57,610 bases of DNA from a bacterium (lineage in GTDB: Bacteria; Arandabacterota; Arandabacteria; Arandabacterales; Arandabacteraceae): contig JALGZP010000016.1 in NCBI GenBank assembly GCA_025774845.1, positions 1 through 57,610 on the forward strand, written 5' to 3'. This document shows, in pieces, positions 1 through 57,610 of the stretch. The notes beneath the pieces are model-generated. The model did not search any database. It worked only from the letters and a program-made list of their open reading frames with translations, and was not told the DNA's origin. Each line of letters starts with the position of its first letter. Positions within the stretch are counted from its first letter, which is position 1. The translations under genes were made by a program, and so were the position numbers.

Positions 1-702
1 GAGGAAGACTCCATCCGCACGCTGGGTCTCAAAACCCTGTAGAGCGAACTGCTGCCCGAGCGCGACGAGCTCTGTATTACCGAGGAGTATACCCGCAAAT
101 CCGAAGGCACACGCATGGAAGAAGAGCCGGTTAGGCGCTTCGGAATCGCCGTATGCGAGTACCTCGGCACCGTCGGCAAGCCAGAGTGCCGAAAGCTCGA
201 TCTGGGGGAGCAAAGCCTGGATCCGGGTCTCGAAGGCAGGGCCAAGTTCACTTGCCTGGAGGATGACCAGCGCATGGCAGAGCTTTGCCAGCCAGAAAGA
301 CACATCATTCAGACTGTCGACCCGTGCGATGTCGGGACCGATTGGGTGCCCGATGTGAAAACTCCCATTTGGCAGTTGGTACGAGAAAGCGGCATCGATC
401 GCACGCCAGGCATCATTGGCGCCGGCCTCATCGCCGTCGACGGCAGAGTAGAGCAGGTAGAGCATCCCTCCGCGCTGAAAGCCCACGAACAACCACCCAC
501 CACGGTTGTATCCGATCATGCCGTTCGAGTCAGGATGATTACCATTATCAAGGCGATCCGTGATGTACTGAGGCATGTCTCTTATCAGCTGGATTTCTGT
601 TTGAGCGTGGTTCTGCGTGCCCGAAGCAATAGCATGAGACGACAGTAGAGTAAGAGTCAGCAAACCAAGCCCGAGTGCGGCCACTTTGCGCGGGCACGTC
701 AT
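1..702 (-). CDS. Secreted protein, paralogue of the next gene (3' end off window)
   Basis: An open frame of 234 codons runs without a stop from ATG 702-700 to the left edge, so the gene is cut by the window end. The start follows GGAGGT by 6 bases (709-714), exactly as in the paralogue at 859-2310. The first ~24 residues form a signal peptide (MTCPRKV, then a hydrophobic run rich in L, T and G). The rest aligns with the paralogue along its whole visible length, with shared blocks such as GMIGxNRGGW, QRGGML, AxDGD, DVxFWLxKLCHAL and QxADGVFL. The long linker of the paralogue after the signal peptide is shortened here. I do not recognise a catalytic family; the repeated helical blocks could form an alpha/alpha barrel, but that is a guess. 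It is probably exported and, by analogy, ends in a sorting tail beyond the window. Confidence 0.8.
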   Translation of the reverse strand, partial: MTCPRKVAALGLGLLTLTLLSSHAIASGTQNHAQTEIQLIRDMPQYITDRLDNGNHPDSNGMIGYNRGGWLFVGFQRGGMLYLLYSAVDGDEAGANDAWRAIDAAFSYQLPNGSFHIGHPIGPDIARVDSLNDVSFWLAKLCHALVILQASELGPAFETRIQALLPQIELSALWLADGAEVLAYGDSEAPNRLFFHACAFGFAGILLGNTELVALGQQFALQGFETQRADGVFL

Positions 703-788
703 AGTCCGACCTCCAATGCAGGCACCCTGCAATCACCTTCTGTGTGTGGGCAAAGCATGAACAGGCTTGAAGAGACACTTACATAAAT

Positions 789-806
789 AGACGCTGGGCT
801 TCGTCT
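789..806. promoter_or_regulatory. Leader hairpin or operator AGACG-N8-CGTCT, copy 1
   Basis: An inverted repeat of 5 + 5 bases with an 8-base centre lies just downstream of the -10, so it would start within a few bases of the transcript start. The same element with one central change is at 2393-2410 before the paralogue. Next to it is an imperfect ACTTA/TAAAT palindrome. Conservation in both copies may simply reflect a recent duplication, or may mark a shared control site. Confidence 0.4.
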
Positions 807-817
807 AAGTCCGACAA

Positions 818-846
818 AAATAGCAAGTCATGCGGAAAAACGTCAA
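818..846 (-). promoter_or_regulatory. Promoter of the first secreted-protein gene
   Basis: On the minus strand the -35 is TTGACG (841-846) and the -10 is CTATTT (818-823), 17 bases apart. The layout matches base for base the stronger promoter of the paralogue (2422-2450), which is the main support for it. Confidence 0.55.
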
Positions 847-858
847 GCGTTTTCCAGC

Positions 859-2310
859 CTATTCGACCAGGGACAACTTCCGGGTCTCAGTAGCAAACGG
901 TGTCTCGATCCTTATCACATAGACACCCGGTGCTACCCGGGTACCTGCATCGTCCCTCGAGTCCCACGTAACCTGGGAGTACCCATTTGGGCTGTACCCG
1001 TCAACAAGTGTACGGACCCGCTGGCCGAGGGTGTTGTATATTGCCGCGTGCACTCTCTCACCGGATGAGAGCGTGTAGCCGACGGTCGTCGTCTCCCTGA
1101 AAGGATTCGGGTAGTTCTGGTGCAGGAGAAGCGACGGCTGAAGCCTTTCATCATCCATATCTGTGTAACCCGTGATATCCATCGTCGGAATCGGTACGTG
1201 GTAGAAGTAACTGTAGCAGCGGAGGCCTGCATCGACGGCAGGCATGTAATTCTGTCCGCCGCCGGCGTAAAGCAATCCCATCATTACCTCGATGTAGGAG
1301 AGTGGCTTGCCAAAACGGCCAGTTCGCGTGTTTCCGGTCGGATCTATCTCGCCGCTGGGCAGAATACGTGTGACTTCCCACTGCGCACCCTTAAGCAGCG
1401 AGGCATTGTAGGCGGCGGACGGGAAATAGACCGCGTACTGCTGGAACTGGAGGAGTGATACACCCTGATAGCTCGAATCGTGGCCGTTCATCTCGAGGAA
1501 GACTCCGTCTCCACGCTGCTCGCCCACGCCCTGGTCGGCGAATTGACGCCCCAGGTTGACAAACTGCTGGTTGCCGGTGAGGGCTCCCGCAAGCCCGAAG
1601 GCACACGCATCAAAAAACAGGCGGTTGGCAGCCTCCCTGTCACCATTGGAAAGCACAGCCGCACCGCTGGCGAGATAGCTACCCGACAGTTCGATCTTGG
1701 GAAGCAGCGCATCGATCCTGCTCTGAAACGCGGGTCCGACCTCGCTTACCTGAACAATAAGGAGAGCGTGGCAGAGCTTGGACAGCCAGAAAGCGACATC
1801 GCTCAACCTGTCGACGTAGTCCGCCGGCATGCCTCCGCCGATCTGGAAACTCCCGTTCGGGTTCTGGCGGGCGAAAGTGGCATCGATCGCACGCCTGGCA
1901 TCGTTTACTGCCCACTGGTCTCCATCCACCGCCGCAAGCCAGAGCCGGAGCATTCCACCGCGCTGGTAGGCTGCGCACTTCCAGCCGCCGCGGTTGGATC
2001 CGATCATGCCTGCCTGGTTGGGATAGTTGCCGTCCTTGATGCGGTCCCTCAAGGATTGGGGCGCGCGCTTCACCATACGGATCTCGCGCCTGGCCCTTCT
2101 CTTATAGATCCGGTTGGTCGCGTACGACACAGGCGATATCGGGGCCATATCATAATCCCGTATGTACGCTTCCTCATCACGTGTATCATCCGGGTGTTGG
2201 ATTTCGCGATCAGTTGTGGTGGGAGTGTCGGAAGCCATCACAGGTACTGAAAGAAAGATGATGCAGAACAGTCCAAGTCCGAAACAGATCACTTTGCGCA
2301 AGCACATCAT
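859..2310 (-). CDS. Secreted protein with C-terminal FlgD/T9SS-type sorting tail
   Basis: A 483-residue protein. I chose ATG 2310 rather than the upstream ATG at 2340 because GGAGGT (2317-2322) lies 6 bases before it and because the next residues, MMCLRKVICF then a hydrophobic run to VMAS, are a clear signal peptide of ~27 residues. The central ~340 residues (NRGGWKCAAYQRGGML, SFQIGGG, DVAFWLSKLCHALL, CAFGLAGAL) are unrecognised. From about residue 395 comes a beta-sandwich tail beginning LLHQNYPNPF and ending near RKLSLVE, with YNTLGQRVRTLV and GTRVAPGVYVIR in between; this is the FlgD-like / type 9 sorting domain of FCB-group bacteria. It is a tandem paralogue of 1-702 with its own promoter. 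Function unknown; export is well supported. Confidence 0.85.
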   Translation of the reverse strand: MMCLRKVICFGLGLFCIIFLSVPVMASDTPTTTDREIQHPDDTRDEEAYIRDYDMAPISPVSYATNRIYKRRARREIRMVKRAPQSLRDRIKDGNYPNQAGMIGSNRGGWKCAAYQRGGMLRLWLAAVDGDQWAVNDARRAIDATFARQNPNGSFQIGGGMPADYVDRLSDVAFWLSKLCHALLIVQVSEVGPAFQSRIDALLPKIELSGSYLASGAAVLSNGDREAANRLFFDACAFGLAGALTGNQQFVNLGRQFADQGVGEQRGDGVFLEMNGHDSSYQGVSLLQFQQYAVYFPSAAYNASLLKGAQWEVTRILPSGEIDPTGNTRTGRFGKPLSYIEVMMGLLYAGGGQNYMPAVDAGLRCYSYFYHVPIPTMDITGYTDMDDERLQPSLLLHQNYPNPFRETTTVGYTLSSGERVHAAIYNTLGQRVRTLVDGYSPNGYSQVTWDSRDDAGTRVAPGVYVIRIETPFATETRKLSLVE

Positions 2311-2380
2311 AGCCCAACCTCCATAGTGGTCACTTTGCAATCACCGTCCGTGTGCGGGCAAAGCAATACAAAGAAGAGTC

Positions 2381-2410
2381 ACTTATGTAAGTAGACGCTG
2401 GGCATCGTCT
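2381..2410. promoter_or_regulatory. Leader palindromes ACTTA-TG-TAAGT and AGACG-N8-CGTCT, copy 2
   Basis: Two adjacent inverted repeats occupy the leader of the 859-2310 gene: a perfect 12-base palindrome (2381-2392) and the 18-base AGACG/CGTCT element (2393-2410). Both are matched, the first imperfectly, upstream of the paralogue at 702. Confidence 0.4.
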
Positions 2411-2421
2411 AAGTTTGACAA

Positions 2422-2450
2422 ATATAACAAGGAATGTTGAAAAAAGTCAA
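2422..2450 (-). promoter_or_regulatory. Sigma-70-type promoter of the secreted-protein gene
   Basis: Minus strand TTGACT (2445-2450), 17-base spacer, TTATAT (2422-2427). The A/T-rich spacer and the position ~110 bases before the start codon leave room for the conserved palindromic leader. Confidence 0.65.
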
Positions 2451-2509
2451 GCAAAAGTTGCGAGAATCAAGGTTTATGCGCCTTTGCGGAGATGCACGGG
2501 CGGGGGTGA

Positions 2510-5461
2510 TCACCGGTCTGCCGGCCGGATCACACCCTTACCACTCCTGCCGTCTACCTTGACGACAAGCGGAGACGGGAACCTGATATGCTTCACGTAT
2601 TTTCCAACAGATGACACCTGACCGCTGCTCAGCCCGTCCCAATCAATGAAAGCTTCCCCTCTGCCATAGGGTACCGTCAGATACATGATACCGAGTGATG
2701 TCATGTTGTGGAAGAAATGCGTCCCGTGCGATGGGTCCACCCTGAAGTCCTCAAGCGATACCTCGATTATCGTTCTGGCTCCGGAAATCTGATCCCATTT
2801 TACGGGAACCCCGAGGAACCTGTCCCGGGTACCCCAGCGCCCCGGTCCGATGAGTATATATGGAGTGTCCCCGAGATCCCGGTTGATCTCACCGATCTCC
2901 TCAGCTATCTCCACGGTCTTCACCGAATCAAATGTCTCGGGAGCAACCAGCACGACATCGCGCAAACCCTCTATGACACCGTTACCGAGAGCCCTGTTCG
3001 TTGAGACCAAAGCACTTTTAATCTCCTCATCGGCGATCGCTACCTGTCTGCGCTCGCGAAGCGTCACCAGGGGCCGAATCTGCAGGAGATAGAACTCGGG
3101 TCTTCCGTCTACACCTGATGTCCCCGCAAACTCAATCTCCACCGGACGGCCCATCCCGCGCTCCCCGAGCCTGAGGAGCTCACTCACCACGTCGACGAGC
3201 GGCAGAGCTTTGTACTTGAGTATGCCGGCGAATGTTATCACCCTCGGCCCATGGGCCTCTACGCCGTCCCTTAACCTGTTGTCATTGGCGTCGTAGGTAC
3301 TTGCAAGATAGTCCAATGTGCCGTCACTGTCGGCGGTGGAGACGTCGAGCCTGCTGAGCGTCGCTTCCTCGCCTTCCGAAAGGTCGAAACAAGCGTTCCT
3401 GAGATCAAGTGCGTAGAACTGGCTCTGGGTGTTTCTGAGGATTTCCTCCGGATCCGTCGGGCCGGGCAGGATGTCGGGGTGAACAGGTGAAAAGCTCAGG
3501 ACTTTCCCACCTTCAATCACTATCTTGCCGAGACCCAGCGCGGCACTAACGATCCCATCTTCCCGCTTTAGCGGGGCGACGGGATAGAAGTTGTAGGACT
3601 GACCCACACCCGAGTAGATGGGGTAAAAACTATCCCCATATCGTTTCCCGACAAGCTTCTGGATCACCACGGCCATCTTCTCCTCGGCCTGGTGGACAGT
3701 GGTATGAACGTACGCCTTCGCACTTCTCGAAAACGTGGATGCATAGACAAGTTTGATCGCCTCACACAGCTGGTCCAGCCTGACAGGCTCATCCTCACAG
3801 TTGTTGGGCAGCATGTACGTGGCATACACACCGGCAAAAGGCTGGTTCTGGGAATCCTCGAGCAGACTCGAAGAACGGACGGCCAACGGCTCTCTCACGC
3901 GTGACAGGAATACATTCAGGGAGTTCTTTATATCCGGTGGCATTTCGGCGGCAATGAAACGCTCGGATATCTCACGATCAGGAAGATCTCCGGTCACAAT
4001 ATCGTAGAGACCGTTTTCATCCATGAACCTGTCGAATACGTCCGTTCCTATAACCAGCGTGTCCGGCAGGCGGACCCGAAGTTCCGCGAATTTGTTCCTG
4101 ATGTTGCTCTGATGAAGCAGTGCAGCAAGGAAGGCAAGCCCCCTTCCCTTTCCCCCAAGCGAACCGCCTCCAAGCCTTGTGAACGTCTGTTCGAACTCGA
4201 AGTCCTCCTGTGAGAAATCGGTTATCACACCGAGCCGCTTCTCCTGCCGTGATCCCTTGATGACTTCGAGCAGCCACTTCGTCATTTCCTCATCATTCTT
4301 AAAGTCTGAGACCCTTCTGGGTTTAAGCTCCATCGCCATTGCGATTTCCCCTCGTGCCATCAGCCATCTGGAGAAATCGTTTCTAGCTCCGTGGTAACGC
4401 ACCGACTCAAGCGGGACCTGCTGTACCAGTTCCACGAACTCGCTTATGTCACGTGCCCGTGCGATCTGTTCACCGCCAGACATCGCGAAAATGAAGTCAC
4501 CAAAGCCCAGGCGCTCCTTGAGGAAGTCGCGCAGGTCCTGCGACGGCGTTTCAGACCGTTTGTAAAAAAAGGGGAGATTCAGGCGCTCGGCCCTCTCACT
4601 GTGTTCGGGTTGTGAGGATTGCATGAGAACAGGTATGTCCTCATCCACCACTTCCTCCACGAACTGGAAGCCGGCGTCCTCTCTGAGCTGGCCCCCCCTC
4701 CGGTACGAGACATCCGTGATGATACCAAGCAGGTGGTTTCTATACTTGTCATAGAGCTCCTTGCCCTGTTCGAACGTCTCTGCCAGCAGAATCTTGGGTC
4801 TGGCTTTCTTTCTGAACCATTTCTCCTGCTCGTTGAGACCCACCTCTATGAGAGCCTGGGTCTGCTTCATTATCTCCGTGTAGATCACAGGAAGGAATCC
4901 GGAGTAGTCAATGGGTGAGTCTTCGATTATCAGCACGGCCTTGACCACCCCGTGTTTGCTGTCTGCCTCGATGTTCGCTCGATCCTCTACATACTTGGTG
5001 ATTACGAGAAACAGCGCTGCGTCACCGGTCCAGTAGAATACCTTGTCGATCCCGGGGGCCCCGCCCGGTTTGTAGAATATTGAAAGAGCACCAGGATCCG
5101 TGGCCAACAGTACGACCGGGACATCTCCCCTTATCTCTTTTGCCTTTTTGCCGAATTCATACGGATCCAGGTCGGCGATCTGGCTCATCGTGATGATCAG
5201 GTCATACCGTCCAAGGCGCAGTTCGCTCAGAGCTTCCCTGCCCGAGCGGACGCGGACCACCTGGGGAGGAGACGACAAGGCCAGATCCTGATACTCCCCC
5301 GATATCTGCTCTGTGAGGAGACCCTCCTCTTCCAGAATGAATGCATCGTAGAAACTGGATACGAGCAGGATCTTGGTGACCTTGAACTTCATCAAGTGGT
5401 AGAGGTCGTGGAACGTGGGTTTGTAGTCCATCTCGCTATCTGCCATATGAGGATCATACAT
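2510..5461 (-). CDS. PEP-synthase-like ATP-grasp protein with two receiver-like domains
   Basis: A 983-residue cytoplasmic protein. Residues ~30-170 and ~180-335 resemble response-regulator receiver folds: the first has lost the phospho-acceptor (IITMSQ), the second keeps an Asp at the expected place (GIITDVSY). From ~425 comes the nucleotide-binding domain of pyruvate phosphate dikinase / PEP synthase, with LGGGSLGGKGRG (~430) and LAVRSSSLLEDS (~527). The phosphohistidine swivel and the PEP-binding TIM barrel of true PEP synthase are absent, so it cannot carry out the whole PpsA reaction alone. It is the last gene of the benzoyl-CoA reductase operon, 45 bases after its neighbour. Such receiver-PPDK_N proteins occur in FCB bacteria with no settled role. 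The start could also be ATG 5446; neither has a good Shine-Dalgarno site. Confidence 0.8.
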   Translation of the reverse strand: MYDPHMADSEMDYKPTFHDLYHLMKFKVTKILLVSSFYDAFILEEEGLLTEQISGEYQDLALSSPPQVVRVRSGREALSELRLGRYDLIITMSQIADLDPYEFGKKAKEIRGDVPVVLLATDPGALSIFYKPGGAPGIDKVFYWTGDAALFLVITKYVEDRANIEADSKHGVVKAVLIIEDSPIDYSGFLPVIYTEIMKQTQALIEVGLNEQEKWFRKKARPKILLAETFEQGKELYDKYRNHLLGIITDVSYRRGGQLREDAGFQFVEEVVDEDIPVLMQSSQPEHSERAERLNLPFFYKRSETPSQDLRDFLKERLGFGDFIFAMSGGEQIARARDISEFVELVQQVPLESVRYHGARNDFSRWLMARGEIAMAMELKPRRVSDFKNDEEMTKWLLEVIKGSRQEKRLGVITDFSQEDFEFEQTFTRLGGGSLGGKGRGLAFLAALLHQSNIRNKFAELRVRLPDTLVIGTDVFDRFMDENGLYDIVTGDLPDREISERFIAAEMPPDIKNSLNVFLSRVREPLAVRSSSLLEDSQNQPFAGVYATYMLPNNCEDEPVRLDQLCEAIKLVYASTFSRSAKAYVHTTVHQAEEKMAVVIQKLVGKRYGDSFYPIYSGVGQSYNFYPVAPLKREDGIVSAALGLGKIVIEGGKVLSFSPVHPDILPGPTDPEEILRNTQSQFYALDLRNACFDLSEGEEATLSRLDVSTADSDGTLDYLASTYDANDNRLRDGVEAHGPRVITFAGILKYKALPLVDVVSELLRLGERGMGRPVEIEFAGTSGVDGRPEFYLLQIRPLVTLRERRQVAIADEEIKSALVSTNRALGNGVIEGLRDVVLVAPETFDSVKTVEIAEEIGEINRDLGDTPYILIGPGRWGTRDRFLGVPVKWDQISGARTIIEVSLEDFRVDPSHGTHFFHNMTSLGIMYLTVPYGRGEAFIDWDGLSSGQVSSVGKYVKHIRFPSPLVVKVDGRSGKGVIRPADR

Positions 5462-5506
5462 CTCAACCGGATGGGGTTCAATTCAAAGTCGGGTCAGGTG
5501 TGTGGA

Positions 5507-5722
5507 TTACCGGGATGGCTTGCGGGTGTAGATGGTCTTATAGAGCTCGGGGTGATCTCTCATACATGAGATACAGCCGGGCTCCTCGGCGGGGTCAAAC
5601 GGTTCGACGTGGACTTCGAAGCCCATCTGCTCGTACATCCTCCCTATCTCCGACAGCCGTGGTTCGTCATAGGTGGTCCGTCTTTCCCAACCCTCGCTTT
5701 CGAGATCCTGCTGCCGTGTCAC
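5507..5722 (-). CDS. Small conserved CxxC protein
   Basis: A 71-residue protein starting at GTG 5722, which follows GAGGAGG closely; the gene lies 9 bases after the large flavoprotein, so the two are surely cotranscribed. The chain is charged and soluble and has one CxxC (EEPGCISCMRDHPELYKTIY). A single CxxC could bind metal with a partner or act in thiol chemistry. I know no assigned function. The tight coupling suggests it is an accessory of the flavoprotein or of the reductase. Confidence 0.7.
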   Translation of the reverse strand: MTRQQDLESEGWERRTTYDEPRLSEIGRMYEQMGFEVHVEPFDPAEEPGCISCMRDHPELYKTIYTRKPSR

Positions 5723-5731
5723 TGTGCCTCC

Positions 5732-8257
5732 TCAAAAGAGATCGTCAAGATCGTCTTCTCCACCACCCGGGAGCTCACCATGCTCCTTGAGGTATTGCTG
5801 TATGAGCTCGCTCTCCCGTTTGGTGTACATGGGGTCCTGCTCAAGTGTGAAGAACTTGGCACTCTCGTTTTCTTCGAGAACCTCGGCAAGGCTTGCTTTG
5901 AGGTTCATAACACCCTTTATAGAGATCACCTTCTTCTCGGCGTCGTAGAGCTGGAACACGCCCTCGGTCTCGGGAGCGCTCTCTACGGACTCAGGCATTA
6001 GCTCAAAGTAAAGCTCAACGCTCGGCGGCAGAGCTACCCCTGCTATCGCAAGCCGGAGATCGCAGTTGAAGCACCGGGCCGCCTCCAAGCGGGCCTGGTC
6101 TGCCGTAAGAGTCTCCTCACAAGATGCAAAGGTGCTGGTCCTGCCGCCCGCGTCGAGTGTTCCAGGTTTGATGCGTTCAAGCCCGGCGAAGTTCTCTATT
6201 TTCCCGAGGCGGTGCTCCACCGGCTCCGGATCTAGAAGCGTGACTTCGATATCACCGTCACCACCCAACGATCTGTCTATCTCGACCGCCGCCTTCCGGC
6301 CCGCCGCGATGGCATCGATAACACTGCCGGGACCCGCCGCAACATCACCACCGGCGAAGACCTTTGCCATTTGGGTCGCAAGTGTATCTTCGTCGATTTC
6401 GATCGTCCGATCCGGTGAAAGGCCACAGCTCTCGAATGGCCCTGATGATGCATCCTGGCCGATTGCAAGTATTACGACATCGGCCGGGAGGTCCCGTGTC
6501 TCGCTTTCGTCATATGTCGGGCTGAAGCGACCTTTCTCGTCAAACACGCGTGTACAGCGCTTGACCTTAAGACCCATCACTCTACCGTGACCGGAATCGA
6601 CTTCGACCGGACCCCAGCCCGTTACCAGCTTTACTCCCTCATCGCGTGCCTCTTCGATTTCCCAGTCGTGCGCCGGGAGTTCTTCGGGTGATTCGAGGCT
6701 CACCATGGTGACATCACCCGATCCCAGGCGACGCGCAACCCGGGCCGCATCGACGGCAACGTTTCCGCCACCGACAACCACGACTCGCTTGCCGTCAAAC
6801 ACGCCGGCATCGATCTTTCCGAGCGAGCGGTCTCGTAGGAAATCCATACCCCAGTAGACACCATCGAGATCACGACCCGGAAGGTCGATCTTCTTTGATA
6901 CATGGGCACCGGTCGCGACAAACACAGCATCGTACCCCGATGCGAGTTGTTCAAACCGCGCCTGATCGACCTTTGAGGCACATTCTATTTCAACTCCCAT
7001 GCTGCGCACTTCTTCGAGATCTTTCTCAAGCAGTTCACGTGGGAACCGGTACTCAGGGATCCCGACACGCAGCATACCGCCGGCTTCGGGAAGTTCCTCG
7101 AACACGGTGACCGCATGACCCTGCCCGGCCAGGTAGTAGGCGGCAGTCAGACCGGCAGGCCCGCTACCCACGACGGCGACCTTCTTACCCGTCGAAGGCT
7201 TCCCGGCGACCCTCGAATGCCATTCGCCGGTATCACTATCCACTGCGAAGCGCTTGAGCCGGCAGACCGAGACTGCCGTTGTCACCTGACCCCGGTGGCA
7301 CACCTCCTCACATGGATGAAAACACACATAACTCGGTGCAAAGGCAAGCGGCAGTTTCTCCCGGATCACCGCTATTGCTTTTCCTGTCTCTCCGTCGGCG
7401 ATGTGACGTACGAACCTCGGAATATCCACACCCGCAGGGCAGGAGCTCCTGCATGGAACAAGTTTCTTCTCACGATCCTCGCCGACTGCGCGTTCCTTGT
7501 CCATAAGGGCACCTGTCGGGCAGACCTCGATACACGCGCCGCAGAACCGGCAATGGCTTTCTTTGCGTGTCGGTCCCTCAACCGTCCCCACGACCGGTTT
7601 ACCATCTCTGATCACAAACGAGAGCGTACCCACATCGCGGAGATCGCGGCAGGCCCGGACGCATCTCAGGCAGCCGATACAGAGCTCGGTATTGTGATCG
7701 AACAGAGGTTCATCCTTCAGGGAGGGCAACCCCCGAGGCTTGTACTTGGAGACGTCCTGGGGCACCCCGATGAATTGGGATACCCGCTGGAGCTCACACG
7801 AACCAAGCAGATCACAACAGCGCTCGTTTTCGGGCACATTGGTAGAGCACTGGGTTATCGAGCACCCTTGAGCCTGGGCACATGTAAGACATGTATGCGG
7901 ATGTTCTGAAAGGAGAGCCGTCAGCTTCTTGCGTCGCTCGGCCAGTACACCTTCAGAGTCAGTTGCGACAGCCATCCCGTCCACGACCTCTGTCGCGCAC
8001 GAGCGGACTATTTCACCATCGATCTCCACAACACAGAGCCCGCAGCCATCCCAGGTGGCTTCCGGATCATCGGTTTCGATGCGCTCCCCACCGCGGAAGA
8101 CAAAGGACTCACCCTTGATATCATCAACACATGCAAGGTCGGGGTGCGAACAGATCGATGGGATATAGATCTCGGCGTCACGTGCGGCATCGAGGATGGT
8201 TGAACCCGCCTCTGTACTGACCCCGGTACCGTCTATCGTGAGTTTAACGCGGGCCAC
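5732..8257 (-). CDS. Multidomain iron-sulfur FAD oxidoreductase, probable ferredoxin reductase (BzdV-like)
   Basis: An 841-residue protein. Order of domains: an N-terminal 2Fe-2S domain (residues 1-105; DGCGLCVVEI), a NuoG-like His/Cys cluster segment (HPHTCLTCAQAQGC, ~118-132), two 4Fe-4S motifs (CIGCLRCVRAC ~192 and CRFCGACIEVCP ~234), then a GltD-type module with its own Cys-rich N-part, an FAD motif (VAVVGSGPAGLTAA ~357) and an NAD(P) motif (VVVVGGGNVAVDAAR ~489). A C-terminal extension (~740-841) contains DPMYTKRESELIQQYL, which I cannot assign. In bzd clusters a GltD-like flavoprotein, BzdV, is thought to pass electrons from NAD(P)H to the ferredoxin that feeds benzoyl-CoA reductase. 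This protein is much larger than a plain GltD homologue and has enough clusters for electron bifurcation, which is inference only. Confidence 0.8.
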   Translation of the reverse strand: MARVKLTIDGTGVSTEAGSTILDAARDAEIYIPSICSHPDLACVDDIKGESFVFRGGERIETDDPEATWDGCGLCVVEIDGEIVRSCATEVVDGMAVATDSEGVLAERRKKLTALLSEHPHTCLTCAQAQGCSITQCSTNVPENERCCDLLGSCELQRVSQFIGVPQDVSKYKPRGLPSLKDEPLFDHNTELCIGCLRCVRACRDLRDVGTLSFVIRDGKPVVGTVEGPTRKESHCRFCGACIEVCPTGALMDKERAVGEDREKKLVPCRSSCPAGVDIPRFVRHIADGETGKAIAVIREKLPLAFAPSYVCFHPCEEVCHRGQVTTAVSVCRLKRFAVDSDTGEWHSRVAGKPSTGKKVAVVGSGPAGLTAAYYLAGQGHAVTVFEELPEAGGMLRVGIPEYRFPRELLEKDLEEVRSMGVEIECASKVDQARFEQLASGYDAVFVATGAHVSKKIDLPGRDLDGVYWGMDFLRDRSLGKIDAGVFDGKRVVVVGGGNVAVDAARVARRLGSGDVTMVSLESPEELPAHDWEIEEARDEGVKLVTGWGPVEVDSGHGRVMGLKVKRCTRVFDEKGRFSPTYDESETRDLPADVVILAIGQDASSGPFESCGLSPDRTIEIDEDTLATQMAKVFAGGDVAAGPGSVIDAIAAGRKAAVEIDRSLGGDGDIEVTLLDPEPVEHRLGKIENFAGLERIKPGTLDAGGRTSTFASCEETLTADQARLEAARCFNCDLRLAIAGVALPPSVELYFELMPESVESAPETEGVFQLYDAEKKVISIKGVMNLKASLAEVLEENESAKFFTLEQDPMYTKRESELIQQYLKEHGELPGGGEDDLDDLF

Positions 8258-8299
8258 AAACGCCTCCCGGAATGACTAATACGGTGTGTTTGACACGTC

Positions 8300-8593
8300 T
8301 CACCAGGAGTGTTCAATTGCACCCGGCTTGCAGGCCTGAACACACGGCAGATCCTCGGTCTTGTAGCCGTGGGCCGGCTTACACGGACCGCAGGAGTACT
8401 TTATCTTCTTCTTGTGCTCCTCGGTGACCGCGGCGACATCGGTCTCGGCATCGAGATCGAACTCGTTCTCGACCAGTTCCAGCACCTTTGCGGGGCATGC
8501 CTCAACACAGGCACCGCAGCCGTCACACTTGTCCGTGTCAATCGTAATGAAGAAGTCGCCCGAACCATCCTTGTAACCGTAATTGGCAAGCAT
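8300..8593 (-). CDS. bzdM: Ferredoxin of the benzoyl-CoA reductase (BzdM-like)
   Basis: A 97-residue protein beginning at ATG 8593 after GGAGG. It has one classical 4Fe-4S motif (CDGCGACVEACP, residues ~23-34) and a second, irregular Cys group with long inserts (CGPCKPAHG ... PCVQACKPGAI), so two clusters are likely. It lies 15 bases after bzdQ and 42 bases before the large flavoprotein. The order N-O-P-Q-M is that of the Azoarcus bzd operon, where BzdM is the low-potential electron donor for the reductase; the same job is inferred here. Confidence 0.8.
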   Translation of the reverse strand: MLANYGYKDGSGDFFITIDTDKCDGCGACVEACPAKVLELVENEFDLDAETDVAAVTEEHKKKIKYSCGPCKPAHGYKTEDLPCVQACKPGAIEHSW

Positions 8594-8608
8594 CCTTTGC
8601 CTCCCCGT

Positions 8609-9514
8609 CTATTTCTTCTTCATCTTCTTAAGGTAAAGGGCCCGTGCAAAGAGCGCCCCACCCATGGCGCCGGCTATCTGTGTATCCATGTCCGTGGGGA
8701 GCGGTTCGATGTTGAGTTCCTTGGCAAGACGCTTGACCACACCCGGATTCTTGGCTATGCCGCCCGTGATCGCAAACTCCTTCTCGACACCGATACGCTC
8801 AAGCAGATCAACGATCCGATGGGCCATGGCCGAGCAGTAAGCCGCAAGCACCTTCTCCTTGTCCCAGCCTTCACGAAGAAGACCCGATGCCTCGCTCTTG
8901 GCGAAGACCACACAGGTTGACGACACAGGCGGTGGTTCCTCTTCAACCGAAAGACTCATCTCGCCGACGTCGTTTATGTGAACACCGAGGAGATCGGCAA
9001 AGACCTCCATCCCCCGGCCCGTACCCGCCGCACACTTGTCGTTCATGAGAAACGCCTTGACCTTGCCTTTCTCATCACAGTGAATGGCCTTGCAGTCCTG
9101 GCCGCCCATATCGAGGACGGTACGCACGGTCGGACCGTACATGAAGTTGGCCCCGCGCGCGTGACAGGCGATCTCGGTGATCGCCTTGGTTGCAAAAGGC
9201 ACGTTGACACGGCCGTAACCCGTGCCCACGGTGGCTTTGAGATTGTCGAGCGTAAGCCCCGTCCCCTCAAATGCCCATTCAATCGCTTTGTTTGCGCTCT
9301 CAGGTGAATCGGAACCCGTACGCATGTTGCTGTAGGCATAGAGTTTGCCGTCAACCATCACCACCGCCTGGGTGGATACACTACCCACATCCACACCCGC
9401 GCTCACGACTTCACCCTGCTTCCAATCGAGATCGGGATTGGTCCACCTCGACTCCGTCCACCGCCAGTATTCGGCCCCTTTCCCCTCTTTGACCATCCTG
9501 TAATCCTCAGTCAT
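8609..9514 (-). CDS. bzdQ: Benzoyl-CoA reductase, bzd-type, ATPase subunit Q
   Basis: A 301-residue member of the BadF/BadG/BcrA/BcrD ATPase family (acetate-kinase/actin fold). ATG 9514 is chosen over the longer frame from 9586 because GGAGG lies 8 bases upstream and the protein then opens with the family-typical MVKEGKGAEYWRWTES. Visible motifs: phosphate loop AGVDVGSVSTQAV, MGGQDCKA, the cluster-ligand motif KCAAGTG (~160), a second Cys in STCVVFAKSE, and ITGGIAKNPGVV. The two ATPase subunits share a 4Fe-4S cluster and couple hydrolysis of two ATP to electron transfer onto the aromatic ring. It overlaps no neighbour in this shorter form and follows bzdP by 34 bases. Confidence 0.88.
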   Translation of the reverse strand: MTEDYRMVKEGKGAEYWRWTESRWTNPDLDWKQGEVVSAGVDVGSVSTQAVVMVDGKLYAYSNMRTGSDSPESANKAIEWAFEGTGLTLDNLKATVGTGYGRVNVPFATKAITEIACHARGANFMYGPTVRTVLDMGGQDCKAIHCDEKGKVKAFLMNDKCAAGTGRGMEVFADLLGVHINDVGEMSLSVEEEPPPVSSTCVVFAKSEASGLLREGWDKEKVLAAYCSAMAHRIVDLLERIGVEKEFAITGGIAKNPGVVKRLAKELNIEPLPTDMDTQIAGAMGGALFARALYLKKMKKK

Positions 9515-9548
9515 CTTGCAGTCCTCCGTACAATTCCACCATACCGGA

Positions 9549-10316
9549 TTACTTGCTCGCGGCAACAAGTGCCGCGCCGAGGGCACCGACGAACTCGGGC
9601 CTCTCGGGAATCAGTACCTTTGTTTCAAGATCCTCTTCAAGCGACTTAACGAAACCGATGTTATAGGATACGCCGCCTATGAGGACTATCTTCTCCTCGA
9701 TGCCCACACGACGGACCATCGATGTGATCCGGTCCGCGATCGCGTCGTGAATCGCACGCGCCATATCCTGCTTTGAGGTTTTCTTGTGAACAAGTGTTAC
9801 GACCTCGCTCTCGGCGAAGACCGCGCACTGGGCATTCATGGGTATTGCCTGGGTGCTTTCAAGCGAGAGCGGTCCGAGCTCCTCGAGCTTAACCTCGAGC
9901 GCACGGGCCATCGACTCTGTGAACGCCCCTGCACCCGCGGCACACTTCTCATTGATCGCGAAGTCAATGACCTTACCCTGAGCATCTATCTTGATCGCCC
10001 GGCCCTCTTCCGCACCGACATCAATCACCGTACGGGCATCGGGAAATAGATGTACTGCGCCCCTTGCGTCCGCACCGACTTCGGTCACATCATCGTCCTT
10101 GAATCCGGGTTCGTTCTTGCCGGCCCCGGTGGCAACTACCTTCTCGATGTCACCTGCCGCGATTCCCGCCTCGGCGAGTGCCTTATCGTAGGCCTCCTGT
10201 GCCGCATTGGCCGTATCCATCCCCGCCGGGGCCATGGACTGGGCCATGATCTCACCGTCCTTGACGATCACTACCCTTACGTTCTTGGACCCGCAGTCCA
10301 CACCTGCCGTAATCAT
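9549..10316 (-). CDS. bzdP: Benzoyl-CoA reductase, bzd-type, ATPase subunit P
   Basis: A 255-residue BadF/BcrAD-family ATPase, shorter than subunit Q because it lacks the N-terminal ~30-residue extension. It starts at ATG 10316 behind GGAGG. Motifs: AGVDCGSKNVR, VGAEEGRAIK, KCAAGAG (~124) with the cluster ligand, NAQCAVFAESE, and LIGGVSYNIG. It is expected to pair with BzdQ as the electron-activating module of the heterotetramer. Assignment to P rather than Q rests on size and on the N-O-P-Q gene order. Confidence 0.85.
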   Translation of the reverse strand: MITAGVDCGSKNVRVVIVKDGEIMAQSMAPAGMDTANAAQEAYDKALAEAGIAAGDIEKVVATGAGKNEPGFKDDDVTEVGADARGAVHLFPDARTVIDVGAEEGRAIKIDAQGKVIDFAINEKCAAGAGAFTESMARALEVKLEELGPLSLESTQAIPMNAQCAVFAESEVVTLVHKKTSKQDMARAIHDAIADRITSMVRRVGIEEKIVLIGGVSYNIGFVKSLEEDLETKVLIPERPEFVGALGAALVAASK

Positions 10317-10354
10317 GCGGGCTCCTCCCTTCTACATGTGGAAGTTCGATTCTA

Positions 10355-11698
10355 TCAGACTTCTATCTTGTTCAGGCTAAGCGTTTCCATGAAGGCATCG
10401 ATACGGGCCATCGTGCGTGCCTCGTCAAACTCACGCTCATCACCCATGTTGCCCTCGAAAGTCATAACCGGAAACCCTGCCTTCTGAAGTGCGAGCCGGT
10501 TCTCAGCGATCCCGATCGTCAGGCCCTCACACCCGCGGTTGTAATGAAGCATCACACCATCCAGCTTCCAGTCACGGGCAATCTTTATCATCATCGCACT
10601 CTTCAAGGCAGGATGATAGAAATGCTGCCATTCGGGCTTATTTATCTCAAACTTGATGTATTCAGCCAGCATACCTTCGCGGTCCTTAGGCAGATCATCG
10701 ACCGAGGCGGGAAAAGTCTTAGCGCCCCAGGTCCCGTCCTCCTTGAGCTCCCACTGACCGACGAGACCGAAGGTGTAAAGCGAACCGATCGAAATGCATC
10801 CGAACTCCTCGAGATACCGGAACACTTTAAGGAATCCCCACGGCGGCTGCGTATCGCTTATAAGACGCGCCCGCTCTTCAGCGATTGCCGCGATTCCCCG
10901 ATCGACACGGTCCTCAACGTCTGCAAGCAACTCCTCGTAGAAATCCGCACACCACTGGCTGGCCTTTGCCAGGACGCCGAGTACATAGAGCGAGTAGAGC
11001 GTTTTCTCCTCTAACGGTGCGGGTATTGTCTTCTGGAGCTCGCACACCTTGGCCCACAACGCGGTCGAACGCATATGGTTGTATATGGCCTTCCTGAGAA
11101 GCTCATCGTTGTACTCGCGCCCGGTAACCTTGACAAGAAAATCTATCCCGTCCAGGCACTGGCCGACAACATAGTCGATCGCATGCTGGGGCATCGGTAC
11201 ATATTTGAAAGTCTCACCGTCCGCCTTCATGGCCGGTGCGCAACCGACATCCACGCTGAACATCGGAACACCCGGCTCGAGATCGCATACAACCTGGTAC
11301 CACTTCGAGTGCGAGCAGCAGATGTGGTCCTGGAAGATGAAATCGGGCTTTGGCCACTTCTTCGAAAACTCGGGGAAGGCGTACTCATCAAGTATTATGC
11401 TGCCCCAGTAGTTACGCATATATGAACACAGGTCACGGGCGTACCCGGCCCGCTCGGTCGCCTCGAGACACCGCAGGGAAAACTTCTTGTTGAAGGCGAT
11501 AGAAGCCGCATAAGGCTCCGATGTGATCGACCAGACATCATCACCCAGACCGCGCGGGATAGCATCTAGTGTCCACGCGCCGCCGGCCCAGCGGAGCCCA
11601 CCCTTCTCGTGGGCCTTGGCGTAATTCTCATAGAACTTGAGCCGCAGTTCCTTGGCCTTGTTCCACAGTCTGAGAGGCTCTGTCTTGTACTTTGCCAT
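10355..11698 (-). CDS. bzdO: Benzoyl-CoA reductase, bzd-type, subunit O (BcrB-like)
   Basis: A 447-residue protein of the 2-hydroxyacyl-CoA dehydratase D-component family (HgdB/FldC fold), length as expected for the larger catalytic subunit. The start ATG 11698 follows AGGAGG. Conserved cysteines likely to hold the active-site double-cubane or 4Fe-4S cluster are in DHICCSHSKW and NRGCEGLTIG. With BzdN it forms the module that binds benzoyl-CoA and performs the Birch-like two-electron ring reduction to cyclohexa-1,5-diene-1-carbonyl-CoA. Gap to bzdN 33 bases, to bzdP 38 bases. Confidence 0.88.
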   Translation of the reverse strand: MAKYKTEPLRLWNKAKELRLKFYENYAKAHEKGGLRWAGGAWTLDAIPRGLGDDVWSITSEPYAASIAFNKKFSLRCLEATERAGYARDLCSYMRNYWGSIILDEYAFPEFSKKWPKPDFIFQDHICCSHSKWYQVVCDLEPGVPMFSVDVGCAPAMKADGETFKYVPMPQHAIDYVVGQCLDGIDFLVKVTGREYNDELLRKAIYNHMRSTALWAKVCELQKTIPAPLEEKTLYSLYVLGVLAKASQWCADFYEELLADVEDRVDRGIAAIAEERARLISDTQPPWGFLKVFRYLEEFGCISIGSLYTFGLVGQWELKEDGTWGAKTFPASVDDLPKDREGMLAEYIKFEINKPEWQHFYHPALKSAMMIKIARDWKLDGVMLHYNRGCEGLTIGIAENRLALQKAGFPVMTFEGNMGDEREFDEARTMARIDAFMETLSLNKIEV

Positions 11699-11731
11699 TA
11701 CGGCTTCCTCCTGTATCTCTTCAGTGTCATA

Positions 11732-12856
11732 TCAGAACAGGTCGTCCTCGGCCAGCATCTCGAGAAATGCCTCGGTCCGTATCTTGAACTGACCCACAGG
11801 AACAGTCACATCGAGCTCGAGGAAAAGAACCTTGAGCCCCGCATCCTCAAGCGCCTTACGTATAGCCGGGATATCAATCTCGTGCGGGTCACAGAACTTC
11901 TGTTGAATTATGATGGCACCGGCGACGTCCCATTCCTTGGCAAATGACAGAATCCGGCCGATGCGTTTGCGCTCCGGCCAGTCTTTGGTCGGACACGGGG
12001 TACGCTTGACATACCGCGCCGCGATCGCATCCATGGGATCACCACCGTTTTCGACCTCATCCCAGAAGTAACGGGTACCCGTACAGTGGTCGTCCTGGAC
12101 AATGGTCGCATCCAGACTCTCGACCATACCGATGAATTCTACATCGTCGTTCTCACTCCCGAGGAGCATAAGCCTCGTCCCCGTCGGGCGGCCGATCGTC
12201 CGGCCCTTGAGTTCCTTAAGGGCATCCTCGACGACACGGGCGTGCTCGGTCTTATCCGTCATCTGGCTTGAGACGACCATCTGCATTGCTTCAAGTCCCG
12301 TGAGCGGCACTTCATCGGCCTTGCGAAGCTCATAAACCTGCTTCATCATCTGGCGGTCACGGTTTACCGTTTCGATTCCGCGTCTCAAGTCATCATCCGT
12401 TATCTTCTTAGCGGTCCACTCCTCGAGGCGGGTCTTGAAGATTTCGAACTCGGCACGTGTGAAGGGAACGGCACGTTTCGATTGCACATGGTGTGGCATC
12501 GGGAGGTAGTAACTGAACTCAGACGGAATGTGAAGATCCCAGCTCGTATATGCCTGTCGAACGTGAAGACAGCTCTGGGCTATCATGATACCGTCCAGGT
12601 AATCGTAGCGGCCCTGGAGTCCCTGCGCCAGGACATCACGACAGAATGGGCAGAACATCGCGAAAATGTGGGGCTCGGTCACGTTCTGGGGTTCATGGCT
12701 TCCCAGTATGCGCACCGGCAGGACGCCGGCCGCATAGACGATCTCCTCCGGCACGTAGGTGCAGAAGTACCCGAGCACTTTGCCGCCCGTTTTCTTCTTC
12801 CACTCCTTTGCATATTCGTGGCGGGCGTCATACCACTCCTTGAACATCTCAATCAT
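11732..12856 (-). CDS. bzdN: Benzoyl-CoA reductase, bzd-type, subunit N (BcrC-like)
   Basis: A 374-residue 2-hydroxyacyl-CoA dehydratase-family protein and the first gene of the operon. The start ATG 12856 follows GAGGAGG. Cysteine blocks typical of the smaller catalytic subunit are seen (FCPFCRDVLAQG, IAQSCLHVRQAY, IIIQQKFCDPHEID near the C-terminus). Together with BzdO it makes up the substrate-reducing half of the enzyme. A promoter with an overlapping palindrome lies at 12908-12936. The presence of N, O, P, Q and M in order identifies a class I, ATP-dependent reductase rather than the tungsten BamB-I type. Confidence 0.88.
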   Translation of the reverse strand: MIEMFKEWYDARHEYAKEWKKKTGGKVLGYFCTYVPEEIVYAAGVLPVRILGSHEPQNVTEPHIFAMFCPFCRDVLAQGLQGRYDYLDGIMIAQSCLHVRQAYTSWDLHIPSEFSYYLPMPHHVQSKRAVPFTRAEFEIFKTRLEEWTAKKITDDDLRRGIETVNRDRQMMKQVYELRKADEVPLTGLEAMQMVVSSQMTDKTEHARVVEDALKELKGRTIGRPTGTRLMLLGSENDDVEFIGMVESLDATIVQDDHCTGTRYFWDEVENGGDPMDAIAARYVKRTPCPTKDWPERKRIGRILSFAKEWDVAGAIIIQQKFCDPHEIDIPAIRKALEDAGLKVLFLELDVTVPVGQFKIRTEAFLEMLAEDDLF

Positions 12857-12907
12857 GCCCTAATCCTCCTCGAATGACAGCGGTTTCCAGCAGATTTCTA
12901 GTGTATT

Positions 12908-12936
12908 AGAATAGTCGAAATCGGCGCGGATTTCAA
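12908..12936 (-). promoter_or_regulatory. Promoter of the bzdNOPQM operon
   Basis: Minus strand TTGAAA (12931-12936), 17 bases, TATTCT (12908-12913), about 52 bases before the bzdN start. Four and four of six bases respectively match the sigma-70 consensus. Confidence 0.6.
12917..12934. promoter_or_regulatory. Palindrome GAAATC-N6-GATTTC over the bzdN promoter (possible operator)
   Basis: A perfect 6 + 6 inverted repeat with a GGCGCG centre fills the spacer and overlaps the -35, where a repressor would block polymerase. A related GAAATC/GATTTC palindrome lies at 24918-24935 before the dehydrogenase gene of the same pathway. No regulator gene is in the window. Confidence 0.45.
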
Positions 12937-12951
12937 CCAGGAATTATGCAG

Positions 12952-13060
12952 AATTACGGTGACACCACACTTAATTGTCGCCGATTTCGGCGGGCTGCGG
13001 CGGATTCACAGGGAATCTGCTAATTTGGTATGGTGTCACTGAATTTGCTCACTGAATTTG
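12952..13060. repeat. REP-like palindrome, copy A (3' end of mscS)
   Basis: Left arm 12952-12976 and right arm 13021-13045 pair over ~24 bases with a fully matched core GTGACACCA. The loop carries a separate perfect hairpin CGCCGA-TT-TCGGCG (12979-12992). A short second copy of the right arm end (CACTGAATT) follows at 13050-13058 and supplies the stop codon of the MscS gene. Copies B (51946-52036) and C (56828-56902) have the same plan with different arm cores. It sits between a gene end and the bzdN promoter and may also terminate transcription. Confidence 0.65.
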
Positions 13061-13978
13061 GGGCCTGGTGCCGGGTTTGCCTTCGGCGAGATTGTCATAG
13101 TACCGCTGGGTTGGATAGGCAAAGTCGATATCGTCGCACTTGGCGAACTCCTCGAGGATATGCTCCCAGATAGCCTCAGCACTCGCGCGTCGCTTGTGCG
13201 GTTCGCACAGGTAACGCATCGTGAGGAGAACACCGGAGTCTTTCACACTCGTGTAAACAGTTGGTGTGAGCTTTGCATAGAAAATCATGAACTTGCGTGC
13301 AGCGTCCTGTACTTTCTCTGCGGCCGCCTTACTCAGAGCTTCTGAGTCCTGCCTTACGATCCGGAGCAGGATTTCCTTGGCCTTCTGCCAGTTGCTCTCT
13401 AAGGTCAGGAGGACCGGAATCTCATCCCAGATGTACTGGAAGCCCTTGCTGTAATTTGCCAGTGCTTCGGTGAAGACCTTGCCGTTGGGTATGTGGATGA
13501 TCCTCCCGGTGCTCTGGTCGGCATGAACCCAGTTTCCGATCTCCATGAGCGTGAACTGAAATACTCCTAGGTCGATGACATCTCCGGCATGGTTTCCAAC
13601 CTGAATCCGGTCTCCGACCCCGAAGGGACGGCGGAGTGTTATGAAGACCCACCCCACGAGATTAACGATTGGATCGCGGAGTGCGATCGCCAGGCCCGCA
13701 GAGGCTATACCGAGATAGGTCCCAAGCGCCTGGAATCCTCCCAGCCAGACCCGCCCGATCACCACTATCCCGACGATGAATATGACATACCCGGTGAGCT
13801 TCCAGGTCCGATAACGTGCCTGTACATCGTCAATCCGCGGCAACAGGAAACGCGCAATGAACCCGTGAATTATCCAGAGTACCAGTATGAAAGTGATTGA
13901 AATCAGGACCTTGTGCTGCGTTACCAGGCCAAGTCCGATTCTCGCTTCGATCCACTCGGTAATGGCATTGAAAGACAT
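13049..13978 (-). CDS. MscS-family mechanosensitive channel / small-conductance ion channel
   Basis: A 309-residue membrane protein. The longer frame to 14224 is rejected because ATG 13978 follows GAGAGGT and the extension would cover the divergent promoter. Residues ~20-110 hold three hydrophobic segments (VLISITFILVLWIIHGFI; GYVIFIVGIVVIGRVWL; a pore helix LGIASAGLAIAL), then the beta domain (RRPFGVGDRIQVG, IDLGVFQFTLMEI) and NGKVFTEALANYS, all typical of MscS. It protects against osmotic downshock or acts as a general small-solute valve. The last four residues and the stop codon are encoded inside the REP-like repeat, so the native C-terminus may have been altered by repeat insertion. No functional link to its neighbours is evident. 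Confidence 0.82.
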   Translation of the reverse strand: MSFNAITEWIEARIGLGLVTQHKVLISITFILVLWIIHGFIARFLLPRIDDVQARYRTWKLTGYVIFIVGIVVIGRVWLGGFQALGTYLGIASAGLAIALRDPIVNLVGWVFITLRRPFGVGDRIQVGNHAGDVIDLGVFQFTLMEIGNWVHADQSTGRIIHIPNGKVFTEALANYSKGFQYIWDEIPVLLTLESNWQKAKEILLRIVRQDSEALSKAAAEKVQDAARKFMIFYAKLTPTVYTSVKDSGVLLTMRYLCEPHKRRASAEAIWEHILEEFAKCDDIDFAYPTQRYYDNLAEGKPGTRPQIQ

Positions 13979-14021
13979 CGATACCTCTCCAACCACTGGC
14001 CCCCACGAACCTTCTGCCGTG

Positions 14022-14034
14022 GACTCCAGGAGTC
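14022..14034. promoter_or_regulatory. Palindrome GACTCC-A-GGAGTC in the divergent mscS/hydroxylase region
   Basis: A perfect 13-base inverted repeat 33 bases upstream of the plus-strand -35. It could bind a dimeric regulator of either gene. No second copy was noticed. Confidence 0.3.
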
Positions 14035-14066
14035 TACCATGACCCGGCTGGCGTGCCAAGAGGTGT

Positions 14067-14095
14067 TTGACCACGGCCGCTGACTGTGATATAAG
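14067..14095 (+). promoter_or_regulatory. Promoter of the molybdenum hydroxylase operon
   Basis: TTGACC (14067-14072), 17-base spacer, TATAAG (14090-14095), 44 bases before the start codon of the FAD subunit. Both hexamers match five of six consensus bases. Confidence 0.7.
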
Positions 14096-14139
14096 AGGCA
14101 GAGAAACGCAAGCCTGGATGCCGAACGGAGACAGCATAG

Positions 14140-15030
14140 ATGAGGCTCCCCGACATTGTGCTTCACGAACCTGAGACAATCGCAGAGGCATGCGATCTCT
14201 TAAACGAGTACTGCCCCCGCGCAAGGGTGCTTGCTGGCGGAACGGACATCCTGGTCGACCTCAAGCAGGGCCGGATAACAGGCGTAGAGCGTCTGGTCTC
14301 GCTTAAGAGGATAAGCGGGCTCGACTCGATCGATGAAACCGGCGACGCGATTCGTATCGGAGCTCTCGTCACCCTGAATCAGGCATCCCGTGATCGAAAT
14401 ATAGTGAAGTACTTCCCAGCGCTCATCGATGCCCTGGAATCCATGGCGGCCTACCCGGTGAGAAACATCGCCACCGTCGCAGGTAACATCGCAGGTGCGG
14501 TACCGTCATCGGATCTTGCGCCGTTCTTTATCGTGGCCGGCGGTGAGGCGGTGCTTTCGTCGGGCGATGGGGAGCGTTCCGTACGCATTGAGGATTACTT
14601 TCTCGGCCCCAGGCAGACCGTGTGCGGCGAATGCGAAATCATGACTCATCTTGTTTTACCCAAGCCGGGACCGGCAACGGGGATGTCATACCATAAGTTC
14701 ATGCTGAGAGAGGCCAACGCGCTTGCTGTTGCAGGAGTGGGGGCGATGCTCGCCTTGAAGGTAGGTCCGGCAGATACGATCCTTGAAAGCCGTGTCGCAC
14801 TGACGGCGGTTGCCCCTAAACCCGTGATTGCCCGGGATGCGGCCGCACGTCTCGAGGGGAAGTCACCTTCGCCGGAGGCATTTGAGGAGGCCGGCCGGAT
14901 CGCGCGATGTGAGGCCAAACCCATCACCGACATACGGGGTACGGATGAGTACCGGGCGAACCTGGTGGAGGTGCTGACGGTAAGAGCACTGAACGACGCT
15001 CTGGAACGAGCCAGATCGGGAGGTGCTTAA
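14140..15030 (+). CDS. FAD-binding subunit of a xanthine dehydrogenase-family hydroxylase (YgfM/CoxM-type)
   Basis: A 296-residue protein with the CoxM/CutM FAD fold: ARVLAGGTDILVDLK near residue 30 binds FAD, and YPVRNIATVAGNIAGAVPSSDLAP (read in two halves around residue 110) is the second FAD loop. A C-terminal CO-dehydrogenase-like domain follows (~180-290). The gene stops one base before the probable start of the fused iron-sulfur/Mo subunit, and the downstream Shine-Dalgarno site lies inside it, so the two are translationally coupled. The extra 4Fe-4S loop that marks the beta subunit of 4-hydroxybenzoyl-CoA reductase is not present. The pairing with a fused FeS-Mo partner resembles E. 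coli YgfM-XdhD. Confidence 0.82.
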   Translation: MRLPDIVLHEPETIAEACDLLNEYCPRARVLAGGTDILVDLKQGRITGVERLVSLKRISGLDSIDETGDAIRIGALVTLNQASRDRNIVKYFPALIDALESMAAYPVRNIATVAGNIAGAVPSSDLAPFFIVAGGEAVLSSGDGERSVRIEDYFLGPRQTVCGECEIMTHLVLPKPGPATGMSYHKFMLREANALAVAGVGAMLALKVGPADTILESRVALTAVAPKPVIARDAAARLEGKSPSPEAFEEAGRIARCEAKPITDIRGTDEYRANLVEVLTVRALNDALERARSGGA

Positions 15031-15031
15031 C

Positions 15032-18016
15032 TTGGGAGACGGAGCGGGTACCGTGCACAGAAGCATAGAACTCCGGGTGAACGGCCGGACGTATAACGTG
15101 TCGGTTAAGGATAACGAGATCCTGCTCGACGTCCTGAGGGACAAACTCCACCTTACCGGCACCAAGAAAGGGTGCGAGCTCGGCGTCTGCGGCGCGTGCA
15201 CCGTCCTGATAGATGGTGAGCCCGTCAACAGTTGTCTCGTTCTGGCGTCTTCACAGGAAGGTCATGATATAACCACGATCGAGGGTCTCGAGCAGGACGG
15301 CACCCTCCATCCCATTCAGAAGTCATTCATCAATGAGGGCGCGATCCAGTGCGGGTACTGCACACCGGGTATGATCCTGTCCGCCAGGGCACTGATCGAC
15401 CGGAATCCGGATCCATCTGATGATGAGATAAAGACGGCCCTCTCGGGTAGTCTCTGCAGGTGTACGGGCTACACCGCAATCATGCGTGCCGTCAAGAACT
15501 GGAAGAAATACAGTGATGAGACAGTGGGACACCCGGATGATCTCGAGAGTTATGCCACTGTCGGAAGAAGCATTCCGCGACTGGATGCCGCCGATAAGGC
15601 AACTGGGAGAGCCAGGTACACAGCCGACTATCACTTCCCCGGCATGCTTTGCGGACGGATCCTCGGAAGCACCGTGGCCCACGGGAAGATAAAAGACATA
15701 GACACATCCAAAGCATGTGCACTGCCCGGGGTGGTCTGCGTGATCACAGGTGAGGATGTACCCGATATCAAGTACGGGGTCTCACCCGCGCGCTACGATG
15801 AGTATGTCCTTGCCAAGGAGCTTGTCCGGTATGTCGGGGATGAAGTCGCCGCGGTTGCGGCAGTCGATGAAGAGACGGCGGAGCGCGCGATCGAGCTCAT
15901 CGAAGTCGATTATGAGGAACTCCCGGCGGTCTTTACACCCCGGGAAGCGATAGCCGAGGGTGCTCCTCAACTCCACGACCATCCTCGATTTAAGAACAAC
16001 ATAAATACCAGCGTGGAACACGATTTCGGTGACATTGAAAGAGGCTTCGAAGAGGCCGACTATATCCGGGAAGAAAGCTTTACCGGTAATCACACACATC
16101 AGAGCCCCATGGAACCCCATGCATCGATCGCGCAGTGGGAACAGGGCGGCAGACTGATCCTTTACACATCGACCCAGGTGCCTCATTACGTCCACTACAT
16201 GCTTGCCCACGTATTCCAGCTCCCCTTAGGAGAGATAAAGGTGATGAGCCCCGCGGTGGGTGGTGGCTTTGGTGGCAAGGCTGAGACAACACCTCTCGAT
16301 CTCTGTGCTTCCATACTGGCCAGGAAGACGGGGCGACCCGTCAAGATGGTCTATAGCCGTAAGGACATGTTCCATCATGGACGTGGAAGACATAAGCAGC
16401 ACATGCAGTTCAGACTCGGGGTTAAGAAAGACGGCACCATAACGGCCTTCGATAGCAAGATTTATCTCGACGGCGGAGCTTACACATCATTCGGGGTCGT
16501 GACCGCCTATTATGCCGGCAGCATGATGCCCACGCTCTATCACATACCCAACTACAGGTATCGCGGCTACCGTGTGTTTACGAACAAACCCGCATGCGGT
16601 GCTATGAGAGGTCACGGTGTACCCCAGCCGAGATTTGCCTTTGAGTGTCTTCTCAATATGGTGGCCGATGAGATCGGGATCGACCCCGTTTCAATCAGAA
16701 TGAAGAACGCCATGGACAGGAATACACGGACCGTAAACGATCTCGATATCAGAAGTTGCGAGTTCAAGGCAACGCTTGAGGCAGCTGCCCGTGACTCCGG
16801 CTGGGATGAGAAGTACAGGAATCTCCCGCCGGGCAAGGGCATCGGGATCGGATCGGGCGGATTTGTATCGGGGGCAGGCTATGCCATCTACCGTGGTGAG
16901 GTCAGGATGTCGCATGAAAAGACCCAGAAGACTTTCATGAAGAAGGCCGTCTTCCCGCATGCGAACGCTGTGGTCAAGATCCTCGAAGATGGTATGGCGG
17001 CGGTCCTGTTCATCGGGGCGGCCGAGATCGGACAGGGCGCCGAAACCGTGTTGAGCCAGATGTGCGCGGAGGCGCTTGGAATCCCGGTTGAGCGCGTTCA
17101 CATCCGCTGTGAGGATACGGACATAAGCCCGATAGACCTTGGGGCCTACTCCTCGAGGGTCACGCTGATGGGTGGTAATGCTGTCGTGATGGCATCGGGG
17201 CAAGTCGTAGAGCAATTGCTACCCATCGCCGCAGGGGAGTTGGGTTGCGATGCTTCCGTGCTGACCGTACACGACGGCAGAATCTCCTCGAAGGACGATG
17301 CGAACATCAGCATGGACTGGGCCGAAGCAGCGCGTATCTACTTCAATGAAAACGGACCGCTGGTCGGAACCGGATTCTACAAACCACCGGAAGGACTCGG
17401 AGGCGACTACAAAGGTGCCGCCGTGGGGACCAGCCCCGCCTATTCCTTCGGAACAACGATCTGCGAACTAGCGGTGGATCTCGATACGGGCAAAGTCACA
17501 CTGGATAAGTTCACGGATTCTCATGATTGCGGTACACCCATAAACCCGAAGATGGTTCATGGCCAGGTAGAGGGTGCAGTGGTGATGGCGGCCGGTGAGA
17601 CCCTGATGGAAGACGTTGTCTTCGATGAAAAGGGTGACATTGTTAACCCGAATCTCCATGAATATCTCGTCATGACGATTAAGGATGCACCCGAGATCAT
17701 GGGCGGCATTGTTGATTCATACGAACCGGAAGGCCCGTTCGGGGCGAAGGAAGTGGGCGAGGGTTCAACCCTGCCTGTGATGGGTGCGGTGGCCCATGCA
17801 ATAGCACGGGCCGCAGGTGTGTGGGTTACGGATCTGCCTGTTACACCTGAGAAGATCCTCCGGGCGCTCAAGGAGAAGCATTACAGGGAAGAGCGCGGTA
17901 CCCGGGAAGAAACCAGAGGTACCTGGCAGGAAGGGCGGCCATCCAAACCGTTTGAACCTAAGCCCGTTGTGGGGAAGCGTGCACCCGATCCTAAGACAGT
18001 CCGTCGTGGAGAATAG
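15032..18016 (+). CDS. Fused 2Fe-2S / molybdopterin subunit of a xanthine dehydrogenase-family hydroxylase (XdhD-like)
   Basis: About 994 residues. The start is uncertain: TTG 15032 follows GGGAGG by 8 bases; GTG 15053 follows GGAG by 8 bases. Residues ~1-75 are a plant-type 2Fe-2S domain (CELGVCGACTVLIDG), ~80-155 the helical 2Fe-2S domain (GYCTPGM, SLCRCTGY), then the aldehyde-oxidase/xanthine-dehydrogenase small domain and the molybdopterin domain with GGGFGGK (~409) and GPFGAKEVGE (~903), which carries the catalytic Glu. In most family members the FeS and Mo parts are separate chains; the single-chain order seen here is that of E. coli XdhD, a presumed selenium-dependent purine hydroxylase. 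Substrate unknown: purine, nicotinate-like or aromatic CoA ester are all possible. The C-terminal ~50 residues are polar and family-atypical. Confidence 0.82.
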   Translation: MGDGAGTVHRSIELRVNGRTYNVSVKDNEILLDVLRDKLHLTGTKKGCELGVCGACTVLIDGEPVNSCLVLASSQEGHDITTIEGLEQDGTLHPIQKSFINEGAIQCGYCTPGMILSARALIDRNPDPSDDEIKTALSGSLCRCTGYTAIMRAVKNWKKYSDETVGHPDDLESYATVGRSIPRLDAADKATGRARYTADYHFPGMLCGRILGSTVAHGKIKDIDTSKACALPGVVCVITGEDVPDIKYGVSPARYDEYVLAKELVRYVGDEVAAVAAVDEETAERAIELIEVDYEELPAVFTPREAIAEGAPQLHDHPRFKNNINTSVEHDFGDIERGFEEADYIREESFTGNHTHQSPMEPHASIAQWEQGGRLILYTSTQVPHYVHYMLAHVFQLPLGEIKVMSPAVGGGFGGKAETTPLDLCASILARKTGRPVKMVYSRKDMFHHGRGRHKQHMQFRLGVKKDGTITAFDSKIYLDGGAYTSFGVVTAYYAGSMMPTLYHIPNYRYRGYRVFTNKPACGAMRGHGVPQPRFAFECLLNMVADEIGIDPVSIRMKNAMDRNTRTVNDLDIRSCEFKATLEAAARDSGWDEKYRNLPPGKGIGIGSGGFVSGAGYAIYRGEVRMSHEKTQKTFMKKAVFPHANAVVKILEDGMAAVLFIGAAEIGQGAETVLSQMCAEALGIPVERVHIRCEDTDISPIDLGAYSSRVTLMGGNAVVMASGQVVEQLLPIAAGELGCDASVLTVHDGRISSKDDANISMDWAEAARIYFNENGPLVGTGFYKPPEGLGGDYKGAAVGTSPAYSFGTTICELAVDLDTGKVTLDKFTDSHDCGTPINPKMVHGQVEGAVVMAAGETLMEDVVFDEKGDIVNPNLHEYLVMTIKDAPEIMGGIVDSYEPEGPFGAKEVGEGSTLPVMGAVAHAIARAAGVWVTDLPVTPEKILRALKEKHYREERGTREETRGTWQEGRPSKPFEPKPVVGKRAPDPKTVRRGE

Positions 18017-18035
18017 GCGGTCCGGATATTCAAGC

Positions 18036-18064
18036 TTGGGACGAATGGAGTTCTATGGTACAAT
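18036..18064 (+). promoter_or_regulatory. Possible promoter of the ketopantoate-reductase-like gene
   Basis: TTGGGA (18036-18041), 17-base spacer, TACAAT (18059-18064), 54 bases before the start codon. The -35 is weak, so the gene may also be read from the hydroxylase operon 102 bases upstream. Confidence 0.45.
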
Positions 18065-18118
18065 CGCTCGCGAGTGAGATCTGTTTAGACTCCCCGGACC
18101 ATGGGAGGAGGCCCGAAC

Positions 18119-19081
18119 ATGGCAGATAAGTTCAGATTCGGTGTAGTCGGTGTGGGGCCCACCGGAGGGGCTATGGCGGCACGACTCGCCGATGCAGGTC
18201 ACTCCGTGGTGCTTGTTGATGTACTGAAACGCCACATGGATCACGTCAAGGAACACGGTCTCAGCCTTACCGGAATCATGGAACTCACCGCACGGTTTGA
18301 TCCTGAGGACGTCTGCTACTGTGTCGATGAGCTGCAAGGGAAGAAGGATGTGGATTACCTCTTCATCGCAACCAAGGCTTCCGTGATGGATGCAATCATA
18401 CCCACACTTTTCAAGGTTCTGAAACCGGGGACGACCTTGATCAGCCTCCAGAACGGGATGGATACCGAGAAGGTCCTCGCAGAGACCTTCGGATACGAAA
18501 ACGTGCTCCGAATGGTTGTCAATTATGCCGGGAATCTCATCGACAAGGGTAAAATCCGGTGTTCGTTCTTCAATCCGCCCAACTACATCGGCGTCATCGA
18601 TCCAAACAAACAGAAAGAGGCCGAAGAGCTGGCCAAGGTTTTGACCGACGCCCAGATGGACACGGAGTTCGCAGACGACATCCAGAAACGGGTGTGGATC
18701 AAGGTCATACTTAACTGCGGGCTTTCCGCGATGTGCGCCTTAACCAGGAAGACCATGAAACAGATGATGGACTTCAAGGCGACGCGATCGCTCGTCGAAG
18801 ACGTACTCCGGGAGTCCGTGGCGGTCGCCGAGGAAATGAAGGTGGAACTTCCGGAAGGATTCCTCGACACATGCATGGGTTATCTCGACAAGGCCGGCCA
18901 TCACCAGACATCGATGCACATAGACATAGAACTCGAGAATCCGTCCGAGATCGACTTCCTCAACGGCAAGATCGTGGAATACGGGGAGATGTGCGGTATC
19001 GAGACCCCGATCAACAGCACGATCGTGCGTCTGATCAAGGGCACCCAGCTGGAAGTCCTGCCCGAAGGAAAGCACGCTTAG
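18119..19081 (+). CDS. Ketopantoate reductase-family dehydrogenase (ApbA/PanE-like)
   Basis: A 320-residue NAD(P)-dependent enzyme. ATG 18119 is preferred to 18101 because the strong GGAGGAGG lies 7 bases before it, inside the longer frame. The N-terminus has the dinucleotide motif GVVGVGPTGGAMAARLADAG; the C-terminal domain has the family's Lys in WIKVILNCGLSAMCAL. Members reduce ketopantoate or other 2-oxo/2-hydroxy acids. With no other pantothenate gene nearby and a hydroxylase immediately upstream, a catabolic dehydrogenase is as likely as PanE. I leave the symbol blank. Confidence 0.78.
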   Translation: MADKFRFGVVGVGPTGGAMAARLADAGHSVVLVDVLKRHMDHVKEHGLSLTGIMELTARFDPEDVCYCVDELQGKKDVDYLFIATKASVMDAIIPTLFKVLKPGTTLISLQNGMDTEKVLAETFGYENVLRMVVNYAGNLIDKGKIRCSFFNPPNYIGVIDPNKQKEAEELAKVLTDAQMDTEFADDIQKRVWIKVILNCGLSAMCALTRKTMKQMMDFKATRSLVEDVLRESVAVAEEMKVELPEGFLDTCMGYLDKAGHHQTSMHIDIELENPSEIDFLNGKIVEYGEMCGIETPINSTIVRLIKGTQLEVLPEGKHA

Positions 19082-19089
19082 GCGAGAAA

Positions 19090-19105
19090 CGCCGGCACAC
19101 CGGCG
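19090..19105 (+). terminator. Hairpin after the ketopantoate-reductase-like gene
   Basis: Perfect 6-base stem CGCCGG/CCGGCG with loop CACA, 8 bases after the stop codon, followed by CCC then a weak GTTTG. The U-tract is poor, so termination may be partial. It separates convergent genes. Confidence 0.4.
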
Positions 19106-19235
19106 CCCCGTTTGAGGCTCGTGCGTCTTCTGGTCCCCTTGCTCAGAGTAAGATATTCGCCTGGGTCCCGGAAGGCTCCCGGCCTCTTCGCACTTCTGAC
19201 AGGCGTAGCGCCGTCTCTTTGTCCGACACGACAGA

Positions 19236-21689
19236 TCAGAACAGTTCGTTGTATGTATTCTTCCAGCCCGGTAGCTCACCGCGGACCGAGAGATCCATCT
19301 TCGGATTCCGCCCGCCCATATTGAGCAGACGCAATAGCCCCTTGGCGACATATGGGTTCTTCTCGGGATTCAGGGTCTCACCAGTCTCGGTTACCAGTTT
19401 CTCGTCATCTATGCCGTCTCCGAAACTCTTCTGGAGGTTAAATAGCGCCACCGAGTAGGGAGCAGCATACTTTGCTCTCATGCGTGCCACCTCGTATGCC
19501 TGCTCGAGAAGATCGTACTCATCATCGCTCATACCGTTGGCAAGACCGAGCACGAAAGCACGCGTCGCGGTCAGACCCTGGAGGAAGACCTCATCTATGA
19601 GCGAGTCACCGAAACCAAGCCGGCGCAGTTCCTGAACCGCCCCGAAACCACCGAGAATCGCATACTCGATCTCGGGTTGGTTGTAGTTCGTCTTCTCGCG
19701 TTTGACGTTGGCCCTGGAGATCGTATCAAATGTCACGCCGTCTGCCCGGAGGTCGAAGCGCTGGTTGAGGAAGTAGGTAAACTCCGCACCGCCTCCCCAC
19801 TTCTCACCAAAAGCACCCACCGTCCAGATGGGACATTCCTGGAGAAACCTGAATATGGCCATACCGGCCCTTGTGAAATACGCAGCCTCCTCTTCACCCA
19901 GGGACTCATAGCCCTTGGCCGGATCGAACCAGCCCCGGTTGAACTGGCGGGCGTCTGCACCGAGCATACGCATACCCGAGCCAGAGGCCGTGAAGAAAAG
20001 CGAGCCCAGATCACCTTTTTCGTAGAGATTGATCGCAATCCCGACCGCGTCATCGAGTTGGTCTAAGGCATACCTGTTCCACACGTTCCCCCGGAGCGGA
20101 TTGTCAAAGATCACCGTGCCCACCCTGTCCCTCGAATTGGGGTAGATAAACCGGATATCGTTGTAATAAGGATCGAGCTCACCTGTCCTGAAGTTCTGCT
20201 GGGCCACGGGCGTGCCGTAGACCCGGCCATAACCGAGCAGGCTCGTCCATCCCCGCTTCTTCATCTCAAAGAGGAGTGATGGCTTGCCCTTACGCGGACC
20301 TCTCTTGCCGTCGACATCAAAGTGCTCCGCCCGGTCCTTGTTCTCCTCGGCTGCCTTTTTGACAAGCCCGATAAAGCCATCGATACCGAAGTCATCGAGA
20401 AAACCGTCTATGATCTCACACAGCCCGAACTTGAACCTGAGACCCGCCTTCGTGGACGTGTTGATATCACCCGGTGTGGCGTATCCATCCTGGATGAGAT
20501 CGAGACCGTAAAGCATGATGGGTATCGCATAGCGTCTGAATGCCTTGCCGGCCTTATCCTCCGACACGGCGACCCCCATCAGCCCCTCGATGCTTTTGAT
20601 CATGCCTTCACGCTGGTCGAAGGCTTCAGCCTCCTTGATCGACCAGAAGTCGTTCCAGTTGGGCTCGGGGATATCGACGTACTTCCTCTTGGAGGGATCA
20701 AGGACCTGGGTGGCCCGCTCGCGGCCGGGGGGCCCCGTCCACTTGAAGAAGCCTTCCTTTGTTTTTGAAGCAACACCGGTCTTTCCGGCCCTCTCTAGCT
20801 CCTCGATCCATTTCGGGTAGTGTCTGCCACCCTGGTTGTAGATCGATCTCAGTCTATCGTCCGCAGGCAGGGCCTTCCCCAGGTGCTTACCGCTTTCGGT
20901 ATAGGGCATGTGTCCGGTTCTATCGAGTACGTTAAACGGGTTTGCCGTCATCATCGCAAAGACAAGCGGAAGTTCCACCAGGTCCCGCCCGGTCTTGATG
21001 TCCCAACTGATGATCGCGCCCATACCCTGAAAGATCGGGTCGGCGACGTAGCCGTGATGGTCGTTAGGAAGCGAGACCACCTTCTTCTCGAGGATCTGTT
21101 CGGCAAAGGCGACCCCGATGAGATAGGTCACATCGCTTGCGTACTTGCCCTTCATCACATCGAAGAGCCGGTTCGCGTGAAAGGGAAAATAGCCGTGACC
21201 GGTGAGGAATTTCTCCCGGATCATCTTGTCACTGAAAAGCTCGGCCAGTTCGGTAGTCGTATGCGATGATGTGTTTGAGTATATAAACACAAGTCGATCC
21301 TCGTCGGCAGCGCGTTCAATCTCTTCGAAGATCTTGCGCTTGATATCAATACGTTCGGTCGCGACCTCCCAGATCACCGCCGCTTTCTTAAGATGTACGT
21401 ATCTTGTTGTATACGCGACCCGTCCGAGGTAGTCATCGAGATCATCCTCAAGTATCCGTCCACCCGTCGCCATACCCTTGAAGTACGCACCGATCTCGGT
21501 CTTGGCACGCTTGAGCGCGGCATTAGAGATGTCTATCATGATAAGGTTGAAGTCGGTCTTATTCAGAATATCTATGGCTATACCGATACCCATGGTGCCG
21601 GAGCCGATGACCGCAACAGTCTTAATGTCTTTGAACACCGGAATTTCATTCTTCAGCAGTCGCTGGCCATAATGAAAGCAGGTTCCCAT
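19236..21689 (-). CDS. 3-hydroxyacyl-CoA dehydrogenase / crotonase fusion, atypical
   Basis: An 817-residue protein from ATG 21689 (GGAGACA upstream). The N-terminal half is a 3-hydroxyacyl-CoA dehydrogenase: NAD motif VAVIGSGTMGIGIAIDIL (~25-45), then TGHGYFPFHANRLFDV (~165), where the catalytic His is kept but the usual HFFNP and partner Glu are replaced (Asp in the Glu position), and NDHHGYVADP replaces NDCPGFFVNR. The C-terminal part (~500-790) has a crotonase fold with NPLRGNVWNRYALD, LGADARQF at the first oxyanion site (~580) and GEKWGGGAEFTYFL at the second (~633). FadN has the same domain order. In this operon the dehydrogenase half would act on 3-hydroxypimelyl-CoA; the crotonase half is the only local candidate for ring cleavage of 6-oxocyclohex-1-ene-1-carbonyl-CoA, although it lacks obvious similarity to BamA/Oah. 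Last gene of the operon. Confidence 0.75.
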   Translation of the reverse strand: MGTCFHYGQRLLKNEIPVFKDIKTVAVIGSGTMGIGIAIDILNKTDFNLIMIDISNAALKRAKTEIGAYFKGMATGGRILEDDLDDYLGRVAYTTRYVHLKKAAVIWEVATERIDIKRKIFEEIERAADEDRLVFIYSNTSSHTTTELAELFSDKMIREKFLTGHGYFPFHANRLFDVMKGKYASDVTYLIGVAFAEQILEKKVVSLPNDHHGYVADPIFQGMGAIISWDIKTGRDLVELPLVFAMMTANPFNVLDRTGHMPYTESGKHLGKALPADDRLRSIYNQGGRHYPKWIEELERAGKTGVASKTKEGFFKWTGPPGRERATQVLDPSKRKYVDIPEPNWNDFWSIKEAEAFDQREGMIKSIEGLMGVAVSEDKAGKAFRRYAIPIMLYGLDLIQDGYATPGDINTSTKAGLRFKFGLCEIIDGFLDDFGIDGFIGLVKKAAEENKDRAEHFDVDGKRGPRKGKPSLLFEMKKRGWTSLLGYGRVYGTPVAQQNFRTGELDPYYNDIRFIYPNSRDRVGTVIFDNPLRGNVWNRYALDQLDDAVGIAINLYEKGDLGSLFFTASGSGMRMLGADARQFNRGWFDPAKGYESLGEEEAAYFTRAGMAIFRFLQECPIWTVGAFGEKWGGGAEFTYFLNQRFDLRADGVTFDTISRANVKREKTNYNQPEIEYAILGGFGAVQELRRLGFGDSLIDEVFLQGLTATRAFVLGLANGMSDDEYDLLEQAYEVARMRAKYAAPYSVALFNLQKSFGDGIDDEKLVTETGETLNPEKNPYVAKGLLRLLNMGGRNPKMDLSVRGELPGWKNTYNELF

Positions 21690-21733
21690 TTTCTGTCTCC
21701 TTCAAAAAGTCAGATGCCGGTTACAACCGGTAA

Positions 21734-23008
21734 TCAATCCACAACCTCCACGCAGATAGCTCCACCCTGTCCGCCGCCTATACACGCCGAGGCAATCCCC
21801 GTACGCTGTCCGCGTCTTCGAAGTTCATACACAAGGTCGATCGTCATTCTTAAACCCGTCGCGGCAATGTTATGGCCGACCGCTATGGCCCCGCCGTTCA
21901 CATTGGTTTTGTCCCGCGGAAGTCCGAGTTCCTTTTCAACAGCAAGATACTGAGGCGCGAATGCCTCGTTGACCTCAAAGAGATCTATGTCACCCAGTGT
22001 GAGATTGAGTTTCTCAAGCAGACCCTTGATGGCGGGCACGGGACCCTGACCCATAATCTCGGGATCCACCGTTGCGAAGTTGTAACCTTTGATCCGGGCG
22101 ATATACGGGATCTTGTGCCTGTCCGCAAATGCACGGTCCAGAAGCACGACACTTGCGGCTCCATCACTTATCTGACTTGCATTACCAGGTGTTACAAGCC
22201 CGTCGCCACCAAGTAACGGCCGCAACCCGGCCAACCCCTTGACATCGACATCGTACCTCGTCCCTTCGTCCCGCCAGTAACTTATGTTCCGCCCCCGCTG
22301 GTCGGTCGTGTCGACTTCGAAGCTCCCCCGGAGATAGCCCTTCTCTTTCGGTGGTGAGAATCTGTTCCATTGCTTAAGCTGGGCTTTCCTGGATCGTTCG
22401 TGACTGAGACATGCGAACTCGTCACATTCATCCCTCGTGATGCCTATCTCCTTACCGTACTTGTCCGCCGTCCTGGGCATCAAGGTATCAAAGAGATAAT
22501 GATTGAATCCCTCCAGTAGGTAGTCCGTCGTCGGAGCGCCATCAAAGTCCCACACGCTGTCCGGCTTGCGGCGCCCATGGTTGATCAGGTTGGTCTGAGA
22601 CATGCTTTCGGTTCCAAAGGAGATGATGCAGTTCATCTTGTTGGCGTCTTTCGCGGTAATCAGATCGTACGCATCCGCGACCACCTGAAAGCCCGTCCCG
22701 CAGATCCGAAGCGTTGTCTTACCCGGTGCACAGCCCAGGTTTCCTTCGTCTCCTATCTGGTCGGCCACTCTCATGGCGACATTCCTCGGTAGGTAGATCT
22801 GCTGGCAGCGGGAATCTATGTAGATCATCCCTGCAATCACCTGATCGATCTTGACTTTGCTCATGTCTATCGCGGAACGCGCAAGGGCTTCACGGACGGC
22901 GATGACCCCAAGGTCTTCCGCCGACAGGTAGTTGTAGTACCCTCCGTGTTTCCCAATCGGTGTGCGCGCCGCACCCGCGATGACCACATCGGTCTCAGCT
23001 CGCTTCAT
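21734..23008 (-). CDS. Acetyl-CoA acyltransferase (thiolase), probable 3-oxopimelyl-CoA thiolase
   Basis: A 424-residue thiolase starting at ATG 23008 behind GGAGG. The nucleophilic Cys is in LRICGTGFQVVADAY (~100), the second active-site block is GGAIAVGHNIAATGLR (His kept; the usual Pro after GH is Asn), and the third is SACIGGGQGGAICVE with the catalytic Cys near the C-terminus. It sits between the dienoyl-CoA hydratase and the HAD-crotonase fusion, gaps 32 and 44 bases. Cleavage of 3-oxopimelyl-CoA to glutaryl-CoA and acetyl-CoA fits the context, but substrate cannot be read from sequence. Confidence 0.82.
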   Translation of the reverse strand: MKRAETDVVIAGAARTPIGKHGGYYNYLSAEDLGVIAVREALARSAIDMSKVKIDQVIAGMIYIDSRCQQIYLPRNVAMRVADQIGDEGNLGCAPGKTTLRICGTGFQVVADAYDLITAKDANKMNCIISFGTESMSQTNLINHGRRKPDSVWDFDGAPTTDYLLEGFNHYLFDTLMPRTADKYGKEIGITRDECDEFACLSHERSRKAQLKQWNRFSPPKEKGYLRGSFEVDTTDQRGRNISYWRDEGTRYDVDVKGLAGLRPLLGGDGLVTPGNASQISDGAASVVLLDRAFADRHKIPYIARIKGYNFATVDPEIMGQGPVPAIKGLLEKLNLTLGDIDLFEVNEAFAPQYLAVEKELGLPRDKTNVNGGAIAVGHNIAATGLRMTIDLVYELRRRGQRTGIASACIGGGQGGAICVEVVD

Positions 23009-23040
23009 GAACGCTATCCTCCATTGTTATTGATTACCGC

Positions 23041-23820
23041 TTACTCGTTGTTCCACTCGGGCGCCCGCTTCTCAAGAAACGCCTTGAGTCCCTCCGTGGC
23101 GTCCGCCGTGGACATGAGGTCTTTGAGATACAGGCTCTCTATCTTTCCTATGTATGCTTTGTACTGCTCTCTCATCATCATAGCAGCCGCTGCCTTGGTC
23201 ATCCGGAGCGATGACGCGCTCTTGGGATGAATCTGTTTCTCGAAGAAGGATGAGACAGTCTCGTCTAGTTTCTCGGCGTCAACAACCTTGTTGATCAAAC
23301 CCTGCCTGTGGAGCTCCTCCGCGGAAAATGACTGGCCCGTCATCGCCATCTCCAGGGCAAGCTGGCCGCTGCACTTAAGCGGTACCAGGACGCATGCCAC
23401 AGGCGGAAAGACACCGAGCTGCATCTCCGGTACCCCGAGCTTGGCCCCTCCAGCGGCAAAGATGAGATCGCAGGCAAGAACAAGTTCAAAGGCCCCACCC
23501 AGACACTGGCCAGACACCCTGGCAAGCGTTGGAATATCACAATTGAGCAGGTCCCCGATCATGCTGTGAAACTTAGGCAGCATGTCCCCTACCCTCTCCG
23601 CCGTATGTTCCTCCACGCTGGCCCCGAAACTGAAGTGCTTGCCCTGCCCGGTGAAGATCACGAGTTTCTTCTGCGGCTTCGCGGCGTCTTCACGAAGTTG
23701 GGCCGAGATCTCTTCCATCATCGCGGCCGAGAGAATGTTCGCAGGAGGAGGCCCCAGGGCGATTTCGGTGATTTCACCGTCATTTCTTTCGGTGACTTCG
23801 ATAAGTTTGTGGTTCATCAT
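23041..23820 (-). CDS. dch: Cyclohexa-1,5-diene-1-carbonyl-CoA hydratase
   Basis: A 259-residue crotonase. The start ATGATG overlaps the upstream stop by four bases (23817-23820), showing translational coupling. Oxyanion-hole segments are GKHFSFGASVEEH (~65) and VSGQCLGGAFELVLACDLIFA (~110). The combination with the adjacent 6-hydroxycyclohexenecarbonyl-CoA dehydrogenase and the presence of a benzoyl-CoA reductase in the window single out the dienoyl-CoA hydratase (Dch/BzdW/BamR) from general enoyl-CoA hydratases. It adds water to the product of BzdNOPQ to give 6-hydroxycyclohex-1-ene-1-carbonyl-CoA. Confidence 0.8.
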   Translation of the reverse strand: MMNHKLIEVTERNDGEITEIALGPPPANILSAAMMEEISAQLREDAAKPQKKLVIFTGQGKHFSFGASVEEHTAERVGDMLPKFHSMIGDLLNCDIPTLARVSGQCLGGAFELVLACDLIFAAGGAKLGVPEMQLGVFPPVACVLVPLKCSGQLALEMAMTGQSFSAEELHRQGLINKVVDAEKLDETVSSFFEKQIHPKSASSLRMTKAAAAMMMREQYKAYIGKIESLYLKDLMSTADATEGLKAFLEKRAPEWNNE

Positions 23821-24878
23821 GGCACAAACACCACGCGTTTTGAGAGTTTGTGATCGAATGCGAGTGGCAGGACCTCGTTGATCGAATCAAGAGGCCGCTC
23901 CTCGATATTGTCCAGGATATTGACAGACCCGTCGAGCACCTTCGCTACCACCGCTGGATAGTATTCCGGCTTGCATCCCCAGTTACCGAAAACATCGGCA
24001 TCAAACGCCATGATGTTGCTCAACCGGACCGAGAGTTTATCCATTGTGAAACCCACAATTCCGAGCGTACCGGCGAATGTCAGCAACGCGAAGCCTATCG
24101 CCTGTCCCGCCGCCGTACCGCTGGTTTCGAATATCTTCCACTGGTACCTGGCAAGTTTGTTTTCCTTAACAAGAGCCCTGACCTTGTCCCTGACATCCCT
24201 CTCGGACAGGTCCTTCGAGTTGATGCTGAAATGCGCACCCTGCTTGAGTGCTGTTTCGAGCTTGGCTTCATCGATGTCGATCGCGATCACTGTGGCTCCT
24301 GCATCCCTGGCAAGCTGGGCCATGTAGATACCGATGCCGCCCACGCCGATCACCACGGCCAGACCGCCTTTTCTGAGATTGCTTCTCTGGAGCGACTGGT
24401 ACGGTGTCGTGACGGCGTCTGCGATCACCGAGAACTGTGAAACCTTGAAGCTACCGATATCACCCGGCAGCTGACAGAGAAAGCCACCGGGAACCGCGAT
24501 GTGGCTTGCGAAGCCTCCGTTGAAATCGTTTCCGGGCATCTGCTGGCGGCGGCAGATGTTGCCTCTGCCACCCTTGCAGAGTTCGCACTCCCCGCACGGG
24601 AGCACCGCGGGTATGATCACGTTCTTGCCGAGCAGTGCCTGGGAGTCGGGACCGGCGGCAACGACTTCACCGCTGATCTCATGTCCCAGTATGAGAGGAA
24701 GCTCGCTGTTGGTCCTGACGTTCCCGCTTATGAATCCAAGATCGGTGTGACACAGACCGCAGCCCGCTATCTTGACGATGACGTCATCGCACTCCGGCGG
24801 GTCCAGAGTGAAGGGCTTCTTCTCAAGCGGCGCACCCTTCTCCTTGAAGAAATAACCGTAGGCTTCAGTGGAGCCCAT
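23817..24878 (-). CDS. had: 6-hydroxycyclohex-1-ene-1-carbonyl-CoA dehydrogenase
   Basis: A 353-residue zinc-dependent medium-chain dehydrogenase. ATG 24878 is chosen over 24905 because AAGGAGG lies 4 bases before it. Catalytic zinc ligands are in GCGLCHTDLGF and LGHEISGEV, the structural zinc site is CGECELCKGGRGNIC (~95-110), and the NAD motif is VVIGVGGIGIYMAQLA (~185). The N-terminus AYGYFFKEKGAPLEKKPF is characteristic of Had/BzdX/BamQ as I know the family. It oxidises the hydratase product to 6-oxocyclohex-1-ene-1-carbonyl-CoA with NAD+. Its start lies just below a palindrome related to the one at the bzdN promoter. Confidence 0.82.
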   Translation of the reverse strand: MGSTEAYGYFFKEKGAPLEKKPFTLDPPECDDVIVKIAGCGLCHTDLGFISGNVRTNSELPLILGHEISGEVVAAGPDSQALLGKNVIIPAVLPCGECELCKGGRGNICRRQQMPGNDFNGGFASHIAVPGGFLCQLPGDIGSFKVSQFSVIADAVTTPYQSLQRSNLRKGGLAVVIGVGGIGIYMAQLARDAGATVIAIDIDEAKLETALKQGAHFSINSKDLSERDVRDKVRALVKENKLARYQWKIFETSGTAAGQAIGFALLTFAGTLGIVGFTMDKLSVRLSNIMAFDADVFGNWGCKPEYYPAVVAKVLDGSVNILDNIEERPLDSINEVLPLAFDHKLSKRVVFVP

Positions 24879-24917
24879 AATGCCTCCTTTTTTGTGTACC
24901 AGCAAAAGACCATATAG

Positions 24918-24935
24918 GAAAATCCAGAGGATTTC
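24918..24935. promoter_or_regulatory. Palindrome AAATCC-N3-GGATTT before the dehydrogenase gene (possible operator)
   Basis: A perfect 6 + 3 + 6 inverted repeat (core 24920-24934), flanked on the minus strand by TTGACTTGAAA and TATATG elements that could form an internal promoter. Read with its flanks it contains the GAAATC and GATTTC half-sites seen at 12917-12934, with a spacing shorter by one base. Confidence 0.4.
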
Positions 24936-24971
24936 AAGTCAATTAACGGGGCCGCCGGCTGGCTACGACGC

Positions 24972-25877
24972 CTATTTCGCCTGGTCTTCCATGGATTTCG
25001 CGATGAACTTCATCGTCTGGCCGATGATCGTGGTGTAAATGTCCTTCGAAAGGAAGTACATGGGTGCCTTTTCCATGATGACCCGGACCAGTTCTTCTGT
25101 GCTCTTTTCGACATCGTGTGTCTCAAGGTACGATGACTCGAGTATGGTGCGCCATAGTCTTGCGTCTTCGATCGCCTTCGAAAGATAGGCACGCGCAGTC
25201 TGGCCCACGGCCGTGCCATAGTGACCGGGAAGGACCACATCCACATCATAACCGGCCATCTTCTCGAGACTCGCCTGGAAGAGATCGTAATTCGAGTTAC
25301 CCGTAGGCAGATAGAACTCCCCGCGTCTCACACCGGCTGCATCCGACACGAACAAGGCCTTTTCCTCCGGGATATATATTGCAATCGAGCAGGAGGAATG
25401 ACCGGGCACCTCGATTACCTGGAGTGTCAAGTCGCCACAGGAAATCACATCCCCGTCCTTGAGTGTCTCCTCTACGTCAACGCGTGTGAAGGCCGAACCG
25501 AGCCGCTCCGCCTCATCCTCGAGCCTGGCCCGTGAGGTCATTGCCCGGTTGAGATCTACGATACGCTCCGTCACTTTCGGATCGGAAAGCAATTGCCTCG
25601 CCCTCCCCGACGCAGCCACGGTTGCCCATGGCCAGCGCCGCTTCAGGAAAGGGATGAGACCGCAGTGGTCGAAGTGGGAGTGGAGGATTATGAGTCGTTT
25701 GATCTTTGTCTCATCGACTCCGAGTTTCTCAACTTGTCGGATGATATCAGGAGCCACGTACGCCATGCCACCCTCTATAACCGCACTTTCTGTTCCGCCA
25801 TCCACGAGGTAGATACAGGACTCCCTACGTCCGAGACGCGTGATCCGTGGTGTCACCTGTAGATTTGTTTCAGTCAT
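24972..25877 (-). CDS. Metallo-beta-lactamase-fold hydrolase
   Basis: A 301-residue MBL-fold protein with the dinuclear metal motif LHSHFDHCG (~85), a downstream ligand in EVPGHSSCS (~163), an Asp in FVSDAAG (~185) and the last His in VLPGHYG (~230). The fold covers thioesterases, lactonases, glyoxalase II and others. It begins the operon that contains had, dch, thiolase and the HAD-crotonase fusion, 93 bases before had. A CoA thioesterase or a hydrolase of a pathway intermediate is plausible; a role in ring opening cannot be excluded, but nothing in the sequence shows it. Confidence 0.8.
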   Translation of the reverse strand: MTETNLQVTPRITRLGRRESCIYLVDGGTESAVIEGGMAYVAPDIIRQVEKLGVDETKIKRLIILHSHFDHCGLIPFLKRRWPWATVAASGRARQLLSDPKVTERIVDLNRAMTSRARLEDEAERLGSAFTRVDVEETLKDGDVISCGDLTLQVIEVPGHSSCSIAIYIPEEKALFVSDAAGVRRGEFYLPTGNSNYDLFQASLEKMAGYDVDVVLPGHYGTAVGQTARAYLSKAIEDARLWRTILESSYLETHDVEKSTEELVRVIMEKAPMYFLSKDIYTTIIGQTMKFIAKSMEDQAK

Positions 25878-25901
25878 CGTGTTGGACCCTCCCCCCAGCC
25901 A

Positions 25902-25930
25902 GCTTTAGCACAGGCCCGAAGCACGGTCAA
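25902..25930 (-). promoter_or_regulatory. Possible promoter of the MBL-had-dch operon
   Basis: Minus strand TTGACC (25925-25930), 17 bases, TAAAGC (25902-25907), 25 bases before the start codon. The -10 is poor. Confidence 0.35.
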
Positions 25931-26011
25931 GGAGCGGCTCATAGGATGTTGCAGTCATTTGGCCTGTAGTGTAACATCTGTCCGGCCGATTCTTACAATA
26001 TGGAGGCAAGC

Positions 26012-26482
26012 ATGAAGGAGAAGAACGGCGAGCACCCGTTCGGTGATACTGGGCAGCAGGTTTCGCTTGGACTGTTCCTGATCATCTGGGTGGTCGATTC
26101 CTTTCTCCTGCACAGAACGACGTTTCTGACGGCATACGTGTCACTCGGTGTGCGTCTGGCGTTCCTCGCACTCACCCTGATCACCGCCGTGTATCTCTTC
26201 CGGTCCGGCCATGTTGTAGTCAGTCGCGATCGAAAGCCTGAAGGTCTGGTGATAACCGGGGCGTTCAGGTACGTGAGACACCCTCTTTACCTCGCGAGCA
26301 TGCTGGCCTATCTGGGTGTGGCAGTGTCGACCATGTCGGTCTTTTCACTCGCCATGTTCGTAGTGATATTCCTCTTCCATGACTATATCGCGACCTATGA
26401 GGAGCTGCTGCTCGAAGCAAAGTTCGGGGAGGAGTACAACATTTACAGGTCGAAGACCGGCAAGTGGCTGCCTACTCTCTGA
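26012..26482 (+). CDS. Integral-membrane isoprenylcysteine methyltransferase-like protein
   Basis: A 156-residue membrane protein; ATG 26012 follows GGAGG by 5 bases, better than ATG 26000. Hydrophobic helices at ~15-35, ~42-62 and a pair at ~95-125 precede the conserved family motif: GAFRYVRHPLYLASML around residue 85 and EELLLEAKFGEEYNIYR near the C-terminus, the SAM-binding signature of the ICMT/PEMT group. Bacterial members methylate unknown membrane-linked substrates. It is monocistronic or leads into the HisC-like gene 192 bases downstream. Confidence 0.8.
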   Translation: MKEKNGEHPFGDTGQQVSLGLFLIIWVVDSFLLHRTTFLTAYVSLGVRLAFLALTLITAVYLFRSGHVVVSRDRKPEGLVITGAFRYVRHPLYLASMLAYLGVAVSTMSVFSLAMFVVIFLFHDYIATYEELLLEAKFGEEYNIYRSKTGKWLPTL

Positions 26483-26598
26483 ATCGCCTGAGCCAGGGGC
26501 TCGTGAGTCCCGTCCGCCGGCTGACCGTCCCAGTATTCCCGTCGTCCGACCGCCCCTATACCTCCGTGGATCTGTCCCGTCAGGCGATGCGATATTGC

Positions 26599-26626
26599 TT
26601 GATTTTCCGGCTGTGGCGCTTATACT
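26599..26626 (+). promoter_or_regulatory. Promoter of the HisC-like gene
   Basis: TTGATT (26599-26604), 16-base spacer, TATACT (26621-26626), 48 bases before the GTG start. Confidence 0.6.
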
Positions 26627-26674
26627 GAGTCGGATGTTTTTGACAATTTGCACAAGACCACGAGGTGCTTATCC

Positions 26675-27781
26675 GTGACGACAAATGAAACCGTAGCTCC
26701 TGATCCGGCACGCGCCATACTGAATCTCATCCGACCGTATGAACCGGCCAAGGCAATTGAGGAAGTCAAACGGGAATATGGACTGACAAGAGTAATCAAA
26801 CTGGCCTCCAACGAAAATCCCCTCGGACCTTCACCGAAAGCCGTGGAAGCCATCATTCCTATGATGTCTCAGCTCCACCGGTACCCCGACCCGAGTGGGT
26901 ATACGTTGAAGGGAAAGCTCGCAGACCGGGTCGGACTCTCAAGGGAGTGGATCGTACTGGGGAACGGGTCGACCGAGATTGTAGAGCAGGTCTCCCTGGC
27001 CTTTCTTAATCCCGGTGATGAGGCAATCACAGGTAAGGAGATGTTCTTCAAGTACCCCATTTCCATACGCTTCATGAGTGCCGAGCCTGTGCTGGTGCCG
27101 TTGGTCGAACACAAACTCCGGCTCGACGATGTCCTGGAACGCGTAACGCCACGCACGAAGGTGGTCTTCATCGCAAACCCCAACAACCCGACCGGGACCA
27201 TGATACCGCGTGAAGAACTCGATGACTTCATGGCCAGGATCCCTCCGGAGATCGTGGTGGTTCTCGATGAGGCCTATCACGAGTTCCTGCCTGCCGATCA
27301 GGATCCCGACTTCTTGAGGTATGTCCGTGAAGGACGAAACGTGATCATCCTCAGGACATTCTCCAAGATCTACGGTCTCGCGGGGCTCAGAGTTGGCTAC
27401 GGCATCGCCCCGCCGCATATGATAGCGTCCTTAAACCAGGTGCGTGAGGTGTTCAACACCAACTCGATCGCACAGCATGCCGCCGCTGCGGCAATGGATG
27501 ACGGCGGGTTTATCAAGAAGACGCTCGAAAACAACGAAATCGGAAAGAAGTATCTGGCTGCGGGTCTTGAGAAGCTTGGTATCCCGCCTGTTCCGACTTG
27601 TACGAATTTCTTCTTCCTGCCACTTCCGGTTGACTGCCGTACGCTCTTTGAGCAGCTGCTGAGACGCGGCGTGATCGTGCGTCCGATGGCCCGCTATGAT
27701 CTCGACAAAGCGATTCGGGTAACTGTCGGTCTGCCTGAAGAGAATGAGGAATTCCTCAAAGCGATAGCCGGGGTTCTTTAG
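26675..27781 (+). CDS. hisC: Histidinol-phosphate aminotransferase-type class I/II aminotransferase
   Basis: A 368-residue PLP enzyme. The start GTG 26675 follows GAGGTG by 7 bases; the frame extends to TTG 26648 without such a site. Family landmarks: KLASNENPLGPSP (~40), RYPDPSGYTLK, NPNNPTGT (~160), VVLDEAYHEF (~195) and the PLP lysine in RTFSKIYGLAGLRVGYG (~225). All are as in HisC. No other histidine gene is near, so it may serve histidine synthesis as an isolated gene or transaminate aromatic amino acids. It ends in a 4-base antiparallel overlap with the FAD reductase gene. Confidence 0.82.
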   Translation: MTTNETVAPDPARAILNLIRPYEPAKAIEEVKREYGLTRVIKLASNENPLGPSPKAVEAIIPMMSQLHRYPDPSGYTLKGKLADRVGLSREWIVLGNGSTEIVEQVSLAFLNPGDEAITGKEMFFKYPISIRFMSAEPVLVPLVEHKLRLDDVLERVTPRTKVVFIANPNNPTGTMIPREELDDFMARIPPEIVVVLDEAYHEFLPADQDPDFLRYVREGRNVIILRTFSKIYGLAGLRVGYGIAPPHMIASLNQVREVFNTNSIAQHAAAAAMDDGGFIKKTLENNEIGKKYLAAGLEKLGIPPVPTCTNFFFLPLPVDCRTLFEQLLRRGVIVRPMARYDLDKAIRVTVGLPEENEEFLKAIAGVL

Positions 27782-29016
27782 AAGAGGGTCTGGGCGTGTT
27801 GAGGCAGGAGCGTATTCAGGTCTTCCGGTGACGGATCACCTTTCACCACTTCTGAAACATCAACGCCGCTCTCTATCAGCTGTCTGACCGGCCAGATGTA
27901 GTGTGATGCGTTGACAATGATCGCACCCACAACCGTCCCACCCTTCAGCGTCCAGCGCATGTACGAGCTCTCCGAGAAACGCCAGCTCCTGAATTCAAAG
28001 CCTTCGGGGTCCCGTGGATTGAACTCCCCTATCACACCATAGAACGATGTGAAAACATGGCTGACATTGAAGAACACACCCTCATCGAAAACCCGCTCGT
28101 CACCCAGCATGTTCCCGGCAGCCGTTCTACCCTGCAAAGCCGAGGTTAGCCATGTCCTGGTGGGCCGGACCGCGGATTCACCGGTCTTGATCGCGCAGCA
28201 GTCACCCGCGGCATATACGTAAGGAGCACTGGTTCGGAGATACTCGTCGACTATGACGGCTCTGTCGAAAGTGATATTGCTACCCTCCAACAGGCTACCA
28301 TCCGCCTTTATTCCCACAGCGACAGCGACTATATCGCAGTTGATGGTGTCGCCGCTCTTGGTGACCACACCCGTTACCCGCCCGTTCTCGCCGGCGAATC
28401 GTTCGGCTTCCGTATCGAACCTTATGTCGACATCCGCAGTGCGAAGGTCTTTCTCAATAATACCCGCAGCTACATCATCGAAGAGAAGATTGAGAAGTTG
28501 GGAGCCCCTGACGACAAACGTGACCTTGAGACCGACTTTGAGGAAGTTTTCAATCAGCTCGAAGCTTAAGATCCCGCCGCCTATGACCACGGCATGTCTC
28601 GCTCCTGCCTTGATGAATCGTAAGAACTTCTCGACACATTCGAGCCCGCGATAAGTGCAGACACCGTCGAGATCAAGCCCCGGCCAGGGAGCGACAAAGG
28701 GAACAGCACCCGTGGCTATGAGCAACTTGTCGTAGGAGATGATGTCACCGTCGTCACACTCGACCTGCTGCTTCCCGGTCTCGATTCGCATCGCCTTCCC
28801 AGGCTTGAGCTTGATGTTATTGGCCTCATACCAGTTCTCGGGCTTACCCTGTACCTCATCCTTTGAAATCACATCCTGGAAGTACTTCGAAAGCGCCGCC
28901 CGGTAGTAGTACTTCTCATCGGAGATCATCACAATCTCAGACGTGCGGTCTCGCCGCCTCAGTTCCTCAGCTGCGGATATTCCCGCTATGCCTGCGCCGA
29001 CGATCACTATCCTCAT
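27778..29016 (-). CDS. FAD-dependent NAD(P)H oxidoreductase (NirB/rubredoxin reductase-like)
   Basis: A 412-residue pyridine nucleotide-disulfide oxidoreductase-family protein lacking an active-site CxxxxC. FAD motif IVGAGIAGISAAEELRRRD at the N-terminus, IATGAVP (~105), NAD motif VVIGGGILSFELIENFL (~145), and the second FAD motif VYAAGDCC (~270). The C-terminal ~110 residues are the small dimerisation-like domain. Its ATG overlaps the stop of the HdrB-like gene by 4 bases (ATGA), implying that the two work together, probably as a soluble NAD(P)H-linked partner of an iron-sulfur protein. Confidence 0.8.
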   Translation of the reverse strand: MRIVIVGAGIAGISAAEELRRRDRTSEIVMISDEKYYYRAALSKYFQDVISKDEVQGKPENWYEANNIKLKPGKAMRIETGKQQVECDDGDIISYDKLLIATGAVPFVAPWPGLDLDGVCTYRGLECVEKFLRFIKAGARHAVVIGGGILSFELIENFLKVGLKVTFVVRGSQLLNLLFDDVAAGIIEKDLRTADVDIRFDTEAERFAGENGRVTGVVTKSGDTINCDIVAVAVGIKADGSLLEGSNITFDRAVIVDEYLRTSAPYVYAAGDCCAIKTGESAVRPTRTWLTSALQGRTAAGNMLGDERVFDEGVFFNVSHVFTSFYGVIGEFNPRDPEGFEFRSWRFSESSYMRWTLKGGTVVGAIIVNASHYIWPVRQLIESGVDVSEVVKGDPSPEDLNTLLPQHAQTLF

Positions 29017-30059
29017 TGCAGATCCCTCATCAAACGTGACCTCTCGATAACCAGCCCGACAATGTCCTGCACCTCAAGGTCGTTGTCGGGATGCAGCGCA
29101 AACGATTCGAGGCACGTCACACACTCGACAATCATCTTGCATGCGCCCGTACCCCGGGCCTCGGCGAACCGTTCCGTGTGGATCGATTCAAGCTGGCCGG
29201 AGTTCGCTTTGAAGCCCCAGTAGCCACAGCAGTAGGTATCCCGAGCCCCGAAGCGTTCCATCTCAACCACATTCACCAGCTTCGCCAGAAGCTCCCTCGC
29301 AGCATCGGGCCGGTGGAACTTGCGGCTTATGTGACATGAGTCGTGATAGGTTACTCTCTCACTGGATCTCGTGATATCGAGTTCATCGAGGTGCCGAAGG
29401 AGCCACATCGATGGGGTCAGGACTTCAAAACCGGCTTTGTACTTGCGCTTGATCTTAACAAGTGAGGCAAAGCACTCCGCACAGCCGGTTACGACCTCCC
29501 GGGGCGATGATTTCTCTATCATTGAAAGCAGGTACTCATGATAGTCTTCGGCCCGGTCCGTCGATCCCGCCAGCAGTTGCGGCCATCCGCAGCAAGACCT
29601 GAGTCCGGCAAGGACTTCGTATTCAAGATCCAGCCTGTCGGCGATCTCGATCAGTTCCACGGCGGACCGGGTCGGGCTGAAGACATAGCATCCGAGATAG
29701 AAGAGCAGCGGCGCTTGCCTGAAGTCCTGCTTGTCGACATGCCTCGCAAGTTTCCTGATCCTCAGTTTGTTAAAGAGATTAAAGGCACCGATCAGGAGGC
29801 CGCTGCGGTCATGGCCTTTGAGAGACAGGTAGTTCTTGTATACCCGGGGTTGGCGCTTTGACATCGTGAGTTTGGCTTTGAGGTAGAGCATCATGATCGA
29901 CCGGCCCGCAGATGTGGGGCAGACCGTATCGCAGCGGCCGCACTGAACGCACTCGGTGGCAAACTTCGCTATGTGCCGGGGGATGGGTGTACCCGGACGG
30001 GTGGCTTCATTGAGCTCGCTTATCGGAAGATCGGGATCGACTACCGGGCATACCTTCAT
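29013..30059 (-). CDS. HdrB/GlpC-like iron-sulfur protein with two CCG domains
   Basis: At least 348 residues. The N-terminus has a ferredoxin motif (CVQCGRCDTVCPTS, ~36-49) preceded by a second, degenerate one that begins upstream of ATG 30059: the frame is open to about 30134 and reads ...NCIGVDECMKVCP, so the true start is probably upstream, overlapping the TVP38 gene, at a non-ATG codon (CTG 30134 is the only obvious one). The C-terminal two thirds hold two CCG motifs (RSCCGWPQ with TGCAECFAS; DSCHISRKF with DTYCCGYWGFK), as in heterodisulfide reductase HdrB and GlpC, which hold unusual 4Fe-4S clusters for disulfide or quinone chemistry. Coupled to the FAD reductase that follows. Confidence 0.78.
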   Translation of the reverse strand: MKVCPVVDPDLPISELNEATRPGTPIPRHIAKFATECVQCGRCDTVCPTSAGRSIMMLYLKAKLTMSKRQPRVYKNYLSLKGHDRSGLLIGAFNLFNKLRIRKLARHVDKQDFRQAPLLFYLGCYVFSPTRSAVELIEIADRLDLEYEVLAGLRSCCGWPQLLAGSTDRAEDYHEYLLSMIEKSSPREVVTGCAECFASLVKIKRKYKAGFEVLTPSMWLLRHLDELDITRSSERVTYHDSCHISRKFHRPDAARELLAKLVNVVEMERFGARDTYCCGYWGFKANSGQLESIHTERFAEARGTGACKMIVECVTCLESFALHPDNDLEVQDIVGLVIERSRLMRDLQ

Positions 30060-30117
30060 GCATTCGTCAACGCCTATACAATTGGCGAGGTTGTACCCGA
30101 CCCAGCTTTCGAGTTCT

Positions 30118-30804
30118 TCAAGAAAGGTTCTCAGTCGACCCGGCCCCCTCCCTCTTCTTCTTGATCTTCTTATAGATCAACGGTACCAAGATCAGCAGCA
30201 CAAAGGCACCGAGTGCCACGAAGAACTGCACCGACATGATGTTTTCCAGGGACGAACCGAGGGTCGCACCTATGAATCCACCTGGGGCCATGCCGACCAC
30301 TGAGGCCAGTACGAAGTCTCTCAGTTTTATTCTCGAAAGCCCCGCTCCGAAATTGACGGCGTCATACTGGAAAAGCGGAATCAGCCGGAGGAAGAGCATC
30401 AACTTGAAGCCCTCCTGTGCCGCCTTGTCGTCAAACTGCTTGATGCGTCCCTTGTGCAGCCACTCAAAAGACTCGATGAAGCCCCGGCCGAAATACCGGG
30501 CGATCAGAAATGCCAGCGTGGACCCGATTGTGGCTCCCGCCAGAACATAGACGGTTCCCCACCACTTACCGAATGCCAGACCACCGACAAGCGTGACGAC
30601 TCCCACAGGAATTACAAGTATTACGGCACGTGAGGCATAGATGGCGATAAACACCAGCGGGGCCAGTATACCGAAGCCCTGGATGAACTCCTTGATCCTT
30701 GTCGGGGTGAACTGCCTGAAATCCACTCCTGAATAGCGAATGATGAGAACCGCGGCGACGACGATCGCCACCAGCGGTATGAGCCGCACTCGCCTGTCAG
30801 CCAT
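30118..30804 (-). CDS. TVP38/TMEM64-family membrane protein
   Basis: A 228-residue integral membrane protein of the VTT (DedA-like) superfamily: an N-terminal helix (LIPLVAIVVAAVLIIRYSG), the core GGLAFGKWWGTVYVLAGATIG (read within ~80-100) followed by the conserved FLRLIPLFQYDAVNFGAGLSRI-type loop (~145-165), and a last helix before a basic tail KKIKKKREG. These proteins are thought to move or scramble lipids or other small solutes. In many genomes one is found beside the two small glycosyltransferases that follow here. Confidence 0.82.
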   Translation of the reverse strand: MADRRVRLIPLVAIVVAAVLIIRYSGVDFRQFTPTRIKEFIQGFGILAPLVFIAIYASRAVILVIPVGVVTLVGGLAFGKWWGTVYVLAGATIGSTLAFLIARYFGRGFIESFEWLHKGRIKQFDDKAAQEGFKLMLFLRLIPLFQYDAVNFGAGLSRIKLRDFVLASVVGMAPGGFIGATLGSSLENIMSVQFFVALGAFVLLILVPLIYKKIKKKREGAGSTENLS

Positions 30805-30827
30805 GACTCACTTGCCTCCCCGATCCT

Positions 30828-31517
30828 TCAGTCACCCGCTCCCAGGATGCAATCCAGGTCCTCGAATGTGGCTCTGGCAAGCACGGGACCCGGCCATCCG
30901 GCGGCCTCCTCCGCTTTGAGTAACGAGTAGAGTGTCTTGACGTCATCGTACAGGTCGATATCCAAACGCCCGTCGAGGAGTTTGGTTGATATACCTGCTG
31001 CTTCTGCCTTTCTCAGTGTGTCCTCAAGTACCTGCTGTCCGCCCCACTCGATGCCCTCGAAGAGAGTCGCGTTTGCTTCACGGGCGCCGATGAGATAGTA
31101 GCCACCGTCTTGTGACGGTCCGAGCACCAGGTCGACGGTCTCCAGGTTCCCGAAGGTAGACTCGATATCGGAACGCGTGACGCAGGGGCAGTCACTCCCG
31201 ATAATCACGATCTTCTCATAGCCCAGATCCGACGCCCTGCGGAAGGCATTTAGCTGGCGTCCACCCAGATCATCACCCTCCTGAGGCAAGAGGCGAGCTC
31301 TTTCGCCCAACCAGGATTTGAACTTGTCACCGGACCCCTCCGGGGTAAAGCAGACAATCGTGTCGTGTGCGGGATTCCCCGCGTGGAGCGAGACTACGTC
31401 TTCGGTCATCGCCCGGTGAAGATGGGCGGCCTGAGCCGGAGTAAGACCGGGACTGAGCCTGGTCTTGACGCTCCCCGGCTCGGGATACTTGGCAAAGATA
31501 ACAAGAACCTGGTCCAC
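30828..31517 (-). CDS. TIGR04282-type glycosyltransferase (DUF2064)
   Basis: A 229-residue GT-A-like nucleotidyl/glycosyltransferase with FAKYPEPGSVKTRLSP (~8), GSDCP (~105) and LGPSQDGGYYLIG (~133), the diagnostic motifs of this family. The start is GTG 31517 after GGAGG. The family is named for arsenosugar biosynthesis because of its usual gene neighbours, but its chemistry is not established in most species. It is 10 bases from the TIGR04283-type gene. Confidence 0.82.
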   Translation of the reverse strand: MDQVLVIFAKYPEPGSVKTRLSPGLTPAQAAHLHRAMTEDVVSLHAGNPAHDTIVCFTPEGSGDKFKSWLGERARLLPQEGDDLGGRQLNAFRRASDLGYEKIVIIGSDCPCVTRSDIESTFGNLETVDLVLGPSQDGGYYLIGAREANATLFEGIEWGGQQVLEDTLRKAEAAGISTKLLDGRLDIDLYDDVKTLYSLLKAEEAAGWPGPVLARATFEDLDCILGAGD

Positions 31518-31526
31518 TCTGCCTCC

Positions 31527-32198
31527 TTAATAGAACTTCTTCAGAAACTCGGGTGAGAATCCGAGCGAATAAGCTATCTTGAGAATGTCATTCTTGATGA
31601 ATGCCCGAATCGGACCTTCCTTGAGAAGCTTCCTGTCGGAGGAGGGTAGCGGTGTATCGAGAATCACGGTCTCTCCCAGTTTCCTCAACCTGTTGTTGAA
31701 TTCGACCTCCTCAAAGATCGGGATATCTCCATACCCTCCCATCGTCTCAAACGTTGCCTTCCGGACGAAGATACCCATGTCACCAAACAGGTTTCTGCGT
31801 CTCGTGTTCTTAAGATGAGCAAGTGCCGTAAAGGGTCTGTAGTACCACTTCGAACCGGTCAGTGCCCAGCGGAAACCACCACCCAGAACGCGGTCGTCCG
31901 AAAGCGTATCCGTTATGAGACTGATCGAGTCCGGGGACGGCCGGCAATCCGCATGAAGGAACCAGAGTATGTCACCCGTTGCCACACCCGCCCCTGCATT
32001 CATCTGGGTCCCGCGCCCCCTTGGGGAGTGTACGACCCGGGCCATTCCCTCGGCAAGACTCACGGTCCCATCCTCGCTCCCCCCATCGGCAACGATGATC
32101 TCGGCCTCCGGAAAACTCATGCGAAGATAACCGAGGAAGTCACCTATCAGCGCTTCCTCATTCAGAGTCGGTACTATGATGGAAACACAAAACGCCAT
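31527..32198 (-). CDS. TIGR04283-type family 2 glycosyltransferase
   Basis: A 223-residue GT2 protein: SIIVPTLNEEALIGDFL at the N-terminus, ADGGSEDGT (~40), LWFLHADCRP (the DxD-like block, ~85) and GDMGIFVRKATFETMGGYGDIPIFEEVEF (residues ~145-173). ATG 32198 is chosen; GTG 32213 is possible and no start has a strong Shine-Dalgarno site. Usually paired, as here, with a TIGR04282 protein. Operon member downstream of the SsnA-like gene. Confidence 0.8.
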   Translation of the reverse strand: MAFCVSIIVPTLNEEALIGDFLGYLRMSFPEAEIIVADGGSEDGTVSLAEGMARVVHSPRGRGTQMNAGAGVATGDILWFLHADCRPSPDSISLITDTLSDDRVLGGGFRWALTGSKWYYRPFTALAHLKNTRRRNLFGDMGIFVRKATFETMGGYGDIPIFEEVEFNNRLRKLGETVILDTPLPSSDRKLLKEGPIRAFIKNDILKIAYSLGFSPEFLKKFY

Positions 32199-32224
32199 GC
32201 CAGTAACCACCAACTGAACGCAGA

Positions 32225-33553
32225 CTAGAAACGGTCCCAGAGTTTGGCTGCAAGATTTCGTGACTCCCGGGCAACCTCATCCTCGTCAATACCTATCCTG
32301 AGTTCCCGGTTCTCCATAAGAATCTTACCACCTACGATTGTGGTATCAACGCTCGCCTCAGCAAGACCGAAACCGAGATGTCCGAGGAAGGTATTGCCGT
32401 TAAGAGGTGTCGGGGGATAATACTCCATCAGGATGATGTCGGCGGCATAACCCTCCCTGAGTTCCCCGAGACCGATATCCCAGTAACGGTTGGCGATCTT
32501 CGCGTTATTCACTGTCAGGGTGTTCATCGATTCCATGAAACCGACGGAAGGATTCTTCTGGGCAAGGTGGTGGATCCAGAGGGCCTGTCTTAATTCTTCG
32601 AGCATGTTGACAGTCATCGCATCAGTCCCGAGCCCCACTCGTATACCTTTGTTACTCATGGCGATGATGTCGGCGACACCAACGGCGTTGTTGATGTTCG
32701 ATTGGGGATTGTGCACAACCGAGGTGTCGGTGTTCTTTAGGAGATCGAGCTCATTCTCGTTAACGTGAACGCAGTGCCCGGCTATCGTCTTGGGACCGAG
32801 CACACCTGCATCATTGAGCCGCTCAACCACACGTTTGCCGAAGTTCTTGAGTGAGTGCTCCTGGTCGGAAGCCGCCTCAGCCACATGAATGTGAAACCCG
32901 GTGTCGAGACCTTCCGCGGCCTCGACTGCGGTCTTAAGCGTATCATCCGATATCGTGAAACTCGCGTGGAGACCGAATAGGGCTTTGAGGTAATCATCCG
33001 GCTTGCGATTACACTTCTCGATAAAATCGACGTTCTCCTTTATACCTTCCGTAGCTATTTCAGGACCATCCCGGTCTGAGAGCTCGTAGCACAGGCTTGC
33101 CCTGAGACCGACTTCCCTTACCGCTGACGCGATCCTGTCAAGCGATCCCGTAACGGCAGACGGACTGGCATGATGATCGATAAACGTTGTCGTCCCCTTC
33201 CTGACGGCATCGATCAGGGGAATGAGGGCACTGTAGTAGCAGTCATCGAGGCTGAGTTGTTTATCAAGCCGCCACCAGAGTTTGTTAAGCACACCGACGA
33301 AGTCCTTGGCGGGCTCGATCTTGCCCAGCCCTCTCACCATCGTGCTATAGAAGTGCATATGCGCATTGATGAATCCGGGGAGGACAACCTTGTTGGTTGC
33401 GTCGATCACTTTGTCATAGGAACCGGTGAAGTCCACAGATTTCCCGACCTGCTTGATCCCGGCATCCTCGATGAGGAGGGCTCCATCGTCGATGACCTTG
33501 TTGGCTTCGCCCAGCGTAACCACCGTGCCGTTTCTTATGAGTAGTGTCGACAT
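32225..33553 (-). CDS. ssnA: SsnA-type amidohydrolase
   Basis: A 442-residue amidohydrolase of the cytosine-deaminase/TrzN/SsnA group. Metal ligands: GFINAHMHFYSTM (~60), HIHVAEA (~225), AGHCVHV (~258) and GTDAMTVNM (~305). The ATG shares one base with the stop of the DPD-like flavoenzyme (TGATG), preceded by AAGGAGG. In E. coli ssnA lies directly after ygfK in the yge-ygf cluster linked to anaerobic purine (uric acid) breakdown; here too it follows a large iron-sulfur flavoenzyme. The likely job is deamination or ring hydrolysis of a reduced purine or similar N-heterocycle. Confidence 0.8.
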   Translation of the reverse strand: MSTLLIRNGTVVTLGEANKVIDDGALLIEDAGIKQVGKSVDFTGSYDKVIDATNKVVLPGFINAHMHFYSTMVRGLGKIEPAKDFVGVLNKLWWRLDKQLSLDDCYYSALIPLIDAVRKGTTTFIDHHASPSAVTGSLDRIASAVREVGLRASLCYELSDRDGPEIATEGIKENVDFIEKCNRKPDDYLKALFGLHASFTISDDTLKTAVEAAEGLDTGFHIHVAEAASDQEHSLKNFGKRVVERLNDAGVLGPKTIAGHCVHVNENELDLLKNTDTSVVHNPQSNINNAVGVADIIAMSNKGIRVGLGTDAMTVNMLEELRQALWIHHLAQKNPSVGFMESMNTLTVNNAKIANRYWDIGLGELREGYAADIILMEYYPPTPLNGNTFLGHLGFGLAEASVDTTIVGGKILMENRELRIGIDEDEVARESRNLAAKLWDRF

Positions 33554-36054
33554 CAGTCCTCCTTAAGTGCTACAGCTTCTTCCTCGGTCCGCTCACGCAG
33601 GTAGAGCGCACTGGAAAAACACTTGAGTGCGCATATCCCGCAGCCAATGCACTTCGATCCATCGGTCACGGGGTGCTTGTCGTCATCAAGTGTAATTGCC
33701 ATATATGGACATCTCGTGCAGTTCCCACAGGAGAGACAGAGTTCTTCATGGACGGCCGATATGGCCTTCTTGGGTGACAGGTCCATGAAGTCCGTGATGG
33801 GTTGGGGGAAAGCCCGGCCGATGAGCTCGGCGGTCGAGGCGATTCCTCTATCAAGCATCAGGTGGCTTACACCTTCTTCGATGTGGTCTATGACCGCGTA
33901 ACCGTACTTCATCACAAGCGTGCAGAATTGCACGGTCGTCGCTCCCAACGCCAGAAAGTCGGCGGCAGCCTTGTAGTCCATCGGGCCGCCGTTACCGGAT
34001 ATGACCACACCTGCACTCATAGCATTTGCGAGCGTGAGATAGCTTATGGGCAGCACCCCGTCACCACTCATACCGACGACAATCCCCTCCTCCCACGCCG
34101 ACTTCTCGCCTTCGCGGAACATCATCGTGGGGAAGGTATTCGCCAGTGTGACACCCGCCTTTTTCCCGGGATACTTATCAAGCACTTCCCTGATCGCCCT
34201 CATGATCGGTGTGATGGATGTCACTGCGCCTGTGAGTTTGAAGAGTTTCGGGATCCCGGGGTCCGAGACGTCCATGATCCAACCGATTATCTTCGCAGTC
34301 AGCGCAGCATTCTGCGACACGATGTCCCCCTCGGTCCCATCTCCCCCCTGCGGGCATGAAAGACTGTATTCAATACCCATCACCCCGGCTGCTTCGAGTT
34401 TGTTTGTGTTGCTCTGCCAGCTCTTGCGGTCCCCGTCGTCATCACCGCTAACCGAACCACCCGTCGAGGCCACGGTGAGCCTGTCCGGGTACTCCCTCAC
34501 AAGTACCTCGATCTCTCCGCACACACGATCGAGCGCGTGGCCTGAGACGTTGTCGCAGTTACCATAGGTGAGCGTGTTAAAGAGATGCATGTACTCGGCC
34601 GGGATATGAATCGGCACGCCGTCAAATGCGGTCTTCATAATTCCACCGGGCCATCCCGCGTCATAGGCCGCCCGCATCTGGTCGAGACCGTCTGTGGGAG
34701 GGGCGGCTGAAAGCAGGAATGGAGACTTGATTTCACGTCCGAAGAAGTCCGCCGTGAGCGACACAGGTTGGGATCGCCAGCCTTTGATCCGGTAGGTACT
34801 CTTAACCGGATCCTCGATTTCCGGTGCCTTTGCCTTGGTGAGAAAACTCACGATCATCGCGGCGACGTTTTTGCCTGAAGCGACTGCTTCGACAACAGTG
34901 GTCGGGCCGTTGATGAGATCCCCGCCGTAAAAGACCGCAGGATTGTCTACACGCTCGAGACTCGACTTCGCACCGATCGCAACGACTATGTGATCGAACT
35001 CACGGCGTGTACACCCGGTCCCCGGGATGTCGGATAAATCAGCGAGATTGAATTCCTTTCCGGGAGCAAGTGCTATGTTGACGGTTCTTATGCCTGCTAT
35101 CTTATCCCCATCGACGATGATCTCGGTCACCCTCGTTCTCCCCGAGACCTCAATGTTATAGTCCAGAAGCGCCTGGCGCTCCACCGGTGTGAGCGGCATT
35201 TCCTTTAGGTTCTCAAGTGCAATCAACTCGACCCGTTCGGCGCCGCATTCCACAGCGGTTGTGGCACAGTCAAGAGCGGTCGCTCCCCCTCCGATCACGG
35301 CAACACTGCCATTCATGGGACAGTCCGCAGGTTCTTCCAGATAGACGAGACCGGAAATGGCCCGGTTCTCGTTATCAAGGCCTAGGGACAGTGGTGTATC
35401 AAGCCCCGAACAAACGGCAACGGCATCGAAGCCCTGCTTGAGGAGTTCCCGCGGGTCCTTGATCTCCACTCCGGTCTTAAGCGTCATACCTCCGATTGAA
35501 AACAGAAAGTCGATATCCGACTTGACGACATCCTTTGGGAGTCTGCCGTCGGGAATGAGATGACACATACCACCAGGGGCGTCCCTCTTATCAAACACGG
35601 TTACCGCGTACCCTTCCCTCGCAAGGACGATCGCTGCGCCAAGCCCTGACGGACCGGCCCCGACAATCGCCACCTTCCTGCCGTTGGGATCGGGCTTTCC
35701 GAATGAAGGCATCGTGCCGAGTTGCTTGGCCTTCTCGATGATGGTCGCCTGGACGGCCGGGATGTTGACCGGGTGATTGAGACCATTATAGACACAGCCC
35801 GACATGCAATGTCTGTCCGGACAGATCACACCACATATCCCACCGAGTGGATTGGCCGTCAGGATCCGGGCCGCAGCACGTCTGAAATCCGAGGGCCGGC
35901 CGACTCGTGAGGCCAGGATGAAGTCCATGGGCGAGCATCCCGCCGGGCAGGCATTGAGACATGGCTTCTCCTCACAGTTCTCACACTTTTCGACCTCGTA
36001 CCTGAATTGGGCATCGGTAAGAAAGAACTTCCTGGCTTCGTCCGAGTTATTCAT
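33553..36054 (-). CDS. Single-chain dihydropyrimidine dehydrogenase-like flavoenzyme (PreT-PreA fusion)
   Basis: An 833-residue protein starting at ATG 36054 after GGAAGAGG. Domains: Cys-rich helical FeS region (residues ~20-75; CENCEEKPCLNACPAGCSP, CGVICPDRHC), FAD motif KVAIVGAGPSGLGAA (~128), NAD(P) motif VAVIGGGATALDCA (~251), FMN/DHOD-like TIM barrel (~440-740) and two 4Fe-4S motifs (CLSCGNCTRCP ~771, CIGCGICALKC ~805). This is the architecture of eukaryotic DPD, while bacteria usually have separate PreT and PreA, which this organism also has at 40145-42688. The pyrimidine-binding block is changed: SCPQGGDGTEGD (~566) in place of NFSCPH, keeping the catalytic Cys. A substrate other than uracil is therefore likely, perhaps a purine as proposed for YgfK. 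Confidence 0.8.
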   Translation of the reverse strand: MNNSDEARKFFLTDAQFRYEVEKCENCEEKPCLNACPAGCSPMDFILASRVGRPSDFRRAAARILTANPLGGICGVICPDRHCMSGCVYNGLNHPVNIPAVQATIIEKAKQLGTMPSFGKPDPNGRKVAIVGAGPSGLGAAIVLAREGYAVTVFDKRDAPGGMCHLIPDGRLPKDVVKSDIDFLFSIGGMTLKTGVEIKDPRELLKQGFDAVAVCSGLDTPLSLGLDNENRAISGLVYLEEPADCPMNGSVAVIGGGATALDCATTAVECGAERVELIALENLKEMPLTPVERQALLDYNIEVSGRTRVTEIIVDGDKIAGIRTVNIALAPGKEFNLADLSDIPGTGCTRREFDHIVVAIGAKSSLERVDNPAVFYGGDLINGPTTVVEAVASGKNVAAMIVSFLTKAKAPEIEDPVKSTYRIKGWRSQPVSLTADFFGREIKSPFLLSAAPPTDGLDQMRAAYDAGWPGGIMKTAFDGVPIHIPAEYMHLFNTLTYGNCDNVSGHALDRVCGEIEVLVREYPDRLTVASTGGSVSGDDDGDRKSWQSNTNKLEAAGVMGIEYSLSCPQGGDGTEGDIVSQNAALTAKIIGWIMDVSDPGIPKLFKLTGAVTSITPIMRAIREVLDKYPGKKAGVTLANTFPTMMFREGEKSAWEEGIVVGMSGDGVLPISYLTLANAMSAGVVISGNGGPMDYKAAADFLALGATTVQFCTLVMKYGYAVIDHIEEGVSHLMLDRGIASTAELIGRAFPQPITDFMDLSPKKAISAVHEELCLSCGNCTRCPYMAITLDDDKHPVTDGSKCIGCGICALKCFSSALYLRERTEEEAVALKED

Positions 36055-36083
36055 ATCAAACCTCTTCCTTATGGATTTCCCCA

Positions 36084-36111
36084 ATTCTACCAAGAGGAAC
36101 AACCAAGTCAA
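36084..36111 (-). promoter_or_regulatory. Promoter of the DPD-like/ssnA operon
   Basis: Minus strand TTGACT (36106-36111), 16-base spacer, TAGAAT (36084-36089), 30 bases before the ATG at 36054. Strong match in both hexamers. Confidence 0.7.
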
Positions 36112-36210
36112 ATTACCTTTTCGCTGAGGATAAGGCAGAAGATGCAGCCGGGGTCATGGAAGGTGCCACCGCGCGCAAGGCGGCCCGTGCCCCGGCGGGT
36201 AACGGTCTCC

Positions 36211-36245
36211 TTGTGAAACATTATTGACTTGACTATGATATAGTC
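36211..36245 (+). promoter_or_regulatory. asnS promoter with overlapping palindrome GACTAT-GAT-ATAGTC
   Basis: TTGTGA (36211-36216), 17 bases, TATGAT (36234-36239). The -10 lies inside a perfect 6 + 3 + 6 palindrome (36231-36245) that could be an operator or chance. I see no T-box or other leader structure before asnS. Confidence 0.45.
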
Positions 36246-36285
36246 ATTGGATGTAGTTGTTGTCATCAAAGCAACGGAGGCCGCA

Positions 36286-37599
36286 GTGGCACTTCAGTCA
36301 GACAAGAGTATAAGCAGAGTCTCGGAACTCACCACACGGGAAGGCGAAACTGTCAAACTCCGGGGCTGGGTTTATGCCATCAGGAGCTCGGGCAAGATAG
36401 CGTTCCTCCAGTTCAGAGACGGAACAGGCATCTGCCAGTTGATCGTGAGCGAAAACGATATGTCCGGGGATGAATACAATCTGGCTACCGGTCTTGGGAT
36501 TGAGACATCGGTCCAGGTCGAGGGCACGGCAAAGGTGGAGAGCAGAGCGCCCGGCGGTGTCGAGCTGATTGTCAAACATTTAACGGTGATCGGACAGTCC
36601 GAGGACTACCCAATAGGAAGGAAAGAACACGGGCCCGATTTTCTGCTTGATAAGCGGCACCTGTGGCTGAGAAGCCCCAAACAGGCCGCAATCCTTCGTA
36701 TCCGGAGCAGTGTCGAACATGCGGCCAGACTGTTTCTCCATGACGAGGGTTTCTTTGAATTCAATTCACCGATCCTTACCCCCACGGCCTGCGAGGAAAC
36801 CACCCTGCTCTTCGAGGTCGACTATTTCGGCTTGTCGGCCTACCTGACACAGAGCGGGCAGCTTTACAGCGAAGCCGGGATCACGGCGCTCGAACGCGTT
36901 TACTGCTTCGGGCCGAGTTTCCGTGCAGAGAAGTCGAAAACAAGAAAGCACCTGACCGAATTCTGGATAGTTGAACCTGAGATGGCATGGTTCGATGCTG
37001 AAGACAACATGGAATTCCAGGAAAGGTTCATCAAGGCTATGGTCGCCTACGTCCTCGAGCACAACGAGAAGGACCTTACCCTCATGAAGCGAAAGCCCGA
37101 GGACATCGACCTTTCCGCCAAAGCATTTGAGATCATAACCTACGATGATGCGGTCAAGGACCTCAAGGCCAACGGGTTCAAGACAGAGTGGGGTAGGGAC
37201 TTCGGTGCCGAGGAGGAGGCCCATCTCATCAAGAAGATGGAAACACCGTTTTTCATCTACAAGTACCCGGTCGAAGCCCGTGCATTCTATATCGAGCGTG
37301 ATCCATCCGATGACAGGCTTGCTCTTTCGAGTGACACTTTCCTCCATGGCGAGTACGGCAGTGAGATCTGTACGGGCGGCCAGCGCGCTTCAAGTGTGGA
37401 ATTCCTTGAGGAGCAGATACGGCGGCTCAAACTGAATCTCGAGGACTACGAGTGGTATCTTGACATCCGCAGATACGGTTCGGTTCCTCACTCGGGTTTC
37501 GGGCTCGGGATCGAGCGGACGGTGCGCTGGATATGCGGTCTGCATCACGTACGCGAGACCATTCCATTCCCGCGCATGCTCAAACGCTTAAGTCCCTGA
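36286..37599 (+). CDS. asnS: Asparagine--tRNA ligase
   Basis: A 437-residue class II synthetase. GTG 36286, 5 bases after GGAGG, is preferred over TTG 36247. N-terminal OB-fold anticodon-binding domain (~15-115; VKLRGWVYAIRSSGKIAFLQ), then the catalytic domain with motif 2 around YCFGPSFRAEKSKTRKHLTEFW (~215-237), VEPEMAWFD, which is AsnRS- rather than AspRS-like, and motif 3 GFGLGIERTVRW near the C-terminus. It charges tRNA-Asn directly, so the organism need not rely only on the transamidation route. It is a compact form, shorter than the E. coli enzyme. It converges on the cyclophilin gene with a 5-base gap. Confidence 0.9.
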   Translation: MALQSDKSISRVSELTTREGETVKLRGWVYAIRSSGKIAFLQFRDGTGICQLIVSENDMSGDEYNLATGLGIETSVQVEGTAKVESRAPGGVELIVKHLTVIGQSEDYPIGRKEHGPDFLLDKRHLWLRSPKQAAILRIRSSVEHAARLFLHDEGFFEFNSPILTPTACEETTLLFEVDYFGLSAYLTQSGQLYSEAGITALERVYCFGPSFRAEKSKTRKHLTEFWIVEPEMAWFDAEDNMEFQERFIKAMVAYVLEHNEKDLTLMKRKPEDIDLSAKAFEIITYDDAVKDLKANGFKTEWGRDFGAEEEAHLIKKMETPFFIYKYPVEARAFYIERDPSDDRLALSSDTFLHGEYGSEICTGGQRASSVEFLEEQIRRLKLNLEDYEWYLDIRRYGSVPHSGFGLGIERTVRWICGLHHVRETIPFPRMLKRLSP

Positions 37600-37604
37600 G
37601 CAGC

Positions 37605-38198
37605 TCACTCGCTGAGCAGCACCACACCGGTGATTTCGATTTCAGGATTGAGGTATTGACCTTCAGCGGGCTGCAGGTGGATTACTCGAACTGTTTCCAT
37701 CCCATCGACCACCTGTCCGAACGCGGCAAAACCCTGCCAGTCGGAGTTACGCCTGCCACCGAAATCAAGATCAGGCTGATCGTTCACACAGATGAAGATC
37801 TCCGAACTTGCCGTCCCCGGCTCGAGTCTGGCCATTGAAACCGTACCGTCTTTATGAAGCACCCCGGTCTGGGCCGTTGTCTCGTGCTCGATCGGACCGA
37901 GACCCCTTCCGTCCTCATCTTCCTTGAGCCCACCCTGGATGACCTCGATCTTGATGTCGTTATCGGGCTGGTTATCCATGGTGACCGTGCGATAGAAGGT
38001 CGCCCCCTCGAAGCGCCCCTCCCGGACATACGTAAGGAAGTTCGTGGCCGTGATGGGGGCTTCACGCACGTAGATCTCGACCGTAATATCACCCAGCTCC
38101 GTTTTGATAAGCACCCTGGGATTTCTCTGATCACAACCACAGAGTAGAACCATGGCGGACAGGGCGACCAGTAGAATCAACAGAATCGAAGTACGCAT
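37605..38198 (-). CDS. Cyclophilin-type peptidyl-prolyl isomerase, lipoprotein
   Basis: A 197-residue protein. ATG 38198 follows GGAGGT and is preferred to the longer frame to 38252. The N-terminus MRTSILLILLVALSAMVLLCGC is a lipoprotein signal with the modified Cys about residue 22, so it should sit in a membrane facing the periplasm. The cyclophilin domain follows: TELGDITVEIY, APITATNFLTYV, FEGATFYRTV, VIQGG, SSEIFICVNDQPDLDFGG and FAAFGQVVDGMETV. The catalytic Arg of FYR is present. The usual FF.H block after VIQGG is altered with an insert (GLKEDEDGRGLGPIEHE), typical of bacterial periplasmic forms. It helps fold exported proteins. Confidence 0.85.
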   Translation of the reverse strand: MRTSILLILLVALSAMVLLCGCDQRNPRVLIKTELGDITVEIYVREAPITATNFLTYVREGRFEGATFYRTVTMDNQPDNDIKIEVIQGGLKEDEDGRGLGPIEHETTAQTGVLHKDGTVSMARLEPGTASSEIFICVNDQPDLDFGGRRNSDWQGFAAFGQVVDGMETVRVIHLQPAEGQYLNPEIEITGVVLLSE

Positions 38199-38310
38199 CG
38201 GACCCACCTCCAGTATTGGTTTCATGTAATACCGCAACTCACTATACACCATCGGAAAGAGTCAGAGCTCGAAATTCGCAGGGATGAATGGTCGGGGTTC
38301 CGCCCCTTCG

Positions 38311-39975
38311 TTACGGGCTGAGGAGAACCATGCGTTTGGTCCGGACACGGTCACCGGCGGTGAGCCGGTAGTAGTATATCCCGGGGGACAGACCATCACC
38401 TGAAAAGACCACCCGGTGCGGCCCCGAGGTCATCCAAACGCCGGAGAGAGGACGATCGACAAGCTGGCCTCTTACATTGTGGATGGAAATATCGACATCA
38501 GCTGCGACATCCAACTCAAAGGAAATCACCGTCCGTGAAGCAAACGGGTTGGGGAAGTTCTGAGCAAGTTCGAAGACCGCCGGAACCGCCTGCGGGTGGT
38601 CCAATCCCGCTATATCCCCTACCACAACTGTCACAGGCACCTCAATCGAGCTTTCATCGCTGTCATCACTCGCTATTATCACTCTTGTAGAATCGATCAG
38701 ATCCGATTCTGCGGAGGTGTAACTCACCCACACGTATGCATAGGTTTCGGGAGCCAGCACCAGGCTCGACGCACCGACACTGAAATCAGGGTCGGTTGAG
38801 GTGATTGACGATACATGGAGTGTGTCATTGCCGCTGTTTATAACTGCTATGTGGTAATACACCGTTGTGTTGTAGTCGATCGTTCCAAGATCGATACCGG
38901 CCGGAGCCACTGCGATCTCCGGTGCAACGGAGTGGGTCGCAGTCCCAAAGAAACTCGAAATACGATCCATAAGTGCTGGATGGTCTATAAATGGATTCCG
39001 GTTATTCTGCAGGGCATAGATGTCTGCGTTACGCTGCTCTTCATCGGCGTCGACAGGATCGGTGACATGCCACGTACGCATGTGGGCTTCCATCTTGGTT
39101 GCATTGACATAACCGTTGTGGGCCCCGTTGTATCGGATAATGTAGTAGAAGTGGCTCCGGGCTACGTTACCCTTGTGCACATCCCGCGGCTCAAAAACCG
39201 TCTGACCCTGCGAGTCGGTACCGAGTTTTGACCCGCCCTGAGCCCAGGTGGCTGCCGTTACGATTCCGAAGTCATAGCTTCCACGCTGGCTGTTGGCGGT
39301 CATATCCGTGGGGTAGAGATGGAAGATATCGGACTTCATGGGTTCTGCGCTGCCGAAGAAAGCCTGGGGCCAGGTGTGTTCACAATTGAAGTTATTGGCG
39401 GTGGCTCCTGCGCGTGTGTTGAAAAAGGCCGTTCGACCCGTGTAAACACATGTCACCCAACCGCTGTCATTATCGATATTCGCGTACATCTGGTCCCGGG
39501 CCGGCGTATAGCCCAGGGAAGTGTGACCGTCGATGATATCGGTCAGACTGTCTTTGAGCTCCTCAGCCCACTTGTTCCGGGTGCTGCTGTAATAAGTTCC
39601 GGTGTAGTGGACTTCCGCAGATACCGCAACCACGAGGGAGCGCACGCCCTGGTCGAGCGTTATCCGCAAGACATCCCCATAGTCGACATTCTGCTCGGAT
39701 TCGAAGTAGACATCGAACTCGTGGCTACCCAGGCCGGGAATTGACATGGGCGTGAGATCGGTTGAGAATTCACTCTCGGCAAAGTCCACCCCGGTCACCT
39801 GGACAGGCACCGCCAGGTTATTCGTGAGGGTCGCGCTGAGAGTACAGGGCTCCCCCGCCGTCACCACTCCGAACGAGAGAACGCTGTCAGACAGGCTGAC
39901 CTCATTCCACCCACTCGCCGCACCGGCCAGACCAAGTACAAATACAATACTGCTAAGGATATAGAATCGCTTCAT
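38311..39975 (-). CDS. Secreted endonuclease I-family nuclease with FlgD/T9SS-type tail
   Basis: A 554-residue exported protein with a signal peptide (~22 residues, ending GAASG). Residues ~25-125 form an Ig-like domain; ~130-345 are an endonuclease I (EndA/NucM) domain with the catalytic block NNFNCEHTWPQAFF (~195), DIFHLYPTD and NGxxANSQRGSYDFG-like NSQRGSYDFG, plus HKGNVARSHFYYI. A second Ig-like domain (~355-455) and a sorting tail (~468-554; ELAQNFPNPFASRTVISFEL ... KRMVLLSP) follow. It digests extracellular DNA and RNA non-specifically, probably for nutrient scavenging, which fits the nucleobase catabolic genes next door. The start ATG 39975 follows AAGGTA. Confidence 0.87.
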   Translation of the reverse strand: MKRFYILSSIVFVLGLAGAASGWNEVSLSDSVLSFGVVTAGEPCTLSATLTNNLAVPVQVTGVDFAESEFSTDLTPMSIPGLGSHEFDVYFESEQNVDYGDVLRITLDQGVRSLVVAVSAEVHYTGTYYSSTRNKWAEELKDSLTDIIDGHTSLGYTPARDQMYANIDNDSGWVTCVYTGRTAFFNTRAGATANNFNCEHTWPQAFFGSAEPMKSDIFHLYPTDMTANSQRGSYDFGIVTAATWAQGGSKLGTDSQGQTVFEPRDVHKGNVARSHFYYIIRYNGAHNGYVNATKMEAHMRTWHVTDPVDADEEQRNADIYALQNNRNPFIDHPALMDRISSFFGTATHSVAPEIAVAPAGIDLGTIDYNTTVYYHIAVINSGNDTLHVSSITSTDPDFSVGASSLVLAPETYAYVWVSYTSAESDLIDSTRVIIASDDSDESSIEVPVTVVVGDIAGLDHPQAVPAVFELAQNFPNPFASRTVISFELDVAADVDISIHNVRGQLVDRPLSGVWMTSGPHRVVFSGDGLSPGIYYYRLTAGDRVRTKRMVLLSP

Positions 39976-39983
39976 TACCTTAC

Positions 39984-40006
39984 ATTATAACACATCTCAA
40001 GCGATA
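39984..40006 (-). promoter_or_regulatory. Promoter of the endonuclease gene, very short leader
   Basis: A perfect TATAAT on the minus strand (39984-39989) with a weak -35 (GTGAAA) 17 bases further. It ends only 8 bases before the ATG, so the transcript would be nearly leaderless if this is the real -10. Confidence 0.4.
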
Positions 40007-40066
40007 TTTCACCGTTTTCGTCGTGTGAGGAGCGGATGAATGAGAGTCATCAAGCCCGCAGGAACT

Positions 40067-40136
40067 CGCTGGTGCATCTTTTGGACCGCAAGCGAATGCC
40101 TCACTTTGAGCAAGCGGAGCGAAAGGTGCACCAGCG
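40067..40136. repeat. Inverted repeat CGCTGGTGCA/TGCACCAGCG after preA
   Basis: Perfect 10-base arms (40067-40076 and 40127-40136), extended by partial pairing to ~16 bases, enclose 50 bases with two near-direct GCAAGCG copies. It begins 9 bases downstream of the last gene of the pyrimidine operon. It could stabilise or terminate that transcript, or be a dispersed repeat of another family than the A/B/C palindromes. No U-tract follows. Confidence 0.45.
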
Positions 40137-40144
40137 TTCAGCAG

Positions 40145-41392
40145 CTACTTAGATACAGGTGGGATGATGCGTGGCTTGGCTTTGATCTCTTTATAGGTGA
40201 TCAGCGGCGGATTGGCTACGGGACAAACGAATGAGCAGATCATGCAGCCGAGGCACTTCGCTTCATCCATCACCGGTCTGCGGTTTTGACCGTCCCAGGT
40301 AAGACACTGACCCGCTGCATCCTGACAGACGATGTAGCACTGGCCACAGCCGATACACCGGTCGAGGTCGTACACTGATACACCCTGCCGGGAAAGATCG
40401 AACGCGTCGGTGCCCACGATATTGGGTACGGCCTTGCCGACGATGTCACCGGCGGAATCAAGACCGTGATCCTTCATGAAGTAGGTCATGCCCTCGAGTA
40501 TGTCCTCGACGATCCTGTAACCGTAGTGAATAACTCCCGTCGTGATCTGTACTGTCGTGGCACCGCACAGCATGTATTCAATCACATCAACCCAGGTTTC
40601 AATACCACCTATCCCGGAGAGCGGCAGACCCAGGTCGTTGTTCTGGGCGAGCTGAGAAACGCATCTCAAACCTATCGGCTTGATCGCCGGTCCCGAGTAC
40701 CCGGCGGCCGCCCCCTTCCCAAAGACATTCGGCCGGGGGACAAAACCGTCAAGATCGATCCCGATCAGGCCCGCGACGGTATTGACTGCGGATATGGCAT
40801 CGGCGCCACCACGCTTGGCATAACCGGCGGGTTCGTTGATATCGGTTATGTTGGGGGTGAGTTTTGCCATGATCGGAATCTTGACCGCTTCCCGCACAGT
40901 CGCGGTGAATTGTTCAACCAGGGTATGAACCCGCGACACCTCCATCCCCGAACCTTCAACTGTCATGTGCGGGCACGAGAAGTTGAGTTCGAGCATATCC
41001 ACACCGGCATCCTCCGATGCCACTGCAAGTTCTCTCCACTGGTCCGCAGAGAAACCCATGAGACTCGCAATTACAACCTTGCCGGGCCAGTGCCGCTTCA
41101 AGAACTTCATGTCCGCTAGGTTGTCTTTGAACGGCCTGTCGGATAGCTGCTCGACATTCTGAAGTCCTGTGAGTTGAGAGTCATGATAGTCGTAGGATGC
41201 CATTCGCGGTGAAGGATGGATGCTCTCGACACTGTCCACACCGATACTCTTATAGACCACACCACCGAAGCCCGCGTCAAACGCTCTCCCCACCATCTCG
41301 GCCGTATTGGAAACCGGCGACGATGAAAGCATGACCGGGTTTTCAAAGGCAATACCGCAGAATTCTATGCTGAGTGGACTCCGTTTGGTCAT
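40145..41392 (-). CDS. preA: NAD-dependent dihydropyrimidine dehydrogenase subunit PreA
   Basis: A 415-residue FMN enzyme. The dihydroorotate-dehydrogenase-like barrel (~5-310) has VMLSSSPVSNTAEMVGRAF, LELNFSCPH (~140; catalytic Cys), AKLTPNITDI and SGIGGIETW; the C-terminus carries two 4Fe-4S motifs (CIGCGQCYIVCQ ~345, CLGCMICSFVCP ~385). With PreT it reduces uracil and thymine to the 5,6-dihydro forms, the first step of the reductive pathway. ATG 41392 lies 3 bases after the preT stop. Last gene of the operon. Confidence 0.87.
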   Translation of the reverse strand: MTKRSPLSIEFCGIAFENPVMLSSSPVSNTAEMVGRAFDAGFGGVVYKSIGVDSVESIHPSPRMASYDYHDSQLTGLQNVEQLSDRPFKDNLADMKFLKRHWPGKVVIASLMGFSADQWRELAVASEDAGVDMLELNFSCPHMTVEGSGMEVSRVHTLVEQFTATVREAVKIPIMAKLTPNITDINEPAGYAKRGGADAISAVNTVAGLIGIDLDGFVPRPNVFGKGAAAGYSGPAIKPIGLRCVSQLAQNNDLGLPLSGIGGIETWVDVIEYMLCGATTVQITTGVIHYGYRIVEDILEGMTYFMKDHGLDSAGDIVGKAVPNIVGTDAFDLSRQGVSVYDLDRCIGCGQCYIVCQDAAGQCLTWDGQNRRPVMDEAKCLGCMICSFVCPVANPPLITYKEIKAKPRIIPPVSK

Positions 41393-41395
41393 CGC

Positions 41396-42688
41396 CTAAT
41401 CCTCAAGTGCCTGCCGAATCGCAGCGGCAGCCCGTTTTCCGTCCGCGACGGCTCTCACAACAAGCGAGGCTCCCCTTACCGCATCACCACCCGCGAAGAT
41501 CTTCGCGGTGTTTGTAGCCCCGGTGTTATCGTCAACAACAATGCAGTTCATTGCGCTGAGATCGAGACCTGAGAATTGTGCCATCGCATCCTCAGGAACG
41601 AGGCCGGGTGCTTCAACGATGAGATCTACCGGAAAAGTATGCTCTGTGCCGTCGATGAGAAGAGGTCTTCTCCGTCCTGAGTCATCGGGATCACCCAGCG
41701 CGCATCTCGCCAGCTTGATCCCCCGCACCCTTTCATCCTTGAGCACGTATGAAACCGGCTGGCTCAGGAAGAGCAGATGTACCCCTTCTACGAGAACCTC
41801 AGCCTTTGCTTCATGAGATGCAGGCATCTGGGCATACGATCGCCGGTAAAGGACATACACATCCTTTGCGCCATACTTCCTGGCGATCGCCGCTGCATCC
41901 ATCGCGGAATCCCCACCGCCTATGACCGCCACATCCTTATCCCGTACCAGGCCGGCGAACTTGGCGCTGTCAGCTTTTGCCAGCTTAAGAAATGAGATCG
42001 CATCGAAGATATCACCCGAATCTCTGCCAGGTATATCAAGTGTCGCGCACTTCCAGGCGCCTGTTGCCACGTAAAGGGCTTCAAAACCGTTGGCGAGGAG
42101 TCTGTCCAGCTCTGCCTGGCTCCCAACCGGAGAATCGCACTTGATCTTGACTCCCAGGCCGACGATCTCGTCAATCTCTTCTTCGACAAGATCATCGCCC
42201 AACCGGTGCTCCGGAATCAGATGCGTGAGCATCCCTCCCGGGCACGAGAGTCTTTCAAAAACGGTAACCTCGTAACCTTCCCGGGCCAGCTCGCCTGCGC
42301 AGGTAAGCCCCGACGGACCTGCTCCGATCACGGCCACCTTGCGACCGTTCGACGGCTTGGCACCGACCGGCATCAAGCCGACCTGCCAGCCGTATTCCAC
42401 GAGGAACTTCTGGATCCTGCCGATCTCAATCGGGGTGCCGATACCCGAGGCCAGACATCCTTCCTCACACAGGCAACTGGTCGGACAGATGGCTCCGCAA
42501 ACACCACCCAGGAGGTTATTCTTCTTAACAAGCGCGGCAGCTCCTTTGATGTTCTTAAACCGGAGCTTTCTTATGAATTTATCCGGCTCGGTGACGGCGG
42601 GGCACGCGGTAGAACAGGGTGCATCATGGCACAACAGACACCGTGCGGCTTCACGCAGTGCATGATCCATTGAGAAACAGTTGTCCAT
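41396..42688 (-). CDS. preT: NAD-dependent dihydropyrimidine dehydrogenase subunit PreT
   Basis: A 430-residue GltD-like flavoprotein. N-terminal Cys-rich FeS region (CLLCHDAPCSTACP ~17-30; GGVCGAICPTSCLCEEGC ~62-79), FAD motif VAVIGAGPSGLTCAGELAREG (~119), NAD motif VAVIGGGDSAMDAAAIARKYG, split here by the family-typical YRRS (~280), and AGGDAVRGASLVV at the C-terminus binding FAD. It takes electrons from NAD(P)H and passes them through its clusters to PreA. One base separates its ATG from the aminotransferase stop. Confidence 0.86.
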   Translation of the reverse strand: MDNCFSMDHALREAARCLLCHDAPCSTACPAVTEPDKFIRKLRFKNIKGAAALVKKNNLLGGVCGAICPTSCLCEEGCLASGIGTPIEIGRIQKFLVEYGWQVGLMPVGAKPSNGRKVAVIGAGPSGLTCAGELAREGYEVTVFERLSCPGGMLTHLIPEHRLGDDLVEEEIDEIVGLGVKIKCDSPVGSQAELDRLLANGFEALYVATGAWKCATLDIPGRDSGDIFDAISFLKLAKADSAKFAGLVRDKDVAVIGGGDSAMDAAAIARKYGAKDVYVLYRRSYAQMPASHEAKAEVLVEGVHLLFLSQPVSYVLKDERVRGIKLARCALGDPDDSGRRRPLLIDGTEHTFPVDLIVEAPGLVPEDAMAQFSGLDLSAMNCIVVDDNTGATNTAKIFAGGDAVRGASLVVRAVADGKRAAAAIRQALED

Positions 42689-42689
42689 A

Positions 42690-44018
42690 TTACTTGCCTA
42701 TCTGGCTATCCGCGTACTCAAGCGCCTTATCGATTATCCCGACCGCGTCATCGATCTCTTCTTTGGTTATGATCAGAGGCGGTGCGATGAAGATGAAATC
42801 CCACTTGGCAAACAGATAGAGTCCGCACGCAAACAACTCGCGCATCAATCCACCGGCGACGTTCATCTTCGAATTCGCAAAGCCTGCGAGCGGTGCCTTG
42901 GTCTTCTTATCCGAGGTGAGTTCAATACAGGCCCAGAGACCCTTGCACCTGACATCACCAACCGAAGGGTGCTTTTCAAGCAATTCCATCAACTTCGTGT
43001 TGAGATACTCACCGTTCACCCTGGATTTCTCGATCAGGTCCTCGTTGCGGTAGACTTCTATGCTCGCAATGCCGGCCGCGCATGCAAGCGCATGACCCGA
43101 ATAGGTCAGGCCACCCACAAACGGATGATCGTAGAAGTGATCCCAGATCTTCTTGCTCCAGATCATGGCGCCGAGCGGAACATATGCCGACGTAAGCCCT
43201 TTGGCCGTTACGATTATGTCGGGCACCACGTCATAGTGTTCGATCCCGAACCACTTACCGCTTCTCCCCCATCCCGCCATGACCTCATCAACCACGAGCA
43301 GGATTCCGTGCTCATCGCACACCTGTCTTACACCCTTCACGAACCCAACCGGCGGAACAAGAATCCCGTTGGTCCCAACGATGGGTTCGATGAAGATCGC
43401 CGCGATAGTCTTCGGGCCATCAAGCATTATCTGGGTTTTGAGGGTCTCAAGACATTGCAGACCGCAGGTTTCCTCGGACTCGTATCCAAACGGACACCGG
43501 TAGCAGTACGGACCGAAGAACTTGACCAGCCCTGGTATTCCGGGCTCGGCATACCACCTCCGCGGATCCCCGGTAAGCGTGATCGCACCGGCCGTGGCTC
43601 CGTGATAGCTTCTCCATCTTGAGTAGATCTTGTGTCTGCCGGTCACCATACGTACTGCTTTGATTGCGTTCTCGACGGCTTCAGCCCCCGCGTTCGTGAA
43701 GAACACGTAATCGAGATCACCGGGTGTTACTTCAGAAATCATCTGTGCAAGCCGTGACTTGGCCTCGGTGGCGAAGAGTCCGGACACATAGGTGAATTTC
43801 TGCATCTGCTTTTTCATTGTGTCGAGAATGTGCTTGTTGCCGTGACCGATGTTGACGCACAGGAGCCCGGCGCAGAAATCTATGTACCGGTTGTCATCGG
43901 CATCCCAGAGGTAGATACCATCGGCACGCTCGATCACAAGCGGGTCAACATCGCGCTGAGCCTTCCAGCTATACACCACGTGTTGCCGGTCTATTTTCTT
44001 TATCTCGTCGCCTTTCAT
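42690..44018 (-). CDS. Class III omega-aminotransferase, probable beta-alanine aminotransferase
   Basis: A 442-residue PLP enzyme. ATG 44018 has GGGAGG 7 bases upstream; the ATG at 44024 is too close to it. Motifs: FFTNAGAEAVENAIK (~105), SYHGATAGA, LLVVDEVMAGWGRSG (~245) and the PLP lysine in TAKGLTSAYVPLGAM (~275). Between dihydropyrimidinase and PreT, the natural reaction is beta-alanine (or beta-aminoisobutyrate) + 2-oxo acid to malonate (or methylmalonate) semialdehyde. A CYRCPFGYESEETCGLQC segment (~165-182) has four cysteines not usual in the family, perhaps a metal site. Confidence 0.82.
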   Translation of the reverse strand: MKGDEIKKIDRQHVVYSWKAQRDVDPLVIERADGIYLWDADDNRYIDFCAGLLCVNIGHGNKHILDTMKKQMQKFTYVSGLFATEAKSRLAQMISEVTPGDLDYVFFTNAGAEAVENAIKAVRMVTGRHKIYSRWRSYHGATAGAITLTGDPRRWYAEPGIPGLVKFFGPYCYRCPFGYESEETCGLQCLETLKTQIMLDGPKTIAAIFIEPIVGTNGILVPPVGFVKGVRQVCDEHGILLVVDEVMAGWGRSGKWFGIEHYDVVPDIIVTAKGLTSAYVPLGAMIWSKKIWDHFYDHPFVGGLTYSGHALACAAGIASIEVYRNEDLIEKSRVNGEYLNTKLMELLEKHPSVGDVRCKGLWACIELTSDKKTKAPLAGFANSKMNVAGGLMRELFACGLYLFAKWDFIFIAPPLIITKEEIDDAVGIIDKALEYADSQIGK

Positions 44019-44039
44019 GTGCATCCCTCCCGCTGGAGG

Positions 44040-45434
44040 TCAGGCAGATACCCCCGACGCCGAACGCGCGATGAACCTGCCATGCCCCTGCTCACCCACA
44101 TAGACTCCGTCCCGAACCGCAAACCTGCCCCTCAGCAATACAGTCTGGGGCAACCCTTTGAGTTTGAATCCCTCGTAAGCACTGTAATCCACGTTGTGCT
44201 GTTGTGTCTTTACACTGATTTCACCCGTCGCTTCGGGATCGAAGATCACCAGATCCGCATCTCCACCCACAACAATGCTTCCTTTCTGGGGGTACATACC
44301 GAAGATTTTGGCAGGAGCGGTAGCGACCACATCCACGAACCTATTTATACTGATCCGTCCTTCACCCACGCCGTATGTGTAGAGCAGATTGAATCTGTCT
44401 CCGGCTGATGCGATTCCATTGGGAATCTTCGTGAAGTCATCCCGCCCCATCTCTTTCTGACCGCGGAAGTTAAAGGGACAATGGTCGGTCGCTACTGTCT
44501 GGATGTAACCTTTGGCGATACCCTCCCACATCTTTTCAAGATGGTCGGCCGGACGGAGCGGAGGCGACATCACCCACTTGGCACCCTCGAAATCAGGAAG
44601 ACAGTAAAGATCACTTGATAGGAGCAGATACTGGGGGCATGTCTCAGCCAGGACCTTGTCTCCCCGTGCGACCGCCTGCTTTATTCGCTCGAGACCATCG
44701 GCGCTTGAGAGGTGGACGATGTAGAGAGGCTGGTCGGCGAACCTCGCAAGCGTGAGACCCCGTTCCACCGCCTCGGCCTCCGCGATCGCGGGGTGTGCCC
44801 GCCAGTGGTACTCCGGTGTGAGTTTACCTTCGGCTTGGTAGCGCTGGGTCAACGTGCTTATGATGTCACCGTTCTCGGCATGGATGGATACCATCCCGCC
44901 GTGTTTGCCGGCATTTTCAAGCACCGCGATAAGCTGTCCATCATCGACCTGGAAGAGACCCTTGTAGGCGAGGAAACACTTAAACGATGTGATCCCTTCC
45001 TTGATGATCGTTGGGATTTCCGCGGCCACGCTATCGGTGTATTCGGTTATCGCCATGTGAAACCCGTAGTCGGCCACAGCGTGACCATCGGCCTTTTTTC
45101 GCCAAGCATCGAGGGCCGTGCCCAGGGGCTTACCCTTCTCGGGAATCACGAAGTCGACAAAGGTTGTCGTCCCCCCGGCGATTGCCGCACGCGAACCCGT
45201 CTCGAAACTGTCGGCGCTTACAGTGCCCATGAAGGGAAGCTCGAAGTGGGTGTGGACGTCTATTCCACCGGGAAAGACATACTTGCCCTGTGCGTCGATG
45301 GTCTGGTCCTCGGGTTCTGCCGGCAGGCTTTCGCCGATCGCTGTTATGGTCTCACCGTCGATCCGGATATCACCTTTGTAAATGTCCTTTGCCGTCACGA
45401 TAGTGCCGTTCTTGATAATGATTCCCAAAGTCAC
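44040..45434 (-). CDS. hydA: Dihydropyrimidinase
   Basis: A 464-residue cyclic amidohydrolase. Metal ligands HTHFE in PGGIDVHTHFE (~58), the carbamylated Lys in TSFKCFLAYKG (~150), HAEN (~182), LYIVHLSS (~238) and ATDHCPFN (~315) are all present. It opens dihydrouracil to N-carbamoyl-beta-alanine. The gene lies 24 bases after beta-ureidopropionase and 21 before the aminotransferase. It is also the nearest relative in this window of E. coli HyuA. Confidence 0.87.
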   Translation of the reverse strand: MTLGIIIKNGTIVTAKDIYKGDIRIDGETITAIGESLPAEPEDQTIDAQGKYVFPGGIDVHTHFELPFMGTVSADSFETGSRAAIAGGTTTFVDFVIPEKGKPLGTALDAWRKKADGHAVADYGFHMAITEYTDSVAAEIPTIIKEGITSFKCFLAYKGLFQVDDGQLIAVLENAGKHGGMVSIHAENGDIISTLTQRYQAEGKLTPEYHWRAHPAIAEAEAVERGLTLARFADQPLYIVHLSSADGLERIKQAVARGDKVLAETCPQYLLLSSDLYCLPDFEGAKWVMSPPLRPADHLEKMWEGIAKGYIQTVATDHCPFNFRGQKEMGRDDFTKIPNGIASAGDRFNLLYTYGVGEGRISINRFVDVVATAPAKIFGMYPQKGSIVVGGDADLVIFDPEATGEISVKTQQHNVDYSAYEGFKLKGLPQTVLLRGRFAVRDGVYVGEQGHGRFIARSASGVSA

Positions 45435-45458
45435 TCACCTCGGTCTTAGGCTATTCGC

Positions 45459-46334
45459 TCATGGGAGCAGACGTGTCAGATCCTCGTATGTCTCAGGCCG
45501 TCTGTCCCTGAAAAACTGCCATGCATTCCTGACTTCTCTTATCTGTTCAAGATCAAGGTCTGCTATAACCAGCTCATCCTTATCTTCGCTTGCCTCTGTG
45601 AGGATTTCTCCCCGTGGATTGACAAAGTAGCTCGTCCCGTAGAACTTACCCAGATTCCACGGGCGCTCCTCGCCGACGCGGTTGATACATCCCATGAAAA
45701 AACCATTGGCGACTGCGTGGGCCGGCTGTTCGAGCTTCCACAGGTGCTGTGAGATTCCTGCAACTGTGGCGGACGGATTGTAGACGATTTCGGCTCCGGC
45801 GAGGGCTAAGAGCCGCGCACCCTCCGGGAAGTGGCGGTCATAACAGATATAGACACCGACACACCCATAACGGGTCTGGAAGGTCGGATACCCGAGGTTA
45901 CCGGGTTTGAAGAAGAACTTCTCCCAGAATCCGGCCACGTGCGGGATATGGATCTTGCGGTACTTCCCGAGATACTCACCATCGGCATCGACAACCGCGG
46001 CCGAGTTATAGTAAACACCGGGCATCGCCTCTTCATAGATGGGAATAACGATGACCATCTCGTACTTCTTCGCATACTCCCGCAGGGCCTCGACCGTGGG
46101 ACCGCCTGGGATCTTCTCGGCCGTCGCGTACCACTTGGTATCCTGAGACGGACAGAAGTAGGGAGTGTTGAAAATCTCCTGAAGACAAAGGATCTGTACT
46201 CCCTTCTTACCCGCCTCCTCGATCAGTGGTATGTGCTTGTCAAACATCTGCTTCGTTATCTGGTCGACCGAAGCCTCACCTTCATGAACCGGAAGCGAAC
46301 ACTGGATCAGGCCGCTCTTTACTATCCGTCCCAT
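45459..46334 (-). CDS. Beta-ureidopropionase / N-carbamoyl amidase (nitrilase family)
   Basis: A 291-residue carbon-nitrogen hydrolase. The catalytic triad is visible: Glu in LCLQEIFNTPYF (~50), Lys in KYRKIHIPH (~125) and Cys in VYICYDRHFPEGAR (~160). The sequence resembles both beta-ureidopropionase and N-carbamoylputrescine amidase; the operon of pyrimidine enzymes favours N-carbamoyl-beta-alanine to beta-alanine + CO2 + NH3. Gaps of 13 and 24 bases to its neighbours. Confidence 0.85.
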   Translation of the reverse strand: MGRIVKSGLIQCSLPVHEGEASVDQITKQMFDKHIPLIEEAGKKGVQILCLQEIFNTPYFCPSQDTKWYATAEKIPGGPTVEALREYAKKYEMVIVIPIYEEAMPGVYYNSAAVVDADGEYLGKYRKIHIPHVAGFWEKFFFKPGNLGYPTFQTRYGCVGVYICYDRHFPEGARLLALAGAEIVYNPSATVAGISQHLWKLEQPAHAVANGFFMGCINRVGEERPWNLGKFYGTSYFVNPRGEILTEASEDKDELVIADLDLEQIREVRNAWQFFRDRRPETYEDLTRLLP

Positions 46335-46347
46335 GCTATCCCCTTTG

Positions 46348-46788
46348 CTATTCGAGACCCGATATGTACTCTTCTAAACTCGCTTTCAGTTTTGCCTTTT
46401 TCTTCGCAATACGATTGAAGGTTCTCGCCGCCTCGGGATTGGTGGCCTTGGCGGCGGCATCCGTGTAAAACCTGATGATTACATCCAGCATGTCGATCAA
46501 GTATCTCCCGGCCTCAGCCGGAGTCGGTTGCTCGCGAGGCGGTCTTTCGCAGAGGTAGTCGTCCACGAAAAGACCAGTGGTGGGCTCCTCGAGGATCAAC
46601 TCGTTGACATGCTCCCGCCGCGTGCGCTCGAGGAACTTGATGCTCTTCGCGGCGTCCGCAGCAATCCTCTCCCCGAGTTTCCTAAACGACTCGCCACCCA
46701 CACTCCCGATTCTTTTCATAACGGCCGCGATCTCTTCCTCGCGCTCCATCGCGAATTTCATGATCGCACCGAATGCTGAGAGTTCCAT
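46348..46788 (-). CDS. Ferritin/rubrerythrin-like helical protein, ligands degenerate
   Basis: A 146-residue, probably all-helical protein. The N-terminus MELSAFGAIMKFAMEREEEI and the C-terminus RFYTDAAAKATNPEAARTFNRIAKKKAKL match the first and last helices of rubrerythrin-like four-helix bundles, but the ExxH metal pairs are not evident, so it may be a structural or regulatory relative. It sits inside the pyrimidine operon between the semialdehyde dehydrogenase and the amidohydrolase with gaps under 20 bases. No known pyrimidine-pathway function fits it. Confidence 0.7.
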   Translation of the reverse strand: MELSAFGAIMKFAMEREEEIAAVMKRIGSVGGESFRKLGERIAADAAKSIKFLERTRREHVNELILEEPTTGLFVDDYLCERPPREQPTPAEAGRYLIDMLDVIIRFYTDAAAKATNPEAARTFNRIAKKKAKLKASLEEYISGLE

Positions 46789-46806
46789 ATGCTGTCCTCT
46801 TTGCTC

Positions 46807-48264
46807 TTATATCCAGCGGGTGATAATCACCTTCTTATCAGTGAAGAAGTCTATCACCTCTCGCCCGTGTGCCTTGATATCACCGAAGAACGACCCCTTG
46901 GTTCCCCCGAATGGGAAAAACGCCATCGGGGCGGCGATCCCAATATTGATACCCATCATGCTACACTCGGCTTTGTATGTGAATTCCCGGGCCGAGGCGC
47001 CGCTCGTCGTAAAGATACAAGTAGCGTTTCCATAGTTGTTCTTCTGGATAACATCGATAGCATCGTCAAGACTACCCACTTTCATGATCCCGAGAACCGG
47101 ACCGAATATCTCTTCGTCGGCAATGGTCATCCCTGGGGTGACGCCATCGAAGATCGTCGGGCCGATAAAGTATCCACCCTCGTGGCCTTCAACCTTCACG
47201 CCTCTCCCATCAAGTATGAGGTCTGCGCCTTCCTCGACGCCCTTGTCGATGTATGAGAGAACACGTTGTTTGTGTTCCGGAGAGATCACGGGGCCCATCT
47301 GGATGTTTTCTTCCGTACCGGGTCCCACCCGGATCTTCTTTGCGGCCGCAAGAAGTGCGTCTCGTAAGGGTTTGTGGATATCACCGACCGCTATTACCTC
47401 GCTCGCTGCAAGACATCTCTGCCCGGCACATCCATAGGCTGCATGAACCAGTGCCGGTACCGTCGCCTCAAGATTGGCATCGGGCATCACCACGACAAAG
47501 TTCTTGGCACCACCGAGACACTGAACGCGCTTTCCCGTCTCCCCACAAGCCTTATACACGATTCGCGCAACGTTACTCGAACCCACGAAGGATACACCCT
47601 TGATATCAGGATGCCCGGTAATGGCACTTACGGCGTCCTTCCCGCCGTTTACAACATTTACTACCCCGGGGGGAAAACCTACTTCGTCTGCGATCAGTTC
47701 AAAGATGATCTCCTGGGTCAGAGGATCCTGCTCGGAGGGTTTGACAACAAACGTATTGCCGCATGCAACAGCGAAAGGCCAGAACCAGAACGGCACCATC
47801 GTAGGGAAGTTGTAGGGTGTTATCGCCGCAAACACTCCGAGAGGTTGTCTGGTTGAAACGCAATCGATGTTGTTTGCCACATCCTCGAGACTGTCCCCCA
47901 TCATGAGACTCGGGATGCCACAAACCACTTCGACCATCTCGATAGCACGCCTGAGTTCAGCCCGCGATTCATCAAGGGTCTTGCCTGCATCTATCGAGGT
48001 CACTTTAACGATATCCTCAAACTTGTCTTCGAGTACTTCCTTGAGCTTGTAGAAGTAGCGGGCCCGCGTTACCGGTGGGGTTGTACGCCAGTCCCAATAG
48101 GCCTCCTGCGCGGCGTCGACCGCCTCACCAACCTCACCAGCTGTTGAAAGTGGAACACGCCCGATCACACCACCCGTGGCAGGGTCCGTGATGTCGAGCA
48201 TCTCTCTGGATTTGGATTCAACCCACTCGTCATTGATGTAGTTGCGTACTGTCTTTAGGTCCAT
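46807..48264 (-). CDS. mmsA: CoA-acylating methylmalonate-semialdehyde dehydrogenase
   Basis: A 485-residue aldehyde dehydrogenase of the MmsA/IolA type: YINDEWVESKSREMLDITDP at the start, ITPYNFPTMVPFWFWPFAVA (~140), and the catalytic Cys in GCAGQRCLAASEV (~283), preceded by the MmsA-type lack of the second ALDH Glu. It turns malonate semialdehyde or methylmalonate semialdehyde into acetyl-CoA or propionyl-CoA with NAD+, closing the uracil and thymine routes. The start may be ATG 48264 or GTG 48267. The gene lies 16-19 bases after the CHAT gene, with no room for a promoter of its own. Confidence 0.86.
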   Translation of the reverse strand: MDLKTVRNYINDEWVESKSREMLDITDPATGGVIGRVPLSTAGEVGEAVDAAQEAYWDWRTTPPVTRARYFYKLKEVLEDKFEDIVKVTSIDAGKTLDESRAELRRAIEMVEVVCGIPSLMMGDSLEDVANNIDCVSTRQPLGVFAAITPYNFPTMVPFWFWPFAVACGNTFVVKPSEQDPLTQEIIFELIADEVGFPPGVVNVVNGGKDAVSAITGHPDIKGVSFVGSSNVARIVYKACGETGKRVQCLGGAKNFVVVMPDANLEATVPALVHAAYGCAGQRCLAASEVIAVGDIHKPLRDALLAAAKKIRVGPGTEENIQMGPVISPEHKQRVLSYIDKGVEEGADLILDGRGVKVEGHEGGYFIGPTIFDGVTPGMTIADEEIFGPVLGIMKVGSLDDAIDVIQKNNYGNATCIFTTSGASAREFTYKAECSMMGINIGIAAPMAFFPFGGTKGSFFGDIKAHGREVIDFFTDKKVIITRWI

Positions 48265-48283
48265 CACTCCTCAACTCCTCCCT

Positions 48284-51200
48284 TTATTCCCAGTCGCCGG
48301 CGGCGACAAAAGCGCCCCAGTAGACAGGATGTGTGTTCTCACTTCTATCCTGACGTGCACGGAGTACCGCAAGGCTGGCCTCATGCACCGCTTCCGACTT
48401 GGTCAACCCATCAACAAGCCACTTCTCGTAGAAAGCCTGCATCCAGTCGCGTGTCGCCTCATCGTCAACAGACCAGAGACTCATGACGAGAGTTCTCACC
48501 CCGGCCACCCGGAACGCTCGTCTTAGACCGAACACGCCTTCACCGGTACGCACCTCACCCACACCCGTGTCACACGCGGAAAGAATGGCAGCTTCCACAC
48601 TTGAGAGATCCATAGCCCCGATCTCCTGAGCCGTGAGTATGCCGTCTTCTTCATCGGGTCCAATAGAAGCCCTTCGGTTGGCGCCTGCCAGCGCAAGTCC
48701 CGAAAGCACAAGCGGGTTCTCCCCCGCCATGGCTGGTGCCTGATGCATAGCGGTGACAAGTCCGCCATAGTGATCCCGTGAATCCATGGCGGAGGCACAA
48801 TTCCCGAGGAAGAAACCGTGTGTCGCCAGATGCAGGATCCGCCTTCCAGGGGCTTCCAGTTTAACTAGGGCTTCACTCGCTTCAGGACCGCTGACATGGA
48901 GTGCATCGCCTGTCTCCGAAGCGTTCCTCCAGAGCGACGTAATCTCGGAAGCCTCCTCGGCCGCGCCTCCGAGCTCCGTGAAGCGGAGCTCGGCGAAATC
49001 CTCGCATGCAGATCTCTGCCCTCTGAAAGACGTAGCCGGACCAAGGGCGGCAAGCTCGACCTCGGCGCCGAAATCAGGTCCACCCAGGGCCAGCAGGCCT
49101 TGGCCCGGTACCGGAGGGGCTGCCGACGGCAGAAGATCCCGCTCCGCCGAGGCATAGTGGATAACCTGACCTGTCTCCAGCACGTAACCATCTCGCTCCC
49201 CGGGAAGCGCGGCGAAACTAACAAGATTCAAGGAACCATCAGGTACCATCACGGTCCTGTCGATCCCATCCAGGTGCGCGACAACCGGATCCCAGATCCT
49301 TTGACGCAGGCTGGTCCCCGCAATCCTTGATGCCGCTTCGACTCTGACGGCCCCCGGCTCAAACTCCCTGCGCCACTCCGAGACCAGGAGATCGATCTCT
49401 TCTGCGTCACCGAGTGCGATGGCGTGCGGCCCTAATTCATCAGTTCTCTGGATAAGGGCGGCGTATGACGGAGTAACGACCGGACGAGGGCCAGGAGTGT
49501 TCGCCAGCGAGGGATCGGTCTCGTGCCTTTCGTAGCGTACGAACGATACCATTGCGCTGCGTCGGGGCAGGTTCGAAATGACATCACGAAGTGTCGCCTT
49601 TGATCTTCTCTGGTCCTCGCGGAACCCGCTGCTACGGCTTGCGAGGGCGCGTTCGGCCCGGTCCTTTTGATCGCGTGCTTCCCCAACCATCTTGTTATAG
49701 CGCTCTGGAGAGTCATTTCCCGGGCCGCGAACCATGAGTCTTGCCAGACGTTCATTTGCAGTCACCAAGTCCTCTGCAAGCCGGGAGATGTCCGTTACCT
49801 TGCGATGACGAGCGGCGACCTCATCGAGGACAAGTGCACGGGACTTAATCAGGGCGTCCCATACCGATCCGGTAGCGTCAGGGTCATTCATCTCGGTAGC
49901 CAGGGTGACAGCCAGATCGAGACCCGAAACCCTGTCGGCGGCGTACCGCAGTGCCTCCTGCTCGGCAAACCTGCGGCTGGTCAGCCTGTGATGCTCCCTG
50001 CTTATCTCCTCAGCCCTGAGGGCTGTATCAAGCGCCTCTGCAATCCGGCCGGTCCCGGAGAGGAGGACCGCATACTGGCCAAGCGTACGCGCTACATAGG
50101 GATGATCTTTACCATGGAGACTCTCGACAAGCGGGATTGCCCGGTCGTAAATCACCTGGGCGGCCTCCGGATCACCGGCATCTCTTTTCAGTATCGCGAG
50201 ATTGTGTAGGCACGTGGCAGTTCGGGGCCCGGGGGGATCCTCGGCCTTTGCCAGTATTGCCTGTGCCCGTTCAAGCATGGCCCCCGCCTCATCGTAAAGA
50301 CCTTGACGGGTGAGTGCTACTCCAAGGCTGCTGAGAACTCCGTCCAACCTCAGGCTCTCCGGTCCCATTGCTTTCTCATGGATTGCCAGGGCGTGCTCAA
50401 ATGACTGGCGGGCAAGATCGACCTCACCCATCCTGTAATAGACCCAGCCCAGGCGGGTGTGCATATAGCCGGTGGATACGTGCTCGGGTCCAAACACCTG
50501 CTCAAACTCACTCAGGGCCTGCTCCATCGCAACCCTGGCCTCTTCGTGGAGTCCCAGACGCGACAGCAAACTAGCAAGGTAGCTACGGCAGGAAGCCGCA
50601 GAGACAATGGCCTGCTCGCCCATACCCTCAAGAACGGACAGCGAATGCTCCAGAATGCTTCGGGCCTCGGCATGCTCGCCCATATTCTCAAGGATTACGG
50701 CCAGGAGCTGCCGCGGCACAGCCAGACGCTGGCTGTCGACCCCGAATACACGCTCATCTATGGTAATCATTCGCTCGGCCAGAGACCGGGCGCTGGCGTA
50801 ATCACCGCGCATATTCTGGATCTGCGCCAGGTTGAAGAGGGCGTATGCAACATCCCCATACTCAGGGCCATAAGTCCGTTCCATAATCTCCATCCCGTCC
50901 TCGTAATAGGTATAGGCGTCATCAAGCTCACCCGCACTCAACTTGAGCTCTCCCATGTTGTAGAGGAGATAGCCTATGTCAGAGGCGTCGGGGCCAAGGA
51001 TTTCCTCCGAAATCTCATATGCCTCCTGAAACACCTCCCACGCGCGTTCCTTGTCCCCGAGTTGAGAGAGCGCACAGCCCATTGCGTTAAGCAAACGGGC
51101 ACGCAGATGGCGGTTGGGCGGGGAAAGCTTCTCGTGTACCTCCAGACCTCTTTCGGCCACGGCGACTGCCTTCTGGTAGTCCCCCCTGAAATGCCAGGCC

Positions 51201-51838
51201 CAGGTGAGCCACTCAAGCGACCTCGCCATGTCTATGTGACTCTCCCCGACCGTCGCCTCCTGGACTCTGATGGCCTCCTCAAGGGTGGCGATGGCCTCGT
51301 CGTGCGTGCCGGGACCCTGGAGGGTTCTCCCCTTGTAGGACAGGATTCTCGCCGGAAGGGGATGCTCTGCTCCATACGCCTTTTCGGCAATCGCTATGCC
51401 CCGGTCATAGACCTCCACCGCGCTCTCGTAGTCCTCAGCTATATTGAACATCGACCCAAGATTGAGCAGGCCCACGGCCACCTCGGGGTCGTCGGGCTCA
51501 AAGAGACTCTCACGGATTTCGAGCGCCCGCTCGGCGAGATTTATAAGCACATGGCTTTCTATCTTCCCGCCCCCCCCGGCGCGGGCCTTGACCATGAGAT
51601 CGAGAGCCTCAACCACCTCCATGGACTCGGGGCCATAGGTTTCCTCGGCGTCCAACAGCAACTGAGTCGCAAGCGAGTCCGCCTGCTTGTACCTGTAGGT
51701 GTCTATGAGGTTCTGGATGTGTTCAACCTGCTGGCGGTGCTCCTCAGAGTCAGCGGATACTCTTACCGGAGTTGCGATAAGAACGCCGACGATGAAGCAT
51801 CCCGCTAATGCAGTGGAAATACGGGGTCCAGGTCTCAC
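48284..51838 (-). CDS. Exported TPR-CHAT protein (caspase-like protease domain)
   Basis: An 1184-residue protein. GTG 51838 follows AAGGAGG by 9 bases; then RPGPRISTALAGCF and a hydrophobic run to VSADS form a signal peptide or anchor. Residues ~50-640 are about a dozen TPR repeats of the 42-residue kinesin-light-chain kind (blocks such as YxxALxxxExxLxxxExxxGxxHxxVA). A coiled or charged linker follows and ~870-1184 is a CHAT domain with the caspase-like dyad His in LHLATHGFF (~1004) and Cys in AILSACDTGVGE (~1089). CHAT proteins act as proteases in programmed death and defence or have unknown housekeeping roles. It lies directly upstream of the pyrimidine operon, but a working link is unproven. 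Confidence 0.85.
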   Translation of the reverse strand: MRPGPRISTALAGCFIVGVLIATPVRVSADSEEHRQQVEHIQNLIDTYRYKQADSLATQLLLDAEETYGPESMEVVEALDLMVKARAGGGGKIESHVLINLAERALEIRESLFEPDDPEVAVGLLNLGSMFNIAEDYESAVEVYDRGIAIAEKAYGAEHPLPARILSYKGRTLQGPGTHDEAIATLEEAIRVQEATVGESHIDMARSLEWLTWAWHFRGDYQKAVAVAERGLEVHEKLSPPNRHLRARLLNAMGCALSQLGDKERAWEVFQEAYEISEEILGPDASDIGYLLYNMGELKLSAGELDDAYTYYEDGMEIMERTYGPEYGDVAYALFNLAQIQNMRGDYASARSLAERMITIDERVFGVDSQRLAVPRQLLAVILENMGEHAEARSILEHSLSVLEGMGEQAIVSAASCRSYLASLLSRLGLHEEARVAMEQALSEFEQVFGPEHVSTGYMHTRLGWVYYRMGEVDLARQSFEHALAIHEKAMGPESLRLDGVLSSLGVALTRQGLYDEAGAMLERAQAILAKAEDPPGPRTATCLHNLAILKRDAGDPEAAQVIYDRAIPLVESLHGKDHPYVARTLGQYAVLLSGTGRIAEALDTALRAEEISREHHRLTSRRFAEQEALRYAADRVSGLDLAVTLATEMNDPDATGSVWDALIKSRALVLDEVAARHRKVTDISRLAEDLVTANERLARLMVRGPGNDSPERYNKMVGEARDQKDRAERALASRSSGFREDQRRSKATLRDVISNLPRRSAMVSFVRYERHETDPSLANTPGPRPVVTPSYAALIQRTDELGPHAIALGDAEEIDLLVSEWRREFEPGAVRVEAASRIAGTSLRQRIWDPVVAHLDGIDRTVMVPDGSLNLVSFAALPGERDGYVLETGQVIHYASAERDLLPSAAPPVPGQGLLALGGPDFGAEVELAALGPATSFRGQRSACEDFAELRFTELGGAAEEASEITSLWRNASETGDALHVSGPEASEALVKLEAPGRRILHLATHGFFLGNCASAMDSRDHYGGLVTAMHQAPAMAGENPLVLSGLALAGANRRASIGPDEEDGILTAQEIGAMDLSSVEAAILSACDTGVGEVRTGEGVFGLRRAFRVAGVRTLVMSLWSVDDEATRDWMQAFYEKWLVDGLTKSEAVHEASLAVLRARQDRSENTHPVYWGAFVAAGDWE

Positions 51839-51906
51839 TTGAGCGTGCCTCCTTCTAGAAATACTGCCGGCGCGGCGAAATAGCAGCACGCCTGGGCTGC
51901 AATCAG

Positions 51907-51933
51907 TTTATAGAACATCGCCGACCCGGTCAA
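51907..51933 (-). promoter_or_regulatory. Possible promoter of the CHAT gene and pyrimidine operon
   Basis: Minus strand TTGACC (51928-51933), 15 bases, TATAAA (51907-51912). Both hexamers are good; the spacer is short. It lies between the REP-like copy B and the CHAT start. Confidence 0.45.
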
Positions 51934-51945
51934 GTTACTCTTGAG

Positions 51946-52036
51946 ACACGGTAATTCGGTGACAGTTTACTAATTATCAGGTCAGGTTTGCTGGGCGGCT
52001 GCGTGGGTAATTACTAAACTGTCACTGAATTATGGG
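51946..52036. repeat. REP-like palindrome, copy B (3' end of carbamate kinase gene)
   Basis: Arms 51952-51976 and 52008-52032 are 25 bases each and pair with two mismatches (core GACAGTTTA). The right arm contains the TAA stop codon of the carbamate kinase gene (52030-52032). Minus-strand edges CCCCATAATTC and GAATTACCGT are shared with copy C. Confidence 0.75.
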
Positions 52037-52992
52037 GTGAAGTGGGTGCCGGTCTCGCCCTGGAGGGCTTTTTCGATGCTGGGTGGGTCGGTGACTATCA
52101 CCTTCTTGCCGCCGTGCTCCAGGAACTCGATGATTGCCCGGATCTTCGGCGCCATACTGCCTTCCGAGAAGTGACTCCCGGCTGCGAGATATTCTTTGGC
52201 CTCGACAACAGTCAGGCGGTCCACCGGTTTCTGGTCCGGTTTGCCGAAGTTGAGATACACCTGCTCAACGGCAGTCGCAACCAGGAGCAGATCGGCCCCT
52301 ATTCGCCGGGCAAGAAGCGATGAGGTGTAATCCTTGTCGATCACCGCCGCCGTGCCCTTGAGGTTGCCTTCCTCATCTGCGACAACGGGAATGCCTCCAC
52401 CGCCCGCTGCCACCACGATCATGCCCGCATCTAAGAGGTTCCCGATAGCGGCTTCCTCCACAATGCGTATGGGCTTGGGGGACGGCACTACGCGCCGCCA
52501 GCCACGACCGGCATCCATGCAAACATTCCAGCCATCACTTTTCTGCTTGGCCCGGGCTACTTCCTCAGTCATGAACGCGCCTATCGGTTTCGCTGGATTC
52601 TCAAACGCCGGATCACGAGGGTCGACCTCAACCTGGGTGACCACGGTGGCAACAGTGCGCTTCATACCACGGCGTCTGAACTCATTATAGAGATTCTGCT
52701 GTATTGCATAGCCTATCGAACCCTGGGTATCGGCGTCACAGGCATCGAGCGGCACTTCATGCAACTCATGGGCGGAAAGCTCCGAGCGCCGAAGAATGAA
52801 ACCCACCTGGGGACCGTTACCGTGCGTGATCGCGACCGTCCACCCGTGCTCGATCATGTCGGCGATGTGAATGCAGGTCTCGTGGGCTGCGGCGTACTGG
52901 TCCTGGACCGTCATGTGCGACTTGTCCGATATCAGTGAATTTCCACCGATGGCGACAACCGCGAGTTTGTCTTTGCTGTCAGGAGCCGTCAT
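52030..52992 (-). CDS. Carbamate kinase (YqeA/ArcC-like)
   Basis: A 320-residue amino-acid-kinase-family enzyme: VVAIGGNSLI at the N-terminus, ITHGNGPQVGFIL (~58), DAxTQGSIGY-like DADTQGSIGYAIQQNL (~85), VVAAGGGGIPVV (~205) and AVIDKDYTSSLLA (~225) bind carbamate and ATP. In the degradative direction it makes ATP from carbamoyl phosphate. Its ATG overlaps the preceding carbamoyltransferase stop by four bases, so the kinase is matched in amount to the enzyme that would supply carbamoyl phosphate. Confidence 0.88.
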   Translation of the reverse strand: MTAPDSKDKLAVVAIGGNSLISDKSHMTVQDQYAAAHETCIHIADMIEHGWTVAITHGNGPQVGFILRRSELSAHELHEVPLDACDADTQGSIGYAIQQNLYNEFRRRGMKRTVATVVTQVEVDPRDPAFENPAKPIGAFMTEEVARAKQKSDGWNVCMDAGRGWRRVVPSPKPIRIVEEAAIGNLLDAGMIVVAAGGGGIPVVADEEGNLKGTAAVIDKDYTSSLLARRIGADLLLVATAVEQVYLNFGKPDQKPVDRLTVVEAKEYLAAGSHFSEGSMAPKIRAIIEFLEHGGKKVIVTDPPSIEKALQGETGTHFTP

Positions 52993-54026
52993 TCAGGTTT
53001 CACCTCTCCCATCGTAAGCGCCATTACGGCCTTCTGGGCGTGAAGCCGGTTCTCCGCAACATCATAGATGCATGATCTTTCACCGCTGGCAACGTCATCG
53101 GTCACCTCATGGCCCCTGTCGATAGGCATGGGGTGGGTGAAGATCGCATCCTCGGTGAGCGCCATTTTGGGGGCGTCACAAATCCAATCCGTATGTTTCA
53201 GCGCCTTCTCGATCTCCTGCTGCTTCTGGAACTCACCATCGATGTATGCCCTGGGGCTCATCCAGTTACGTGAATACACAACATGGGCGCCCTTGTAACC
53301 CGCTTCAACATCATTCGTGGTCGCAAGCGTCGCACCGTTGGCCTTGCAGTTCTCGTGCGTCCATTTGATGATTTCCCCGTCGAGATCATACCCCTCGGGA
53401 GCAGCAACAGTCACATCCATACCGAAGCGGGAGCCTATGAGCATGGCCTCCTGAATACTGCACAGCGAACGAGCGAGTGCTCCGTGACCCCACGTGACAA
53501 GGAGCTTCTTACCCTTCACGGCTGCCGGGTCGAACCCGCCTCCAGGAGTAAGCCACTCGATCCACCCCATAATGTCCGCCAGTCCCTGGCATGGATGGAA
53601 CTTGTCATGCGCCATCGAAACCACAGGTATTTCGGCCCACTGGGCATACTCGCGGATCAACTCCTCACCTTCACCATATGCGCTTACCTTGTCTTCAAGG
53701 ATCCTTATCCCCAGCCCGCAGGCGTACCGGCTCATCACCCGGGCCGCGTCCTCGATCGTCTCTCCGGCGGTCGTCGCCGTCTTAAGACGCATGCTCTTAG
53801 GTTCAAGAAACTGCGCATGTCCCCCGAGTTCGGTCGCCGCACACTCAAAGCTCTGCCGTGTCCGGACCGACGGGTTGTAGAAGAACATGAAGAAGGTGCG
53901 GTCCTTAAGGACATTCGTATAGCCGTAACGGTCGCCCTTCATCTTGACGGCCAGATCAAGCGCCGCCAACAACTCCTCATGCGACCAGTCCTGGGTCGTA
54001 ACCAGATCGCGTCCCTTTAGAGTCAC
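52989..54026 (-). CDS. Knotted-family carbamoyltransferase, substrate unknown
   Basis: A 345-residue aspartate/ornithine carbamoyltransferase-superfamily protein from GTG 54026. Carbamoyl-phosphate loop NPSVRTRQSF (~54), KFHPCQGLADIM (~145), and a second-substrate region ending DAPKMALTEDAIFTHPMPIDRG (~275-297) plus ENRLHAQKAVMALTMG. The latter resembles N-acetylornithine carbamoyltransferase and YgeW rather than classical ArgF, and the HPMP replaces HCLP. Five bases after the YgeW-like gene and coupled to carbamate kinase, it probably works phosphorolytically on a ureido compound. Confidence 0.8.
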   Translation of the reverse strand: MTLKGRDLVTTQDWSHEELLAALDLAVKMKGDRYGYTNVLKDRTFFMFFYNPSVRTRQSFECAATELGGHAQFLEPKSMRLKTATTAGETIEDAARVMSRYACGLGIRILEDKVSAYGEGEELIREYAQWAEIPVVSMAHDKFHPCQGLADIMGWIEWLTPGGGFDPAAVKGKKLLVTWGHGALARSLCSIQEAMLIGSRFGMDVTVAAPEGYDLDGEIIKWTHENCKANGATLATTNDVEAGYKGAHVVYSRNWMSPRAYIDGEFQKQQEIEKALKHTDWICDAPKMALTEDAIFTHPMPIDRGHEVTDDVASGERSCIYDVAENRLHAQKAVMALTMGEVKPE

Positions 54027-54031
54027 GGTAT

Positions 54032-55102
54032 CTATTTCCCTCCCATCAGGAGTGTCATGATCGCCTTGTGCGCATGCAGCCGGTTCTCGGCCTCATCGAA
54101 TATCGCAGACCTCCACCCGCTCTTGACATCGGTCCGGTCCATGACGTCATTGTTGACTTCAAAGCCGCGGTCTGCCGGCAGGCAGTGCATGTAGATCGCT
54201 TCCTGGTCCGCGGTCTCCATCAGCTCAGAGGTCATCTTCCAGTTCTTGTATTTGTTGAAGATCTCGAGTGTCTTATCAGGGTCGTTCTCGCCTACCGGGG
54301 GCGGGAAGATCGAAGTGGCGGCCCATGCCTTGGGATAGACCACATGCGCCCCTTCAAACGCCGATTCAAAATCGTTTGTGACGCTGAAGGTGGTACGGTT
54401 CATCTTCGCATTGGCTTCACACGCGGCGATGATTTCGGGATCGAGCTCCATCTCCGGCGGATGAGCGAGCACCGTTTCACATCCCATAAGCGACGCCGCT
54501 ATGATAACGCTCTGGGGAACCGCACGGGGCTTGTGAACACTGGGGCTATAGGCCCAGCTCATGACGAACTTGGTCCCTTTGAAGGTTCCGAACTTCTCTT
54601 TGACAGTCATCACATCCGCCAGCGCCTGGCATGGATGATACTTGTCGCATTCCATGTTTATGATGGGTATGTCCGACCAGCGGGCGAATTCCTGCATCAT
54701 CTCATGCGCACCGCCGTACTCCCAGTCCACCGGGTCGCCGTAACAGCGTATCGCGATCCCATCACCTGTGCGGCTCAGAACCCTGGCCACGTCCGAGACA
54801 CGCTCGGTGATATAGGCGATTTCCTTTCCCTCAAGCGCGGGTGTATAGATCTTGGACGGATCCAGGAAGTGGGCGTGCCCGCCGAGCTGTGTCATACCGG
54901 CTTCAAACGTGTTCCGGGTACGCAGGCTCTGGTTGTAGAAAATCATGAACAGGGTCTGCGCACGCAGCAGATGATCGTGGGGCTCACGCAGTGCAAACCT
55001 GCGCTTGAGGTCGAATGCGACATCAAGCATGGTCTCAACCTGTTCCTTGTCCCAGTCCCGCAAGGTCATGTAGTCTTTGCCTCTGAAACTGTCTGTTCTC
55101 AT
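54032..55102 (-). CDS. ygeW: Knotted carbamoyltransferase, YgeW-like
   Basis: A 356-residue carbamoyltransferase: NQSLRTRNTFEAG (~58), KYHPCQALADVM (~155), the YgeW-type SWAYSPSVHKPRAVPQSV (~185), and MHCLPADRGFEVNNDVMD (~305) with ENRLHAHKAIMTLLMGG at the end. It is first in the operon and has a near-perfect promoter upstream. YgeW in E. coli belongs to the yge-ygf purine cluster and makes carbamoyl phosphate for carbamate kinase from a ureido product. The two tandem paralogues here differ in the second-substrate loop, so they probably act on different amines. Confidence 0.8.
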   Translation of the reverse strand: MRTDSFRGKDYMTLRDWDKEQVETMLDVAFDLKRRFALREPHDHLLRAQTLFMIFYNQSLRTRNTFEAGMTQLGGHAHFLDPSKIYTPALEGKEIAYITERVSDVARVLSRTGDGIAIRCYGDPVDWEYGGAHEMMQEFARWSDIPIINMECDKYHPCQALADVMTVKEKFGTFKGTKFVMSWAYSPSVHKPRAVPQSVIIAASLMGCETVLAHPPEMELDPEIIAACEANAKMNRTTFSVTNDFESAFEGAHVVYPKAWAATSIFPPPVGENDPDKTLEIFNKYKNWKMTSELMETADQEAIYMHCLPADRGFEVNNDVMDRTDVKSGWRSAIFDEAENRLHAHKAIMTLLMGGK

Positions 55103-55218
55103 GATCGATACCCTTTCCGCTTACTCCCGAACTCAAGTGTTGGTCCACCCGCTACGGCCATCCCGGGCTGGCTGAGTGATCATCCAGCACAATCGTGGGG
55201 GATGACTGCAATAAGGTG

Positions 55219-55246
55219 ATTATAATGAACCGCGGCGTGATGTCAA
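55219..55246 (-). promoter_or_regulatory. Consensus promoter of the carbamoyltransferase/carbamate kinase operon
   Basis: Minus strand TTGACA (55241-55246), 16-base spacer, TATAAT (55219-55224): both hexamers are perfect. It lies ~117 bases before the first start codon. The strongest promoter in the window. Confidence 0.8.
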
Positions 55247-55292
55247 GACCGCCCGGTCACGATATGGCTGTCCCACCAGGTATTCGTAGCAT

Positions 55293-55321
55293 TTGATTTC
55301 AGTTCACGACATTATTAGATT
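55293..55321 (+). promoter_or_regulatory. Promoter of the PLP-enzyme gene
   Basis: TTGATT (55293-55298), 17 bases, TAGATT (55316-55321), 40 bases before the ATG, divergent from the carbamoyltransferase promoter. Confidence 0.5.
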
Positions 55322-55360
55322 CACTTAAGATCAAAGCAGGCTGGAAAGGAGCTGATCCAC

Positions 55361-56827
55361 ATGACCACAAAGGAACAGGTGCTTGAGAACACCGTGAGGC
55401 AGTGCAGGGAGAGGGATATCATAATCCCCACCTATGATCAGATGAGAAACCCTGACAAGATCCCCCAGGGTATAAAGGACGAGCTTAAGAACGTCGGACT
55501 CTGGGATCTTCACTCGAGAAACCTCTTCAGGATAACCTGGAAGAATGAGCCGGTGAAACACGGCGGAGGTTTCGGCGGTGTCAACTTCCTTGAGATCCCC
55601 AGCGAACTCAGTGGTGTTAAGGCGAGGATCATAATTCTCCTGGGTAAGTTCTTTCCAACGGGCTCTCATAAGGTGGGTGCGACCTTCGGGCCGCTGGTAG
55701 AGAAACTCGTGCGTGGCGAGTTCGATCCGACGACCCAGAAAGCCCTCTGGCCTTCAACGGGAAATTACTGCCGCGGTGGAGCGTATAACTCCTATCTCCT
55801 GGGATGTCCGGCGATCGCGGTGCTGCCGGAGGGTATGTCGAGAGAGCGCTTCGAGTGGCTTGAAGAAGTGGGTGCGGAGATTCATGCAACCCCGGGAAGT
55901 GAAAGCAATGTCAAGGAAGTCTACGACAAGACCCACGAACTTAAGAGCGAGCGGCCGGATGAGATCGTTGTTCTTAACCAGTTCGAGCAGATGGGTAACC
56001 CAATCTGGCATTATGCCGTGACCGGACCTGCGATGGAGGAGGTCTTCGAACAGGAGAGGAAGGGTCAGGCGAGGTTCTCAGGAGTCTTCCTTACCCAGGG
56101 TTCCGCGGGCACACTCGGATGTACCGATTACCTCAGGAAGCAGTTCCCGCAGGTCAAAGTGTGTGCGGGAGAGGCGCAGCAGTGTCCAACTCTGCTTCTG
56201 AACGGCTTCGGCGCGCACAGGATAGAGGGAATCGGCGACAAGCACGTGCCGTGGGTTCACAACATGAAGAATATGGACATGGTGGCGAGTATAGATGACG
56301 ATCATTGCGTCCGTCTTATACGTCTCTTCAATGAACCGACCGGAAAGAAATACCTCGCCAAGATGGGTGTCGATAAGACCCTCATAGACAAACTCGATCT
56401 CTTCGGGATCTCGTCCGTGGCCAATCTCCTGGGTACCATAAAGATGGCTAAGTACTACGAGATGAACGAAAACGACATGCTCTTTACGATCGCAACCGAC
56501 TCGATGGAGCTCTACCAGTCGAGACTCAAGGAACTTCACGACGAGTTCGGCGACTACTCCGAGTTGGATGCGGCACGGGACTTCGAGCTCTGCCTGGCGG
56601 GTCAGACGTTCGACTGGCTCCTGGAGCTTTCCTACTGGGACCGGAAACGCATGCACAATCTTAAGTACTTCACGTGGATTGAGCAGCAGGGTAAGACCGT
56701 GGAGGAACTCGATGCCCAGTGGTATGACGACGTCTACTGGAAAGTCCATCTCACTTCTTTCAAGGAGTGGGACAGTCGCATAAAGGACTTTAACGAGCGA
56801 ACCGGTCTGCTCAAGAGGTACGAGTAA
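55361..56827 (+). CDS. Fold-type II PLP-dependent enzyme (cysteine synthase/TrpB superfamily)
   Basis: A 488-residue protein starting at ATG 55361 after AAAGGAG. The PLP lysine is in FPTGSHKVGATFG (~102), the phosphate and substrate loop in PSTGNYCRGGAYNSYLLG (~130), and the cofactor-binding Gly loop in TQGSAGTLGCTDYLR (~245), followed by GEAQQCPTLLLNGFGAHRIEGIG. The C-terminal ~130 residues (after ~360) are an extension that other superfamily members lack and are rich in aromatic residues. Reaction unknown: beta-elimination or ammonia-lyase chemistry is usual. Divergent position beside YgeW and carbamate kinase makes it a candidate counterpart of YgeX (2,3-diaminopropionate ammonia-lyase), which is shorter (~400 residues). 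Confidence 0.82.
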   Translation: MTTKEQVLENTVRQCRERDIIIPTYDQMRNPDKIPQGIKDELKNVGLWDLHSRNLFRITWKNEPVKHGGGFGGVNFLEIPSELSGVKARIIILLGKFFPTGSHKVGATFGPLVEKLVRGEFDPTTQKALWPSTGNYCRGGAYNSYLLGCPAIAVLPEGMSRERFEWLEEVGAEIHATPGSESNVKEVYDKTHELKSERPDEIVVLNQFEQMGNPIWHYAVTGPAMEEVFEQERKGQARFSGVFLTQGSAGTLGCTDYLRKQFPQVKVCAGEAQQCPTLLLNGFGAHRIEGIGDKHVPWVHNMKNMDMVASIDDDHCVRLIRLFNEPTGKKYLAKMGVDKTLIDKLDLFGISSVANLLGTIKMAKYYEMNENDMLFTIATDSMELYQSRLKELHDEFGDYSELDAARDFELCLAGQTFDWLLELSYWDRKRMHNLKYFTWIEQQGKTVEELDAQWYDDVYWKVHLTSFKEWDSRIKDFNERTGLLKRYE

Positions 56828-56902
56828 CCCATAATTCGGTACCAGCTTACAAATTAGTGCGGCAAGGTATGAAGAATTTGTAAGCTGGTACGGAATTACC
56901 GT
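56828..56902. repeat. REP-like palindrome, copy C (3' end of the PLP-enzyme gene)
   Basis: Arms 56832-56855 and 56875-56898 pair over 24 bases with one mismatch (core ACCAGCTTACAAATT), loop of 19 bases. It starts directly after the stop codon. Edges CCCATAATTC and GAATTACCGT match copy B, but the arm core is different. Confidence 0.75.
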
Positions 56903-56912
56903 TCCTTGCCTT

Positions 56913-57470
56913 CTAGCAGCCATCCAGGTAGTGGTTGGCAAATGTGACGAAATCGACGAGACCCACAGTGCCGCTACAGTCGTAATCGCAGCAGGGATCG
57001 GCGGTCTGGTAGCTGCCTGCAAAGTGGATGAAATCAGCAAGACTCACCTGGCAGTCACCGTCTATGTCGGGACTGACGACAAAGGTCGGAGGTGTGAACG
57101 CCGTTCCGCTGTACGTCGATTCCACAGCGAAACTGATGTTCCCACACCCCCCCAGCAGGGTGTATGTGAAGGTGACGAACGGTCCGCTGGCATCTATCAT
57201 CCGAGTCTGAGGATTCGTGCCCGGACAAAAGCAAATGGGGGCCTGCGGAATCGCCGTACAGATTATAGTCGTTCCTAGCGGTGCGCCAGGATCGGCCACA
57301 TCCACCCGAATAGTGTCCAAAAACGCGCCACCTGTCGGACAATGAGCCGAAGCGCCGGGAGTGCAGCCCGAGAACCCACTTGCCGTAACCGTGACAATCG
57401 CCGCCGAGCCGGATGCCGCAAACGCGAAACTCAGAGCAAGAGCAACTGCGCAAAACATGAGAAGCCGCAT
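56913..57470 (-). CDS. Secreted protein with dockerin-like calcium repeats
   Basis: A 185-residue protein. ATG 57470 follows AAGGAGG by 8 bases; the signal peptide is MRLLMFCAVALALSFAFA to about residue 23 (GSAA). Residues ~25-130 are beta-rich with many cysteines. The C-terminal ~55 residues hold two EF-hand-like repeats, DIDGDCQVSLADFIHFA and DYDCSGTVGLVDFVTFA, the dockerin type I pattern widespread in secreted proteins of FCB and PVC candidate phyla. No cohesin is in the window. Role unknown. Confidence 0.8.
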   Translation of the reverse strand: MRLLMFCAVALALSFAFAASGSAAIVTVTASGFSGCTPGASAHCPTGGAFLDTIRVDVADPGAPLGTTIICTAIPQAPICFCPGTNPQTRMIDASGPFVTFTYTLLGGCGNISFAVESTYSGTAFTPPTFVVSPDIDGDCQVSLADFIHFAGSYQTADPCCDYDCSGTVGLVDFVTFANHYLDGC

Positions 57471-57580
57471 AGATCATTCCTCCTTTTCCCAAAAAGGCGT
57501 GCCACCCTTAATCGCACAGCTTGCATGAGCACCCCCCCATGCAACGTGCATCAAACAAACTCTGAGCATCCATGGAAAGT

Positions 57581-57609
57581 ATTATTTCATACAAAGGCTA
57601 CTAAGTCAA
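57581..57609 (-). promoter_or_regulatory. Promoter of the dockerin-like protein gene
   Basis: Minus strand TTGACT (57604-57609), 17 bases, AATAAT (57581-57586), each one base from consensus. The leader of ~100 bases shows no clear structure. Confidence 0.6.
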
Positions 57610-57610
57610 T

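Follow-up and report, generated by a model that had tools for sequence, protein, structure and literature searches.

Does the minus-strand gene cluster near the start of this window (the whole stretch of 57,610 nucleotides that was analysed) encode a benzoyl-CoA reductase, does it truly belong to the bacterium to which it was binned, and, if so, how did that bacterium come by it? We consider it probable (roughly 0.88) that the operon specifies a functional bzd-type class I benzoyl-CoA reductase in an anaerobe of the FCB group, and that this host acquired it through transfer inside a pool that several phyla have in common.

Gene content of the operon

The genes bzdN, O, P, Q, M and V and a gene for a small conserved protein lie in this order on the minus strand between 12856 and 5507, and every reading frame is intact (Table 1). 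An earlier note, made from the DNA letters alone, had described a bzd operon at 2510-12856 with the N-O-P-Q-M order of Azoarcus, two dehydratase-family subunits, a ferredoxin and two ATPases with KCAAGxG motifs; all of these are present (N and O are both HGD-D proteins by Pfam), as are bzdV and the small protein, but the operon ends at 5507 and the remainder of that span is a host gene. The bzdQ frame opens with a GTG at 9586, and the ATG at 9514 is its likely start. The NOPQMV order is kept in most bzd loci, across both domains, and finding both bzdM and bzdV within the operon is as expected of a bzd-type class I reductase.

Table 1. Positions of the operon, its C-terminal tails, other pathway genes and neighbouring features in the window
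Feature	Position	Strand	Evidence and remarks
FlgD_ig domain	859-2340		above Pfam cut-off
PPDK_N-domain regulator-like protein	2510-5461	-	host gene, not a bzd gene
Small conserved CxxC protein, 71 aa	5507..5722	-	directly after bzdV; kept at other bzdV loci
bzdV, NfnA/StnC-like NAD(P)H:ferredoxin oxidoreductase	5732..8257	-	Pfam; Foldseek and phmmer to 9bov_A; end ...DDLDDLF
BzdV C-terminal tail LDDLF	5735..5749	-	conserved after variable linker
bzdM, [4Fe-4S] ferredoxin	8300..8593	-	Fer4 families; C-terminal HSW
bzdQ, ATPase/electron-activator subunit	8609..9514	-	TIGR03192 413 bits (cut-off 380); KCAAGTG
bzdP, ATPase/electron-activator subunit	9549..10316	-	TIGR00241 228 bits (cut-off passed); KCAAGAG
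bzdO	10355..11698	-	TIGR03191 638 bits (cut-off 449); 60% identity to 8s02_A
bzdN	11732..12856	-	TIGR03190 467 bits (cut-off 454); 8s02_B E 1.6e-134; end ...AEDDLF
BzdN C-terminal tail EDDLF	11735..11749	-	tail-like end in 73/78 homologues
FAD subunit, 4-hydroxybenzoyl-CoA-reductase-like molybdenum hydroxylase	14140..15030	+	TIGR03195 101 bits, far under cut-off (405)
Fused Fe-S/molybdenum subunit, same hydroxylase	15023..18016	+	TIGR03194 879 bits, best family, under cut-off (995)
3-hydroxyacyl-CoA dehydrogenase-type protein, 817 aa	19236..21689	-	NCBIfam N-terminal matches
Lower-pathway thiolase	21734..23008	-	TIGR01930 303 bits (cut-off passed)
dch, dienoyl-CoA hydratase-like	23041..23820	-	TIGR03189 215 bits, best family, under cut-off (292)
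Pathway gene adjoining dch	23817..24905	-	TIGR03201 449 bits (cut-off 339)
Endonuclease with NFPNPF-type tail	38311-39975		read from sequence

The cluster of Aromatoleum (Azoarcus) sp. CIB shares with the window operon its N-O-P-Q-M order, 60% BzdO identity, the cluster ligands, the acid/base residues and a BzdN tail (ELF) like that of the window protein. The window operon differs in that STU genes are missing between M and V, Ser44 and Thr125 of BzdO are replaced by Gly and Asp, the ring-opening genes lie in two places and the small CxxC protein comes after bzdV; the bzdA ligase was not found in the host genome (87% complete).

Host and probable acquisition of the operon

The bin contains no 16S rRNA, so we used RpoB for placement. 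It puts the genome in a small phylum of the FCB group (within the FCB set at 99 SH-aLRT), as the earlier note had supposed from FCB-type sorting tails on neighbouring proteins, tails which are indeed there (Table 1), and it is 85-87% identical to the RpoB proteins of same-family genomes. AsnRS, which that note had proposed as a placement marker, was dropped because it is itself divergent (46-52% identical to the AsnRS of relatives, which share 60-70% among themselves).

Might the contig be a misbinned contaminant from another bacterium? The divergent AsnRS and the lack of BzdO in any other genome of the phylum examined would fit such an origin, but genomes of the same family or order carry orthologues, 65-82% identical, of the genes at 33-36 kb and 52-57 kb (those at 52-57 kb are syntenic with a contig from another family in that order), and the operon's immediate neighbour, the PPDK_N gene, is 66% identical in relatives. 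Because the flanking genes have such orthologues we take the contig to be no contaminant, and two further observations make that explanation very improbable: the tetranucleotide composition of the contig correlates at 0.89-0.94 with the rest of the genome (0.54-0.82 for relatives), and another gene of the pathway, oah, is found on a different contig of the bin. Upstream of the PPDK_N gene, one relative (G004) has a gene that resembles an ABC-F protein, not bzdV.

The operon itself appears to have a different history from its host. BzdO is absent from all seven other genomes of the phylum examined, a check on sibling genomes that had been proposed earlier. In the tree, the window operon falls into a six-member clade with Pirellulaceae, Chitinispirillaceae, 'Deltaproteobacteria' and Acidobacteria (support 100, SH-aLRT), and the pattern of similarity is inverted: BzdNOPQ are 80.5% identical to those of a Pirellulaceae genome (L010) though its RpoB is only 49% identical to that of the host, whereas for Zixibacteria both values are 64%. 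These three observations make it likely that, as the earlier note suggested, the host acquired the operon through transfer, within a pool common to several phyla. The host lineage was not necessarily the recipient of the most recent transfer, since Fibrobacterota also belong to the FCB group and a sister relation to them is compatible with the AU test (p 0.20); grouping the window operon with Zixibacteria and KSB1 was rejected (p-AU 1e-5; both of these were smaller AU tests). Several records on the other side of the presumed transfer are metagenome-assembled genomes that could themselves be misbinned, and a plasmid search for close BzdO relatives returned just distant dehydratases of about 22-25% identity.

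Relatives could instead have lost the operon. The occurrence of bzd operons in several other FCB phyla would suit an operon ancestral to the FCB group and lost from most relatives with no transfer at all, but a single FCB clade of bzd operons is rejected (AU test on 42 rows, p-AU 7e-47) and the window operon is nested with Planctomycetota, Acidobacteriota and 'Deltaproteobacteria' at the full support given above, so we regard purely vertical descent as highly unlikely.

Does the host widen the known range of these enzymes, as had been expected? That view is not supported: one scan gave 249 BzdO relatives across many phyla, the best 80 of which include Asgard archaea, Thermoplasmatota, Planctomycetota, Gemmatimonadota, Zixibacteria, KSB1, Latescibacterota, Ignavibacteria, Aminicenantes, Elusimicrobia, Chloroflexi and Bacillota, and non-proteobacterial cases have been published since 2017. 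Class I reductases have been described for Chloroflexi (PMC5736913) and Asgard archaea (PMC8163825), and another paper (PMC6472368) describes them for Aminicenantes, TA06, Thermoplasmata and Bathyarchaeota. For candidate phylum AABM5-125-24 the genes described are of class I or class II (PMC7673041). With bzd operons so common across bacterial and archaeal phyla, the present host is no surprise. The Chloroflexi and Asgard operons are of the same type (class I genes, ferredoxin and bzdV), and their hosts too are anaerobes that do not belong to the facultative Proteobacteria; the window operon differs from the environmental reductases of all four reports apparently in its host phylum, and also in lying in its separate six-member clade.

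Catalytic subunits, pathway and electron supply

BzdN, BzdO and BzdQ exceed curated NCBIfam equivalog cut-offs; no bzdP-specific model came up in the NCBIfam search, and BzdP is placed as an acyl-CoA dehydratase activase. The crystallised BzdNO of Aromatoleum (PDB 8s02) is matched by BzdO at E 1e-176 and by BzdN at 1e-134, far above 2-hydroxyacyl-CoA dehydratases. By homology, BzdN would be the subunit of the catalytic dimer that carries the double-cubane [8Fe-9S] cluster, and it retains the conserved cysteines and the equivalents of R53, R267, R290 and H330. BzdO would, likewise by homology, be the active-site subunit that binds benzoyl-CoA and the aqua-[4Fe-4S] cluster; it retains the equivalents of E65, H131, C95, C128, C380, Y97, Y298, Q274 and W46, and the three cluster-ligand cysteines and catalytic E65 and H131 are identical in 82/82 aligned sequences. 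The presumed bridging-cluster cysteines are invariant in BzdP (C125/C164, 73/73) and in BzdQ (C185/C225, numbered from the GTG at 9586, 72/72), and the C-terminal HSW of BzdM is present in 69/69 aligned sequences. Family scores, PDB matches and retained ligands thus uphold the original assignment to the bzd-type class I reductases.

The window BzdO has Gly at the Ser44 position and Asp at that of T125, and this Gly44/Asp125 active-site variant is found in all 80 environmental sequences (the best 80 of 249) and is absent from the only crystallised bzd-type enzyme. Ser44 lies near the benzoyl ring in the crystal structure and is not an established defining feature; we know of no requirement for it, so that Gly at this position is no bar to membership of the bzd type.

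Although N and O share a superfamily (HGD-D) with the 2-hydroxyglutaryl- and phenyllactyl-CoA dehydratases and a separate HadB-like/activase pair is present on another contig of the bin (C58), a 2-hydroxyacyl-CoA dehydratase function is extremely unlikely, given that the best HadB/HadC-type models score only 117 bits on O and 188 on N against 638 and 467 for the Bzd models, that BzdO is 60% identical to the crystallised protein and has, like all 82 aligned sequences, His131 where HadB has Ala (PMC11971306), and that two different ATPases, a ferredoxin and a ring-opening pathway are all present. The Bcr and Mbr class I enzymes (Thauera), whose subunits are homologous to Bzd, and the class II Bam enzymes catalyse the same reaction; Bcr models score far lower on the window (TIGR02263 142 bits, cut-off 421).

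The remainder of the benzoyl-CoA pathway is also present, which completes a gene set for oxygen-independent cleavage of the benzene ring. The ring-opening genes are split over two places: had, dch, a thiolase and a 3-hydroxyacyl-CoA dehydrogenase (HADH) are in the window, and oah is on C58 (563 bits, cut-off 464). No benzoate-CoA ligase passed the cut-off of 375 bits in the genome, which is 87% complete; the best score was 212 bits. The molybdenum hydroxylase genes at 14140-18016 fall under all three 4-hydroxybenzoyl-CoA reductase cut-offs (879/995, 101/405 and 187/258 bits), and bzdN neighbours in three Aminicenantes loci (L020, L025 and L033) are 70-71% identical to the fused Fe-S/molybdenum subunit. 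The genome has no COX1-family match, and the host is an FCB-group anaerobe without detectable haem-copper oxidase.

BzdV comprises [2Fe-2S], [4Fe-4S] and NfnL/GltD flavin modules (Pfam), and its best Foldseek match is 9bov_A, an NfnABC subunit (E 1.3e-54; phmmer 2.8e-117, with the modules in different order). Judged by these matches it is related to the large subunit of the electron-bifurcating transhydrogenases NfnABC and StnABC (9bov, 8oh5, 9n5u) and has the same modules, but in a rearranged order: in BzdV the [4Fe-4S] module precedes the flavin module, and an additional C-terminal domain and tail are present. Within the window operon, no partner gene like the NuoE/NuoF-type ones of NfnABC/StnABC was recognised. 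Of 51 bzdV loci followed by 600 nt or more of sequence, 30 encode the small CxxC protein (AlphaFold pLDDT 90), which gave no family and no significant fold match in family and fold searches.

How might electrons flow through such a system? By analogy with the characterised Aromatoleum enzyme, we infer that reduced BzdM would hand single electrons to the BzdPQ ATPase dimer, where ATP hydrolysis would lower their potential, and that the [8Fe-9S] cluster of BzdN would relay them to the aqua-[4Fe-4S] cluster of BzdO for reduction of benzoyl-CoA to the 1,5-dienoyl-CoA. In the steps that follow, Dch would hydrate the ring, Had would oxidise it and Oah would open it; HADH and thiolase would shorten the product, and BzdV probably recharges BzdM from NAD(P)H.

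A C-terminal tail common to BzdN and BzdV

BzdN and BzdV are not homologous, yet they share a nearly invariant [DE][DE]LF tail, which is new as far as could be found (a literature search turned up no paper on a C-terminal DDLF). In BzdV its residues are D838 (36/39), D839 (36/39), L840 (39/39) and F841 (38/39). The small protein after bzdV shares the tail in a few lineages.

Is the likeness a coincidence, with a structural end of the fold in BzdN and an unrelated conserved end in BzdV? We give this slightly under even odds. A distant BzdN paralogue (L076) ends in ENLLFD, which may mean that an LF close to the C-terminus is an old, structural trait of the N-type subunit; on the other hand, all 105 [DE][DE][LM]F ends among 1382 ORFs fall in BzdN, BzdV or the small protein, permuted control tails gave zero among the same ORFs, and in BzdV the tail comes after a variable linker, with disorder predicted for it (residues 838-841, pLDDT under 50). 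We tentatively suggest, as a possibility somewhat short of an even bet, that the tail is a docking motif recognised at a single shared site, which might consist of pseudo-equivalent pockets in BzdP and BzdQ, and that it would hold the catalytic dimer and its electron supplier in a transient supercomplex. The Bcr and Mbr types, unlike bzd-type reductases, are permanently tetrameric. If docking were true, it would be one way to explain the assembly and electron feeding of bzd-type reductases.

The shared tail and the Gly44/Asp125 variant are directly testable results at the sequence level. The host record adds one further lineage to an already long list; the value of the locus lies in a documented multi-phylum transfer clade and in bzd-type class I reductases being common in uncultured anaerobes and not a proteobacterial speciality, which sharpens the energetic question, raised in PMC6472368, of why strict anaerobes use the ATP-consuming class.

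The operon and its gene products

On the minus strand bzdN, bzdO, bzdP, bzdQ, bzdM and bzdV, followed by a 71-aa ORF, all have intact frames. BzdN, BzdO and BzdQ score above the cut-offs of NCBIfam equivalog models, and the best solved-structure matches of BzdN and BzdO are the chains of the Aromatoleum sp. CIB BzdNO dimer (8s02), so the complete bzd-type operon described in the earlier note stands and its catalytic subunits do not belong with the dehydratases. In alignments BzdN retains the cysteines and the Arg/His set surrounding the double cubane, and BzdO retains the three cluster Cys, Glu65, His131, Trp46, Tyr97, Tyr298, Gln274 and Leu302/383 of 8s02. Among the residues checked BzdO differs only at Ser44 (Gly) and Thr125 (Asp), both close to catalytic residues. 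The equivalents of Gly44 and Asp125 are present in 80 of 80 environmental relatives (a sample biased by having been selected for closest similarity to the window), so within this sample the crystallised Aromatoleum enzyme, with Ser and Thr, is the odd one. BzdM ends in HSW without exception among the aligned sequences.

Coordinates of the features discussed
Feature	Position	Strand	Remark
bzd operon	12856-5507	minus	bzdN to 71-aa ORF
bzdO	10355-11698	minus	
BzdN tail	11735-11749	minus	[DE][DE]LF end
BzdV	5732-8257	minus	
BzdV tail	5735-5749	minus	[DE][DE]LF end
Small CxxC protein	5507-5722	minus	71 aa
PPDK_N gene	5461-2510		
Molybdenum hydroxylase	14140-18016		adjoins operon
AsnRS	36247-37599		

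In the AlphaFold model of BzdV the body is confident (mean pLDDT 89.5), and in both fold and sequence it is matched best by the large subunits of NfnABC and StnABC. BzdV shares their modules, but its [4Fe-4S] pair precedes the flavin module, where theirs follows it; the protein resembles a large subunit of these electron-bifurcating enzymes with its domains rearranged. Its modules and best matches make an NAD(P)H:ferredoxin role likely, in agreement with the putative role assigned in PMC5658619, and from sequence and model BzdV could possibly bifurcate electrons.

The window also encodes had (above its family cut-off), a dch-like hydratase, a thiolase and an 817-aa HADH, and oah lies on contig C58 of the same bin. 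C58 also carries in a row (L099, 320-4452) a HadB-like dehydratase subunit, an activase and an ADP-forming acyl-CoA synthetase-like protein. The molybdenum hydroxylase resembles 4-hydroxybenzoyl-CoA reductase with fused gamma-alpha subunits; it scores under the curated cut-offs, its FAD subunit far under the HcrB model, and in Aminicenantes its homologues, 70-71% identical, are found immediately upstream of bzdN. Neither a benzoate-CoA ligase above cut-off nor a haem-copper oxidase was found in the 87%-complete bin. The PPDK_N gene is a host gene, with 65-66% identical orthologues in two same-family genomes that have no BzdO match.

Host placement and probable interphylum transfer

The window is a complete contig of a 3.3 Mb bin, and the sample includes eight genomes of the host phylum. 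RpoB is 85-87% identical to that of same-family genomes, and its tree groups the phylum with Zixibacteria, Chitinispirillaceae, KSB1, Ignavibacteria/Bacteroidetes and Gemmatimonadota (SH-aLRT 99), which bears out the proposed FCB-group host. In this tree one Gemmatimonadota record (bin29, L013) lies near Zixibacteria, apart from other Gemmatimonadota, and may be mislabelled. Sequence comparison assigns the contig to the bin. In relatives, orthologues of the genes at 33-36 kb and 52-57 kb are 65-82% identical and partly syntenic, and tetranucleotide composition matches, an agreement that is weak if taken alone because binning itself relies on such composition. AsnRS, proposed in the earlier note as a placement marker, serves poorly, since its identity to the AsnRS of every relative is just 46-52%, against 60-70% among the relatives themselves; it is probably a foreign or divergent type.

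One scan of representative genomes gave 249 BzdO relatives, of which the best 80 span more than 12 phyla in both domains, most of their loci retaining the order NOPQMV. In the concatenated NOPQ tree of 74 rows the window groups with Pirellulaceae, two Chitinispirillaceae, one 'Deltaproteobacteria' and one Acidobacteria record as a clade of six (SH-aLRT 100), whose sister there is a Thermoplasmatota pair (98); this outer placing varies with taxon sampling. Operon identity runs inverse to that of RpoB (Pirellulaceae, NOPQ 80.5% and RpoB 49%; Zixibacteria, 64% and 64%). AU tests reject a single FCB clade of the operon (p-AU 7e-47) and its grouping with Zixibacteria and KSB1 (p-AU 1e-5), and do not reject Fibrobacterota as its sister group (p 0.20). 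The mixed clade, inverted identities and AU rejections together make movement of the operon between phyla, as had been suggested, well supported by these sequence comparisons, a support that covers the transfer itself and not donor or direction. One Thermoplasmata genome (bin33; L015 and L026) has two bzd operons in separate clades.

The widened host range is known in kind, since class I reductases outside Proteobacteria are already in print: in Chloroflexi (bzdNOPQ, bzdM and bzdV; PMC5736913), in Asgard archaea (PMC8163825) and in Aminicenantes, TA06, Thermoplasmata and Bathyarchaeota, where occurrence in strict anaerobes was termed surprising (PMC6472368). A passage of PMC7673041 reports class I or II reductase genes, class unspecified, for candidate phylum AABM5-125-24.

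The small protein and the shared C-terminal tail

The small protein has a conserved W, an EPRLSE-like stretch and CxxC. Of 51 bzdV loci that extend far enough downstream, 30 encode it. AlphaFold predicts a compact alpha/beta fold (pLDDT 90), and the protein matched no Pfam or NCBIfam family and no solved fold. Its homologues from Chloroflexota (L072, L078) and Thermoplasmata-type (L065) loci likewise end in DDLF.

In 73 of 78 homologues BzdN has [DE][DE]LF, or something close to it, at its C-terminus (Aromatoleum has SEEELF). An LDDLF-like sequence ends 55 of 63 BzdV proteins, the other eight looking like truncated or broken frames. Two non-homologous proteins have a common, nearly invariant tail in archaea and bacteria. 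Among 1382 non-overlapping ORFs from 79 loci, 105 end in [DE][DE][LM]F (BzdN 53, BzdV 51, small protein 1) and no other protein does; permuted control tails gave zero. In the host's sampled contigs (236 ORFs) only BzdN and BzdV carry it. A literature search on DDLF with C-terminal found no paper. In BzdV a variable Gly/Glu/Asp linker precedes the tail, which belongs to the lowest-confidence regions of the model; short linear motifs typically look like this. We tentatively propose, with a probability of roughly two in five, that it is a putative docking tail of BzdN and BzdV.
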